DNA of 64,000 bases from the NCBI GenBank assembly GCA_949710005.1, contig OX453278.1, positions 2,042,501 through 2,106,500 on the forward strand, read 5' to 3'. The notes beneath the pieces are model-generated. The model saw only the letters and a program-made list of their open reading frames with translations, had not been told where the DNA came from and searched no databases. The DNA is from Ricordea florida (taxonomy: Eukaryota > Cnidaria > Anthozoa > Corallimorpharia > Ricordeidae). The position numbers and the translations under genes were made by a program. Positions 1 through 64,000 of this stretch are shown here, in pieces (position 1 is the stretch's first letter; each line of letters begins with the position of its first letter).

Positions 1-3000
1 TTTGCTCTTTCGGTTATCTTTCTGTTGGATAGGTGGGGGGGGGGGGGAAGGGGGGAGGGTGGATGTTTTTGTTTAGGTATTTCTGTAGGGTCATGCATTA
101 ATCCATTCCAGGAAGTGGGAGGGCTACAATTGCAAAATACCCGGGCTCACTCTCCCCCTCCCCCCTAATACTGAAAAACCGTACCTTTACTTACTGTTCA
201 GAATATTTCCACACTGCATGATTTGGTCAACAGATGGAAATGTTACGTTAGAGCCACATGGTGTAGTTTGATTCTTCAGTCCAAACTACATTGCTGTTTG
301 GTAGCATTGCGATCAGTATTGCAGACAGGAAACTTTATACCCTGGTTTATACGTATACGTCATGGTTTCAATCATGCTCATCATAAGTTGTAAATGAAAT
401 AGTTGTAGATAAAATTATAAACACGTGGGCGAGATTATTTTTACATGCATACAGGAGTTTGATCAAAGGCAAGCAAAATCACTAGACTTGGCTCCATGCC
501 AGCTTTGTTTGGTTTTTTTTTTCTTTTGCTGTTTGATTTACCGTGAAATGGTTCTGTCATGGTATCAGTGCACGTGTTGGCAGCTGTAGAATAAACTGAC
601 GAGAAATTCAAACAATGAGGCGTGACCAGCGGTTGCAATTTTTTTGACGTTGGAAAATCACTCGTTACCTAATACTTGAATGAACTGAAAGTGATAGTTT
701 TCTAAAGACAAAAACAGCAGACGCAAATTTCAAATGAAAGCCCTAGGAAAGATGTTAAAGTTCAATAATTTATTGCGGTACCAAAATGCAATTTATTTAT
801 GCTTTAACATGGATGTCATCCGGTTGGGAAAACAACCCTCTAAAACCATTTTGAGGTCATGCAATTGAATATGCGCTTGTTATGTGCTAAACAGCCAAAC
901 CCGTAACATTCTTCCCTTCCGTGAAATTCAAAATATTGGCAGACGAGATATGAGGCTCACAGGCTGATTACCACTCCTGTGACAGAGCGCGTGTTGCTAG
1001 TCCCACCCTCATTGTTTGATGGGATGGATGTCTATCTCAGACATCTCAAGGTCACCTACAGCACTACATCATACTTAGGGATGGACCATTTTATTTTTGG
1101 GGGAGGTGGATTGGGCAATTTTGTCTTGTTAAGAATTTTTTCCCCTTTGGGCTGTGCAATAATTTTTTCTTGCCCACCCCCCCCCCCCCCCCAATATGGA
1201 CAACTTAGATTTTTTGGGCATCGAGAGAAATTTGGGCAAAGCCAGTTTTTCAAGAAGTTTGCATTTGTGTGCTTTTTTTTCTCAAAGAGAGATATCTTCT
1301 ATTTCTTTTAACGTGTTTATGAGCTCATATTATAGTTTCATACGTAACAATATTTTCACTTCATATGTAGGCCTATATCAGTGCATCACATGACCCTCGT
1401 TTCTTTTCCTTTGTTTCGTAAAAATTTGGACAACCTGGGAGAATTACCGCCCCCCTGGCAAAACATTCCCCGTACGCCTATGTGCCATATTCACCAAAAG
1501 CCTACAGAGAAGACAAGAGGGGAGAGTGGAGTGGGGAGATTGAAATTGCACTCTCAGTAGAGTGAGGTGAGACAGAATGCTATAGCCTTACTTCTGTCTC
1601 CAGGCGAATCTTAGGCAATGTAAACAATTATAATTGCTGAATTAGAGAACCTGTTTCAGTAATAAGGTGAGCATCTGCTCTCTTTGCTTGTATTTGCGCG
1701 TCAATCTGCCCTAAAAGTTCTACGTGAAAATAAAAAGACAAGATAAATAAATCAAAACAGTGGTAGCAAATAGGTCGGCATAACGAGAAAACATGTCAAC
1801 TCCGGGCTCTCTTGGTCGTTGAAATCCTTCAAGTTATCATCAATCAATTCTTCATTTTTCAATTTTATTGTTTCGTTTAGGAGCCCATTACTATGTTTCG
1901 CTCCATAGCACTTTTAAAATTTTCGATGGGCCTACCTTCGTCAGCGTGAAAAATTCACAAGTGAAATCTAACTTTCCGATTTCTAACTCTGCTGATACTA
2001 AAAATATGTGAGAATAACCAAATTCAAACAGGCTTAAAAAACAGAAACTTTTTTTTTTGTTTCTAGGCATAAAATTATTTTTAGCAGGTTGAAAGAATTA
2101 CTAGAAAAATGCTCTTAGGAGAGTACCCGCTTAAAAGCGTTCTACCTGTCTTCATGAAATAATCCCGACCAATAATCCTTATTTGAGGGGTGGCTGTAAA
2201 GGAAAAAATGAATAAATAAGTCCTGGAGTACGTACATATTAAACAAATTAAGACGCGAATTTCCAAACTATATTTTTGGCTATTAATTATCTTTCTGTGT
2301 GTATAGCGATCAGTAGCTATCTATAAATTTAGTTTGAACTGTGTTATGTTTTCAAAAGCAACGGAAAATACAGTTTGACAAAACAGAGGAAAAAATTTAT
2401 GTAAATAATCTGCATTTCTTGAGCTCACACACATGCGTGATTTATAACTCATCTTCCCCCGATCATATTCGGTTGAAAAGATTATTTGCATTGCTTATAA
2501 ACAAGCACACCATTTTGTATTTGTAACTGTAACTGAAAAAAAAATGTGCTAAATGCAGACGTTGACAAATTACGCTTGACATAAATTTTGCCTTTTTGTA
2601 TAATCTTGTCTTCAATCAAAGGCAATATGGCAGGCCTTTTTCTCACTGATTATCATTGTCGAACTAAATGGTTATTTGCGTGACACAAACATCCATTTTC
2701 ATTTTGCGTGAGTGACAATTTTTTCTTCAAACACGTCAACCCAACACGGTTTCGCCATCGTGAACCTATTGTTCTCTGATGCTGTTTGCTCAGGTGTTCT
2801 CTTCGTGAGCCTGTCCCACATTCTTGTATAAGTCTCTAAGGAGAGCAATGACGAAACCCCAGGGGGTGCAAACTGTACAATAAGAGAATCGCACGTTCTT
2901 ATTTGTAGCAGTTACTGAAGAAGTGAATTATTTATGCTAATTTATTGCACTCATAGTCACGTGTAACACCAGCACCTGCACGCAAATCCCATGAGGCCAA

Positions 3001-3063
3001 TTTGCGCAAGTTTGGGTTTGTGTATTAGAATTCAACGAAAAAACAGTACTTTGAACCGAAGTC
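1..3063. other. Intergenic region upstream of TMEM131
   Basis: No gene is supported here. All open frames are short, lack family resemblance and lie in AT-rich DNA. Visible items are a poly-G tract near 36-48, a poly-C tract near 1177-1192 inside a possible low-complexity repeat (about 1060-1250), and a diverged copy of a 106-bp repeat near 194-304. The TMEM131 promoter should lie just before 3064, but I see no clear core element. Confidence 0.6.
194..304 (+). repeat. Diverged copy of the 106-bp dispersed repeat
   Basis: The stretch with CACACTGCATGATTTGGTC, a downstream GAGCCACA and CTGTTTGGTAGC resembles the unit repeated in tandem at 60009-60330, in the same orientation. It is recognisable but degraded. 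Confidence 0.5.
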
Positions 3064-6000
3064 ATGGCTGCACTACTGGGAGTTATATTATTTACCTATA
3101 TTTCCTTAGTTTTTCTATGTACACATAGGATATGTATGATGCAATGCAATCCAATGTCTAGACCTGGTGAGTGTAATGAAAGTGGCAGAATGGGACTTGT
3201 GTGGTTGTTTTTATAGTCCTCGTTTGCTCTTGTGGCTCTTTTCATTCTTGGCAACGGACAAGATTGGTTAGCGTTCAATCCCTGTCATCCCTAGAGCTTG
3301 TGGTTGTCCTTGGAATTAACGATCTGTGAACGTTTTTAGGTGTATATCAAGGCGATATGGGTGATATTCGGTTCTCTGGGAGCCACGTAGAGGTAAGAAT
3401 TCGCTGTCAAATATGTGAAGGTGTGTTGAGTGAGGTTTACTACAGCGAGAAGTCACAGCAAAGTAGGGAAGGAAGCTTGAAACTATCATTTATTTTCGCT
3501 GCTTAGAAAGTCTAGCTTGTCCGGAAGCTTGGTTATTTGAGTATGAACTCTTGTCGGAGAATAGTAGGTAAACTACGGGTTGTGCGAAGGCGTTTTGTAT
3601 AATCTACTAACATTCATGTTTGCAGCTTGTCAAAACCCAAGTGGTTCTTTCTCGAATCTAACCTACCGATTTATGTATTTTTAGGGCGATGGTTCAAGTT
3701 ACAACAGAAGGTAAGAAGTACAGAACTGTGTTTATTTCCTGTCGAAAATACACGACGGAGTAAAGGCTACATGTAAACAGGAGGGTCTCGGTACTTAGAG
3801 TAAAGTCTAACCAACACCCCTATATTGTCTTTTCGCCCCCATTAACGCGAGGTTGTTTTCTCTGTGATCACGTACAATTTACGGATCAGTTAGGTTATTG
3901 TTGCGACTGTTTGACTTATAGTGTTTGCTGTTAAGTTGCATGTACCGACCAGTTGCTTCAATTCTTTCACACAAGCTTTGGCATGTTCATTAACGATATT
4001 GCTTGTTTGGCGCGGCTCGTTCTTCAACAAGTATTGACATTCACTAGTGAACAGTAGTTCTTTACACACTCTCAAAAATTTACTGTAGTTTCGATGTTAT
4101 TATCACGACGCGAATTAGAGGACAATTAGTTTTGTGGTTTCATTGTAAGCGAAGCCATGAAACATCCTCGTTAGCTGAGGGTGTTGGTTTTTGCTGTCTT
4201 ACTATCGCGCTCAGTATCGTCTGAATGGATGATGGTGACACTTTGCAAAATTCCCGCTTTAACTATGGTTTTGGCCAGTTATTTTTGACAAGTTAAATTT
4301 GAGTCAAGTGTAAACTGGCGTATTTATTGGAGTAAAATTGCTTCCTGTAACAACAGAACAGTAAACTTGTCGAGCAAGAATATCAATTATTACTTTTTTA
4401 CGTCAACTCTATATCTATAAACTGTTGCAAGCGGTCAAAATTTCTGTAATGAATTAATCTTCCAATGAGATTTAACAATTCAGTTTTTAACATTTTAATT
4501 GGCACAGTTTCTTGGCGTTTAAAATTAAACTTCAGATGTTTTGACGATGTTTACGACTGAGGGCTTATGTATGAATAATTTACCCGTGTAGTCGGTCGCA
4601 TAATTAACGTATCTCGGCAACTTGGAGGTCAATATTTTGTCATTTTTTGTTTCAGGGAACAACCCAACGTTAGACACATTCGTTTTGAACCGTCATATTT
4701 AGATTTCCACGAAAAGTAAGTTGTGCTATCCTATACATTACCTTTTGTATCTAAGCTATCACTTTTGTTTTGTAGTTTGTTGAACTTCGCATTATATCGA
4801 TCTCCGTGAACCCACAGTAGCAGAGGCCTCTGATAGCGGCGGTATTATTTTGGACTTCTAATATGGTGCTGTGTAAAACATTCCAAAGTCATACTCGTCT
4901 GGAACCTTTTTAACAAATGATCGCGAAATCTTTTGTTATTTGGACCATGGATCTCCGAAAAGCTTACTGTTTTCAAATCATTTAATGTTAATTGACGATT
5001 ATTGTCTAGGGGTTGCTGATCCATACTTCTCAAACAAATCGCAAAAGGTGGCACGAATACCAAACTGCGTGACTAATCAGTTCTGGATAATCAGCTTTTT
5101 GTGTCTTTTGTTCTGTCTGCATCTAAATGCTCACAGCAGATCAACATGTTAACAAATTTTTCCCCACCCTGCTACAAGACATGAGTGAACTACAGCTCCC
5201 TTAGGCTGGCACAGTGAAATGGGTCTCATTGTGTTTCTGTTATTGGGTCATTTCAAGCAGAGAAACTTGTTGAACATTCTTTTGTTCCATCTTGACTTGA
5301 GTCTCCTCTGCATTCATCAACTGAGTTTATTCAAATGTCATTATAAAACTTGGGAAGCCCAAAAGTTTAAATGTTTAGTCATTAATTTTGCAGGTTTGCA
5401 TGAACTTCCATCTTCTCTTTATCACTAAATAATTCCATAAAATAAGAAGAGTGAGTAACAATTAAGTCCAAATTTCTTGTTACCAATAGTCATTCCTGGG
5501 AAGGCTATATTTCTATACTTCATTATGTATTCTGTAGCTGTACTGTATTGTTTATCAAAAACAAGAAATGTTTGCATGTGTATAAATTACACTTAACACA
5601 GTTCACCTAGAACATGCATAATCAAGAAAGGGGCTACAAGAAAATCTAGTCCTTCCTAATAATAATGGCTTTCCCAAATAGTTGTGATTACCAAGCAGTT
5701 TATTTAACATCTATATAATCAATTTGAAAGTTTCTGTATTGAATTGATAGGTGATTTTTTCTTGTGTTGTTTCCTTTAGTTCTGTGGGTATGCCAAGCAT
5801 ACAGACTATAACAGTGATAAATCCACACACAGATCAGAGTTTACAACTGCAGTCTGTGTCAGGAAGCACTGCTCATTTTCATGCATCTTTTTTTCAATCA
5901 AAAGTGAGTAGTCTGTAAACTTCTTTCATAACTTTGCTTTTAGTTCAATTTTCATTCTTGTGAGAATTATAGTTTACTGAGATATTTCATACATTTCTTT

Positions 6001-9000
6001 TGAAACATAGTTAGTGAAGTAACTATGTTTGAAAGTAACAGACAGTATATGAGGATTATGCATAATTTCCTCTCAGGTTATTAAAGGCTATGGTCATACC
6101 AGCAGTCAGGTTAAATATTAACCATGCTGTCAAGTTTCATGGGGATTAAGAGAACCGAGTTGGAAGATAAATTTCTGTTCTAGGTTTTCGGCTTTCCGTG
6201 TTGCCCTGATTCACAGAAAGGCCACATACCGTCATTTTGTGAGTTGAGTGGTTAGGAAGATTAAAGTGTCGTGCTGCAGGTTTCGATGCATCTTTGTCAT
6301 TTCGTTCGACGTCACGCAGATGTTCACGGAAATGGTCACCTAATCTTCTTCCGGTCTTGCCGATGTATATCTTCTTGTATAAGGTGCATTTTATGCAATA
6401 GATAACATTGGCGGAAGTGCATGTGAAGCAGTCGGTGATTTTAAACGATCGTTTAGGTCCTGCTATTTTGTTTGTGTTGTGGATGAAAGGGCAAGTTTTA
6501 CATCTTTTGCGTGTGCAGTTGAAAGTGCCGGGTGATTCGTCTGATTTTACTGTACTTCTAACTAAAAAATCGCTTACGTTTTTGTTTTGTTGAATGAGAT
6601 GAGTGGTGGTAGTGAGAAGATGCTGCTTGTTTTGATGTCATTCTGAAGTAACTTGAAGTTCTTCAGAATGATGTTCTTGACAGGTAGGTTGAGTGGGTGA
6701 AAAGTGAGTGTGAACGGTATTCTCAGACAAAGGGCTTATGCTCGAAACGTCAGCAACTCCCATTTACCTTACGGTGGTATAACTTACTTAATCAACTCGT
6801 TTGATTTACCCAGTTTCTTGTGTTTCAATTTCCCACCGACACAGCACCAGTTTCTTTTGAAACTATCCCCACAATGTGTCAATATTAACTCTGGCACTTT
6901 CACCGCTCACTTTAAAGCCTTTTTCGTTCCTTTCATCAGTCAAGCCGGCTATTTGAACTTTTAAAGTCAGTAATCTCAAGTTCTTTTGCAAATACGATGG
7001 CTTTTTCTTGGATAATTGGACCTGAGGTTGGAATGTTCTTGGCCCGTGCACGGCAAAACCACTGCCACACAATTTTATTTAGTTTATCATATTTCCAAGA
7101 ATTGTTGAAACGCTTCTTGTTGGGGTTGCCATTTTTTCCGTACTCTGCCTTGTAGACTTCTTTCTTCTTTAAAATGTCACCTACAGTTGATTTACTGATC
7201 CCAAATTTATGGCTTATAGCCTTCAGTGTTGGTTTAGGTACTATTCTGGGCATTTGATCAACTCAATTCTCTTCTCTAACAATACTGTAACTTCATTCTT
7301 TGGTGTGTCACTGGTCTCTCAGCCATAGTGATGTTTGCTACTTTGTTTGTTTTTGCAACTTAGTGATTTCACCCGCAACATGGCAGTCCATTAAGCTGAT
7401 CCCTATTGTTGTCATTCATTTAACCCAACAACAGCGGCACGATTGTGGACTTTAGATTTTTTGCTTCAGTATCGATAGAGCAATAAGTAATTAGCTGATG
7501 CACATTTCTCACTTCTGATTGGGATTTCACAGCTACATGATTACAATTTTAATTTTAATCACGTTTAAAAACGTGTGATTTGATTTTGGCGGCAAGCTTA
7601 AAACTTTCACGTCCGGTTTAACGAGTTCAATTTCTTTGTTAGTATGTGATTACGGACCGAAAAAGCGTCCAGTTTCCGGAAAAGAGGGGTTCCAGTTTAC
7701 TGAGGTTAAGAATAGAGAAAATGTATGACAGAGATTTTGGGCCTGAAAAAAGAGTCTGGTAAGGAGGGGATTCCGGTTAAATGAGGGTGGGTTTAGAGGG
7801 GCTCCACTGTATTTGTACTTCCAAGTTCAGCAACCTAGTAGGGGTTTTCATTTTCCTTCCTTTAATGTTTTCACTGATTTTCTGTATACTACCATGTTAA
7901 CAGGGAGTCAAAGCAGCACTCCCTCAACTGAATTTCAAAGTCAGTTATTATTTAATGTACTAGCTATATACAGTATTGTGCAAAAGTAATGCAAACGAAA
8001 TTCGTCGAAGGTCGTCCTTTGTTCTCGCGAATTTTCCACGAAAAAGCGTCGAATTTTCGTAAGATGTTTCGTAACGTTCTAAGCAAAAAATTCACGATCT
8101 TTCTCGAAAATTCCAGGTAGCGAATTTCGAAGTAGCGAAACTTCGAGGTAACCAAACGAAAATTTGAGATAGCGAAATTCGAAGCAACGAATTTGCGTGA
8201 CATGAGCCGCTGTGAACGGCATCACTGAACAAGCGCAGGCACAAGCGTATGTAAATAAACTAAACTGATATCGAAAATAGATTCAATGAAACGACAGTTT
8301 AATTGGCTATTTGCAGTGATTGCCTCACAAGCACTTCCCCAAACACAGACTCGCAAACCTTGTTTTTTAGAAACTTTGATTTTCAAGCCCGCTTATCGTT
8401 CAGTAGAATAGGCCGTGCGCTAGTTTACGTACGGGCCAAGTCTCTCGACAATGTTTACGGAAGCCCGCTAATCCCAAAACAAACAACGCAGAGATAAGAC
8501 AGAACTTTTGTAGAGAAATGTTTTATTTTATTAAACACTACATTTCGTTTTGGAACCCGAACTTGAAAGCTCTCAAATTTATTTAGTGCATGTCTCGATC
8601 GGCTCCAGAGTTGAATCGTGCAAAACAGTTTTCGGACATCTTACTTTGTAAACTGAATTCTTGCCTCAAAAGGAAAAAGCTTATTTCAAGCATTTTCTGC
8701 TTCCCTCTCCGTTTGCCTCTAAAGATAGCTTGGTGCGTCTTCCAGAACGTGGTAGATTTGCCACAGAGCCGGTGAGTCAAAGCTTTTTGATAATTCTAGT
8801 TACACTGGCGAAGCTGACAAATAACCGTTCCCCTTTTAACAATTTAAATATCTCGGCTGGGTGGAAACCTTGCTTGTCAAGAAGCTCAATTCGTGTTCGC
8901 GTGTAATTGATAACTACAAGAGAGTTTCAACAGGAATGATTGTGGAATGCGTGCCAGCACTATTGAACGCAAGTGGTTGCTATGGTGATACAAGAACATG

Positions 9001-12000
9001 GCGTGTGGCCTTTGTGGCCTCTAAACATGAGCCAAAATACGACAGACGAATAATTGTGTAAGGGCTAGGCTTCGATGCTTTTAACGTGAACTTAACAGTA
9101 TCAGGAACCTTTGAAGTATATCCGGGTAAGTCTTGTTGAAGTGTTATGAAAACGGTCGAGTGTTGGTAGTAAAGCTTACGCATTGTACGGGTGGGCAAAC
9201 AAATGAAATGACAGCAAAAAAAAATCATAGCAGGAAATTCGAACTTGGCAAATTTTTCGTGCAGAAAATGCTCGGGAATGTTCAAGCAGAGAGAAATGAA
9301 GAATGAAATTTCGCGCAAGTGTTCGAAGTCACTTATTGAACATAGTGAATTTTCGCTCGAAAATTCTAAGTCAATTTTCGTTCCGCACGAATTATCGTTT
9401 GGAAATTCGTGTAGTTGGAAACAATAGGCGTCGCAAATTATCGTGACTTTTCGTCTAAAATTCGCTTCCATCAAAAATTCGATAATTTTTCGTCGAAAAG
9501 CCAGGAAAAGCTGCGAATTTCGGGGAAAGACGTTTGCATTACTTTTGCACAATACTGTAATAATAACATCAAAGACTGCTGTGAGCCAGCTCATGGATGA
9601 ATTGGATTAGCTAAAGAAAAGGCAGTTGAATTGGTGTAGTCGGTGTATTGAAGGTTATTTGGAAGGTTAGGTAATTTTATAAAAAAGGAAAAAAAATGAA
9701 GCATTTAGGAATAAAATAGAGGAGGGATTTTGTCTTCTCTGGGCGGTGCACTCGTTTTGGACAGTGATAAGGCAGAGAAAATTTTGTAAAGAGTGAAGGC
9801 TTAGACATAAATTACAAGCTAGCTGTAGTAAAGTATTCATTGTTTTTATTCCTTTTGGTTGATTTGGTCTCATTCTCGTCAATTATATGTTATGCTTGTT
9901 GTGGTTTTACCACAAAAAAAGAAAACTGGATTACTAGTAATGGAAGAATGGTCTTTTCAAACAGTGAAGTCTGTCTCATGATATCAGTTGCCATTTCTGC
10001 TACTAGTGAAATCAACTTTTTGATTCCCCAAATGCATTGAGCCAAAAACCATCATTGTACTGCTTCACTCCACGTTATCAGGCAAAAATTGATCGATCTA
10101 TTTGTCTGTAGTATCATCACTTCCATTGTTTTAACCATTGTAGCTTTTGTGGTTTCAATTTGAGCATCATTGCATTTGGGATTTCAATGTCCATTTTTGC
10201 CACTAGCATTCCTAGCTTAACAGCTTTTCAGTTTTCAACTCCACTAGGAATTCAAGCACAATCCATCTTTGTGCCACTTAATTTATTCTATTTGTTATCC
10301 GGCAAAAGATAAATACCTTGCTCACCCCCTCCAAAACTTGGCAGACATACATTGGAACAAAACCGATACTGAAAACTGATAGCAGGGGAGATTAATTGGA
10401 ATCTAGTGAGTGAATGAGTGAGTGCCATTTGACTGCCCGACTGCCCCCTATACCTCATGGAATAACAATGTCATCTATGAGCTAAAAAAGGAGGTTTGTG
10501 GGGGTAGGGGTTTTTTCACTATAGTTGTAACTTCATTAACTTTTGTTGTATTGTGGACTTGTTGCAGGTAGTTCAACCTTTAGGAAATACAACATTTGAA
10601 ATTGTGTTTTTAGCAAGATTAGTTGGAAATGTAGAGAACACATTATTTATTCATACTTCCAAAGGAGTATACCCTTATCAGGTATGTGTTTCTGTTTACA
10701 TGCAATTCTCAGCCTTTGATCATTATTTTAGCTTGTCTGTTCCTTGGATTGGTATTGTATACCAGTAGTCATACCTCTGTTAAAGTTTCTTCATTGGTGT
10801 TGTTTTTCTTACTTTAAAATCCCCCCTGCTGCCCTGCCCCATCCTCTCTTAAAAATTACCTACAATATTTGTAGGCTTCCTGGTAAAAAAAGATGTGTAA
10901 AACTAATGAAAGGAATGATGATAATTTTAATAATTATTGTTTTGGTTAATTATTAATAATGATAATGGTAATAATAAACAATAATTATCGAATTTCCAAT
11001 TTGAATTGTTACAAAAAAAGACAAGTTTGTCTTTTTTTTTACTTTTATCAATTCATAGTCAGTAAGCAAATCTCACTTCTGTGATTATTTTTTAACCCTG
11101 TGCTTTAGGTTTTTGGAGTTGGTGTTCCCAATCCATATAGACTACGACCTTTTTTAGGAGCAAGAGTTCCACTTAATTTCAGTTTTTCAACACTGATAAA
11201 TATGCACAACCCTTATGATTCACCACTACAGGTAAGAAACATACTTTAACTTTAACATGTTGAATCCCAAGATCTGAGCAGCAATTCTCTTGAATGATTA
11301 CCATGCACTTCCCTATTTACCATTTGGGAGAATTTGGTGTTGAATCAACTCATTAACCTCAGGTTGATTGTGCCCAATTCTCATTATCCATTTTCTTGGT
11401 GTTGTTATTTATATTGCTATAAGAAGTTGTATATTGATCACATCTGGGAGTGAAAGGATCAAGACTCACTTGTGTCACCTAATTTGATAAAATTGGATGG
11501 GTTTAGGTTGTTCAGTCATTTACATGTACGTAGTATCCAAATCATCTTTACTCCATCTGTCCGTGAGCTTCTTTTAAACTCTGCCACTTAGGTTTTGTTT
11601 AACAAATTGAATTCAGTTATTACCATCTGTCTTTTTGTGCAGAAATGTTTGAGTTGTTTCCTTGTTGTCAGGTTATGGAAATGTATTCTAGTGGTGGAGA
11701 TCTTCAATTAGAGCTTCCATCAGGTTTGGTAGAAGCTCCTCAAAAACATTGGGTATGTACATGCATTGTCCGTAGCAAATAAACAAAGCATGCCAGGTAG
11801 GGTGTGAGCATAGCAGTGATGGGTAGGAGTAAGAAAGGGTGGGAGTATCACAATAAAAAATGGTTCTTGTAATTAGTAAGTGAAAAATTTTTGCAGTTAT
11901 TTGAGCAACTTAAGCCGCCGCAAAGTTAATACCTGAAAAAAATTCAGGCTTTTACCGGATTTGAACCAATGACACTGTGATCCTGTTGCAATGCTCTAAC

Positions 12001-15000
12001 TGACTGAGCTATTAAGGCAATTGGGAGCTGGTCATTTATGAGTTCGTACTGTACCCATACTGGATAAAGAAGTAATTGTGAGTATATGAAAATGTCATAT
12101 ACTTGAACTGCAGAAGAACAATTTGATGAGGGAGAGAAAATACAGAAATAATGAAGGTATGGATTGGAGCAGTAGCAGTTACTGTTGCGTTCTAGCACAG
12201 TTGTCAACCAGCACACGGAGCTAATAGTCTTCCCGTGTTTAATGGTGAAAACTATGACAAATAAATAAGTACAAATAATGATGGCTAACAGAAAGAAAAC
12301 ACGTGGAAATGAAAATATGGCACAAACAGGGGGCTGAAAGCAAAACTTGCGTTTGAAATCCCTTTAAGGCGAACCAGAGAAAGGTATATAAATGAAACGT
12401 AACGATACTCTAAACAACTAAACTACATACGTGTCTGGTCGAGTGCGACCATGAGGACTCGTCTGCGAAGTCATGGGGATAAAACGAGACCCAGGGCCTC
12501 ACCGATTAAACTAAAAAAAAATCATTTCAGGAAAATCACAGTTACTCTTAGGGCTTTTTGTCATTACAGAGGTGTGGTTACTTTCTTTTTAAGAAAGGGT
12601 TAGATGAGACTTTTTTGAAGGTTAATAAGAGGGGCAGGGAGGTTGGCAAAGAGTATGTGGACTCAATTATCTACCAAAAGATGATTGTTTTGTTATGGTT
12701 CATCATGTCTGATTAATTTGCACTCACGTTTTCTCCTTACTAACAGGAGATTCCTCCATATGAGACTAAAGCTCTTATGAGAGTAAGCTTTGTTGGTAGA
12801 GTTGCCATGAACCATACGGCATTCATTAGAATAAAAGCAAGTCAACCTGCACCAAACCAGGAGCTGCTTATTCTGCCAGTAGAAGTAGAGGTTACAACAG
12901 GTGTGTTGCTAACCATCAAACTTATTGCCAAGTGTATGTTACTTAATTATATCTCTTAGTTAGTACGTGCGCTGTGATTGGTCAATTTAGCGGGCCTTAC
13001 TTCACTGTACGGCCCGCTAAAGTTTGTTTTGGTCGCCAAAATGACTCCAGAGATATAATAAATATCTTATTAACCTCGTTTTCTCAGTCCGTACTGTAAA
13101 ATACGGATCCTCGTTTTCTTCCGTCTATTTATGGCCCGCGCGCTTCACGCTTGGGACATAAATCGACGGGAAAAAACTCGGTCCGTATTTTACAGTATGG
13201 ACCTCGAACTCGATTAATAAGAGGTATGTAAGTGGACTGGTAAATAAAGAATGTAATTAACCCTACACCCAGACAATTTGAGTTGCAATTCTCTTAATTA
13301 AGCAACTGCCATACATTTGGTTGTTAGTTTGGACAATTTGGTGTCGGATCAATTCATCGTGTTTGAGTTGATCATTTCTGTGATTCTCGTTAACTTTGCA
13401 CTGTTCTTGTATGGAGAAGTTCCATGCTGATCACTTTTAGGAGTGAAAGGGTTAAGGCAGATAGCAAGAACACCAAAACTGCTTGAACAATGAAAATAAT
13501 CTCTTGATCCAAAACAGCAGTAAAGAGAAGTACTTATGTTAAAGAAAAGTATCGATTCCTGGGCTAGCATTTTGAGACCTTCAAATCTTTGGATTAAATA
13601 TCCAGACTCTATATCAATGGGTCACTATAAATCTCAGCTGGAGGTCTCAAATATACATCAAAAAGCATCTGTGTAAGGACAGACTGAAGGCTAGGACACC
13701 TGGAAGGGGACACAAAGGATATGAAAGGGTTATCAGGGTCTCCTGATGGTGACTCTTATGACAGCTACCATTGTGATGATTTATGTTATGTTTTGAAAGT
13801 TTTGGGTGTTGCTATCACTGGAGTTCTTTCTAATTCTAAGTTGCGATCTGACAGGAATGTCAAAACTAAATTAAATACAGCTTAATTGTAGCATCTTTTT
13901 TCCCATCTTGGTTTACGATTTGTGTATTAAACGTGCATTATGCTTTTTGCCGGTAGCTCCTGGTCTCTTCTCGTCGACAGACATGTTAGATTTCGGAACC
14001 CTTAGAACAATGGGTAAGTATTTCAACTGCTGTGAAAGAGTGAAATACAAGGCCCAAGACTGCAACCGTAACCACCTAAGGTATAAGGCTAATATTCTTG
14101 GGCAGTAGGGTCCTAAGAAAGTGAGTTATTGTTGCTTTCAACTTTACCTATTTTTTTATTGCCAAGTGGCATGTGTCCTACATGTATCACTTAAGTATTT
14201 TGTAGCTTCATTTAACTTACTTTCATGGGATATGAAGAGGTCTAAAAGGAGCTATCTAGATGTGTAGATAATTTCTATGATAAAATCTAAAAATAGCTGG
14301 CATGAAATTAAGTATATTTTGTGGTCGCATTTTTGCAAAATTTAAGTTGCAAAATGATAAAAAGTTACCGGTAGTCGCAAAATTTTGACTAACATTAAAG
14401 TGAAACTGCAAAGTCCTGTCTAAGTCCAAGCACGACCCCTGGCACATGGAACAAACAACCAAAACATACTACCACTAAAGGTTCAGAAAGGTTGGGTACA
14501 TAACAGTGTACCCTATATGGGCCTGCATCTCCTGAAACCACTGAAAATGCAGTAGTCACATTTTTGTGACTAACACAATTTTTTTTTAGTTGCTAAACAG
14601 AATAATCTAGTCGCTTTTGTGACTGTAACTGATAACTTACTAGTTAGTTAAATTTAATTTACCTATTTTCTCTAATTTAATTTTCTTTTCTCTCTATTCA
14701 GATGAGCCTAAAAGTATTGGGCTGTACCTGCTCAATGCAGGTCATAAACAAGTTCATATCTCAGTAAGTAAATTTATGGTACTTTGGTTGATGTGTTGAT
14801 GTGCTCATCTTATATTTACAGAACAAAACACATAGTTGTATGTTTCTGGGTACTTTAATGCAACCATTCAGTGGGATTCTGGAATTATTGCAGAATAATA
14901 TATACTTTCTCTTCTTTTATTGTATATTTGATATGGACTGTGAAGGCTTCATTTTAGTGTATTTGTGTTTAACCCTTTCACTCCTAACTTGTCTGGGCTC

Positions 15001-18000
15001 AAATATCACCTTGGTCCTGAATTAATTAGGCTTACATCACATAATTATGAAGTACTGTTTATTTCACCTTAATAACTTTAAAATACTAGAAAAAACCCTA
15101 TTGCACCTAAAAGAAAAGTTGTAGTCAAGAGAATAAGCTATTGCACATGTCAAATCGGTCTACATACAAACACCTACAAAATAAGAAAACTATATTTTTA
15201 ATTAGCACAATTTGAATTTCCCGCGCCATGCTGTTGTCCATTCACGGCTCTGAATGAAACAAATCTACTTTGAGGCTCAGGAAAACTTCTAAATACAAAT
15301 TTAAGGTACAAAAAATTGTCAAAGAAATAAAATAATGTCTAAATGTCAGTGTCTGAACCGTTATTTTCACCCTCTGGGCGAAGAATGCTATGCCATTCGG
15401 CGAAACAATTTCCCTTACAAAGAATGACCTTGCACCCGCGGCAGCCTGCTCGGGATTCGCGAGGCCCATCGCCCTTTTTGTTCGCTTTTTTACACCTGAG
15501 ACTTCTAGCCTTGCAGGCTTCACAGAGCAGCGCTTTCTTATTCTTTTGAACAATGCGATCATATATATGATCCAGTAAATCCGCAAGGACAGGTTCTGCT
15601 CGTGGACGGCCAGCACGCTTTCGTTGAATAACAAGCTTTAATCGGTAGAGTTTGTGCTCTGGATGATTCGGTGCTGGTAGTGTTCTTGGGTCTGAGATGT
15701 GAAGATATATATCGCATGAGTTCGAGAAATCTGTCCCGAAAGAAAACTTTCGCTGTGCTTGTCTGATGGAACCGCTCAGGCGAAGACCAATAAGGGAAAA
15801 TATTTGGCAACTTAATAATTCCCATCAAAATCAGAACGCCAAGGAGTGCTTTGATTCCTGTCACAGAAGTAGGCAAAAATTCGCGTAGCATTTCTTCTCG
15901 GTTGAGTTTGATTTCAGCCGTGTAACTGTTGTTGTTGTTACTGACAATTTCGAACAGGTCCGCTGGAAACAAAGGCAAGAAATAATCTAGAACGGACAAA
16001 TACAGCGGCATTCTTCTTACAAGGCCAACATATTCGGTAAACTCGGGTGTTTCTATGTTCTCGGGGCTTTCATGCCACTGAATTTCATCGCTTTCCTCCG
16101 ATGATTCTTCGTCTTCCATCTCCTCTTCAAGTGACACTTTGTCACCATAGTCAAAATCTTTACGCGTTTGGCGAAACATTTCTACTTCTTCTCGGCTAAA
16201 GCCGAGAAAGTAACCTTAATCATCAGAGTCATCGAACAGCGACGCCATTTTTTGATAACAGCGAAAAAATCGCGAAGTTTAACTTCAAAATTCTCGGTGA
16301 AAGCGACGTTTCACGGGGAAGTCGTGTATGAGAAAATTTCTATTTGGCACGTGCTGGTTTCTTTACTGAAGGTCACATGACCTCAGCATTAACCAATGAA
16401 GAGAAAAGAGCTGTTGAACTGAGCTACCCCAAAGAAACGTCGCTTGACGTAAATCGGACTTTCGCGTGACACAAGCGTCACGTCAATTGACGTAAACAGG
16501 AGTGAAAGGGTTAAGACAGCACAGTACTGGTAGCTGTGGATTATATGGACTAAAATAATCAATTTTATTCTAGGCAATCACAGTAGATCCTCCGAACAGT
16601 GCGTTATCCATCAGCTTCACAGTAAGTAGGAAAACGATATAAAATCTGCAATTTAAAACCTGTTTACTAGCATACTTTTGATACCTCCATTGACAAATCA
16701 TTCACTCTCTTAAGTAATAAGAAAGGACTTGAGTGCTTAAGGGTGCTTTCCTTCAACCAAACATTTGGGAATCCCAGAAGAAATCAAGTGGATTGTAACA
16801 CTAACTATGAAATACACAAACATTTATACACAATAATGGCCATGAATTTGATGCTGGTTATTTATGTACACGTAATGTATGCTCAAATTTGTTAATGTCA
16901 TGCACATTTTTTGTTAGGCAATTTACATTATTTCCATCACTGAAAGCGTTATAACAATATTTAATATTTAATCTTCATTCAATGTACTAAATCCATGCGC
17001 GTGATTGGCTAAACTCAATCACGTGATTTTGTGATACGTCACGTCATCACCTAGTAACCGTGCACTAATGAGAATACATCATGCCATCACACAACGGCTG
17101 GCATCAAAATGGCCGGCTCAAGCAGGTTTGCAAATGTTTTGTATTTCATTGAACTCAGATTGAATATTAAAAGGGTTAGAGACTTGAAATTCGTGGTTTG
17201 TTTACAAATACACGCACTTACTCGCTGTAAAATGAACTCGAAATTGTCAATACTGCACTCAGCTTCGCTTCGTGCAGTATTGACAATTTCTCGTTCATTT
17301 TACAGCCAGCGCGTGCGTGTATTTGTAAACAAACCACTCATTTCAGTCTCTAACCCATAATTAACGTAAACTGTCTGTGCATAGAGTAACTGCTGGGTTT
17401 CCTTTGTTCATATTCCAGCCTGCACTCCTTAAACCAGGTTCTAAGTATGTCAAAATTGCAACAGCAATGTATTCTGGTAAGTGTTGATAGTTTTGTGCAC
17501 TATGGTTAGTTTGGTCTGCATGTTACAATGTAACTGAAAAACCTAGGTTTGAGTTCAGTGTTGCAATTTGTGTGTGTTGTGTTGTGCTGCTGTTGTAAAA
17601 ATGATCTTTTGAAGATAGTATTTTTGTTTTGTTCTGCCCTAGCTTATCATGTCAAAAGAAATAAACAAGCAAATGGAAAAGTAGTAATAAAGACCAACAG
17701 TAAAGTCTCACCGAGATTAGAAATACCATATCAAGTGAATATCCTTCAAGGGTTAGTGGTCTGCTATTTAAAGAATAATAATATTGAACTTTCCATCTGT
17801 TGTGATTTTAATTTGACCAAAACTTCATAATGTTTGCTGAAGCAAACACAGGTGTACCACACGTAAAGGCAACTCCAGTTATTGCTTTTCTACATTCCTT
17901 ATGTCTCAACATATTTCTGTTTGAACGCTGGAATTTAACCCCTCCAGGCCATGTTTTTTATTGCTAAGTTCAAATATGCATGTGTTATGGGGGGAGTGGG

Positions 18001-18372
18001 TTTGGGGTTGTGTGGGTGGTGTGGTGTGGGTGGGGATTGTTGTCTTCATTTCAGGTCTTAAATGCTGTCATTTGTAAATTCTGTTGTTCCTTCTCTCAAC
18101 AGGACAATAGCTTACTCAGTTACCAAAACAAGATTCTTTGTTGGAAAACCACCGTTTTTTCCAATTATCAGAGAACTTCCTATCACAAACACCTTTACCT
18201 TCAACATGATTATTTATGATGCTGCCTTCCCACCTGAAGTGGAGGATGTATTTTCTGTAAGTTAATGAAATGCTGGCATTGTCATTTTAATCATAACTAT
18301 AACAAAATTCTCAAATCTGATTGGCTATCAACTGCCCTGATTTCAGCCTTAATAGAACAGTTAAATTGGACA

Positions 18373-18405
<33 letters not shown>

Positions 18406-21400
18406 TGCCGTCACATGTGTGCTTGAATGGCTTTTTTTCGCTGTGAGCAAAAAAAATCTTGGAATTTCATGTGTTTTGGTTTAAAAAAAATACATATATA
18501 TATATCAAAAATTTTGTTAAAGTTATGATTAATTGGTAATAATACTTTGTGTCATCCAATTCGGTCTGCAATCATACTCGTGATTGAACAAATCGGACTC
18601 CTGCTACGCAGTTGTCCGATTTTGTTAATCACTCGTATGGTTACAGACCGAATTGGACTCCACTCAGTCCTTTTACCATTACTTATCATGTTGAATTATT
18701 ATTTTATTCTTCTTATGTTAAACTTTAAGTTGCACAAAATGCTTATCACTACAATAATTACCGTGAGCTGATATCAGGCTGTCATGATATGGCTTCTCCC
18801 TGATCCCTTTGCCTTCTTCAACCTCTTTGTCTTCAGTTTACTATCAACTTTCAAAGGCAGTGGGGAGTGAGAACATGGCACCTTTTTGTTGTAGGATGGC
18901 ACAAATTACCTGTCTAAAGAAAGTGACAATATGCATGGTATTCAACTCAACATCACAGGCTTCTCGACTATAGACTGACTCAAAAAAAAAATGTGATCCC
19001 GTAATCTAACTGTTGAGCAGAAATCTTGAGCTTCCCCTTGAGGTGGGAGGTACATTTATAATATAATGTTTTTATGGAAAAGGAATGAAAAAGGAATTGT
19101 TCATTTTTGTTTCCACAGATAGTAAATTTTACCAAGCCTGCTGTCATAGCTCCACAGAAGACAGTAACACCTTTCTATGTACAGTTCAATGCAAATGGTT
19201 CAGACATGGCACTTTCTACCATTCTAAGAGTGTATACAAATGCATCAATTTTTACTGTTCCCATTCACTGTTATGATGGAAAGCTGAAGGTACAGTATGT
19301 GTTGTTAGATAAAATGTCACTTATTAGATTGGAGATGACATTAATACTTGTGTATAAGCCACACACGTCTATAGGCCGCACCACCAACTTTCAAGCATGA
19401 TTTTGGAAAAAAAAGTAAGAACTCCCAAAAAAGCACTCTTGTAAAAAAAAGTTGGTCATTTGCTTGCAGATGTTTACAGTAAACTTGTCTTCATTGCTTA
19501 AGCTCACAGTTGAAATGAAAACAATGGAATTTGCACAAAAATAAAGTGCAGGGGCATGCTGGTTGGTAACCATGGAATCATTTAGCAAGGAAAGTCTGGA
19601 CACTATTTTAACTGTTCAATGTTCAACTTTTGTTGTAGTTGCTTAGTTAGAAACCTTAAAAATCCTTCCTGTCCCTTTCACCAGCATATGTTCCCAAAGC
19701 ATTCAGGTTCAATTTCGGTTTGTTGTTCCAAGTGGTTTGCATAGTGCAACTGGTCCTTGGGCTCCTCTTCCCAGATTTCTTCATCTTCTGTGCCATTCAG
19801 TGCGTTAGTGATATTGCACTTACAAAACAACTTCGCTATCATCTCTGGTGGAATGTCATCCCAGGCATCACTGATCCATCTGCATCTGCATCTCAACCTT
19901 ATGAATGCAGTCTCCAACAGTAAAGCTGTGCTGTCCAGCCAGCATCCAAACAAACGGCTCCTTTAGGATCCAACATGTGTACCAAAAGCAGTGATCGACT
20001 ACAGGCTTCAATATGTTTTATCTTTATTTACTGAAGGTTTTCAGTTCAATTTTTGACCCCTACAAGCCAGTTTACTGCCTCTGAACACAACATTCTCATG
20101 TATAAGATGCACCTGTGATTTTTGGCCCAAAGCTGAAGCAAAAAGGTGCGGCTTATACACAAGTCTTTACAGCATCTTATGAGATTGGAGGGCCCATGCT
20201 TTAAATGTTCAATTTTGTGGGAATTTTCATCGTTCAATTTTGCGGGAAGGTCTAACTTTGACAGTTCATACCCTTACAGTTTGTTTATTTTGTTTAGTAT
20301 GTTGTAGATGGTCTTGAAGAAGATGTAGTAGAGTATGGCACAGTAGGAACAGGAGAAAAGAGAGCAAAGTTACTAAGAATTTTCAACTTCAATCCAATAG
20401 AGGTATGATGAAATAGCCTTATAAATGTAGTGTAATAATAACAGTAATGATGAACTTTGAGTGTCAATTGTATCTACTGTAGCACTGATGTACTAATTGG
20501 GGACACTGTAAAGCACAAATAAAATGAAGTCAAATCAAATCATATTAAATTAAGTCAAATCAAATCAAATGTTGCTTTTTTTGGAGAGGGGAAAAGCAGA
20601 GTACCCGGAGAAAACCCTCTCGGGGCAGAGTAGAGAACCAACAATCTCAGCCCACATACGACGCTGGGGCCAGGAATCAAACCCAGGCCACATTGGTGGA
20701 AGTCAAGCACCCTCACCACTGTGCCAACCCTGCTTCCCTGACTGAAGACTTGCCACAACTTGGCTTTGAGTTGCATAAAAAAGAGTGATGAAATTTCAAA
20801 AAGCGCTTATGTATAGCTAGGGAAAACACAAAACACCTGACTAATTGAGCCCCTCTGTTAGTAGCATCTTTCATTGGCTGTATGTCTCAATTGTCTACAA
20901 ACTTGTTAGCAAAGTACTGTATAAGTTCACATTATTGTTTTACAGAATTAAGTAAATGAACAAATAAACTATATGATTTTGCTTGTTCCTCAGGTTACTA
21001 TTCTGTCAATAGTATGTAATCTTCAGTTTGCAAGAATAAAACTCTTGGAAATCAAGTCAAATAATAACAGCACTCAGTCAAGAGGAAATCAGATCCAAGC
21101 TGGGGATCAGACAGTACCTAAGATACCAGAAGATTCCAAGGTATGGTACAATAGTAATGATGATATCCTGCGAGCAGAATCTGTTGAAGCTCTATGTGCT
21201 GTATGTCAAGAGGGGGATAGGTGATCCAGAAGCTTTCCTGTTTAACTTGGTGTTGAGTCAGACATGACACCCATGTATTGAGTCAAACCTTCTGTTTGAT
21301 TAGAACTCAACATTAGGTTATCTAAAATTGAATCTAATTATCCATACCATGCAAATCAACCAACATAAGCTGTATTCTAAACTAGAGAGGTGGTTTCCTA

Positions 21401-24400
21401 CTGAACACTATATCTTCTGAATGTATCTTTTCAGGTTTCTATAAAGCCAGGCTATGTAGCACTTTTTAGCATAGAAGTGGCTGTTCCTAAGAAAGAGGGA
21501 CAATACATAGGTCAAATAGAAATGACAACAGACTTTGAGGTAGGTTTCTCTTCACATTTTCCTTTTTCAATCAAAACAGTTTCCAAGGATTAATCAGAGA
21601 ATTTCACCAGTTTTCTCAACCTATCAGGAAAAAACTGCTTTTAAGCTTGATTATTATTATTATTATTATGAAATTGTTCTCACTTAATGTTTGCTGATAA
21701 TCTTTAGGGCTGAGCCAGTTTTTAGCTTGATAATACCCTCCTCAAAATGTGTGCTGTTCCCAGCAAGGTTATCTTTCGTAGTTCACTAATGCTTATTATT
21801 ATTATTATCATTATTATTATTATTATTATTATTATGGTACTTAATTTATTTGTTGTGATTGCAGAGGTTTTTCATCAGTTGATACTTCCTTGATACTCCT
21901 TTCACCTAAGAATGTAAAACTTAAGGCCTGAGTTTTTTTTCAGGCTTTAAAATTCACAGCTGCTTAAGTTGTGTACCTAACTGCGATGATCATTTGATGT
22001 TATTACATATTAATCCGCAGTTCAAATATATGGTCTTTCATATATTCATTTGCATCATTTAAGATGTGATCTAATATATTATTATTTGCCTTGCAGACCC
22101 TTCATATTCCCATTCATCTTAAATCAATGGATGGGAAATTACTCTCCTCACCTACATCTATTATCTTCCATCCTGCATTTCCTGTGAGTAATCATTACTG
22201 TAATTGGATAAAAACTGTACTCAGGAATTCTTACGTAGTTAAACCTCTCTGCTATCTCAAACTCAAACTCATCTTTTTGTGTGTTTTTCAGTCATTTACC
22301 ATCGGTCATATTGGACCAACGTTATCTTGAACTATTTTTGGTCTACATTTGAGAGCTCTAGATAGTGAGGTTCGACTGTATTTTAAGACTGCAAGAACAT
22401 TCCTGTAAGATGTTGGTGGTACCTATTGTGATTCAAGATATAATGTTGGTGCTGTGAAAAAGGCACTGAATTTTGACAGTGATCAATCTTATGTCTTGCA
22501 GGGTCGGACTATAAACCATACTCTGACGTTATATAGTTCCTTCTCACACACTCTTAAGGTTGTGTCAGTTACACCGTTTCCTGCAGATGTCAGATTTTTA
22601 TTTGAGCCTCACAGTTCAGAGATGCAACTATATCCTAGTCAAAGACTCGAGGTGAGTCAGTGGATGAGATGTGATAGGCTTAGGTTATCATTATCATCTT
22701 CATTAACATAACTATCACCATTATCATCTTCGTCATCATTAACACAATTATCACCATTATCACCGTCATCATCATTAACACACTCATCATCATTATCATC
22801 GTCATCACATTAAGACAATTATCACCATTATCATCGTCATCATCATTAACATAATTATTACCATTATCGTCATCATTATTAACACAATTATCACCATTAT
22901 CGTCGTCGTCATCATTAACACAATTATCACCATTATCATGGTCATCATCATTAACACAATTATCACCATTATCATCGTCGTCATCATTAACACAATTATC
23001 ACCATTATCGTCGTCGTCATCATTAACACAATTATCACCATTATCATCGTCATCATCATTTACACAATTATCACCATTATCATCGTCATCATCATTAACA
23101 CAATTATCACCATTATCATCGTCATCATTAACACAGTTATCACCATTATCATCGTCATCATCATTAACACAATTTACCATTATCATCGTCATCATTATTA
23201 TCATCATCGTCGTCATTATCACTACATCATCTTCATTACAATCATTATTGTGATAATTTATCTTAAATTTAAAATTGGTTCAGTTAACCATTGTACTCCC
23301 ATCAATTAAGTGTTAAATACCATCATTATATATCTCCCGTCAACATGGATTGTTCAGTCATTGTCTAGCAAACAGATGATGAGAAGTAAACATGCTTTCA
23401 CCTCTATTTATCCCTTCTTTTAGGTTGGTCAGTTATTTTTTGATCCAACAAGAGGCTGTAGAACCCACTGTTATGTGGGAATTGGAGCAGGGAAAAGTGG
23501 TAAGGAGACAGTGGTATAAAATGTGCACAGCCCTATCTCCATTCAGCATGCTTTTAGAATGCCTATTTGTATCTCTCTTTTGGGCGTTTGCGAGAATTTT
23601 TATTGACATTTTGACAATTCAATTTCGCCTTTTCTTTCCTTACTCGTTTTTTGTTCTCGCTCGTAAAAATAAGTTCGTAGCCACGCGAGTCATAGATTGA
23701 CATTGCAATGATTGAATTCAATCAGGCGTTACTCGCGTAAGCCGAATTGAGTAACTATAGCGTGGACAGACTAGGGACAGGTTTTGGGTTTTTTTTGATT
23801 TGTCGCGCCGGAAGCGTAATCTTTGTAAAGCCATTGTAAGTGATGTGTAAGCCAATTTTGCTGAACTTCGCTTAAAGCCGTGGCATTTGCCATGACAAAC
23901 TCTGTTATAAATCAGTGGTCTGTTTGACTCTTCAGATGTTGAGTGGGTATCAAGCCTTTCCCTGCCTCCAAATATTGGTGAATTTGATGGACAACTCATT
24001 GAAAAGCACCAAGAAATGTATTCTTCTATAGAGCGATCTGGAAAAAATAAGTGAGTTCACTTTGTCATACAGTTAGTTATCTTACTCTCAAAATGGAGTT
24101 CCTTTATTGGTTTTAGAATTTTAGAATGAAGTTGAAGAGTTGAACCTCATAGTTTTACTGATTGGCTTAATATGTGACAGAAGAATCTTTTCATTCCGAT
24201 GCCCTGATAAATTGGCACTGTAGATATTGTAACTCAACCTAAATGTAGACTGTGCAGCGCCACGTGTTTTAGGGCCTTCCAGGTTCTCCGCCTGCTGGTG
24301 TCCATCTGAAAGCTTCTCTTTGTTCTTTCCATTCCCGTCCTTAGAACATGGCCCTGCCACGCAGCCACTGTCTGGCTCGCCTGCGTAGCAAGCGTTTCCG

Positions 24401-27400
24401 TGTGGTTTCAACCGGAGCATAGAAAGACCGTGCAAATAAGGAAGCAAGTAACAGAGGGGGAAGGGGAAGAAAGAAAGAAAGAAAAAAAAGGTTTCTTCTC
24501 CCCGCCCCCCCCCCCCCCCGTCTTTCATTTTTTGGCTCTCTTTTCATTTTTCGCGCGGCCAAAAGAGAAAACTCATTCTCCTTTCCTCGGTCTTTGTTTT
24601 TTCCGAAACCTGACAGAAACACTTGAAACGCAGGCTTTTGTCGTGCTAGCTCGTAACACTCTCCGTGGGGAGAAGCGTTGTGTGAGGAGCCAGGTAACGG
24701 CATTGTTGGAGTCTGAGCCACTTATGGCGCCTCTGCTTCGTGTCTTGCACCGTGCATCCGCTGTTGATCTGTACATGGTGAGCTGATGCGTTTTTCCCAT
24801 TCCTTCAACAGATTAAATATATCTTTTATAATAGACACAGATGTAGTAAAAGAATTCCATGTACCAGCAAGAGCGAGTTTGACGTGGCCATCGCTATCAC
24901 CTGACAAACCCTTGAAGTTTCCACTGACTCATGTAGGAAATTACTCCATTAAATTCTTCACACTGGAGAATCCTGCCGACGTTTCTGTCATGGCTCATGT
25001 AGTTCCCTTGTCCCATTACCCTCAGCTACAGGGCGTCTGGGATGTGTTGGCCGATAGGTAAGTTGTCATAAAGTTTGACCGTCATTGTTAAAATCTAACC
25101 TTTTATTTTCAACGTACACTCGAGGAAAATTGCATTTAATTGTCCGTTTACTTGACATGTACCTGGGTATCATGATTACAAAAGGGTTCAGGTGATTTAT
25201 TGGTTCTGATGAACTGAAGTGTTGTGTAAAGCTTGATTAAGCTCAGCTGATGACACTTTGTTTTTGACTGAGACAAGCAACTAAACTCCGCACTAGGGTA
25301 GGGACCACCGATATGATGCAATGCACGGACACCCCACGGGGGTGGGGAGGGGGCTGGGCCAGAGGGTGTTGCTGGTAATGATATTCTAGGCCAAGGTTCT
25401 TTGTGCTACACAACCAGGATAATCGCCGTGTGGGTTTCATAACGTTTGTGTGACTTAACTGATTGCCTTACTTATGAATAGTTATTGTTCTGTGTTACAT
25501 ATCCATCCGATGTCAAAGCTGTGGAAAGGTTTTCGGTTCTGTGCTGTATATGATGCAAACCTCACCCTTTTCTTTCGTCCTCCACTTTTGTGTCTTTGCA
25601 CTCCTCTTACCAGTGCATGCATACATCTTGTTTCAGGTTCGACACAGATGCGTACGGTTTTGACTCAGAAGAGAGCACTTTTACAGTTCCATCGGCAACT
25701 TTAGTTCAGGTAATTGTGAAATAGCGTATGTATACAAAATGTTTTGATCACTTAATACTTGTGATTGCAGTTTTGTGTAGATGCAAGCCTTTTGACTTGC
25801 AATACAAGTTGTATACCTCGGTGTACTTTTGACTGTGGATTGGATTTAGCCCTGTCACATGTACTTAAACTGATTGGCTGAAAATTTCGCACCAAGTTAT
25901 TAACCAATCAGAAGCAAAGCTAAAAATTAATCGCGACGAGGCCGCACGCGTTTTCTCGCGCTTGTTCCAGGTTGGTTGAGTGGACTTTGTTAAGATGTTG
26001 TTATAATAACCTTCGTTGGGTCCCTTCTTGTGAAATTGAAGGGTGATGCAAGCCTGCTCCCCTACACTGCGCCAACCCAGCTCCCCTACACTGCGCCAAC
26101 CCAGCTCCCCTACACTGCGCCAACCCTGCTCTCCTACACTGCGCCAACCCTGCTCCCCAACACTGCGCCAACCCTGCTCCCCTACACTGCGCCAACCCTG
26201 CTCACCTACACTACGCCAACCCTGCTCCCCTACACTGCGCCAACCCTGCTCCCCTACACTGCGCCAACCCTGCTCCCCTACACTGCGCCAACCCTGCTCC
26301 CCTACACTGCGCCAACCCTGCTCCCCTACACTGCGCCAACCCTGCTCCCCTACACTGCGCCAACCCTGCTCCCCTACACTGCGCCAACCCTGCTCCCCTA
26401 GTGGTTGGCTAAAGTTATCATTTTGTTTTTGTTTCAATTGCATATCGCACCGTTAGTACTCAACGTGTCCTTGTGTGTTTGTTTACCAGGATGACTTATC
26501 TGACACCCCAGCATCTGTTAGGATTTCTCCTGTAGTGAGTGGTGACCTGAGTGTCATACCAGCTCCTGGAACCATGGTGACACTGCTGAGACCTCGGTCT
26601 ACTGTTACTATACCCATTCAGTTTCAACCCAAAGACGAGCGTCTCAGAACATCAGTGATACTCATCAGGTACATGAATTAACAGGCACGAATCGCATGCA
26701 AGGCAGTTTTTATTCTTTAACTTGGCACGATTGTTTATACAAGTGACTTACATTTCATAACCTCTGTAATACTTTTAAGGTACGTAGACAAGTTGTTCAT
26801 AGGCACGAATCGCGAGCAAGGACACTTTGTCTTTAACTTGGCATTATTGTTTCTTGAAGGGCCTTATATTTCAGAACCTCGACAATAAATTTAAGGTATT
26901 TTGACAACTTTTTCATGGGCAAGAAACGCTTTCAAACCAATTTTACGTTTTTGATAATCGATTTCGACAGATTTTCTACTGCAGTGTTCTTTAAGAGATA
27001 CTGTAAATGACACTTTGTTAAACTTGTTTTTCAGGAACAATCTTACAATTTTAGATGGATTAGTTGTGCAAGGGCAGGGAGCCCGGGGCGAGTTCACACT
27101 CAACGGCAAAAGACCTGGAATCCACAGCACACTTCTCTTCGAGATCAAACCCAGTCAACTAACGGACTGTCACAGTGAGTGGATTCTCGCGACACTGAGT
27201 AAAGCTCGCGTATTGGAACCACTGGAAACCTTAAAACAATAATCGAACTTTTTTAGAAAATCGCATATTAAAGATTTGAACCAAGGTTGCCAAGGTCAGG
27301 GAAAAGTCAGGGAAAAAAAAAATTTTCAAGGTCAGGGAAAGTCAGCGAATTCTATAAAAAGTCTGGGAAAATCTTAGTTCTTGACAGAGTCAGTGAAAAA

Positions 27401-30400
27401 GTCACGTAATTTGGTTTTCAACATTCTACAATGTTTTGTGACGTAGTCGATTTGTAATGAGTTATGCCTTCGATTGCATTCATAAGAATGCCTCCTTTTA
27501 ACAAAATAAGACAAATCCGAGGAAGCTTGGGAACCGGTGTTTCGTTCAGGCCATTTTATGAAAGCGTGGTGGAACGTGGTGTGGTTGTTAAATTGTTTTA
27601 AGGTCAGTGAAAAGTCAAGGAATCTTTTTGGTTCTAATGAGTAGAAACCCTGTCAGAACTAATTTTTGTTGTCGGTACCTAAGAATCGCAAGTATGGAAA
27701 TATATGGCTTCCTAAAACCTCTAAAAGTTCACCAACTTTTTTAGGTTTTTCCTTAGTGCAGTAGGGAAACTGGCAAAGAATAATTTGATCTACAACCTTG
27801 GCGACAATCCTTGGTGACATGTGTTAATTGACTAATAACCCCCACCCCCCCACCCCTTGCCCCCTCTGCAATGTTGATTTCAGGTTCAAACCCTTGCAGC
27901 AATATTGTCAAACAAAAGTGCACCGGGGGAGAGAGGGATGGGGGGCGTTTAGAGAGAGTTTCTTGGCACGGGCGTAGCGTCCAATATACGCCCATACGCC
28001 CGTACGTACAGCTGAAATCTGGGAAAAATACTTTTTTATTTCCTGAAAGCATTTTTATCATTAAATCAGGATGACTGATAACTTTTTCGCATTGTATTGG
28101 TGTCTGTGTTAGTATTTTCTTTTTGCTTTTATTAATCCATAAACGGCGGCAAGAAGCGTCAAGAAACTTTTCTTCCCGTGTGTACTCCTTCGAAATCTCA
28201 CGCTTCGCCTCTACTTGGTGTCTTTGAAAGTGTTCAGGATTAACATATTTTACTAGTGTTACGGGTTTTTCGCCAAGTTTTTTTTTTTTTTCACCACACT
28301 GGGCTGATATGTTCGGTTCAGCTTTAAAGGAACACTACAAGATTGCCTGAACCAAATTTACAGGTTTATACAAATTATGGTCGAAATTTTCTTTGTCTGC
28401 GTTCATAGCCTGCTTGTTGAGATTGTCTCCAGTAGATATTTTTAAACAACCTTACTGCAAACTAACAATGTTGATTTTTTGCTTTTCTAGAAGCCGCCCC
28501 ACGATCAGGTACTCTGTCGTCTTTGTCCGTAATGAAGACAGTGACAGCAACTAATCCCGGTCAGTTGGCCATGTTCGTTAGTTCACTGAGTATCAACGGC
28601 TACGAGTGCGAGGGATACGGCTTCAAGATAATGAACTGCAAGTCTTTTATCTTGAAACCTAACACATCACGGAAGATAGAAATAACGTAAGATGGCACAC
28701 GTTTTCGCGTATACTTGTTGAAAATGGACAGACAAAATGGCTGTTTAGTTACTCAACCGCACACACCTTCCTTAACCAAGAACGACGTTTGCGAGTTATT
28801 GGTTCAATATTACTTCCTTTCTTTAGCATCAGTTGAAGTTAATTCTGGTAAAAACTGGTTCAAATTGGGACTCAAGGCGCTCAAATTTTAACCTCTTCTT
28901 TTGCGGTTAAAGCGCGGGAATATTTCGTGCCAAAAAGTGTATCATCGTTTCGCGCAATGATTGTTGCCCTTTGACTGAACGGAACCACTCCGCTTGGCTC
29001 AATAGAAGGCTATCTTTTTCTCTAGCTCTGCTTATTAGACCCTGTCATTTCTGCATATTGTCTAACCAGAACTGACTTCGTTCCTTCGCAATATTTTTTC
29101 TTTCAGATTTACACCAGATTTTACTATGTCGAGAGTCACTCGTAGACTCGAAGTCAAAACAACCTTGGGTCCCATCATGGAGTTTACTTTGGTGGCGACA
29201 ATACCTACTCACCTCCTCCCCTTGTGTTCGTCTGCGCTAGGGAGAAACTCGTGGGAGCCGGTGGTGCAGGGCGTGGCCGTGGTGCTCATGGGCATGATAT
29301 TTTTAGCTGTTGTAATTGCTGCTTACGCTGAGGCACGCAGGCTCGTCTTTCTTTCGCATCCCGAAATGCAGCTGCTCCAGATGAGGAAAGAAGAACAAGG
29401 AACACCTGTATTTGACCTAAACAGCATCGCTGGTGTGAAGAAAAACAAGTATGTTAATCTTGGAATTACAAGCGGCAAACGGACAGATATAGCTGATGCT
29501 GTCCTGTAAGGTTTCAAGGTTATGTTCACTTGTTAAAACCAGAGTAGCATTAACTACTACTATCAATTGTGCTACATGTTACCCTCATGGTCTTGTTTTT
29601 TCTATTGTTTTGGTATTCAGGCGGCGTGAGAAATTGCTGTAAATTGGATATTTATTAGTGTATAATATTTGTTTGTTATTCTAGCCTTCTTACGCACGCT
29701 GTCAGCGACGTTGAATCAGAGTAGCTAAGATTTTGAAATGCCAGTGACCATTTCTTTGTTCTGTGTTTTCCATAACTGAAGAGGGGGCCCCATTTTCTTT
29801 GTTAAAATCAAGTCCTGTCAAACGGAATTGCTCAACATGCTATTTCGGTTTCCGTTCTTTACAGAGTACCGGTAAGGGAAGAGCCGACACTCGGGTCTAG
29901 ACGACCAAAGAAAGAGGCGAGAGAAGCTAAAGAAGCAAGTCCCGTACCTTCCGATAAAACCTCTGGTAGTTCTTACAACACAGGCCCTGACTCAACGAGT
30001 AATTTACAAACAAATAATAATATAAAAAATATAGCTGGCGGCACATCTCGACAGGACGCGAATGTAAACCGAAGTAGAAACACGAAGGCTGAACTGCCCA
30101 TGAGAAATCAAGCGAACTCTGTGGAGAGCACAGAAACGCAAGCAAGGAAATCGCCGAGTCCTCTCATAGAGCCATCCGATTCATGTACGAGAAGACTTAA
30201 TTCGCAAATTAAAGATAGCGGTAAATCGAAGAATTCGCCAGAAAGTCGGGTAAGGAACTCACAGGACATAGTGTTAGAAAGTGCCAGTCGCAGACTTAAT
30301 GAAACGAAACGATTTGACCAGAGAACAACGGACGAAGGGGACAAGTTCGACGCGAGGAACAAAACATCTTCATTTGGAGCAGCGGAAGCTGAGGTGACGA

Positions 30401-32856
30401 GTCCAACACCATCTAGTAAATGTGAATTTGTACCCAAAGAGTCCGTGAAAGCCAGGGAATCCAGCAAAGAAACAAAATGGAAGCAGAAGAAAACAAAAGT
30501 TATTAGTAGGAAAGGTGAGAAGGATCAAAGACCGAAGAACAAAGCATCTCCAGTGGCTAAAGACCGGGAAGATGATGGGGCGTTGTCGGACGACAGTTGT
30601 AGCGACGGTTCGTCAGACAAGTCGGTACCAGAAGTAAGAATACAGCAGCCTGCGAAAGACGCAAAGGGACCGAGACGACGCAGTTTGCCTTCGGACGCTT
30701 CACTCTCTGACCTTGCGGAGGGGCAAAACGTCAGCAAGCCTGTGTTTCGTGCAGCTACGACGGAATCTATCGACACTAGGAAGGAGAAAGGAAAGACGCG
30801 AAAGAACCAGACTTTGCCGGATGGAGTGGGCAGTAAGACAAAGAAATCTGAAAATCAATCGCAGAGTAGTAACGCAAGACCCAAGTCTCTTGATGTCTCA
30901 TTATCCAAGGGCCAAACAGGTGGACAACCTAATAAGAACCAGAACAGCTCGAACATTAACAGTCCTGATAGTGGTAAGCCCAATGAGTTGCGTGGACCTG
31001 GTCCAACATCCCCGCACGCCATTGCTGCTGCGGTCATGTCGCTGGCGCTGGGCAAAAGTATGCAGGCGTTTTCCACAGAAAACAACTTTGATGATCAGGA
31101 GAAGACCAACAAGGCGTACACCAAGTCGTCCGCACTGTCGCCGGCTTTGTCCGATTCCCCTCCACCCATGTCTCCCACGTCTCTGAGTGGCGGCAGTCGA
31201 AGTAGTAGCTATAGTAGCATCGTCAGCAGTGACGGTTCCAATGGTGTAGAACAGATCAAGCTTCCAGGGATGAAGGGCAACAAGGTTCGTGTGAAGAGCA
31301 CAAAGTCTGCACCAACGGAGGGGAGGGCGAGTCCACCATGGTCCTCCAGAGGTAAGCAAGTGAAAGGAAAAATGTTTCGTCCAGTTGTGACTAAATACGA
31401 ATACTTGATCATTCGCGTGTCACCTTTGTGGCACAGACTCACACACACCCTGAATACCCATGCTGTACCATCCATTCGCTATTACGCTCGCTCTAACAAA
31501 GCACCATGTTGCAAACATACTATCAAATTAATTTTACCAAGTGGTTTGATCGTCGCATTACACTACGAGAAGCGCCTCTTTTTTTCTCAGTGATCTGCAT
31601 TATTCAAAAGCCTAACAACAATATATTAGTAATTGTTTGCTTTGTGAAACGTCTCTATATTCTGAGAATTTCATCGGGTCGCCATCATTACAAGCGTTAG
31701 GCGTCGAAACAGAACAGTGGGAGACATTGTTACATGGGATGCATTTGTGCGGATCGTTATGACCCCCGTTATTGCATCCACAGTTTTGTCTACAACAACG
31801 TCTAGGTTGGGGGCATTATACAAGATGGAGACCACTAAAGTGGCATAATTATTAACAAGGGAACAAAACGAATTAAACTAAGGAAGGAACTTAATGAACT
31901 TCTTTCTTTTAACAGGTTCCTCCGGCTCCCGAAAATCTTTTAAACCTATGGATGACCTTGGACTCTCTACTTTGAGGCGTGGCCGTTGGGGTATGTCATT
32001 CGACTCTGCACTTCGTCCAGTTCCGCCTCGAAGTCCCGTGGGAGAGCGACCAGAGGTCCTATCTTCTCAGTACCTTCCTTCCACGAGACATTCGCTGTTG
32101 GAGCCCCCTCCGCGTGCTCGTGGAGTCCCAAAGAAGCAGAATAGAGAGGTGAGCGACAAGGTGCGTCCATTTGACCTGAACGACCTGGGTTTGTCAGACA
32201 ACAGTGCAGTACGCCGCAGAAATTACCAGAGTGGACATCCCAGCATCTGGAAGAGCAGCCAGGAAAATTGCTACGAAAACCCTGAGAGTCTGTTTAGCGC
32301 TCCTTCTCGCGTTGCAGACGAGCATTTCTCGACAAGAAATATGCGACGTTCCAACAACTGGGTAAACTTCTTGGATGCCAGCAATGCAACAGGCGGGGTA
32401 GCGACCAGCAATAAGAGCATGGCTGAAATCTGGGATGCAGGGAACTCTCCTCTTGATAGCGACGGATGGTCCGTGTATAAGCCAGTTCCACCATCTTCCA
32501 CATCAGGATCGACCCTGAGTTCAGAGGCCAATGCAGTTGATGCTCTCTTCAGTCACTTGCCAGCAGAGTGGTCATCTGCGCCACCTGAGTCGCCGTTCAG
32601 CACTCAGGAGATTACTTGGACACCACCACCTGATGTGCCTTCCATCTGGGGAGGCGGCTACCTGGGCTGCTCCAATTCCGAGTCTCTGCCCACCCCTCCC
32701 AGCGCTTCGTTTATCTCGTTCCCAGTGCAACCACAGCAGGAGGCAAACCAGGGGCCATTGCCTTCCACCTGCACGTTTGAGCCATTGGGCACTTTAGGCA
32801 GCAGTATCTGGAATCCGTCTACTACTACTCCTGCCTGGTCCCCACCCTCTGAGTAA
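3064..32856 (+). CDS. TMEM131: TMEM131 orthologue, 31 exons, 1980 aa
   Basis: Type I membrane protein of the ER/Golgi. In animals the family promotes procollagen secretion: a luminal PapD-like domain recruits collagen and the cytoplasmic tail binds TRAPPC8. Exons: 3064-3166, 3340-3392, 3685-3710, 4656-4715, 5780-5903, 10568-10681, 11109-11231, 11672-11752, 12747-12900, 13957-14013, 14702-14763, 16574-16621, 17419-17476, 17643-17751, 18103-18256, 19119-19289, 20298-20402, 20994-21140, 21435-21539, 22097-22183, 22502-22651, 23424-23499, 23936-24050, 24812-25057, 25637-25709, 26490-26668, 27035-27174, 28491-28686, 29107-29505, 29865-31351, 31916-32856. All introns are GT-AG, phases agree throughout, and the total of 5943 nt is a multiple of three. 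The products align along the human protein, for example RFEPSYLDFHE, VFGVGVPNPYRLRPFLGARVP and RNNLTILDGLVVQGQG. The human protein is of similar length (about 1880 aa). Exons 1-3 are the least certain. Confidence 0.95.
6100..6700 (-). mobile_element. Penelope-like retroelement fragment (GIY-YIG domain)
   Basis: The minus strand inside TMEM131 intron 5 encodes the end of a Penelope-type RT protein. A Cys-rich segment (CKTCPFIHNTNKIAGPKR) is followed by YCIKCTLYKKIYIGKTGRR and FREHLRDVERNDKDASKP, the GIY-YIG endonuclease signature of this class. The RT core is missing. Frames are interrupted, so this is a dead 3' fragment. Confidence 0.8.
6721..6753 (+). ncRNA. Degenerate hammerhead-ribozyme-like motif
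   Basis: AGGGCTTATGCTC can pair as a short stem II and is followed by GAAAC and GTC, the 3' half of a hammerhead core. The expected CUGAUGA arm is mutated, so no activity is predicted. Penelope-like elements are known to carry hammerheads in their terminal repeats, and this copy adjoins the Penelope fragment but lies on the opposite strand. Confidence 0.4.
6860..7809 (-). mobile_element. Tigger/pogo-like DNA transposon remnant
   Basis: On the minus strand, codons from 7253 downward encode a pogo-type DNA-binding region (MPRIVPKPTLKAISHKFGIS, then KSTVGDILKK, later WQWFCRARAKNIPTSGPII). A frameshift near 6960 leads to a KVSGESARVN segment typical of Tigger proteins. The DDE core is absent. 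The higher-coordinate end (about 7795-7809) shows a GGGGCTCCACTG terminus followed by TA. The other end is lost at the junction with the Penelope fragment. Confidence 0.7.
7971..9557. mobile_element. Non-autonomous Tc1/mariner-like element, 1.6 kb
   Basis: A perfect 27-bp terminal inverted repeat beginning CAGTATTGTGCAAAAGTAAT lies at 7971-7997 and 9531-9557, with TA on each outer side as expected for Tc1/mariner. Each end has a subterminal region dense in CGAA/TTCG motifs. The minus-strand 204-codon frame inside has no DDE motifs and no recognisable family, so I do not call it a gene. Confidence 0.85.
11262..11458. repeat. Diverged TTAA-type MITE copy
   Basis: This stretch resembles the MITE at 13261-13451 (shared GCAATTCTCTT, TTGATC and GGGAGTGAAAGG segments) but has lost clean termini. 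It lies in TMEM131 intron 7. Confidence 0.4.
11870..12018 (-). repeat. tRNA-derived SINE
   Basis: The minus-strand head (12018 down to about 11946) begins GCCTTAATAGCTCAGTCAG. It has an A box (TAGCTCAGTCAGTTAGAGC) and a B box (GGTTCAAATCC), so it is tRNA-like, but the anticodon arm does not fold well. The tail continues as AT-rich sequence. It lies in TMEM131 intron 8. Confidence 0.7.
13085..13205. repeat. Foldback MITE
   Basis: Two arms containing GTACTGTAAAATACGGA and its reverse complement (TCCGTATTTTACAGTA) flank a GC-rich loop (GCGCGCTTCACGC). It lies in TMEM131 intron 9. Confidence 0.65.
13261..13451. repeat. piggyBac-type MITE flanked by TTAA
   Basis: A 191-bp insert flanked by TTAA (13257-13260 and 13452-13455). 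The right end read inward is CCCTTTCACTCC, the same terminus as the larger piggyBac element at 14973-16510. The left end (CCCTACACCC) is diverged. Confidence 0.6.
14973..16510 (-). mobile_element. Internally deleted piggyBac transposon
   Basis: It is flanked by TTAA (14969-14972 and 16511-16514) with 13-bp terminal inverted repeats CCCTTTCACTCCT. The minus strand encodes the N-terminal part of a piggyBac transposase and, separately, its Cys-rich C terminus; the catalytic middle is missing. Subterminal GACGT-containing repeats lie near 16447-16494. It sits in TMEM131 intron 11. Confidence 0.88.
15343..16179 (-). pseudogene. piggyBac transposase, catalytic core deleted
   Basis: From 16179 downward the frame gives an acidic N terminus and then the piggyBac domain start (TGIKALLGVLILMGIIKLPN), and breaks near 15640. 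A second in-frame segment (about 15552 to 15385) encodes the C-terminal Cys-rich module (CEACKARSLRC, CRGCKVILCKGNCFAEWH). The DDD catalytic residues between them are absent, so the protein cannot be active. Confidence 0.8.
17168..17355. repeat. Long foldback MITE
   Basis: Two arms of about 85 bp are near-complementary: GGGTTAGAGACT...GTTTGTTTACAAATACACGC and GTATTTGTAAACAAACCACT...AGTCTCTAACCC. They flank a short TCAGCTTCGCTT loop. It lies in TMEM131 intron 12. Confidence 0.75.
18552..18660. repeat. Foldback MITE
   Basis: ATCCAATTCGGTCTGCAATC at the left pairs with the inverse at the right (ACAGACCGAATTGGA), with AAATCGGAC/GTCCGATTT as the inner stem. It is part of a larger repeat of about 18290-18770 in TMEM131 intron 15. 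Confidence 0.65.
19347..20163 (-). mobile_element. Second pogo-like element remnant
   Basis: The ends are inverted: CTTGTGTATAAGCCACAC at 19347 and GTGCGGCTTATACACAAG ending at 20163. On the minus strand (19953 to 19678) a frame encodes WDDIPPEMIAKLF and NALNGTEDEEIWEE, which resembles the C terminus of pogo/Tigger transposases. The catalytic part is missing. It lies in TMEM131 intron 16. Confidence 0.6.
20527..20740 (-). repeat. tRNA-derived SINE with TTTGATTTGA-type tail
   Basis: The minus strand reads a tRNA-like head with A box (TGGCACAGTGGTGAGGGTGC) and B box (GGTTTGATTCC). A conserved body (CCCCGAGAGGGTTTTCTCCG) follows, then a simple tail of GATTTGATTT units at 20527-20575. It lies in TMEM131 intron 17. 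Confidence 0.75.
21650..21835. repeat. Two (TTA)n microsatellites
   Basis: (TTA)n runs at 21650-21669 and 21792-21835 in TMEM131 intron 19, with one TCA interruption in the second. Confidence 0.9.
22684..23262. repeat. 36-bp minisatellite, about 15 units
   Basis: Units of about 36 bp are built from TTATCACCATTATCATCG plus TCATCATCATTAACACAA. They repeat from about 32 bp after the exon 21 donor of TMEM131. Shorter and variant units occur. Long frames on both strands (Asp/Asn-rich, Ile/Met-rich) are by-products of the repeat. Confidence 0.92.
24051..24811. other. TMEM131 intron 23, no gene
   Basis: This intron is richer in GC than its neighbours and has a poly-C run near 24499-24519 next to a GAAA-rich run. 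Overlapping frames occur on both strands, but none has recognisable content. It may be a decayed repeat. Confidence 0.5.
26050..26400. repeat. 24-bp minisatellite, about 15 units
   Basis: The unit is CCCTACACTGCGCCAACC plus CTGCTC, in TMEM131 intron 25. The first copies carry CAGCTC instead of CTGCTC, and a few single-base variants occur. The unit length is a multiple of three and stop-free in several frames, which creates spurious 8-residue-repeat proteins on both strands. Confidence 0.95.
27175..28490. other. TMEM131 intron 27, repeat-bearing
   Basis: No gene seen. Around 27292-27620 there are several GGTCAGGGAAAAGTCAGGGA-like segments, probably a dispersed repeat. Short G- and C-rich tracts lie near 27840-27860 and 27925-27945. 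Confidence 0.45.
29107..29505 (+). other. TMEM131: TMEM131 exon 29: transmembrane segment
   Basis: This exon encodes the last luminal strand (FTPDFTMSRV, as in vertebrate TMEM131) and a single hydrophobic helix at about residues 1091-1113 (VVQGVAVVLMGMIFLAVVIAA). A basic, charged cytoplasmic stretch follows. It ends in phase 2 and joins exon 30 at 29865. Confidence 0.9.
29865..32856 (+). other. TMEM131: TMEM131 exons 30-31: long cytoplasmic tail
   Basis: Exon 30 (29865-31351, 1487 nt) and exon 31 (31916-32856, with the stop) encode about 810 low-complexity residues rich in Ser, Lys, Asn and Pro. The family's TRAPPC8-binding region lies in the tail. Similarity to vertebrates is patchy: an SYSSIV patch, and a Trp/Pro/Ser-rich C terminus with IW motifs (SIWGGG, SIWNPS). 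If exon 30 is read past its donor at 31352 the frame stays open to 31593, so intron retention would give a different, shorter tail. Confidence 0.85.
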
Positions 32857-34232
32857 GCGTAAGCAAGACGCGGAATGCCTTTGAAGGGAGCCCTTTGCTA
32901 AACTAGACACCATTTTTTGTTACTGCGCTAAACTGTTTTTCCTTTTGCTGGATTCTTTTGCTACTTTCATTTTCTAGTTTCTTGAAATCCTCTCTTAATC
33001 TCTCTTCTTTTCTCCAATCGAAGTTGCGGTTTGTTGCACTTTAAATGTGCCCTGCATAATTTGAAGATGTTCTTGGCGAAAGTGGTCAGTAGCACTGTAA
33101 CCAATGCGGTGGTTTATAGTACGTGTTCTGGTGCGAGTATTTCACTTCTGTTTCGTGGTAGGTTAATGGTAGACTACTGTCAGGGTTGTGATTGTTTCGT
33201 CTGTTGGACTGTTGTTGACCCGCTGGTGTGAATTTAGGTCTGTTGGTTCTGGTTTGTGTGTTGGATTCCTGTGCATTACTTCCTTTTCTACTAAGGTTGT
33301 TGGTTGCTTTTTCTGTACTTCTGTAGTGGAGTTAGTACTTTTTTAGTACTATTATCAGTCTATTGACAGGCTTGCGGACATTGGAGTCATTTTCACAATC
33401 TTATATCAGCTATTGGTACAAACACCAGTTTCCGACAAACTCCCAAAAACAAAAGAACAATCTCGGATTGACCTGGTGCCGACTCCATTGCCTTGTCCTT
33501 GAAGGAAACCGTCTTCCCAGAGGATCTTAATGCCAACAATAATTGTCAACCTAAAACCGCGCGCTTTGTCAGCGTGTGTAGCGCTAAGCGGTCTCTGATA
33601 AAACCGCAAACTCTTTTAGGTCACACTGTTGCGATTTAAGCCCCAAAAGGGAACTTGTTCGCATCACAGATTACGTTCAGCTTAAGCGATTTGTTCTCGC
33701 CTTTAAGAGCTGTGAGCAGTCAGCTAATGATGACAGTTAAGCTTTAAGAGCAACCCGAGTATCCGTTTGCTCTCTTTCCACCCGCAGAATCTGTGTAGGA
33801 GTCTGGAAAGAGAACTTGTCACGGTGGTCGGATTGGTAAGCATTGTGGTTGCCAACCTCGTCTCCAGTCTCTCGTAGCTTAATGTTCGAGAAACGAGTCT
33901 GAGGAAGAGGTTGCTTTACATGCTTGGATGTCTTCTTCGGTAAGACCGCCGCCGCGTTATTTAAATGACCCGATTATTTATTATTTTCCAGAAATTTTGA
34001 TATATAAAACCGAGGAACTAAGACTGAAAAGTGAGTTGTTTGGGTCCTTTTTGAGCTGTCACCATTTTGTACTGTAGAAGATTTTATAAGAATTGTTGGT
34101 TATTAAAGTTTTGTAAAATTGCCCTGTTTATTGATTTATTTTATTTATTATTATTTTTTTTTTGGTGCTGTTTTCTCCGTTAGGTTTTTTGGCTGTGAGT
34201 GAGACCTGAGAGTTGAAAAAGCAAGTCAGGAC
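32857..34232. other. 3' flank of TMEM131
   Basis: Probably the 3' UTR and downstream spacer. An ATTAAA at 34102-34107 is a possible poly(A) signal. No other gene is supported. Confidence 0.5.
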
Positions 34233-34720
34233 TTAAGGAGGCAGTTAACCCTAAATCAGTGAAAACAGATTAAAACTGATAATTTATTTTCAAATGGGCC
34301 AATTAAAACCAAACTTGGCACATGCAAGCAATGTCAACAGCAGCATTTTTTTAGGTACTTTTGATGCCATGACAACCAACTGTTTCCATAGCAACCTTGG
34401 TAAACAAACCAAAGGCTGTCATCTGCAAACAAGGATTTCTCGGGTAATATTAATTCATTTGACATGAAAATTGCTGTACATAATCAAAATGCAATGTTCT
34501 TTGCAATGAATTACTGTTTTTGTGTTTCTTCTATGTTTACGGCATTTAAGGCCAAATATCCATGTTTCCATGGCAACAGCGACAGTTCGCGACTAATTCA
34601 AAAATCCATAATACATTGCTCAGAACATTATTTCAGAAACAACCACTGAAAATTTTGTCTAAAACAGTTAAAAAGCAAGCAAACTGTGCTTGTTTAAGTA
34701 CCCTGAGTGTAAATATATGT

Positions 34721-35000
34721 ACTACTATGTAAGCGTGTTTATAAGTTCGTTTTTAGGTTATTTTCAAATTTGACAGGAAAATCTCTGTCCTTTTTAGCTT
34801 ACGGGTTATTTTCAAATTTGTCTGAAAATTAAACAGAGATTTTTTAGCTTACGGGTTAATTTTAGATTTATCAGAAAAGGTAGGTGTTTTTAGCTTACAG
34901 GTTATTTTTAAAATTTGACTGAAAATTAAGCAGAGATTTTTTAGCTTAAATTTATAAGTTCGTTTTTTCAGATCACAAAAAAATTGATTTAAAGGATAGG
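34721..35000 (+). repeat. Polinton left terminal inverted repeat
   Basis: About 280 bp, matching 50672-50950 in inverse orientation with one visible substitution and a 1-nt A-run difference. It contains four TAGCTTA-bearing units about 46-50 bp apart (34795, 34845, 34891, 34942), bracketed by two TTTATAAGTTCGTTTTT copies. It ends inside the shared promoter element of the polymerase gene. Confidence 0.95.
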
Positions 35001-35020
35001 AAATATACATAAGATTAGTT
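34981..35020 (+). promoter_or_regulatory. Early-type promoter of polymerase B
   Basis: ATTGATTTAAAGGATAGG followed by a 20-nt leader to ATG 35021. Motif and leader (AATATACATAAGATTAGTT) nearly match those before the minus-strand gene at 49637-50032. This supports both a promoter role and the chosen start. Confidence 0.7.
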
Positions 35021-38000
35021 ATGGAAAAAAAAGAAAGTTTTGTAGAAAAGCCAGAAGAAAATGGCAAAATAATAAGAAGCTTAATAATAAAACAGTTAGT
35101 AAAAATTATCAAAGAAAAAGGTAAAAAATTACCAAAAAATGTAGTTATGAAAGAGTTGCGTAAAATTCCAGAAATTGAAAAGTTTTTCGAAAATAATCCA
35201 AGCCAATTACAAATTCCAATTCAAGAAATTGGTTTATTTCACGATCAACCACAAAGCCCAATTCTTGATGAGCCGGTACCTGAAATTAATGTTCCAATTC
35301 TCAAGCCAAAGAATATTTTCCGGGTAATGGATAAAGAAAAGTTTTCCAAAAGGCTTGAAGAATTGGCAAATGAAAACATAAAATTTAATGGTAGTAATAC
35401 TAAAAGTAAAACAAAAAGAAAGGTAAATATATCTGACAGTGTAAGAGATGAATTGAAGGAAAAAACTAGAAAGAAAAGAACAACAACCCTCAAAATATTT
35501 TCAATAAACCTAAATGAAGATGATCCTCTAATTCGAAATAACCGGAGAATAAATGAAAATATTATTAGAATTAGGAGGAATCTAAATAATGATTTGACAG
35601 AAACAATTTATAATGAGTTGGAACCTCAAATAGAAATGGGGGTAAGAATTGTTTTCAGTTTTTCTGCTTTGATTCAAAGAGGAAACGGAGAAATAGCTTA
35701 TCACGTACATACATTTAGAAGCGGAGGAACTTTTAATTCCCTTTCAGAAATAAAAAAATATATAGAGAGGTGTGAGGGTGAGAGATTGAGCTTAGAAGGA
35801 GATGCTTGGATGAGAGCATATTTACCCCCAGAAAAGAAGATTAATAAATCAGGTGTTAATGAGGGTGGAGTTGAGTTTAGAGAAGTACAAATAAAAGTTA
35901 TTAATACTAGACAGCCTTTGGTTGGGTGTGGAAGATTACCCGATGAATTACGAAAGAAAAGATGTATTTACTCTGTAGATGATAAAGATGATAATCTCTG
36001 TGTATGGAGGTGTTTGGCTATTCTAATGAATATTCTTGATGGTAAACAAAATCCCAAAAAAATTAAACAAAATCCTGAAAAAAGAATAGAGAAAAGATCA
36101 TTATATCTAGCTAGAACTTTTTATGGCAACAAAAAACTAAAAAAAGAAGATGTTAGATCAACAAAATTGGTTGATTTTGAGAAAATTTCAAAGGTTTTCT
36201 CCATAAACATCCGGGTTTATGAGCAGAAAGATATAAAAAATTTTAAGGTTTGGAAACTGGTGTTTGGGAAAAATAATTTCGAAGATGATTTACCAAGTTT
36301 AAATTTAGGTCTTTATAATAATCATGGTTTTTTCATTAAGGATCTAGACCTTCTTGCCCAAAACTGGGTATGTCAAGGATGTAAACAAAAATTTACCAGA
36401 CATGAAGATTTAAAAAGGCATTTTACCAATGAGACATGCACAGGAGGAGAGACAAAAATATTATGCACGGGAGAAAAGATAAAACACATCATGAATGAAT
36501 CTGACAAAGTTTTTTATGGGGGTAAAATAAATTTTAGTTATAAAGCATGTAGGTGGATAGAACACCAATCTAAAATTATGGGTAAACATATTCATCACGC
36601 GCTTTGTGGTCATGGTGGCGAAAGGTGTTATAGGGATGAGGAGGGGAATGAGATTTTGTTTGCCGGATACGAGCCTGTCACAAATACAGTTTTTGAGTTT
36701 TATGGATGTAAATGGCATGGGTGCCCGTGTTCAGCAATCGACAAAATTAAATATAATGAAACTATTGGAAGGGAAAATAGGATAAAAAGCTTAGGTTATA
36801 ATGTAGTGTCTGTTTGGGAGTGTGAAAATCCTGAATTACCCAAAATATGGTTCAAAAAGAAATTTAATCCATATCCCTATTTTATTGATTACGATTTTGA
36901 GGGATTATTACAAAAAGAAGATAAACAGATTACCGATGATTTAATTTTCACCCATACTCACATTCCAGTTAGTGTTGCACTAATCGATAATTTAACAAAA
37001 AAACCCGTTTTTATTTGCAACCAAAATCCTGATCTCCTCATAAAAGAATTCGTTGAAAAATTGGAGGAAATAAGAAAAATTATAGTAGAAAAGGTTAGAG
37101 AAGAATACCCGCTTCCTGATCAAGATTCCTTGCAAAAAAATGTCTTACAAAAATATGAAGAATGGTGTAATCAAGTACCTGTTTTTGGGTTTAATAGTGG
37201 AAAATATGATATCAATTTGATTAAAAGGCATTTTATAAAACACATGACCGATAGAACAAGGGATATTTTTATTGCGAAGAAACAGAATAGGTATATGTTT
37301 TTAACAACACCGAATTTCAAATTCTTGGATATAATGTCCTACCTTGCGCCTGGAGTTTCTTTTGATAAGTGGTGCAAAGCAAACAATTGTCAAGCCCAAA
37401 AACTTGTACTTCCTTATGAAAAATTGGACGGATATGATAAGCTTTCCTTAGTTGGACCCGTGAAACATGAAGATTTTTACTCTTCCTTGAAAAAGAAAAA
37501 CATTTCCAAAGAAGAATATGAAGAATATTTGCTAGAATTCGAAAAGAGGGGCTGTGTTACAATGTTAGACTGGTTGAAAGAGTATAATTTGAATGATGTT
37601 ATTCCCTTTCTAGAAGCTCTTGAAAAAACAAGGCGTTTATATTATCCAGACGAAATTGATATATTAAAAGATGCCGTTTCCATCCCAGGCGTATCAATGA
37701 GGGCTGTTCTAAATAAATATCAAAAAATGAAGAAGAAAGGTGATCCTGAATTGTACGCCCCAGGACAATACTGTATTCATAGGTGCTGTAATAATGAGTT
37801 TTGCAAAAACTGCCAAAAGATAAGAAAAGATTGTAAAATATGCGACAAAAACAAGATTTATAAACTATTGAAAACGGGTATGGTTGGAGGCCCAAGTATT
37901 ATATTTATGAGATATGCGGAGGCAGAAAAAACAATGATTCGCCCTCATAAATATAAATTTCCGGAAAATTGTGTGCGAATTGCTGGCTATGACGCAAATG

Positions 38001-39397
38001 GTTTGTATCTATACTGTTCTGGACAAGAAATGCCATGCGGAAAAGAAGAATGCGTTGAGGTTGAAAATCCATCGGATCCTAAATTTATTAAGAAGATTTG
38101 CGAAGATATTCTTGACGGAAATCTTTTCGGATTTTGTCAAGTTGATATTCATACCCCTGATCACCTAAAAGAAAAGTTTGAAGAATTTTCACCTCTATTT
38201 ATTGTAGATGAAGTTCCTGAATATTTAGTACCAGAGCACATGAAAGAATATCAATTAGCGACAGGTAGAAAACATCTAAAAGCCAATAAAAAATTGCTTG
38301 GTGTTTCCAAGGCAAAAAAGATATTTTTATATACACCTATGATAAAATGGTATCTTAATCATGGCTTGGAGATTACCGCCATCCATAATATTTTAAAGTA
38401 TGAATCGGGAAGGCCCTTTGGATTTTTTCCAAAAGAGGTGGCAGACGCAAGAAGAGATGGAGATATTGAAGTTTTATTGGAACAACTAAGTAAAGCTTTT
38501 GATGAAAACAAGATTGATGATGTAGTAAAAATTACCAATGAATTAAACCAATTTCCCGATATATTTAAAGTTATTGAAGAAAATAAAGATATCAAAGTAT
38601 TGCTTGAAAAACTAAAACCAAAGTACAAAGGTTGTAAAGAATTAGCCGACACGAATAAACTTAGGGGAAATTCTTTTTATGGTAAAATGATAGAAGATAA
38701 AGAAAAACATAATATTACAAGGTATACTCAGGATGAGGAAGAGGTTGAAAAAGCCTTAAGATCTGCGTTCTTTGAGGATCTTAATGAAATAAATGACACA
38801 TATGAAATAGTAAAAAGAAAAAGATTAATAAAAATAGACAGACCCTACCAATGCGGAATAGCGGTGTATCAGCTAGCAAAATTAAGAATGCTGGAATTCT
38901 ATTACGATTTTCTGGATAAATATGTGGATAGAAAGGATTTTGAGTTGATACAAATGGATACTGATTCTATGTACATGGTAATCTCGTCTGAAAATTTGGA
39001 TGATATTATAAAACCCGAAATGAGAAAAGAATATTTTAATGGGGGAAAAGAAAAATTCCTATCAACTTCTAAATATCATGACAAGACCCCGGGCTTGTTC
39101 AAAAAAGAGTTTGTTGGCATACGAATGATTGCAATTTCTTCAAAATGTTATTACGCGGAGGATGAGAAAGGAAAGGCAAAGTATAGCGCTAAAGGCATAA
39201 TTCATCGTCAAAACGAACTAAACTGGAATGGCTACTGGGCGGCTTTAAAAGGGGCAAATGATATGGCACAAAATACAGGATTTAGAGTTAATGATAATCA
39301 AATTGTGACATATTCACAAAATAAAAAGGGATTGAATGCATATTATGATAAAAGATGGGTTTATGAGGATGGAATTCACACAAAACCATTATATTAG
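35021..39397 (+). CDS. polB: Protein-primed family B DNA polymerase, 1458 aa
   Basis: Replicates the element from a protein primer. Exonuclease motifs: DYDFEG near residue 623, FNSGKYD near 724-729 and YNLND near 855-859. Polymerase motifs: A, YDANGLYLY near 990; B, NKLRGNSFYGK near 1211; C, MDTDS near 1312-1315. The key acidic residues are present. A roughly 600-residue N-terminal extension includes NLCVWRC near residue 326 and NHGFFIKDL near 430, which could be a Cys-His protease-like pair, and a C2H2-like finger (CQGCKQKFTRHEDLKRHF) near 452. No break is seen, so it is probably functional. It ends tail to tail with the integrase, overlapping 4 nt. Confidence 0.96.
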   Translation: MEKKESFVEKPEENGKIIRSLIIKQLVKIIKEKGKKLPKNVVMKELRKIPEIEKFFENNPSQLQIPIQEIGLFHDQPQSPILDEPVPEINVPILKPKNIFRVMDKEKFSKRLEELANENIKFNGSNTKSKTKRKVNISDSVRDELKEKTRKKRTTTLKIFSINLNEDDPLIRNNRRINENIIRIRRNLNNDLTETIYNELEPQIEMGVRIVFSFSALIQRGNGEIAYHVHTFRSGGTFNSLSEIKKYIERCEGERLSLEGDAWMRAYLPPEKKINKSGVNEGGVEFREVQIKVINTRQPLVGCGRLPDELRKKRCIYSVDDKDDNLCVWRCLAILMNILDGKQNPKKIKQNPEKRIEKRSLYLARTFYGNKKLKKEDVRSTKLVDFEKISKVFSINIRVYEQKDIKNFKVWKLVFGKNNFEDDLPSLNLGLYNNHGFFIKDLDLLAQNWVCQGCKQKFTRHEDLKRHFTNETCTGGETKILCTGEKIKHIMNESDKVFYGGKINFSYKACRWIEHQSKIMGKHIHHALCGHGGERCYRDEEGNEILFAGYEPVTNTVFEFYGCKWHGCPCSAIDKIKYNETIGRENRIKSLGYNVVSVWECENPELPKIWFKKKFNPYPYFIDYDFEGLLQKEDKQITDDLIFTHTHIPVSVALIDNLTKKPVFICNQNPDLLIKEFVEKLEEIRKIIVEKVREEYPLPDQDSLQKNVLQKYEEWCNQVPVFGFNSGKYDINLIKRHFIKHMTDRTRDIFIAKKQNRYMFLTTPNFKFLDIMSYLAPGVSFDKWCKANNCQAQKLVLPYEKLDGYDKLSLVGPVKHEDFYSSLKKKNISKEEYEEYLLEFEKRGCVTMLDWLKEYNLNDVIPFLEALEKTRRLYYPDEIDILKDAVSIPGVSMRAVLNKYQKMKKKGDPELYAPGQYCIHRCCNNEFCKNCQKIRKDCKICDKNKIYKLLKTGMVGGPSIIFMRYAEAEKTMIRPHKYKFPENCVRIAGYDANGLYLYCSGQEMPCGKEECVEVENPSDPKFIKKICEDILDGNLFGFCQVDIHTPDHLKEKFEEFSPLFIVDEVPEYLVPEHMKEYQLATGRKHLKANKKLLGVSKAKKIFLYTPMIKWYLNHGLEITAIHNILKYESGRPFGFFPKEVADARRDGDIEVLLEQLSKAFDENKIDDVVKITNELNQFPDIFKVIEENKDIKVLLEKLKPKYKGCKELADTNKLRGNSFYGKMIEDKEKHNITRYTQDEEEVEKALRSAFFEDLNEINDTYEIVKRKRLIKIDRPYQCGIAVYQLAKLRMLEFYYDFLDKYVDRKDFELIQMDTDSMYMVISSENLDDIIKPEMRKEYFNGGKEKFLSTSKYHDKTPGLFKKEFVGIRMIAISSKCYYAEDEKGKAKYSAKGIIHRQNELNWNGYWAALKGANDMAQNTGFRVNDNQIVTYSQNKKGLNAYYDKRWVYEDGIHTKPLY

Positions 39398-40389
39398 ATT
39401 ATTTTCAAAACATAATTAGGGGGTAACTCTGTATCATACGGAATAACCTGTAATTCTTCACGCACAAAACCTCGTCTTGGCCCATCTTGTAAAAAGTATA
39501 AAACAGGTTGATTAGGAGAAATTCTACTTCCAGAAATATAATAAACTTTTATACTCCAAATAGGATCTGTGGCTCTTCTTCTTTCTCCGCCTTCAAGTTC
39601 ACCGGGAGATAATAAATATCTAACCTTAACTTCAGTTGGTAGTCTAACCTCATCAAGCCCTACAACCCGCTTGTAATTTTTAGTTTCAATATCAACCTCT
39701 TTCATTTTTATAGCCTTATCAGGCTCTTTACCGGTTATTCTCATAAGTGTATTATTCAAGGTTTTTAGAATAGCTGGTAATCTTTTCACCCATACACGCG
39801 ATCGATCATCACTAATCATTTCCTGCGCATATTGATGACTAAATAATTTTTCTCCTAATATTCTATTTGCATTTTCCACAAATGCTTGAGCTCTATGATT
39901 ACCAGCTTCACTTCTTTGCATTCTCACATTATGGTAATTCATGAGTTTAGTAACTTCACCCATAAATTCTTTTCCTGGATCAACCATTAATGTTTTTGGG
40001 TATTTCAATCTTCTAGAATATATTTTCTTAAAAGCTTCTGATATCTCTCGACTTTCTTTTGAGGTTAATGCTTCAGCATCTTTATATCTCGAGGCGATAT
40101 CAACCACAACTAACGCATATTTATATGTTTTTCTTCTAACTTTATCATGCGGTAAAAATAATAAATCTGCTTGGTGAATCTGATTGGGTTTATTCACAGT
40201 CCAATGTGGCCTAGGTATATATTTAGGAGCAGTTAGATAGATTTGCCATATTGCTTGTTTTTGCAGCCATTGTTTTGCCTCATTTTCACCCACTTTCGCT
40301 TTCTCAGCTAATTTAGGAATTGCAGAATATCCTTTCCAATATCCCCCAGTTGAATAATATATTTTTGAGAGTATATTTTCGTTGTTCAT
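39394..40389 (-). CDS. int: Retroviral-type (rve) DDE integrase, 331 aa
   Basis: Inserts the element into the host chromosome. Residues fit the D,D-35-E pattern: D75 (HQADLLF), D137 (MVDPGKEFMG) and E172 (AQAFVENANRI). An N-terminal helical region precedes the core. The C-terminal part (about 230-331) is beta-rich with a GPRRGFVREELQVI segment, and may bind DNA or chromatin. The start at 40389 is 31 nt from the divergent gene at 40420, so they share a promoter region. The frame is intact. Confidence 0.94.
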   Translation of the reverse strand: MNNENILSKIYYSTGGYWKGYSAIPKLAEKAKVGENEAKQWLQKQAIWQIYLTAPKYIPRPHWTVNKPNQIHQADLLFLPHDKVRRKTYKYALVVVDIASRYKDAEALTSKESREISEAFKKIYSRRLKYPKTLMVDPGKEFMGEVTKLMNYHNVRMQRSEAGNHRAQAFVENANRILGEKLFSHQYAQEMISDDRSRVWVKRLPAILKTLNNTLMRITGKEPDKAIKMKEVDIETKNYKRVVGLDEVRLPTEVKVRYLLSPGELEGGERRRATDPIWSIKVYYISGSRISPNQPVLYFLQDGPRRGFVREELQVIPYDTELPPNYVLKII

Positions 40390-40401
40390 TTAAAAATAAA
40401 C

Positions 40402-40416
40402 AAGTATCTTATAAAT
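40402..40416 (+). promoter_or_regulatory. Divergent promoter element between integrase and 63-aa gene
   Basis: AAGTATCTTATAAAT starts 18 nt before ATG 40420. The same string starts 19 nt before ATG 40641. Read on the minus strand, the overlapping TTGATTTATAAG resembles the early-type element and precedes the integrase start. Confidence 0.5.
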
Positions 40417-40419
40417 CAA

Positions 40420-40611
40420 ATGGTGTCGGAGGAAGAAAAAATAAAATTTACCGAATACCAAATCAACATTATGAAAAAAATTATTAGAAAAAAAATTCTA
40501 TATATGGAAGATGGCGATCAAATTTTTAATGTTTTAATTTTAATTCCTGAGGCAAGAGAAGGTTTATTAAAACATATTTCCAAGTTAGAAAATAGAACAA
40601 CACAGGTTTAA
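40420..40611 (+). CDS. Small Polinton protein of unknown function, 63 aa
   Basis: A charged, probably helical protein of 63 residues with no recognised domain and no membrane segment. Support for its reality comes from the upstream element AAGTATCTTATAAAT, shared with the capsid gene at 40641, and from its position in the packed plus-strand series. It could be a small regulatory or virion protein. No homologue is recognised by eye. Confidence 0.6.
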   Translation: MVSEEEKIKFTEYQINIMKKIIRKKILYMEDGDQIFNVLILIPEAREGLLKHISKLENRTTQV

Positions 40612-40621
40612 AGGTTAACTA

Positions 40622-40636
40622 AAGTATCTTATAAAT
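40622..40636 (+). promoter_or_regulatory. Promoter element of the capsid gene
   Basis: AAGTATCTTATAAAT, 19 nt before ATG 40641, repeats the element before 40420. It overlaps a CTAAAG at 40619-40624 that resembles the virion-gene motif at a shorter spacing. Confidence 0.5.
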
Positions 40637-40640
40637 TACA

Positions 40641-41873
40641 ATGACGTCTGAAAAAATTAACCCAAACAGAATTCCCAAAGAACCATTTGGTTTGAAAGCA
40701 GAATCAACATTGAATCGAATTACTCTCAATCCATCCACAGCCAGTCCTGGAGAAACATTATATATAAATATTCCAAAACTTTCTGAGAATTTGGTGATTG
40801 TGCCCGGAAGTGTATCTCTTCTATTTGATTTAGATGTTGAGGGTCATGCTAATAACACAGTTGTGAATAATGTGGGGCGTAATCTTGTAACCAGACTAAA
40901 AGTTCTTTTTGGAGGAGAAACATTGCAAGATACTCAAAGATATGATTTATTTCAAACATATCATGATTTATTCTTAACTGAAGAAGAGCGCGAAGATAGA
41001 TTAAAACAAGGTATTTCTTCGTTAAATATTAGAAAACTTAGAACAAAATCGGGAGATGCAAAAACACAAGATGCAAAAGAAGTTGCTCTCGCTAATGTTC
41101 ATGGTTCAAAGTATAGAATACCAATAAACCATCCTATTCTAAACGATCATGGCGTTTTTTATCCGAAAGCGTTGGAAAATCATTTAATATTTGAGATTAC
41201 ACTTGCCCCGATCAATAATATTCTTATTTATTCTGATACAACTAAAGCGCCATCTTATTCAATCAAAAACTTAGAGTTAGAATATTCTTCAATTTCTAGT
41301 GAATACTTAGCCCGTGAGGCTCAAGCAGCCTATCAAGTTGGTAAAGGATTCTTTTATGAAAATATTACCTTGCACAAAACTTTTACATTTTCAATTGGAG
41401 GGGATGGTGTTATTAATCAGCATATTAATTTGCCGAGAAGATCAATGACAGGAATATTGTTTTTGTTTTTGTTGCCACAAGCTGTAGGAGCAAGGGATTC
41501 AGAAAATTTTTATAATCCCGGTATTTCTTCAGTTGAAATTGATGTTGATGGCGTACCAAATAGAATATACTCTAGAGGAATGATTCCTTCCGATCTTTGG
41601 GAATCCGTGAAAAAAAGATTTCACCGGGAACAAATTTCATTGAAAGAAAAAGAATTTTACGCGGATAAGTTTGCTCTTTGGGTTGATACTAGAACTCATC
41701 CAGATAATGGTATTCATGGTGGTGGACTTGCTCTAAATAATACGCATGATGGCGTAAAAATAGAAATTAAAAGGAAACAAGGCGGAACTGGAACCGTAAC
41801 TTGTCATATGTTTGTTGTAGCAGATGCAATGATGGAGATTATGAATTCGGGTTTGAGAGCAATTAAGTACTGA
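40641..41873 (+). CDS. Candidate major capsid protein (double jelly-roll), 410 aa
   Basis: It lies directly before the packaging ATPase, the usual place of the Polinton major capsid gene. The protein is beta-rich throughout. PKALENHLIFEITLAP (about residues 175-190) resembles the strand between jelly rolls in large-DNA-virus capsid proteins, and IEIKRKQGGTGTVTCHMF lies near the C terminus. The length is slightly short for the family. No coiled coil or membrane segment is visible. Assignment rests on context and fold-like pattern, not on a catalytic motif; it could instead be another virion protein. Confidence 0.6.
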   Translation: MTSEKINPNRIPKEPFGLKAESTLNRITLNPSTASPGETLYINIPKLSENLVIVPGSVSLLFDLDVEGHANNTVVNNVGRNLVTRLKVLFGGETLQDTQRYDLFQTYHDLFLTEEEREDRLKQGISSLNIRKLRTKSGDAKTQDAKEVALANVHGSKYRIPINHPILNDHGVFYPKALENHLIFEITLAPINNILIYSDTTKAPSYSIKNLELEYSSISSEYLAREAQAAYQVGKGFFYENITLHKTFTFSIGGDGVINQHINLPRRSMTGILFLFLLPQAVGARDSENFYNPGISSVEIDVDGVPNRIYSRGMIPSDLWESVKKRFHREQISLKEKEFYADKFALWVDTRTHPDNGIHGGGLALNNTHDGVKIEIKRKQGGTGTVTCHMFVVADAMMEIMNSGLRAIKY

Positions 41874-41876
41874 CCG

Positions 41877-41887
41877 TCTAAAAACAT
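41877..41887 (+). promoter_or_regulatory. TCTAAA element before the ATPase gene
   Basis: TCTAAAAACAT begins 17 nt before ATG 41894, closer than in the other genes of this class. Confidence 0.4.
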
Positions 41888-41893
41888 AATGTT

Positions 41894-42538
41894 ATGATAC
41901 AAAAAAAAATCATGGAAGATTTACGAGATAAAATACCATTCCATTGTATTATAACAGGACCCACAAATTGCGGAAAAACAAAGTACTTAATTGAACAGCT
42001 CCGAGGTCCATTCCTGAAAGTTTTTGAATATATTGTGTTAATTTGTCCAACCTATTCTAAAAATAAAACCTATCATAATTTTGCTCGAGGAGATAAACAT
42101 TTCTATGTATTATCACCCGACGCAAGTAATATTGATGAGATTAATGAATTGCTAAATGATTGCCAAACTTTATTCTCTGGAACAAATACACTAATAGTTT
42201 TGGATGATTGCGCCGTTTCCTCCGATCTGAAGAAACGATCCAATAAGTTTATAGATTTAGCATTCTCCGGAAGGCATCATGGTTTATCGGTTTGGGTTCT
42301 AACTCAACAATTAACATCAATAGCAAAACCATTCCGAGAAAATGTAGCCTGCGTTGTTACTTTTCATAATCCTTCCCAGAAAGGGATGAAAATGTTTTTT
42401 GAAGATTATGGCGGTGATTTGGATTATGAATTAGGAAAAAAGTTTATGCATCTCCTGAAAACAGAAAAATATTCTAGGTTATGTTTGAGTTTGCGATATC
42501 CATTTAATTGCTATTTAGAGATACCAGAAGTGATTTAA
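41894..42538 (+). CDS. A32/HerA-like DNA packaging ATPase, 214 aa
   Basis: Predicted to pump element DNA into a capsid. Walker A is GPTNCGKTK (residues 22-30), Walker B is TLIVLDD (99-105), and VWVLTQQ (133-139) is a sensor-like strand, in the order seen in FtsK/HerA-superfamily packaging ATPases of Polintons, virophages and large DNA viruses. The length fits that family. The next gene starts 6 nt after its stop, so the two are probably cotranscribed. Confidence 0.92.
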   Translation: MIQKKIMEDLRDKIPFHCIITGPTNCGKTKYLIEQLRGPFLKVFEYIVLICPTYSKNKTYHNFARGDKHFYVLSPDASNIDEINELLNDCQTLFSGTNTLIVLDDCAVSSDLKKRSNKFIDLAFSGRHHGLSVWVLTQQLTSIAKPFRENVACVVTFHNPSQKGMKMFFEDYGGDLDYELGKKFMHLLKTEKYSRLCLSLRYPFNCYLEIPEVI

Positions 42539-42544
42539 CAAAAG

Positions 42545-43105
42545 ATGGCTAATATTGAAGATTACATTGACCAACCGGCAGAAAAAACTGACCGACCGCC
42601 GGTAAAAAATGATACCAATCAAAGTGAGGATCTTGAAATAAAACAAGAATCGCTTGCTATTCTCGCTGCCTTGGGAACAACAAAAGAATATTTGGGAGCT
42701 GAAATGAGTCTGGGTGATATAAAAAAATTATCTGCAAAAGATGTTGAAAAATATTTTAATCGTTATCAAGCAGTAATGGGTAAGAAAATTAATGGGGGAT
42801 TAGTAGATTCATCCTTGCAATTAGTTTCTAAACTTATTTCATATTTAGTTCCAGTTGATGATATAGAATCTCTTTGCAATGATTTGAAGAATGATGATTT
42901 GGTTAATCGCGAATTAACAAACATTGTTGGGTTATTAGCATTGAAAGCAGGAAGATTGGCAGCACTTGCTAGCGGACTATTTCAAGTAGCTAAACACGTT
43001 AAATTCAACAAAAATCAACAATTTTCAAGAGAAGAACCAGTAAATAGTAGCACAACTGATCAGGAAACTAAGCAATCTACTGAAGGTGTTGATACAGTAT
43101 ATTAA
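42545..43105 (+). CDS. Polinton protein of unknown function, 186 aa
   Basis: Residues 1-30 are polar and disordered-looking. The centre (about 35-165) is helical, with one moderately hydrophobic, Leu/Ala-rich stretch near 140-160 (IVGLLALKAGRLAALASGLF). The tail is polar. It starts 6 nt after the ATPase gene and has no separate promoter motif, so it probably depends on the ATPase transcript. No family is recognised; a virion or packaging role is inferred from position only. Confidence 0.75.
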   Translation: MANIEDYIDQPAEKTDRPPVKNDTNQSEDLEIKQESLAILAALGTTKEYLGAEMSLGDIKKLSAKDVEKYFNRYQAVMGKKINGGLVDSSLQLVSKLISYLVPVDDIESLCNDLKNDDLVNRELTNIVGLLALKAGRLAALASGLFQVAKHVKFNKNQQFSREEPVNSSTTDQETKQSTEGVDTVY

Positions 43106-43110
43106 ACAGA

Positions 43111-43121
43111 TCTAAAAACTT
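43111..43121 (+). promoter_or_regulatory. Virion-type promoter element (43143 gene)
   Basis: TCTAAAAACTT begins 32 nt before ATG 43143. A second TCTAAA lies at 43132. Confidence 0.6.
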
Positions 43122-43142
43122 ATTTGTAGCATCTAAATAACA

Positions 43143-43586
43143 ATGTCTGAACAATCTGAAGTAGAGCAAATTACTGCTGATCCAACACCTGAAAATAAAG
43201 ATACTAAAAAGAGGGAGAAAGATCCTAAAAAAGTAGCAGCTGGTAAGAAATTAGCAGAATATAATAAAAAAGCAAAAGAAGCATTGGCTAGGGAGATGAA
43301 ACGCGAGCAAAAAATAAAACAGGAAGAAGAGCAAGACCCTACTAGCCGCGGGGCAAATGAAAATACATATAGTGAAGCGAAATCGTGGCTACCAGAGTTA
43401 TCTTTTACTACTGTTTTATCTGTTGTCGGATTGGGGTTTACAGCATTTGATCTTTTTATGAGATATCGGGAAAAAGCTAGAGATGAATATTCCAGTAGGA
43501 TAGCTGATTTATCGCAAGTTCCACAATTACCACAACCAAAAAAGATACCATTTTCTGTAGCTCCAAAATCTTTAGGAATGGAATAA
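43143..43586 (+). CDS. Basic coiled-coil/membrane protein, 147 aa
   Basis: Residues 15-70 are highly charged and Lys-rich (KKVAAGKKLAEYNKKAKEAL), probably a long helix that could bind nucleic acid. One hydrophobic helix follows at about 88-104 (FTTVLSVVGLGFTAFDLFM). The C terminus is Pro-rich. This could be a DNA-condensing or membrane-anchored virion protein. No domain name can be given from the sequence. Confidence 0.75.
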   Translation: MSEQSEVEQITADPTPENKDTKKREKDPKKVAAGKKLAEYNKKAKEALAREMKREQKIKQEEEQDPTSRGANENTYSEAKSWLPELSFTTVLSVVGLGFTAFDLFMRYREKARDEYSSRIADLSQVPQLPQPKKIPFSVAPKSLGME

Positions 43587-43616
43587 TTATAAATTATTTT
43601 TTACTACATAAAGTTA

Positions 43617-43629
43617 TTTAAAAGTTTCT
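43617..43629 (+). promoter_or_regulatory. Virion-type promoter element (43650 gene)
   Basis: TTTAAAAGTTTCT begins 33 nt before ATG 43650. The following TGATGTAGTAAAAAATC leader closely resembles the leader of the 45273 gene. Confidence 0.55.
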
Positions 43630-43649
43630 TAATGATGTAGTAAAAAATC

Positions 43650-43868
43650 ATGTCAACTGAAAACAAACTTGTGAAAACTGTAACTGATTCAGCGGTACTT
43701 ATCGGATTAGGAGCTGGAGTTGGTTATGTGGCTAAAAAAGTAATGAAAGAATCATTTTTGAGCGACCCATCCTCAAGTATTACAAATTACGCAAAATGGG
43801 TTGCTGTATTATCCGGAAGTATGTATCTAAAAACATATTTAGAGGAACAAAAGATTTTACCAAAATAA
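43650..43868 (+). CDS. Small membrane protein, 72 aa
   Basis: It has two hydrophobic stretches: residues 12-30 (SAVLIGLGAGVGYVAKKVM, glycine-zipper-like) and about 49-62 (WVAVLSGSMYLKTYL). The stop codon is followed after one nucleotide by the next ATG, so the two genes are probably cotranscribed. Function unknown; a virion membrane component is possible. Confidence 0.7.
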   Translation: MSTENKLVKTVTDSAVLIGLGAGVGYVAKKVMKESFLSDPSSSITNYAKWVAVLSGSMYLKTYLEEQKILPK

Positions 43869-43869
43869 A

Positions 43870-44268
43870 ATGGCATTATTATCATTAGGAATGATGGGGA
43901 TAGGAGCAATATTGAATGCGACAGCATTTACCGGAGGAAATATTCTTGCAAAATATTTATCTGGACGCAATGTGGATACAGAAAAAATAAGACACGATAA
44001 AGCAATGGAAAAATATCAAAGAGATTACGCGGAATATCAGGAAAAAAGACAAAAAATGCTTGATTGGAAAATGAAGAAAAAAGATGAAAAATATCAAGCA
44101 TCAAAAAATATTTCGACTACAAATCAGGCTTTTGAATTGTATGGCCAAATGACTGAACCCAAATTCTCTGATTATTACAAACCAAACGATGACCAAAAGA
44201 CTGGGGAAATGGTATATGTTGGTGCCGGAATGTTAGGTTTAGGTTATGCAGTAAGTAAAATATTATAA
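43870..44268 (+). CDS. Membrane/coiled-coil protein, 132 aa
   Basis: A hydrophobic N terminus (residues 1-30) is followed by a charged heptad-like helix (about 37-78, EKYQRDYAEYQEKRQKMLDW) and a second hydrophobic segment at the very C terminus (about 114-131). The two ends could insert in one membrane as a hairpin. It starts 1 nt after the preceding stop. Function unknown. Confidence 0.72.
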   Translation: MALLSLGMMGIGAILNATAFTGGNILAKYLSGRNVDTEKIRHDKAMEKYQRDYAEYQEKRQKMLDWKMKKKDEKYQASKNISTTNQAFELYGQMTEPKFSDYYKPNDDQKTGEMVYVGAGMLGLGYAVSKIL

Positions 44269-44278
44269 ATTATTATTT

Positions 44279-44316
44279 TGTTATGTAACCAGTAATTTTA
44301 GTTATATAACATAAGG
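44279..44316. terminator. Hairpin between convergent genes (copy 1)
   Basis: TTATGTAAC, an 11-nt spacer, then GTTATATAACATAA form an imperfect hairpin with a small bulge. It lies between the ends of the 43870 (+) and 44325 (-) genes. Nearly the same sequence sits in the other convergent gap at 49560. Confidence 0.65.
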
Positions 44317-44324
44317 TATTATGA

Positions 44325-45173
44325 TTAGTTGTCCACCAAATTAAAACTCCACATTGAGCTTACAGAACCAGAATCTTCATTTTCATCATCATAACCAATA
44401 TAAGAAGAAGCAGATTCACCGTCAGAAATAATTACTTCTTCATTATATTTTTTGCGTGGAGCTAATCTTTTAATTTCTTTTTTCGTTTCAACAAGAGCAT
44501 CATAAAGTTTTACTTGCAATGAAATACGTGAACCAATAAATATTGATTCAATTTTGATTGAACACTCTGCGTGGCAACCTTTATTGATTAAATCTTTGGG
44601 GTTTATTGTTTCATTGCAATCCTCACTTCTAATATCATAAAATTTTGTAAGAATTTCTCCTTTTTTGTATGAAATTAATTTTGGATATAATGTTGGCCCC
44701 CTATCAGGAACTTTTTGGATATAAGGTTTGTTTTTACCATCTTCAATTTTTTCCATTTTCCAATATAGAGGATTAAAACCTCCCTTTGTTTTGGTGAGAT
44801 CAGATCTTTTCAACTCAAATCTATCAATTTCTTCTTTATTTTCTATAATATGATCAATGCAACAATCTACTATTTCATCAAATTTTTCTATCCATTTTTT
44901 CTCTTCATTAGTGGGTCTATTTCCACTCCATAAACATAAAGGAAAAGAATAAGTTGAAAAACTTTCAGAAACTCCAAATGAATACAAACGGCTAGTTGGA
45001 ATAACTAATTCTCCTTTAGTTCCATCTTCATTTTTTGAAAAAATTTTAATTCGTCTAAATTCTACTTTTGGTTTTTTATCTGGAACTTCCCCTAAAATTG
45101 GTTTGGAAAAGATCATACTTTCTTTTGTATTGTAATTATTAATATCTATTAATTGGGTATTTTCGTTCATCAT
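44325..45173 (-). CDS. SSB-like protein shared with large DNA viruses, 282 aa
   Basis: The block PTSRLYSFGVSESFSTYSFP and LWSGNRPTNEEKKWIEKFDE (about residues 60-108) resembles the conserved start of the DUF2738/DUF5871-type proteins of large eukaryotic DNA viruses, for which a single-stranded-DNA-binding role has been proposed. Further beta-rich sequence follows, with an acidic tail (about 240-282), typical of SSBs. Its promoter carries TTGATTTAAA, the element of the replication genes, which fits. The family assignment is from memory of the pattern and needs a profile search. Confidence 0.6.
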   Translation of the reverse strand: MMNENTQLIDINNYNTKESMIFSKPILGEVPDKKPKVEFRRIKIFSKNEDGTKGELVIPTSRLYSFGVSESFSTYSFPLCLWSGNRPTNEEKKWIEKFDEIVDCCIDHIIENKEEIDRFELKRSDLTKTKGGFNPLYWKMEKIEDGKNKPYIQKVPDRGPTLYPKLISYKKGEILTKFYDIRSEDCNETINPKDLINKGCHAECSIKIESIFIGSRISLQVKLYDALVETKKEIKRLAPRKKYNEEVIISDGESASSYIGYDDENEDSGSVSSMWSFNLVDN

Positions 45174-45202
45174 TTTAATTTCTGTATTTTATGTTCTTTT
45201 TT

Positions 45203-45217
45203 TTTAAATCAATTTTG
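45203..45217 (-). promoter_or_regulatory. Early-type element before the SSB-like gene
   Basis: On the minus strand AAAATTGATTTAAA precedes a poly-A stretch and ATG 45173. The GGATAGG half is not conserved. Confidence 0.5.
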
Positions 45218-45240
45218 ATTTTATTTCCAACTCTAGTTAA

Positions 45241-45253
45241 TCTAAAGATTTCT
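45241..45253 (+). promoter_or_regulatory. Virion-type promoter element (45273 gene)
   Basis: TCTAAAGATTTCT begins 32 nt before ATG 45273. It lies back to back with the early-type element of the divergent SSB-like gene. Confidence 0.65.
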
Positions 45254-45272
45254 TACTGATGAGTAAAAAATC

Positions 45273-46499
45273 ATGGCAGAATATATACCAATGGAAGATT
45301 TACCAAAAGAAACTGATGATGCTGGTGAAAATAATGATTGGGATTGGGATGATACATTTTATCAAACCGCAAACACATCTACAACCCTTGAACAAGATTA
45401 TCCTGGTTATGATGATTATAACCAATCAAGAGACAGGGCTCAATGGGAAAAACCACCAGAAAGAATGAACCTGGGAGAAAGAGATGGTGATTATGATAGA
45501 ATGAGAGAAGCTAGGCAAGAACTCAAACGATATTACCCAAATTACGAACCCAATGACGGCGCATTTAATGTACGTTTTGGAGAAAATAATAGCATAGAAG
45601 GAAAATTAAGTTCGGCAGTTAATAATGTGTGGCATACATTAGTTGATGAAAATGGGGTTCTTAATATAGAAAATTTACCAAAAACATTTAGAAAAGCTCT
45701 AGGTGCTGATTATGAAAGCATGTTGGAAAAATATAATAATACCCAGTTAGAATTGAGGAAATCTATTGAAGCAAATAATGAATTAGATAATGCATTGCAA
45801 GGATTGAAAGCAACAGCAGAAGTATATCCGCTGGAGATTGAACGATATGCGGAAAGAGAAAAAGAACTTAGGGAATTCATTGAGAGACAGCAGGTACAAA
45901 AAGCAGAAAATAAAAGTCTTTTCGATCAAACCGTTAAACAGAATGTGGAATTAAAAATACAAGCGGAAAAACTTTTGGATGAAGTAAAATTATACAAAGA
46001 AGAAATAGATAAATATAAGAAGGGCAAATCAAATGAATCAAAATTAAAACAAAGTAATGATCGATTAAAATCTGAGGTTGATAAATTAAAAGAACGACTT
46101 AGTAATAAAACAATTTCGAGTGAAGAACAATTATCAGATATTGAGGGCCGAAAAGATGAAATAATTAAAAATTTACCGTTACGGGAGAAACTAAAGTATA
46201 TCTTCAAAAAGTATGGTTTTACAGTTTTTGCTGTTCTAAGTGCGGTGGGCGCCATCATTGGAGTAATAGTTTCTAATCTTTCAAAGGGTTTATCTGCTCT
46301 GGGTAGGGGCGTTGGTAATGGGTTGAAAACTATAGGTAAAAAACTAGGTGAAATATTGCCAGGGATGGTCGGAGCAATAGTTAGCTTCCTTTTCAAAACC
46401 GCAGGCCAGGTTATTGGATTTTTAGGTGAGAATGCTTGGCTTTTGATAATGGCTGTAGTTCTATATTTTGTGGAAAGTATAAAAAAGAAGAGAAAGTAA
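45273..46499 (+). CDS. Coiled-coil protein with C-terminal membrane region, 408 aa
   Basis: An acidic disordered N terminus (1-90) is followed by a long coiled coil (about 155-295). The C-terminal region (about 308-402) alternates hydrophobic helices with Gly/Lys-rich stretches (GLSALGRGVGNGLKTIGKKL) and ends in a membrane helix and KKKRK. I recall similar C termini in other cnidarian Polintons. The amphipathic Gly/Lys segments suggest membrane remodelling or disruption, possibly during entry or assembly; this is inference. An overlapping frame at 45259 is a shadow. Confidence 0.78.
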   Translation: MAEYIPMEDLPKETDDAGENNDWDWDDTFYQTANTSTTLEQDYPGYDDYNQSRDRAQWEKPPERMNLGERDGDYDRMREARQELKRYYPNYEPNDGAFNVRFGENNSIEGKLSSAVNNVWHTLVDENGVLNIENLPKTFRKALGADYESMLEKYNNTQLELRKSIEANNELDNALQGLKATAEVYPLEIERYAEREKELREFIERQQVQKAENKSLFDQTVKQNVELKIQAEKLLDEVKLYKEEIDKYKKGKSNESKLKQSNDRLKSEVDKLKERLSNKTISSEEQLSDIEGRKDEIIKNLPLREKLKYIFKKYGFTVFAVLSAVGAIIGVIVSNLSKGLSALGRGVGNGLKTIGKKLGEILPGMVGAIVSFLFKTAGQVIGFLGENAWLLIMAVVLYFVESIKKKRK

Positions 46500-46503
46500 C
46501 AAA

Positions 46504-46514
46504 TTTAAAGACAT
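46504..46514 (+). promoter_or_regulatory. Virion-type promoter element (46538 gene)
   Basis: TTTAAAGACAT begins 34 nt before ATG 46538. It also argues against the earlier in-frame ATG at 46436. Confidence 0.5.
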
Positions 46515-46537
46515 CATACCGTTCAGTAAAATACAAT

Positions 46538-47155
46538 ATGGGTGAATACAATGGAATTTATCCTCAATTACCTAATAATAATTTCCAAACACAAAGCGGA
46601 GATAGTACAATTAATTTCAGGCTACAAAAATCAAGCGAGGTATTGCAAAATCTCGAGAAGGAAATTAAACATTACGAAGAAGTAAGAAAAAAATATAATA
46701 GAGCAAGAGGAATATGTACAAAAATTAGTGTTTCTGGCGGATTTATTTCAGTTCTTCTATCGGCAGGCGGATTAGGAACTTCTCTCACGGGTTTTGGCGC
46801 TGTTGTTGGCCTGCCTTTGGGTGTGGTTGGCGGTGTTTTTGGAGGTTTGTCGATTGGATTTGGTTTTGCTTCTAAAAGTCTTTCCTCAAAAGTTAGTAAA
46901 CATGAACAAACCGTTGCAATTGCAAAATCAAAATTAAACACCATTAGCGATTTAGTCTCAAAAGCTTTGAAAGATAATGTTATATCCGATCAGGAATTTT
47001 CCATAATTTTAGCAGAATTGGAAAAGTTTCAAAAACTGAAACAAGAAATACGACAAAAATTCAGAAAAGATTCAGAAAAAAACTTCGACATGAGTATGAT
47101 AAGGAAGAAAGTTCGAGAAGATCTATTAAAAGAATTAACCAATCCCGCTCATTAA
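46538..47155 (+). CDS. Glycine-zipper membrane protein, 205 aa
   Basis: The start is ATG 46538, not the in-frame ATG at 46436, because the promoter-like motif lies at 46504 and the longer frame would overlap the preceding gene. Helical residues 28-58 (SEVLQNLEKEIKHYEEVRKK) are followed by a Gly-rich hydrophobic hairpin at about 65-110 (GGVFGGLSIGFGFA), then two charged helices (LNTISDLVSKALKDNVISD). I recall similar proteins from other cnidarian and fish Polintons. Likely a membrane-associated virion protein; function unknown. Confidence 0.78.
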   Translation: MGEYNGIYPQLPNNNFQTQSGDSTINFRLQKSSEVLQNLEKEIKHYEEVRKKYNRARGICTKISVSGGFISVLLSAGGLGTSLTGFGAVVGLPLGVVGGVFGGLSIGFGFASKSLSSKVSKHEQTVAIAKSKLNTISDLVSKALKDNVISDQEFSIILAELEKFQKLKQEIRQKFRKDSEKNFDMSMIRKKVREDLLKELTNPAH

Positions 47156-47246
47156 AAATTTCTTTTGAAAGAACTGATGTTGGTTTTAATTGTTTTGCTG
47201 GAGTTAGAAGAGAGGTTAATTGATTTTACATCTTATTCTTAAAAGA

Positions 47247-47257
47247 TCTAAAGATCA
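47247..47257 (+). promoter_or_regulatory. Virion-type promoter element (47283 gene)
   Basis: TCTAAAGATCA begins 36 nt before ATG 47283. Confidence 0.6.
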
Positions 47258-47282
47258 CATTATTTGAAACACAAAGAATAAG

Positions 47283-48871
47283 ATGTTATTGGATGATTTC
47301 AAAACTCGATACCCTAGGGCAAGCCTTGAAAAATTTACATTTGTGAATGACTCGTTTGGTGGATATATTGAATGGAAAGTTAATGGAACAACAATTATGT
47401 CGAATGACGATCCTTCTGGAAAAACCTGGACTGAAAATCTTTCTAATAATTTGAAAACATTATTATGGCAAGATTTGGGGTTGAAAAATAAAGTTAGGGC
47501 AAGTTCATTTCCAAAAAGTTTAACATTTACAAAACAAACATATCCAATACCCGGAGTTAAATTTAATGAGTTTGCTAATGATGTATCAAAAATGATAAAC
47601 TTTTTGGACATATATGTTTCAGAAAAAGATCATTTCACTGCGGCAATGACAAATGTATTTAAAAATCAGACTGTAGGACTTACTAGTGGAAAAGAAGCTA
47701 GAGCCTGGTTAAATAAACCAAATATCAATCACTGGCCACAACAATTAAACATGGCGGTTTGGTGCGCAACATCTGGTTGCGGAGTTAGTTTAATTGAAAT
47801 TTTAAGTTACCCAAAAGTTATTAGAAGTTTTTTTGTTTTTCACGTATATTTTACAATAAGAAGAATATTACATGAATTAAATGTGCCATTACCCGGCGAA
47901 CAAACTTTTTCTTCAAAAAATAATCCATACAACAAAAATGTTTATAATAGATTGTGCGCAGAATTTGGGTTAAGCAATAATCAAGATTTTAAAGGATGGA
48001 ATAAACCTTTAGCTGATTTTAGATTTAAGGGCGGAGCAAACCATGGAGTTGGAGATGTATTGATTATGGAAAAGGATACATCCCTCCTGGAGGTGGTAGT
48101 TCACAAGCAGTAGGAGGAGGAAATCAAAACGTAAGAATTATCCATCCTAATGATCCTGATTCAAATATTTGGCCTAGTGAAAGAAATAAATTTGCGGATT
48201 ATGGCGGTAAAGATGAGAATTTAATATCTATGCTACGAAATGATCATTTTGTAGATTTTCAATATGCATGGTTTATACCAGAATCTGGTTATGGATTAAC
48301 TAAAGCTGGATTGGGGAGAATAAATAGATCAGTTGAGGCTTTTGTTTATTGCATATTGGGGGCCCAAGTTAATACTAGAAATTCTATTGTGGGTAATGGC
48401 GGAGGAGCAATCGAAACGCAAAATGAATTCAAAGCATTATTTGAAAGTAGTGTGATAGAAAATGATATTTCTAAATCCATTCAAAATTACCAACAATCTG
48501 TACAGGAAACTAAATTAAGGCTTGATTTGGCTGTTGCTCCAGGTGTTTGGTTGATGCCAAGTAATTTAATTATAAATACAGAAAGTGTGGTTGGGTACAA
48601 TAATAATCTGAAAATAGCAACAGAAGATATGAAATTTGGGGAAAATAATTCAATAAATGTCGAAACAAAAAATGTTGGAATACCTAATAATTTAGGAACA
48701 TCAAGGGTTTTATTAAATACCAATCCCCAACCAAGAAAACCTAAAATAAACAATAGCGATAAATCAGACGATGAGGAAGAAGTTAGTAATATAGAAACAT
48801 CTTCTCATCAAAATAATCTTATTGTTTTAATGCTTGCTGGAGGATTATTATCTTGGTTTTTATTTCGTTAA
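47283..48871 (+). pseudogene. Large Polinton virion-type protein, -1 frameshifted
   Basis: The first frame (47283-48113) encodes 276 aa. The reading frame then continues only in the -1 frame, open from about 48065 to 48871 and ending in a membrane helix (LIVLMLAGGLLSWFLF). Only the first part has an upstream promoter motif, and the second part lacks a good start near its beginning, so the two were probably one protein of about 530 aa. The break is near ATTATGGAAAAG (48063-48073). It may be a 1-nt deletion, an assembly error or, less likely, programmed frameshifting. The function is unknown; the size, Asn/Gly-rich content and terminal anchor would suit a surface protein. Confidence 0.7.
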
Positions 48872-48888
48872 TGTTTTGATTATATAAA

Positions 48889-48899
48889 TCTAAAGATGA
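48889..48899 (+). promoter_or_regulatory. Virion-type promoter element (48922 gene)
   Basis: TCTAAAGATGA begins 33 nt before ATG 48922. Confidence 0.65.
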
Positions 48900-48921
48900 A
48901 TATGATGTAATCAAAACAAAA

Positions 48922-49554
48922 ATGCTAAGTATTACAATGTACGATTCAGAAAGTAGGATTTATTTAGATCCGCCGCTGAAAAATATTCGGGAGATACAGC
49001 TCCTGGATTGTAATATACAAACCAAAAGATTGATTAATTTCAAGGATGAACAGACAATATTATATGGCAAGAATCAGAGCTTCATAATTCAACCGGGCAC
49101 ATATTCTCTTAGCGGCATTCAATCAATCTTTCTTAATGATCCTGGTCTGGAAAAAATAACAATAATTGAGACTGATACTATTGACTATCTTTATTCAAAT
49201 AAGAACTCCAAAGTTATAATTACGAGAGGATTGTCAATTGGTTTAGGAGTTCCTATAGTTTTAAATCCTGGTAAATTATACCCCATAAATATACAGATTA
49301 GGGAACCGCTGAGACTCATGTGTAGTATAGTGGATAATAAGTCGTCATATATGAATAACGCCAAATATGGAGAACTTGTGAAACTAGCGCCGTCAAACCT
49401 ACTTGCAAACATACCCTCAAAGGATTATCCGACAATTCCGGTTCAAAAATATGAGAACCCCATAAACCACTTTGATTTAACTATCTTAGACAATGAATGG
49501 AAAAAACTTAATTTAAGGGGATTGCCAATAACTTTTAGTTTAAGATTTAGATAA
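48922..49554 (+). CDS. Candidate minor capsid (penton-like) protein, 210 aa
   Basis: Beta-rich with no membrane helix. The C terminus (HFDLTILDNEWKKLNLRGLP then ITFSLRFR) looks like the last strands of a single jelly roll, as in minor capsid proteins of Polintons and virophages. Its length is in the expected range. It is the last plus-strand gene and converges on the 49637 gene with a hairpin between. The assignment depends on this pattern and on the need for a penton in a capsid-forming element. Confidence 0.5.
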   Translation: MLSITMYDSESRIYLDPPLKNIREIQLLDCNIQTKRLINFKDEQTILYGKNQSFIIQPGTYSLSGIQSIFLNDPGLEKITIIETDTIDYLYSNKNSKVIITRGLSIGLGVPIVLNPGKLYPINIQIREPLRLMCSIVDNKSSYMNNAKYGELVKLAPSNLLANIPSKDYPTIPVQKYENPINHFDLTILDNEWKKLNLRGLPITFSLRFR

Positions 49555-49559
49555 ATTTT

Positions 49560-49594
49560 TGTTATGTAACCAGTAATTAGGTTATATAACATAA
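49560..49594. terminator. Hairpin between convergent genes (copy 2)
   Basis: TTATGTAACC, an 8-nt loop (AGTAATTA), then GGTTATATAACATAA. The AACC/GGTT inner stem and TTATGT/ACATAA outer stem pair with a short bulge. It is nearly identical to the copy at 44279-44316, and also sits between two convergent genes. Confidence 0.65.
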
Positions 49595-49636
49595 TTATTT
49601 CTAATTAATCCTCACCTCATCTTTCTTTCAAATCTC

Positions 49637-50032
49637 TTAAATCAATTTCTTGTTCATACGACATTCTTTACATTTTTGTTTTTGTTTGTTATGTTCGCAT
49701 ATTTGTGATCCTCCACATTCTTTACAACATTGTTTTTGTTTATTATGTTCGCATATTTGAGATCCTCCGCATTCCTTACACCGATATTTATATTTATTAT
49801 GCGCACAATTATGCCCATTACATTCGCTACAAAATTTTTTTATTTTTCCATGGTCACAAATAATTCTGCTAATGGGGAAAACTTTTCCAATTAAATCAGT
49901 AATTTCCTCATCTTTAAAATTTGAAATTTCATCAATTAGTTCTTGCTTACTCATTTTTGCTCTTCCTTTAATTTCAAGATCTTTCGCTATTATTTTTAGT
50001 TCATAAGTATATAAATCTCTTAATTTATCCAT
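49637..50032 (-). CDS. SAP-like protein with Cys/His repeats, 131 aa
   Basis: Residues 1-40 (LRDLYTYELKIIAKDLEIKG) look like a SAP or Rho-N-type DNA-binding helix pair. From about residue 58 follow four C-x-H...C-x2-C units (C-DHGKIKKFCSEC, CAHNKYKYRCKEC, CEHNKQKQCCKEC, CEHNKQKQKCKEC), three joined by a GGSQI-like linker. Similar CEH...CKECGGS arrays occur in proteins of giant viruses. It is probably a zinc- and DNA-binding regulator. The early-type promoter fits a regulatory or replication role. Confidence 0.7.
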   Translation of the reverse strand: MDKLRDLYTYELKIIAKDLEIKGRAKMSKQELIDEISNFKDEEITDLIGKVFPISRIICDHGKIKKFCSECNGHNCAHNKYKYRCKECGGSQICEHNKQKQCCKECGGSQICEHNKQKQKCKECRMNKKLI

Positions 50033-50052
50033 AACTAATCTTTATGTATATT

Positions 50053-50074
50053 ACCTATCCTTTTAAATCAATAC
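50053..50074 (-). promoter_or_regulatory. Early-type promoter embedded in an upstream gene's end
   Basis: On the minus strand ATTGATTTAAAAGGATAGG serves the 49637-50032 gene, 21 nt before its ATG. It also encodes the last residues and TAG stop (IDLKG-stop) of the 50055-50648 gene. Confidence 0.65.
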
Positions 50075-50648
50075 CCCATCTTTTTTTCAAATCTCTCAAC
50101 TCTTCAAAATCAATACACCAATCTAAAACTCTAATGGGATTCCATGCTACTTCCATTAAATCATTATTCAAATCATTATAAAATTTCTTTTTGTGTAATA
50201 CCTTATGTGCATCTTTATATAATATGATTTTAATTGAATCAATAATAAAATCATTCATACTATTTGCATAATAATAATCATCATCATCATCTTCATCATT
50301 ATAAATGTCCCTAAAATATTTTTGTTTTTGATACCTTTCATAACTAGCATTTGCATTATCTATTAATAACTCAGAAATTTCATCAAATAATATAAGACCC
50401 TTATCAAAATCTATTTCTTCATCTTCGCAATAGTAGATAAACTTTTCGCCGTCGTTCTTACCAAAATATCTAATTTTAATATCGACCAGACTATCTTTAT
50501 CTAAAAAACCATAATTTTTTGATATTACTTTTAACAAATCCTTATTCATTGAATCAATGAAATCACCAATTTCCAATTCTTTTTCATTAAAATACTTAAA
50601 TTTAAGTATACCATTTTCAATAAATTCTTGAATTGTTAGACCTTCCAT
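50055..50648 (-). CDS. Polinton protein of unknown function, 197 aa
   Basis: Acidic protein with a central Asp/Tyr run (about 119-128) and a C-terminal motif WNPIRVLDWCID (about 169-180). That motif resembles a short module recurring in uncharacterised giant-virus proteins. The promoter element lies in the terminal repeat, 23 nt before the ATG, so it should be expressed with the polymerase. No enzyme motif is visible. Confidence 0.7.
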   Translation of the reverse strand: MEGLTIQEFIENGILKFKYFNEKELEIGDFIDSMNKDLLKVISKNYGFLDKDSLVDIKIRYFGKNDGEKFIYYCEDEEIDFDKGLILFDEISELLIDNANASYERYQKQKYFRDIYNDEDDDDDYYYANSMNDFIIDSIKIILYKDAHKVLHKKKFYNDLNNDLMEVAWNPIRVLDWCIDFEELRDLKKRWGIDLKG

Positions 50649-50670
50649 TTCTTTCTAATCCTTTAGGAGG

Positions 50671-50690
50671 ACCTATCCTTTAAATCAATT
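50671..50690 (-). promoter_or_regulatory. Early-type promoter at the right terminal repeat
   Basis: ATTGATTTAAAGGATAGG on the minus strand, the counterpart of 34981-35000. It drives inward transcription of the 50055-50648 gene. Confidence 0.65.
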
Positions 50691-50950
50691 TTTTGTGATC
50701 TGAAAAAACGAACTTATAAATTTAAGCTAAAAAATCTCTGTTTAATTTTCAGTCAAATTTTAAAAATAACCTGTAAGCTAAAAACACCTACCTTTTCTGA
50801 TAAATCTAAAATTAACCCGTAAGCTAAAAAATCTCTGTTTAATTTTCAGACAAATTTGAAAATAACCCGTAAGCTAAAAAGGACAGAGATTTTCCTGTCA
50901 AATTTGAAAATAACCTAAAAACGAACTTATAAACACGCTTACATAGTAGT
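50672..50950 (-). repeat. Polinton right terminal inverted repeat
   Basis: Inverse of 34721-35000, with the same internal TAGCTTA-type units. Its inner edge carries the promoter element of the adjacent minus-strand gene (50055-50648). Confidence 0.95.
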
Positions 50951-52081
50951 TATGTACATTTGAGAAATTGCCAAACAAAGTTCTATGCAGAGTCTTTGAA
51001 TAGTAGATGTCTCTGAAGAAGACACCAAACATAATCTAACTTGGTACAAGTAGTCCAACAAGTCTACATTGAAGTTTTCAATGTTTTTTTTTTCATCAAA
51101 TAGAGCAACAAACCAGTTCAATCAGGCACTTCTGATATTTTTATGGGGGCAGCAACAAACTCCAATTCTGGGGCCACAAACATAATTTTAATTTCACTTG
51201 TGTCAGGCTCAGCAGGTAAAGCAACTGTCTTTGCCTCTTTCCTGGGTTGCCTGTTCTTCCCTTTTCCTTTCCCTTTTCCATCTGCCTCTCGTTTTGAGCT
51301 TGTGCCAAATGCCCCAGCTTGATAAGACAGCTTGTCAGCCTTTGATTTTCGCTTGGACCTGATTTCCTGCCTTCAATTTTTTTCATGTGCTGGTTGTAGG
51401 CCTTCTTGGTTACTGGAGGTGGAAGTTCCATACCAGCACAAAACTTCTCCAAACCAGCACGGCCCCATTGATGGGAAGACAGCACAGACCTCCTGTTCAC
51501 TTCATGGGCCCCACCACCCTTACCACCAAGCCTCTTACTTGTTTGTAAAGGTGTGAAACTATCACAAGTTGAGCATTTTAGATACAATGATTCAGCAAGG
51601 CCATCACGGTTGGAGTTTTCTTGAAAGAGCTGAAGTTCTGATTTTGGATTTCTACATGAGCTGCAAATAGCTGATTTGCTAATACACTGCGATAGCAGCT
51701 CGGCATCCTGAAGTTTGAAGCCATGTGCTGTCTCATGCGCCTCGATACTCTGCATTCCTGAGGAACTGGTTTGTGAACGAGTGATTACTCCATGTTCGTT
51801 CTTTATATCCTTAAAAGAACTGTTCATAATCTTCAGTTCTGACATATTCTTTGGCGCAGTCCGATCTAAAAAATCATCGTACTCACTTTGTAACTTTGAG
51901 CCTTGGAAGTGCATGGTTGTGGCTCCTCGCGTGTCTCCTCGCTTGTTTCATGACCGCCATCTGTGTTGGTTTCCCTTTGAATTTCACATGCTTTTTTCCC
52001 GTGGAAACCCTTCCTTTTTTTCCTCCGAACCGATCTAAACTTTCCTTTTCTTTTTCTGCAGCTTTGTTCCTCTCGTTCCAT
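50951..52081 (-). pseudogene. Kolobok transposase relic
   Basis: The minus-strand start at 52081 gives a basic N terminus (KFRSVRRKKRKGFHGKKA). A frameshift near 51890 leads to a frame with a Cys pair (CSSC, CSTC) and HEVNRRSVLSSHQWGRAGLEKF plus MELPPPVTKKAY, a pattern of the Mutator-like domain in Kolobok transposases. The catalytic part downstream is missing and stops occur near 51141. The frame just left of the Polinton (34670-34720) continues the last open segment, showing that the insertion cut through it. Confidence 0.65.
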
Positions 52082-52506
52082 CGACAAATTCAAAATACAA
52101 CCGAATACAACCTTGCTACCATGGAACAACACACTCGCAATTTCGACTCTCGAAGAAAAAATGTGCCCGCAAAACATGCAGAGACTTCTGGGTAGGAAAA
52201 TTAGAAAGAATATAAAAATGAAGGACTTGTGGATTATAGAAGAGCAAATTTGGATCGTTTTTCGGAAAACCAGGGTATAAAAGCGTCATAGCAACCAAAA
52301 TCAGCAAACTGTAAACAATGGTTACTAAGGCCATTTTTAATGACCACTGTTAATTAAAACACAAGTATTTGGCGGGGTTTTCAAATTTCGCCAAAAAAAA
52401 CTTTGGAATTAAAAAAACAATGTAATAAACTTTCTTTGTAGGTATCTTTTAAAATTTGACGGATGATCAACTTTTTTTCAAAATTTAGGGTTAACTGCCT
52501 CCTTAA

Positions 52507-53556
52507 GAATTGTAGAGAGAATATACATTCTTGCAAACGTCTGCCAGCGCAAAAGCATTCAAGGCCGACTGTTACCTGGACAAAAACATCCCCCTCCCCC
52601 CTTCGTTGATATCCTGGTACAGTCAGCAGACCATAGTTATAGAACATGGGAAAGGTCTCTAAGTGTCCATGCTTTATTTAGTCACACGACAATGGCAGAT
52701 TTTATCAATATCACCTAGTGATGACCTAGAAAGTGACACTGGATAATTAAAACTTGAAAATTTGCATTTGACATAATATGGAGAAATTTTAGTCCCCAAG
52801 CTACTCGTGCCTGTCTTTAGCCAGGCAGCGAATAACAGAGTACCACCCAGATGACATGTGGAATCTACACCCATCGCAGTTACGTGAAAACCCCAAAAAA
52901 CGGAGCTCTTCCCTCCCCGTTCCTGGTCCACGCCCCTTGCTACGTCCCAAAAATTACCGTTGTGTTCAGTTATCATGGCGGGGCAGCCAGTTTTAATTAA
53001 AACATGCATCGCAATGCTTCTTTTTCCTTTCTTTTCTTTTTTGTCGTTCGTCGGAAATGAAAAGTAGAAACACAGCGGGCGTAGCTGTCGTTCGCCCTAT
53101 TTAACCAGACTACATAAAATTAAAGGCCTTATCTCCTAGCAGAGATCATTCATTTCACTGAGTTGATGGTTGGCTCAGAGCAAAGAAAAAGTGTCTGGGC
53201 AAGGGAGGGAGACTTGCTGGACGCCTCTAAAAGCATAACGTTTTTATCAGTGCCAGCGATGGGCTCCTGACAGTAGTTTTTTTCTATCTGCACATTGGGG
53301 ACCACCTAGCTCACTGCGAATTACGAAGAGCTAGAAAAAGAATTTTTGGGCTCTGTTTTAACGAAAGGTTAACGCGCGAAACGTCAGTTTGACTTTCCAC
53401 ATCATGCGACGGAGCCCTATCAGCCTTATTAGACCCAATTTTTTTTTCTGAAACAGTCGTTCGAGTTGTGCGTTGATGTTAAAGGCTAATTGGTATTCAA
53501 AATGATATTACTGCTTGTGAAAAAAAGAAAGATAAAAGAAGAAAAATATTTCTCGC
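52507..53556. other. Spacer between Kolobok and tRNA-Ala
   Basis: No protein gene is supported. A 111-codon minus frame at 52674-53009 has no recognisable family and looks like part of a dispersed repeat. A hammerhead-like fragment lies at 53352-53396. Confidence 0.5.
53352..53396 (+). ncRNA. Second degenerate hammerhead-like motif
   Basis: GGTTAACGCGCGAAACGTC preserves a stem II, GAAAC and cleavage-arm arrangement. The 5' CTGATGA arm is changed (CTGTTTTAACGA). It resembles terminal fragments of Penelope-like elements. Confidence 0.35.
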
Positions 53557-53629
53557 TGGAGAATCCGGGCATCGATCCCGGTACCTCTCGCATGCTAAGC
53601 GAGCGCTCTACCATTTGAGCTAATTCCCC
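53557..53629 (-). tRNA. tRNA-Ala (AGC)
   Basis: The 73-nt minus-strand gene folds as a cloverleaf. The acceptor GGGGAAT pairs with ATTCTCC (one G-U), with discriminator A. The D arm is AGCTCAAATGGTAGAGCG. The anticodon loop TTAGCAT puts anticodon AGC at 53594-53596. The T arm CCGGG-ATCGATG-CCCGG includes a good B box. A T-run follows on the minus strand near 53546, suiting a Pol III terminator. There is no intron. It lies 144 bp upstream of the divergent ZDHHC gene. Confidence 0.95.
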
Positions 53630-53773
53630 TCTCGACATTAGACGTTTTAATTTGTAACATATTTATAAGTCTGTATTTTAAACTGTCGTGACGTCATTTG
53701 TCAGGTTCGTAGTAGAGATGACAGTAGAGATTACTTTGCGCATGATCTTTTCCCCACCAAACAAAAATTCAAA

Positions 53774-56700
53774 ATGGCTGCGAAAGTTCTTACATGTATC
53801 TTAAGATCTTTCCAATGGATACCAGTAATATTCATCAACGCAGTTATTTTGTGGTCATATTACGCTTATGTTCTCATTCTATGTTTCGGTAAGGTGGTCT
53901 ATAGGACGTGGCTTCTATTTGTCGCTTAATATGTCGCTCGATTTTAATAGTTTATTTTCCGTCGTGGAATCTCGGTTTTCGCTCACCTGCATTCTTTATA
54001 AGTTCTCAGCTGTTTCGTTTGTTGTTCATTTGATTTATGCTCCTTATATTTGTCTGTTTCTTCTGATTTCAGAAAGCGTGAAGTCGCCGTATGAAAGAGG
54101 TAACATAGATTAATTTAAATACACCAAGAAGCATGGCAACAATAATCTTCCTTCACTTCCACGTTATTTTGACAACGATCTTTTGCTTTGCCCTCTCTGA
54201 CCCCGTGGTTAAACTCGTACTCACTAGCATACCTTACTAAAAAGGGTGAATCTTAAATCTCATATTGTTGAATTTCACAACAAAAGGGTAGTAAGCCAGC
54301 GACATCAGTCGATGCGCGCATTTGTATTTCCCTAATTTGTGAGTTATTATTTATCACTCAGATTGTATCTTGTTCTTCATTACAGCCGCCTATTTAATAT
54401 TGTATCATCCGTTTTTCGTGATGCTAATGATATCCTACTGGAGAACGATATGTGCACAGTCAGGCATAGTACCTTCACAGGTAAAATAAATGAATTTAAT
54501 TACGTTCTTAGAATATATAAGCTCCAATATTCAATCCTCTCGTTCCTACAGGTAATTACTGTAAAAGGTCTCTCTAGATAAAACGTCTTCTTGCAGTTTA
54601 AATGCATTGCCAAGCGTACAAATGACGACCTGTCTGAAATTTATCAATTTAATGATACTACAAACGCTACATTTTCTAAATTAGAAGATAAAGAAATGTT
54701 AAGATCTTTCGTTATAGTGACTTCCTTATTTGTGGATCTGACCATGCAGTATGACAGTTTTTTTGGAAAGCTACCGAACAATACTGTACTGTGATACTGT
54801 TTGTTTTATAATACATTGTGGTTCTAACTTTTTTGCAAGCTGCTGAACAGTACTAATAATCATTGTAACTTGCAGTTTTTCCTGTCCAGAGTAGACAGAG
54901 AAGCCTTAGAAAGTGGTGTAAGTAAATCGCTTTATGTGATATATTGGTGCTGCTCTTGAAATATTAGATTGGAATTTTGAATCTCTGAGTGCTTGACATT
55001 AACTTTTAATGCTATTGTATGTCTTTCTTGTTTATCAATGATATTGCTTGCTTCTGTAAATTTTAAAGTGTTTGGCTTAAGCTCTCTTAAATCTGTTCTT
55101 AGCCCAGGAAATTTATGCTTATGTATATCCGATGCTATGTATGTTACCAAATATTGTTTCTGGTCAGTAAATATTTGAAAGCACTTGTATAGGTCTCTAT
55201 CAAATGTTTACCTTTAGGAAATGAGAATGATATGTTGACAGTTTTGACAACTGTCTGCTCTGTGGATGTGTTACTATATTTTGTAATATTGTGTGATTCC
55301 TGCCTTTGATTTTCAGGATAACCCTAAAGAAATTCTAGAAAACCTGTCAAGGAAGTTACCCGTTGTTACACAAACAATATCAGGAAGTAAGCAAAACCAG
55401 CTTAAGTTGTTATTTCAGGCCCTGTTCAGACACTGCTCCACTCATGTGCCAAATCTAATTGAATTAGATTCGACTTTGGAAGGCATTATACATTTATACT
55501 TTGTCATAATTAATGCATTTGGTTTGGCACATGAGAAGAGCACCATATGAATCAGCTGCTGTTCCAGTGACGAATAATGCAGCCAACCTTGTTGAACTTA
55601 AGAATGTTGACACACCAAATTAAAACTGCCATACTGAACTGATTTGGATGCCACTCTTTTGCCGGAGTTAATTCATCAGTTAGGTTCGGCACATGAATGG
55701 AGGGGCATCTGAACTGGGCCTAAGCAAAACCAGCTTAATTTGTTATTTCAGTTGGCCCTCAATTATCTGGGCCTCATTTATTCAGGCCCAACAAGTCTGG
55801 ATAGTTGAGGTTTGACTGCACTTGTCTATCACATATCTCTAACTGAACAACATATATGGAGAGTCCTTCAACATGCTCTTTGATACTGGATACAGCATTT
55901 GGCTTTCACTAAGGAGAATTTCTTCTTAGGTCTTGTGAGTGAAAGGGTAACAAGGTTAAAGGAAGGGGTAATGTTTTAAGAGAGAGAAGTGAACAACCTA
56001 GAGCTGTTAAGTGAAACTGAATGAAGAGAAATTTCTAGAAACATTTGTCCACAGCAGCAGAGTAGTGTTCAAGAGTTTGGTGTTAGCCACAAGATTGGTA
56101 GTCAAAGTTATAGGCAAGGTTGTTTAGTTCTTTAGAACACAAGTGTGATAGGAGGCATTCTGTATTTTCTTTACCAGGTGTGAGATTTTGTGAAATCTGC
56201 CAAGCAATCAAACCAGACCGTAGCCATCACTGCTCCATGTGTAGAAAGTAAGTTGAAACACAATGCAAGATTTCTTCAGGGTTGCATTCCATTCTGTCCA
56301 CCTTTAGCACATTCTAAAAGGTTTGTTTTGATTTCAGATGCATTTTAAAGATGGATCATCATTGTCCATGGGTCAACAACTGCGTTGGGTTTACAAACTA
56401 CAAATTCTTTCTGTTGTTTCTATTCTATGCCATCTTGTACACCCTCTTTGTCACTGCAACAGTCACACAGTACTTTGTTGCATTTTGGAATGTAAGTTTC
56501 TTTGTTTAAAATTATTATCTTTTAGATTATAATGCAAAAGAGCTTTGCTGTTAGAGACCCACTTGTTTGCTGAAGCTATTCAATCACAATGTACCCACCT
56601 TTTCCATGTATTAATCTTTAAATTTGAATTGTTTTGTTTGATGTTTGTCTGATATTTATTGTAGAACACGTTGGATGGTGATGGCAAAATGCATGTACTT

Positions 56701-58347
56701 TTCTTATTCTTTGTGGCCTTGATGTTTTGTATCAGTCTTTGGTCCCTGTTTGGCTATCACATATATCTCACAGGAAACAATAAAACAACATTGGGTAAGT
56801 GAAAGCCTTGTACTTTCTCACATCTTTGCTGTTTTAAAACTTGTTGTTTGCCCCATTTATTATTCTTTATTGTACATTTTCTTTAATCATTGTCTTTCTA
56901 GGTTCTATTTTAAGAAATGGATCCTCAAATTTGATACGATGTAGAAATTTGCTAACAACATCAATACATACATTAAAAAGTGTCCAGATGAGGCAAATGG
57001 GAAAATATTGACCTGCATCTGGCTCTTAGAAACCCTCTGGAGGTAATGTTTGCCTGGAAAAAAAATGGCACCTTGTAATACATCTATTACTAATATCACC
57101 TTCTGGGAACTTAAGTAGGAAATATTAATATCTGACCATGGTCAGTCTATACTGTTGTGATTTCAGGCTATTATGGCTCTCCAGCTCGTTAAGTGAACAG
57201 TTTTAATAGATATTTATTTTTTTCCATGGCAGAGTCATTTAGAGTTCCTCAATTCCGTTATGGCCCTGACAAGGAAGGATTCAGCCTAGGTTCAGCAATG
57301 AAGAATGCTGAGCAAGTGCTTGGACTTAATAAATGGTACTGGTTCGTGCCTGTGTTCACAAGGCAAGTCATTTTACAACATAATACGTATAGGTAATCAC
57401 ATGATTTTGATTGCAATTTGGGATAAATCAGCATGAGTAAATTTTTCAAAGGCTAATGGGCTAGTGCAATTTGTAGTCTTTGAAGAATTTACAAGTGCTG
57501 ATTTATCCCAAATTGCACGAGACAAATCATGTGATTACTTGTTAATAATATACATGCAAAAATTTAATTTCAACTTTCTGCACTCAGTTTCAATTTTTTG
57601 CACTCAATTTCAATTTTCTGCACTGTTTGGGATAAATTGACGTGCTCTCAGCCAATGAGCATGCTGAAATTTTTGCATGTATATTATTATGTATGATATT
57701 GATGTTGTTGTTTTTATTGATGTTGCTATTGTCATTGTTATTTTTGTTGCTATTGCTATCATGGTTGTTTTTGTTATTGTTATTAACACTTAGATAGGTC
57801 AAGTTGACTGTAATGATGATGGACTGACTGTATCACTACCAAAGACTTATAAATAAATCATGAAAAGAATTTCAACTGATTGCTCAACCTTGTTACCAGG
57901 GTCTCTCTTCTGCCCCTCCCTGTAGGGGAGAGAAGAGAGACCCTGGGAACAACCTTGCTAGTTGCTCAAGGTCCTTGAATTAAATAATGACTGACCAATT
58001 ACAGACTCCCATTGCTCCCACGCATGCTTTGCAAATTTGTTTCCTTTCTTTCCATTTTAAATCAATTTTTTTTCTCTTGCAGTATTGGTGATGGAATTCA
58101 CTTTCCTTTACAAAACCAGCCAGAGACAGACTCACTGTTAAACGCGCACAGCAGATGGATGGAAGAAGGTGAACTGGAAGTACAAGGCCAAGCCAACGAA
58201 AACAAAAACGAATCCTCATCGGAAGTGTCACCCGCGGAACTGATCAGTGAAAACGAAGTGGAGTCCCAAGGACCTTGCGCGCCCAGAAGCAAACCGGATG
58301 TTCTAGCGGTACAGGATGTTGAATTCCGAGACAGCACTACTTTATAA
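53774..58347 (+). CDS. ZDHHC20: ZDHHC20/15/2-like protein S-acyltransferase, 365 aa
   Basis: Membrane enzyme that transfers palmitate to cysteines of target proteins. Ten exons: 53774-53888, 54073-54099, 54386-54480, 54876-54917, 55317-55386, 56178-56247, 56338-56491, 56665-56794, 57233-57362, 58083-58347. Phases agree and the total is 1098 nt. TM1 is about residues 15-37, TM2 51-70, TM3 164-186 and TM4 202-226. The Cys-rich domain starts at [15 protein letters not shown], with the catalytic DHHC at 146-149; the TTLE motif at 232-235 matches the family TTxE. The C terminus ([12 protein letters not shown]) resembles ZDHHC20, whose human form is also 365 aa. Intron 9 uses a GC donor (AG|GCAAGT). 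The choice among ZDHHC20, 15 and 2 is not secure. Confidence 0.93.
54735..54860 (-). repeat. Inverted copy of the 106-bp repeat
   Basis: The reverse strand contains AAAACAAACAGTATCACAGT, ACAGTATTGTTCGGT and AAAGTTAGAACCACA, matching the unit at 60009-60330. It lies in ZDHHC intron 3. Confidence 0.65.
55418..55727. repeat. MITE with GGCCC-type inverted ends
   Basis: The ends GGCCCTGTTCAGA...CTCATGTGCC and GGCACATGAATG...TCTGAACTGGGCC are imperfect inverted repeats of about 37 bp. Direct repeats of about 30 bp flank it (55389-55418 and 55722-55751, AAGCAAAACCAGCTTA...). It lies in ZDHHC intron 5. Confidence 0.6.
57386..57690. repeat. Foldback repeat in ZDHHC intron 9
   Basis: GCAATTTGGGATAAATCAGC pairs with GCTGATTTATCCCAAATTGC, and TAATCACATGATTT with AAATCATGTGATTA. 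Outer ATACATGCAAAAATTT and AAATTTTTGCATGTAT arms flank a CAATTTTCTGCACTC repeat. Confidence 0.7.
57896..57946. repeat. Short perfect hairpin
   Basis: CCAGGGTCTCTCTTCT (57896-57911) pairs exactly with AGAAGAGAGACCCTGG (57931-57946). A second stem, CCCCT/AGGGG, lies in the loop. Confidence 0.8.
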
Positions 58348-60008
58348 TAAACACTCAACAGGCTTAAAAGATTTTACATTATTATCAAGCCGAACTTCCT
58401 CGAAGTTGTGGCCACGTTCCCGGCCGATTTATTTCGGCTTGAATGTATCAGATCTATGTACCTGTATTCAAGTTTGTAAATGGCGGCAAACTAGAGACTG
58501 CAAGTCCCGTGAACTGGATATCCAACACCGCCCATTTTTTTTTTCAATCTTCGCGGTATCGAGCGTCTTTACAGCATCGCTTAATAGTTTGAAATTATTT
58601 AGTGGCCTGAATCAAATTTAAGAATATTCTGTTCGCCAGACCCGTTCTATATACCCGTGCTTTCTCATCCTATCCTGCCATCCCGTTACGTCGGTAAATG
58701 GTGCCTCACGCAGACACGAGGAGAACTTCAGCTGGTAATTTTCAGGATAATTTGTTCGGTTGTGCTATCGCCTCCTTTAGAAAATAGTAATTTCATGTTG
58801 ATTTGTATAGGAGGACAAAGGAAAGTTTAAGACTGTGTTTTGCACGTGAAGTTTCATTGCGTTTGTCTTCAGCGGCAGTTTTTACCGTGTAATTAGGGAG
58901 TTTCCGTCGTGGTTTAAAGAGGTCTCTAGTTTTAAATTTGGATTCAATTCGGACGTAGCTGGACTCAAACGGTCACTAGTGATTAGTTTATTGTACTGGT
59001 ATCCGAGTTTGTCTCTTGTATAGAAGGACAAAAAGTTAAAAAGTAGCAAGAAATAGTTGACTTCACCAAATGTGTATGTTAAAATGAAGTCAATTTTTCT
59101 TTCCATTGACAATGGTTGAAGGCGCTAGATTAATTTGTTGATCTGCTATAGAAAAAACTTAATTATATTTCTTAAGTCAATAATGGTGTGCTAAGTTATT
59201 AAGCAAATTGTAATTTAGAATAAGGAATTTTAGTCTGATCAACGCGAAGAAGTAAATTGTTGAGTTTTGGTGTAAAAAGACTGGATCCTATAAAAGCGAG
59301 ATAATTCGGGCGTGCGAAATAGCGCGCTTCAGTTTTTGTACAAGATTCCTTAAATCTTGGTCCCAGATCCATTTGTTGATCAGCTGACATGCGCTTTAAG
59401 AGGCCTGTTGACGAAATGTACAGTAGATACTCAGCCTCGTAAAGTGCGTTTACAGACTACAGTTTATAGGAATGAAATATGCTATATACAGCAACACGCG
59501 CGATTTGAATTATGGGTATCCTAGGATAGTTACGTTGGAATTTTTCAGAAACCTCTACGAACCTCTTACATCAAGTAAGAATACAACGTGACTATCGGTA
59601 CTTTATTTTGTTTTAAAAGAAAACATCCAGAGTTATCTGAAATTATCTGTGCAATATCTTAAGTATAAATTTCTCAATTTTCATTCAAATTTGTATTCAG
59701 ATATCTTGAAGGAGGCCCAACATTCGTTCCTCCTCAAGGTAGGTGTAATAATTTATTAACTTCTAAACAACTGTATTCTATTTCTAATCAGAGCTTAGTT
59801 TCGCTTTGCAAATATTGAAAAGTGGAGGTTAACGGACACTATGGTTTACATGTAAGTAATGTGTGTATATATCTGGAATTTAAAGTCAATTTAATTGTAA
59901 TTTAATGATAAAGTGAAATCCGTTTACGTCTAATCCCAAGTATTTGCTTCCTAGAAACTGTAGTGAGATATGCAGTTAAACAAAACCCTAATTGATATTA
60001 AAGCAAAG
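58348..60008. other. 3' flank of ZDHHC gene
   Basis: Likely 3' UTR followed by spacer. No further gene is supported: the open frames at 58882-59112 (-) and 59199-59390 (-) are short and without family resemblance. Confidence 0.5.
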
Positions 60009-60330
60009 AGTACCATGGTACAGAACTGTTTGGTAGCTTTACAAAGAATGGTCACAGTGCATGGTTTGATCCACAGATGACAAAGTTAGAACCACACTGA
60101 ATAGTAAAACAAACAGTACCACAGTACAGTACTGTTCAGTAGCTTTATAAAGAATGGTCACACTGCATGGTTTGATCCACAGATGAAAAAGTTAGAACCA
60201 CACTGTATAGTAAAACAAACAGTACCACAGTACAGTACTGTTCAGTAGCTTTAAATTCAAAAGAATGGACTCACAACATGGTTTGAACCACAGTTGAAAA
60301 AGTTAGAGCCACACTGTGGGGTAAGACGGG
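60009..60330 (+). repeat. 106-bp tandem repeat, three units
   Basis: Units start at 60009, 60115 and 60221 (AGTACCA...). Each has ACAGTACTGTTCAGTAGCTT, CACACTGCATGGTTTGATCC and AAGTTAGAACCACACTG. The third carries a small insertion. Related single copies lie at 194-304 and, inverted, at 54735-54860. Confidence 0.85.
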
Positions 60331-60676
60331 GTCTGGAAGGGTATTCCCGGGATCCGGGATTTGAACAAAATGTTGTGTGGGATTCGGGAAAACGCAAAAG
60401 TTATTGACGGGACTCGGGAATTAACTGCCGGTCGGGAAGCGGGATTCCCCAAACGTTTTGCACGGGATACGTGATTTTTTGCCTGTCTATCGGGAAATGT
60501 TCACGACCCAAAAAACATACCAGCAGCCAAAGGGAATCAGCCAGGTGAACACTAATCAAACGAAACCAATGAGCTTGTCTGATTAATAATGTCAATAAAT
60601 TTTATAAAAACTGCGGGATTCCCGTGAAAAAGACGTGGGAATGCGGGATCAGGACCCCCCTTCCATACCCTGGTAG
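60328..60676. repeat. MITE rich in CGGGATTC motifs
   Basis: The ends GGTCTGGAAGGGTATT and CCTTCCATACCCTGG are roughly inverted. The interior repeats GGGATTCGGG-like segments in both orientations. Confidence 0.5.
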
Positions 60677-60896
60677 GTAACTACTTGGTGTAGTCACGTT
60701 TACTACGTCGTGTAGGCACTCACACGGTAGGGACACTAACGTAAGCATGGGATGATAAAGGACACTGAAGTACGGCTAAGGATGAGTACGGCTAGGGTAC
60801 AGCTGAGTTAAATTTTCGGCGGCTATATTTATAACGCAGACCACTCTATTAATGGGTGATCCTCTCAAACCACAGCTTACACCAAGTAGTTACCAG
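60673..60896. repeat. Small inverted-repeat element
   Basis: GGTAACTACTTGGTGTA at the left and TACACCAAGTAGTTACC at the right are exact inverses, separated by about 190 bp of non-coding sequence. Confidence 0.6.
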
Positions 60897-61095
60897 TCAC
60901 GGTAACTACGGTAACTTCTTGCACCACCTGGTAAGACAGTGCCGCTGTTCAGAGCTGTGAAATTCAATAACAACAAGCGTCGTCTACTTCGAGAATCGAA
61001 AGGTAATTGGTGAACAGATTTACATTATCCTAGCGTTATTTATGAGATTAGATAGATGATTATTTGCTACGTTATTGTTTCCTTTTTAGCCGTTG

Positions 61096-62391
61096 CTAAA
61101 CAGAATGGGAGGACAACGCTTGCACTACCCAATCATTTTTATTATGACCGGTCGAAGTGTTTACTCTGTTCTTTCCGCCAATTTCCCTTGTCTCCATCTC
61201 CTCCATATTTTCTCTGTCATATACAACTGCGCAATTTTTCTCTTGATTTCTGCCTGGACCTACTGACTCGACCTTTCCTATACTTGAACCCAGGCCAGTA
61301 ACTCTCCTGAGCGGAGCCAGGATCTTTAGGTACTCGGTGCGAAAGGAGCGATTCATGATGCCATATATAATGGGATTTATGGATGTGCTGGCAAACCCGA
61401 AACAAGTGTAGCTAACGTAAACTTGCCGCTTCAGCTTCCAGTCGGCGTTAATAAAATCGATTATATCTACGACCATCACAGGAGTCCAACAGGTCAGAAA
61501 TCCAATCACAACAGCAAGAAGAACGTATGTGACATTGATCTCCTCAACCGACAGTTGAGCATCGCCGAAGTTTTCCGACTGTGTCCGAGCACGAAGTCGT
61601 GGATGGAAACTGAGATTGTGTTTTCGAACAGTTATGTACACTCTAACATAGCACGCTATGATTATAACTAGTGGAATAGCCACATAGAAAAGCACCAAGT
61701 ACGCACCGTACCCTTTGTACAGGCTTTCAGCGTTGTGCGCGCAGAAAACTTTTCCAGTGTGAAAGAAAAACTCGTGACCAGCGGCAACGTAAGGAAGAGG
61801 CGCAAACAGGGCCATGAACCACAGTACACCCAAGGTTATCTTCGTTGTTTTCATATCGAAGATCTTCTGATACGGCGCGCGGGAACGAACAACTCGGAAA
61901 TATCTGTTCACGGAGGTGACCGCTAAAGTTTGTAGCGACACAGCGCACATAAGAAGAATCCAGAATCCTTGAAGCTGGCAGACGAAGTTTCCAAATGGCC
62001 ATTTGCCAACGAAGAGAGAAACCACTGAAAACGGAATTCCAAGCAGAGACATAAGAAAGTCCGACACAGCTAGATTGATAATGTACAAGTTCGGAACAGT
62101 TCGGCGTAAGTTCGGATTTCTGATGACCGCGAATCCAACCAGGAGATTTCCGGTGAAGGCGACAAGGTTGATAAAAAGCATGCAGCAAAATTCCACGGTT
62201 CTCATAGCTTCAGGGCGGCTTTGTAGATGCTGCGCAAGGATTTGAATAGACGTCATATTTGCCGGAATCATTTTCGTCGTTTCGTTGCTTTCCGCCCCCT
62301 TCTGCTGTCTATTACTTGTCTCTCTTTGCTTGCCTCCCTTTTCGTTAAGGCGTTTCGACTCGAATGGATTAAGTCGTTTTTCTGCTTTCAA
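61096..62391 (-). CDS. Class A GPCR, melatonin-receptor-like, 431 aa
   Basis: Intronless seven-helix receptor. Key residues: N82 (GNLL) in TM1, D111 (NLAVSDFL) in TM2, the C138/C217 disulfide pair, NRY at 162-164 in place of DRY, CWTP at 301-304 and NPIIY at 339-343. NRY is the form found in melatonin receptors, but those usually have NAxxY; TM7 also lacks the retinal-binding lysine, so it is not an opsin. The ligand is unknown. The first 40 residues are hydrophilic, and Met41 (62271), just before a possible N-glycosylation site (NMTS), is an equally good start. The tail (about 360-431) is Ser/Asn-rich. Confidence 0.88.
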   Translation of the reverse strand: MKAEKRLNPFESKRLNEKGGKQRETSNRQQKGAESNETTKMIPANMTSIQILAQHLQSRPEAMRTVEFCCMLFINLVAFTGNLLVGFAVIRNPNLRRTVPNLYIINLAVSDFLMSLLGIPFSVVSLFVGKWPFGNFVCQLQGFWILLMCAVSLQTLAVTSVNRYFRVVRSRAPYQKIFDMKTTKITLGVLWFMALFAPLPYVAAGHEFFFHTGKVFCAHNAESLYKGYGAYLVLFYVAIPLVIIIACYVRVYITVRKHNLSFHPRLRARTQSENFGDAQLSVEEINVTYVLLAVVIGFLTCWTPVMVVDIIDFINADWKLKRQVYVSYTCFGFASTSINPIIYGIMNRSFRTEYLKILAPLRRVTGLGSSIGKVESVGPGRNQEKNCAVVYDRENMEEMETREIGGKNRVNTSTGHNKNDWVVQALSSHSV

Positions 62392-64000
62392 CTTATGCTG
62401 AATTTTAAAAAATTGTCGAAAGATGTTTTCTGTTTCAGAAATTCGGTAGAAATACTTTCAGTTTCCAGTGGAAATCCAATAAGCTCCGATAGCTATTTCC
62501 TATCTTTGCGTCTGTGCTGTGAGTTGCTGACTGATCACGTGCCTTTTTTACCTTTTCCCACTCTTCTTAAAAAGAGGGAAACTAAGGTATTAACGCGTTG
62601 AATCTAAATTTCCACAGGCCGATAAAATTCACTGTCACTCCCATTGGCTATTTCGCTTCCACAGCGTTTACATTTATGCCTTAATTGCAACCGTAACTCG
62701 ATCTTTAAAAGCTTTCCTAAGCGGCATCAGCTTCACTTTGCGTGGAAATCCCTCTCAAATCGATGGGTGCTCTGATCTGATCTGGTTTCCGCTTTTGTGA
62801 TGGTCACAGAACTGCTCCTGCTTATGAACTGTGTACGGCCCTGCTGTCTTAAATTTCTGACTAGTGTTAAATTGATGCATATAGACTTAACAAAAGCGTG
62901 CCAATTATGTAGAGAAAACGCGCTCAAACATCTGTCGAAATTTGGAGAGGTCGCGCTCCATGTGCTTGATTTTTGTACTCCTTGCTTACATCAGCCTTTG
63001 AGGAGGAGAAACCAAAGACCTGGAGGGCACGCGTGAAAAAGAAATTATCCTCTATCATCTGACATTTCTCAGTAGTTTGTTTTCTTTATATTAACAATAC
63101 AAAGTCAGTATTACAACATGCCTCATTGGATTACATTATTTCTACGAACAGTATTTGCTTTTTTAGGAAAGCTTATTCAAATGTTTTATGTATTGCGGTT
63201 TTGTGTTGTCCGCGACACAACATTATTTGCCTACTTGTCGCATCTTACATGCACGCAGCGAGGGTGTTTTTTTACCGAAAATGGAATATCAAATAGCGGG
63301 TTTATTATAAACTTTATTTTTAACCATACTTTGCTTTCTGCTTATTCGCTGATTATTTTAGAGTTCAAGTAAAAGCGCACCATGCAGAGCTTACACGAGA
63401 CACACCGGGCTTCGAAGCATATCCAGCCCACTGCCATACAAAGGACCAAGGAGTGTTGCTACAACACCCCCCTGCATGGCATGCTCTCCCATGCATGCTC
63501 CTAAGTATCGACACATTGTAAAGTTATGTTTCCTACCCTTAGAAACGACAATGTTTCCTTACACTCTTACCACTACAGTGCCGTGCATTTAGAGTGAAAA
63601 AGATTGGGTGTGTGCGTGTATGTGTGCATGTGTGTGGAAAGGATGGGGAACCGGAAGGGTTGGGGAAAGGGAAGAAAATTAACCCATCTCCCCCTAATTT
63701 TATTCACATCTCAACCCTCACATATCGATTAGCAGGTGTAAAATTTCCTTAACCCAACAGAAGGAAACGCATTTCAGTTTTATCGGTAAAAAAGGCAATA
63801 TGTGTCCACATAATGAGACGTGTGTGAGTCGTGTGCCCAACGGGAAAAATGATAACCAAAGAGGAATTCTCTAAATGCTCGCGAGGAAAACCGGACAACA
63901 ACACAAGAGTCACAGCATAAATTAAAGACGACAATATCTAGATATATAAATTTACTCAGGAAAATTTGAAAAAAAGTTCAATGATCGATACCAGATTGGG
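62392..64000. other. Intergenic region upstream of the GPCR
   Basis: It holds the GPCR promoter and spacer. A short degenerate (TG)n stretch lies near 63605-63640. No gene is supported. Confidence 0.55.

Follow-up and report, generated by a model that had tools for sequence, protein, structure and literature searches.

Most genes of a Polinton/Maverick-like element in the genome assembly of the corallimorpharian Ricordea florida are preceded by a short box, TYTAAAR, whose frequency and placement strongly support its reading as a positioned promoter motif. Ahead of virion-type genes the box is followed at a fixed distance by a run of A, and together the two would act as transcription signals. 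Such a two-part layout, which predicts an explicit start site for most genes, bears on how Polintons in large genomes are transcribed and on any dependence on a helper virus. Among the listed papers on Polintons and adintoviruses, titles and abstract openings describe no promoter motifs in animal Polintons, although one on vertebrate Mavericks (PMC8097293) contains the word promoter twice, and we regard the novelty of such a two-part promoter in animal Polintons as provisional.

The element and its TYTAAAR boxes

The window, the whole 64,000-nt stretch analysed, holds an element with long terminal inverted repeats (TIRs), what appears to be a target duplication of 5 bp, TATGT, flanking both (34716-34720 and 50951-50955; 6 bp is usual in Polintons), an rve integrase, a capsid gene and a packaging ATPase, the features by which Polintons/Mavericks are recognised (Table 1). 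A weak model of the capsid protein (mean pLDDT 57) gave Foldseek matches to double jelly-roll capsids, a hint of the fold only. Polintons also encode a protein-primed family B DNA polymerase, for which the gene at 35021-39397, with family B motifs by eye, is the candidate. The ATPase start was set at 41912 because the N-termini of homologues align there; the alternative, longer reading frame from 41894 would put the box at -17. PHROGs and PDB sequence searches of the element added little. Capsid matches down to 60% identity suggest that other host species have related Polintons.

Table 1. Features of the element in window coordinates; box and motif positions are relative to the ATG.
Feature	Positions	Strand	Remarks
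Left TIR	34721..34982		262 nt, 100% complementary to 50689-50950
Early-type AAAANTGA motif, candidate polymerase promoter	34980..34987	+	-41; abuts box
TTTAAAG box, polymerase (ATG 35021)	34988..34994	+	-33
Polymerase gene	35021..39397	+	family B motifs by eye; unmatched in Pfam (E 0.1) and among PDB sequences
rve integrase	39394..40389	-	PF00665 above cut-off; no TYTAAAR; TTTATAA at -26 in this copy
TTTAAAA box, small ORF 40421	40389..40395	+	-32
TTTAAAG box, major capsid gene	40607..40613	+	-34; A-run at box +26 (40633)
Major capsid gene	40641..41873	+	Capsid_N, E 7.5e-4, under curated cut-off
TCTAAAA box, packaging ATPase	41877..41883	+	-35 from start 41912
Packaging ATPase (Pox_A32)	41912..42538	+	E 6.4e-12, scanned from 41894
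TCTAAAA box, gene 43143	43111..43117	+	-32
TTTAAAA box, gene 43650	43617..43623	+	-33; within long inverted repeat in this copy
SSB-like gene (first-pass label), DUF2738	44325..45173	-	E 6.6e-55
TTTAAAA box, SSB-like DUF2738 gene	45202..45208	-	-35; AAAATTGA (45209-45216) ahead of box
TCTAAAG box, gene 45273	45241..45247	+	-32
TTTAAAG box, gene 46538	46504..46510	+	-34
TCTAAAG box, gene 47283	47247..47253	+	-36
TCTAAAG box, gene 48922	48889..48895	+	-33; within inverted repeat
TTTAAAA box, Cys/His gene 50032	50061..50067	-	-35; TATTGA ahead of box, no AAAANTGA
TTTAAAG box, gene 50648	50678..50684	-	-36; AAAATTGA ahead of box
Right TIR	50689..50950

The box stands 32-36 nt upstream of 13 of the 17 gene starts in the window. 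The first-pass annotation had given the distance from T(C/T)TAAA(A/G) to the ATG as 32 nt at 43143, 33 at 43650, 32 at 45273, 34 at 46538, 36 at 47283 and 33 at 48922, and all six values proved exact. It had also taken the box to be absent from the polymerase, integrase, SSB-like and Cys/His genes; this holds for the integrase, boxless in 45 of 45 distinct upstreams, but not for the polymerase (35021, -33), the SSB-like gene (45173, -35) or the Cys/His gene (50032, -35). Gene 50648 and ORF 40421 carry it as well. Being element-wide, the box cannot serve as a mark of virion-type genes. At ORF 40421 it begins at the base pair that also opens the start codon of the divergent integrase gene, so the 31 nt separating these start codons would form a two-way promoter. 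The box of gene 50648 lies at the inner edge of the TIR and is therefore not independent of the polymerase promoter.

AT-rich DNA (30-34% GC in 2-kb windows from 34001 to 50000) might be expected to throw up such boxes by chance, an explanation that shuffles and control sites refute and to which we attach next to no probability. Within the window, 12 of 15 tested genes carry the box at -38..-29 (the integrase, 42545 and 43870 do not), whereas 1000 dinucleotide-preserving shuffles gave 0.46 on average and never more than 4. In a sample of 106 non-redundant upstreams, drawn from the window and from 38 loci of the 538 Mb host genome and all related by descent, 77 carry it in that interval, as against a mean of 3.1 and a maximum of 8 in 300 shuffles; by this test, which the first-pass annotation had itself named, enrichment over shuffled AT-rich sequence is far above chance. 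The placement is equally narrow, with 205 of 224 box occurrences among 316 distinct 60-nt upstreams falling in the ten positions -38..-29, and of the 40 TYTAAAR sites on both strands of the element, 15 have an ATG 29-38 nt downstream, 13 of them named gene starts.

Besides the integrase, the box is lacking upstream of gene 43870 (17/17), the ATPase (18/50), g42545 (20/49) and g47283 (5/9). When 29 boxless upstreams were scanned for four variant classes over -44..-26, 23 had a near-variant and all 23 showed A at +26 from at least one, a result of little weight, as for a near-variant at -26..-29 that A falls within or beside the ATG or the -3 context.

The first-pass annotation had likened the box to the late TCTA motif of CroV and mavirus and had taken it to mark virion-type genes. 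TCTAAA does precede four of the six genes that it listed, and the CroV motif is described in mavirus and type 4 EMALEs (PMC8547959). There as here, an integrated Polinton relative has a short AT-flanked motif ahead of its genes (PMC8547959, PMC5294985). However, replication genes bear the box here too, and TTTA is commoner than TCTA: position 2 is T in 50 of the 77 box-bearing upstreams and C in 27, and orthologous promoters interchange the two, so TCTA has no conserved C and the parallel is weak. A box that has a TCTA core before late genes and is missing from early ones is not what we found; this reading is largely refuted, and we would give it very little credence.

A run of A at fixed distance from the box

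The distance from box to ATG varies between 30 and 38 nt, whereas the A-run stays 26 nt from the box. An A occupies box +26 in all 70 box-bearing virion-type upstreams, including 42 of 42 in which the ATG lies 33-38 nt away, as against 45 of 137 TYTAAAR sites that have no ATG at a suitable distance, a further argument against chance; in the host flanks of the window the count is 6 of 17, and the best column in 2000 sets of rotated leaders reached 47 of 70. The preceding base is A in 70%, and TAAA occurs within box +21..+30 in 42 of the 70 leaders, the others having CAAA, GAAA and the like. Between box and A-run lies a spacer of about 19 nt that is freely exchangeable, even for GC-rich hairpins, the +26 A being kept in all 12 spacer clusters, one of which has a spacer of 80% GC.

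A signal for translation or RNA processing, such as a leader element or a trans-splice acceptor context, would also sit near the ATG, and A at -3 from the ATG, the normal start-codon context, is found in 70 of 70 virion-type upstreams. Yet the box is in register with the A-run and not with the ATG, a common AG acceptor is not evident by eye in the listed leaders, and promoter blocks can move between genes (for example, a capsid-type block stands before g43650 in locus L035), leaving this alternative highly improbable.

Inverted repeats around the box give the impression of a general feature in the window, which was rejected: stems of 9 or more occur in only 7 of 70 virion-type promoters, compared with about 0.4% of shuffles, and are therefore real in some lineages only.

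Replication genes and the AAAANTGA motif

Replication genes are set apart by AAAANTGA upstream of the box, a supported distinction: 6 of 14 replication-type upstreams have the motif, including the four from SSB genes, versus 1 of 92 others; the sample of 14 is small, six being integrase upstreams with neither box nor motif and two Cys/His upstreams without the motif, and the polymerase and 50648 share the TIR edge. A search for more SSB promoters at guessed positions found one in two of eight pieces. No early gene has TCTA, the box there being TTTAAA, and the A-run is not fixed in this class (A in 5 of 7 box-bearing upstreams, G in the SSB gene of the window and T in 50648). Some division of the genes into classes is thus supported, along other lines than the first-pass annotation suggested, as the box itself is not a class mark.

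Poxviruses have the early motif AAAANTGAAAA (PMC5294985), and the early motif shared by poxviruses and mimivirids is given as AAAANTGA / AAAAATTGA (PMC5294985, PMC13196603). The element resembles them in carrying AAAANTGA upstream of its polymerase, SSB and 50648 genes; unlike them, its AAAANTGA adjoins a TTTAAA box common to other genes, and its Cys/His and integrase genes lack the motif.

Candidate readers of the putative promoters

A Pfam search of 16 ORFs recognised no RNA polymerase in the element, which is weak evidence of absence because several ORFs, the DNA polymerase included, have no match at all; on this footing, the reader would have to be either the host's Pol II or a helper virus of the nucleocytovirus kind. 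We lean, by a little, towards two compact promoter classes, resembling vaccinia intermediate and early promoters and read by a nucleocytovirus-type polymerase supplied in trans. Under this model, most genes or tight gene pairs would have their own compact core promoter. For virion-type genes, this would consist of TYTAAAR, a spacer of some 19 nt whose sequence does not matter and an A-run at box +26/+27 as initiator, with RNA starting in the A-run, 4-12 nt ahead of the start codon; replication-type genes would use the same box as core, often with AAAANTGA upstream, and the two classes would be post-replicative and early, respectively.

The same bipartite promoter might be read by host Pol II. 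TBP, or a factor related to it, would then bind TYTAAAR as a weak variant of the TATA box, and the leaders would be very short. The element sits in a host genome assembly and has no recognised polymerase of its own, a T-rich box about 30 nt from the start is the usual Pol II layout, and among non-redundant upstreams, 3 of 6 from the integrase and 3 of 5 from g43870 have TTTATA variants at -26..-28. However, TATAAA, the best TBP site, is nearly excluded at the peak (2 versus 79 TTTAAA plus TCTAAA; 2 of 82 TNTAAAR), compared with 70 versus 168 for the same 7-mers on both strands of nine element sequences (Fisher p 2e-8). Moreover, the box starts 26 nt from the invariant A, against 30-31 nt from a Pol II TATA box to the start, and the base before +26 is mostly A instead of a pyrimidine. 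We hold reading by Pol II to be somewhat doubtful.

Reading by a nucleocytovirus-type polymerase is favoured because the layout matches those of vaccinia intermediate and early promoters and of yeast virus-like elements that bear a polymerase. These linear yeast elements (pGKL) are akin to Polintons. They have one short upstream conserved sequence (UCS) 20-40 nt before every ORF and a TAAAN initiator, comparable to the box and A-run, but have a poxvirus-like RNA polymerase of their own, and their UCS is ATNTGA (PMC6211774). The vaccinia intermediate promoter is described as a core at -26..-13 with TAAA at -1..+3 (PMC12917281); the resemblance lies in an AT-rich core that begins some 26 nt ahead of an initiating A-run, found in all 70 box-bearing virion-type upstreams, and in an uncontacted spacer of set length. 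In that same account the vaccinia core has no firm consensus, whereas that of the element is TYTAAAR, and the strict TAAA at -1..+3 is replaced here by an A-run that reads TAAA in only 42 of 70.

Stem-loops have been proposed at pGKL gene ends (PMC6211774). Among 15 gene ends in the window, one hairpin surpasses the best one seen in 60 mononucleotide shuffles and three are level with it, and two of these four are convergent-end hairpins; the cases are too few (4/15) to make a rule.

The element may accordingly be read by the transcription machinery of a large DNA virus. Viral contigs scanned for the promoter patterns yielded no helper virus, the capsid promoter block had zero matches, and no relatives of the element emerged with the ATPase, an ATPase alignment and a capsid alignment as queries. 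A single promoter-pattern match lay on a contig with phage tail-like genes (by eye) and was taken as chance. It is conceivable, if rather unlikely, that the host's Polintons are transcriptional satellites that would wake only with the polymerase and factors of a nucleocytovirus, as mavirus does with CroV, here in an animal. Past contact of the host with nucleocytoviruses is plausible from VLTF3-like pieces in its genome, where matches to this family exceed the cut-off at four places, in broken pieces, as against 0 of 14 control genomes.

A box within a narrow range of distances from start codons

The putative promoters described here lie in a Polinton/Maverick-like element about 16.2 kb long, bounded by terminal repeats of 262 nt (100% identity) and with TATGT at both outer flanks. 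Its genes include an rve integrase, a Pox_A32 ATPase and a DUF2738 gene (SSB-like), and a weak model of the capsid gene product (mean pLDDT 57) found double jelly-roll capsids of PBCV-1, iridovirus, mavirus and PRD1 among its best 50 Foldseek rows.

The heptamer TYTAAAR (the box) stands upstream of 13/17 gene starts in the window (see table), that of the ATPase being measured from the start its homologues use. The first-pass annotation had placed it before six virion-type genes at distances that all proved exact, four of the six carrying the TCTAAA form. It had also held the box to be absent before the polymerase, SSB-like and Cys/His genes, where it is in fact present; since the box also precedes these three genes and 50648, the proposed split between virion and replication genes does not hold for the box itself.

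Locations of features and occurrence of the box (gene locations are start-codon positions in the window; box distances in nt from the ATG)
Feature	Location	Box in window	Box at -38..-29, distinct upstreams
Element	34721-50950		
Terminal inverted repeats	34721-34982; 50689-50950		
ORF 40421	40421	-32	
Capsid		-34	45/45
ATPase		-35	32/50
Integrase		none	0/45
g42545	42545	none	29/49
g43143	43143	-32	40/43
g43650	43650	-33	26/26
g43870	43870	none	0/17
SSB-like		-35	3/4
g45273	45273	-32	6/6
g46538	46538	-34	8/9
g47283	47283	-36	4/9
ORF 48230	48230	none	
g48922	48922	-33	8/9
Cys/His		-35	2/2
Polymerase		-33	1/1
g50648	50648	-36	1/1
Apparently broken gene (ORFs 47283 and 48230)	47283-48871		
Convergent-end hairpins, window	44279-44311; 49560-49591		
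Hairpin pattern, other loci	L061:2081; L064:6474; L065:6560		
VLTF3-like late transcription factor matches (host genome G000)	C15:18661274; C8:15643102; C12:7234181; C6:16806129		

For 15 window genes and their homologues we extracted the 60 nt upstream, with the start set at the Met closest to the position aligned with residue 1 of the window protein and the motif ignored; 24 alignments were left out (20 starting past residue 15, four without a Met within 12 residues). The 406 upstreams reduce to 316 distinct sequences, 205 of them with the box at -38..-29. Once similar upstreams of one gene had been removed, 106 were left, drawn from the window and 38 loci (39 sources). The enrichment over shuffled sequence proposed as a check was borne out in this set, with boxes in 77/106 (70/92 virion-type or other, 7/14 replication-type) against a mean of 3.1 in 300 shuffles (SD 1.5, maximum 8). 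Off-peak ten-base windows hold 0-3 boxes, and an unbiased 6-mer count ranks TTTAAA first, with 50 at the peak against 0.8 expected from the flanks. All of this evidence is sequence-based and comes from mutually related copies in one genome, with a small replication-gene sample (14 upstreams). By eye, and outside these counts, a box lies 32 nt before an ORF at 1039 of locus L071, and in L070 TTTAAAA precedes a Cys/His-like ORF by 31 nt.

The box is not a plain TATA box. Both strands of nine element sequences hold 121 TATAAA, 172 TTTAAA and 149 TCTAAA, so that TATAAA is only slightly rarer overall; at the peak, however, it occurs twice versus 79 TYTAAA. Compared as the same 7-mers, the background is 70 TATAAAR versus 168 TYTAAAR, the boxes themselves included (p = 2e-8). 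Position 2 of the box interchanges between C and T among orthologues.

Several genes have no box of their own. In the window, g43870 begins directly after the stop codon of the gene upstream, and the two are probably on the same transcript. The integrase and ORF 40421 start codons face each other 31 nt apart in the window; in L031-type elements the integrase start codon adjoins the capsid box (by eye), and 3/6 non-redundant integrase upstreams have TTTATAA at -26..-28. The ATPase lacks the box in several elements, where it may be read together with the capsid gene. At locus L035 a capsid-type promoter block precedes g43650, which suggests that promoter blocks move between genes.

A second register and a replication-gene motif

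When the 70 box-bearing virion-type upstreams were aligned on the box, A was found at box +26 in 70/70 and at +27 in 94%, while the distance from box to ATG ranges over 30-38. Random rotation of the leaders, repeated 2000 times, never gave a best column above 47/70. Control sites, namely TYTAAAR without a suitably distant ATG and those in the host flanks of the window, have A at +26 in 45/137 and 6/17, respectively. At ATG distances of at least 33 the count is 42/42, and start-codon context is no explanation there. Position -3 relative to the ATG is likewise A in 70/70, so each register is real and distinct from the other. Between box and A-run the spacer sequence is free: spacers fall into 12 mutually dissimilar clusters, including two GC-rich ones (examples with 80% and 60% GC), and in every cluster the A-run keeps its position. 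Because of their common descent the 70 upstreams cannot be counted as independent; when each spacer cluster is given a single vote and A its highest control frequency, 0.48, the chance is about 1.5e-4. The A-run of replication genes is less regular, with A at +26 in 5/7 box-bearing upstreams (G in the window SSB-like gene, T in 50648).

Some replication-type upstreams carry a further motif, AAAANTGA, of the poxvirus type and in the form given in PMC5294985. It lies at -41..-47 in 6/14 of them (polymerase, 50648 and all four SSB copies), although the independent count is smaller because the motif was sought only after TTGA had been noticed in the window, and because the polymerase and 50648 have a common terminal-repeat edge. 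In the non-redundant set it was not found in six integrase and two Cys/His upstreams, and it occurs in 1/92 other upstreams, there at -11. AATTGA adjoins the box in 5/8 versus 0/74 (p = 2e-6, or 2e-5 minus one terminal-repeat copy). Two SSB-side pieces seen by eye, outside the counts, have AAAATTGATTTAAAA (L079) and TTGAATTAAAAG (L073), the latter missing the exact box.

Candidate readers of the proposed promoters

This layout is alike in kind to vaccinia intermediate promoters and to those of yeast virus-like elements. The former (PMC12917281) combine an AT-rich core at -26..-13 with TAAA at -1..+3; the spacer makes no direct contacts, but its length matters. In the latter (PMC6211774), every ORF is preceded at 20-40 nt by a short conserved element that has been compared to the poxvirus early motif, and the polymerase slips on a TAAAN initiator. 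The Polinton leaders differ in that only 42/70 have TAAA near the expected start. Were the A-run the transcription start, leaders would be 4-12 nt long.

Pfam scans of 16 ORFs recognised no RNA polymerase in the element, so the promoters would have to be read either by host Pol II or by the polymerase of a helper. Host Pol II would be the simplest source, but it fits poorly with both the exclusion of TATAAA and the 26-nt spacing; the alternative reader would be the polymerase of a helper virus. VLTF3-family matches above cut-off number four in the host genome and zero in 14 control genomes. Stops fall inside the match in 2/4 places, including C15, one of the two places read; at the other, C12, more VLTF3-like pieces lie in other frames and the match looks frame-broken (both by eye). 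Neither C15 nor C12 resembles the fetched Polinton copies, and L081 shares only a repeat with the window, near 54.8 and 60 kb. These pieces would at most record past contact with nucleocytoviruses, and are not proof that nucleocytoviruses read these promoters.

Family size and intergenic features

The element appears to be one of a very large, hugely expanded family in the 538 Mb genome (48 contigs), given 6183 first-look candidates for the capsid protein (best 102 scored, 102/102 at a match of at least 96%) and 5015 for a diverged ATPase query (best 150 scored). Capsid DNA of the diverged copies L031-L060 is 74-89% identical. In the window copy, ORFs 47283 and 48230 look like pieces of a single broken gene; of eight diverged relatives, seven have one ORF of 508-552 aa and the eighth has a shorter 409-aa ORF plus a fragment.

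Small GC-rich palindromes (e.g. around CCGCTTCGCGG and CCGAAGGG) are seen by eye between genes of the AT-rich elements L031-L068, some of them in promoter spacers with box spacing unaltered. A hairpin, TTATGTAAC...GTTATATAA, stands at convergent gene ends in the window; its pattern recurs in 3/8 loci L061-L068 and is possibly a 3'-end signal.
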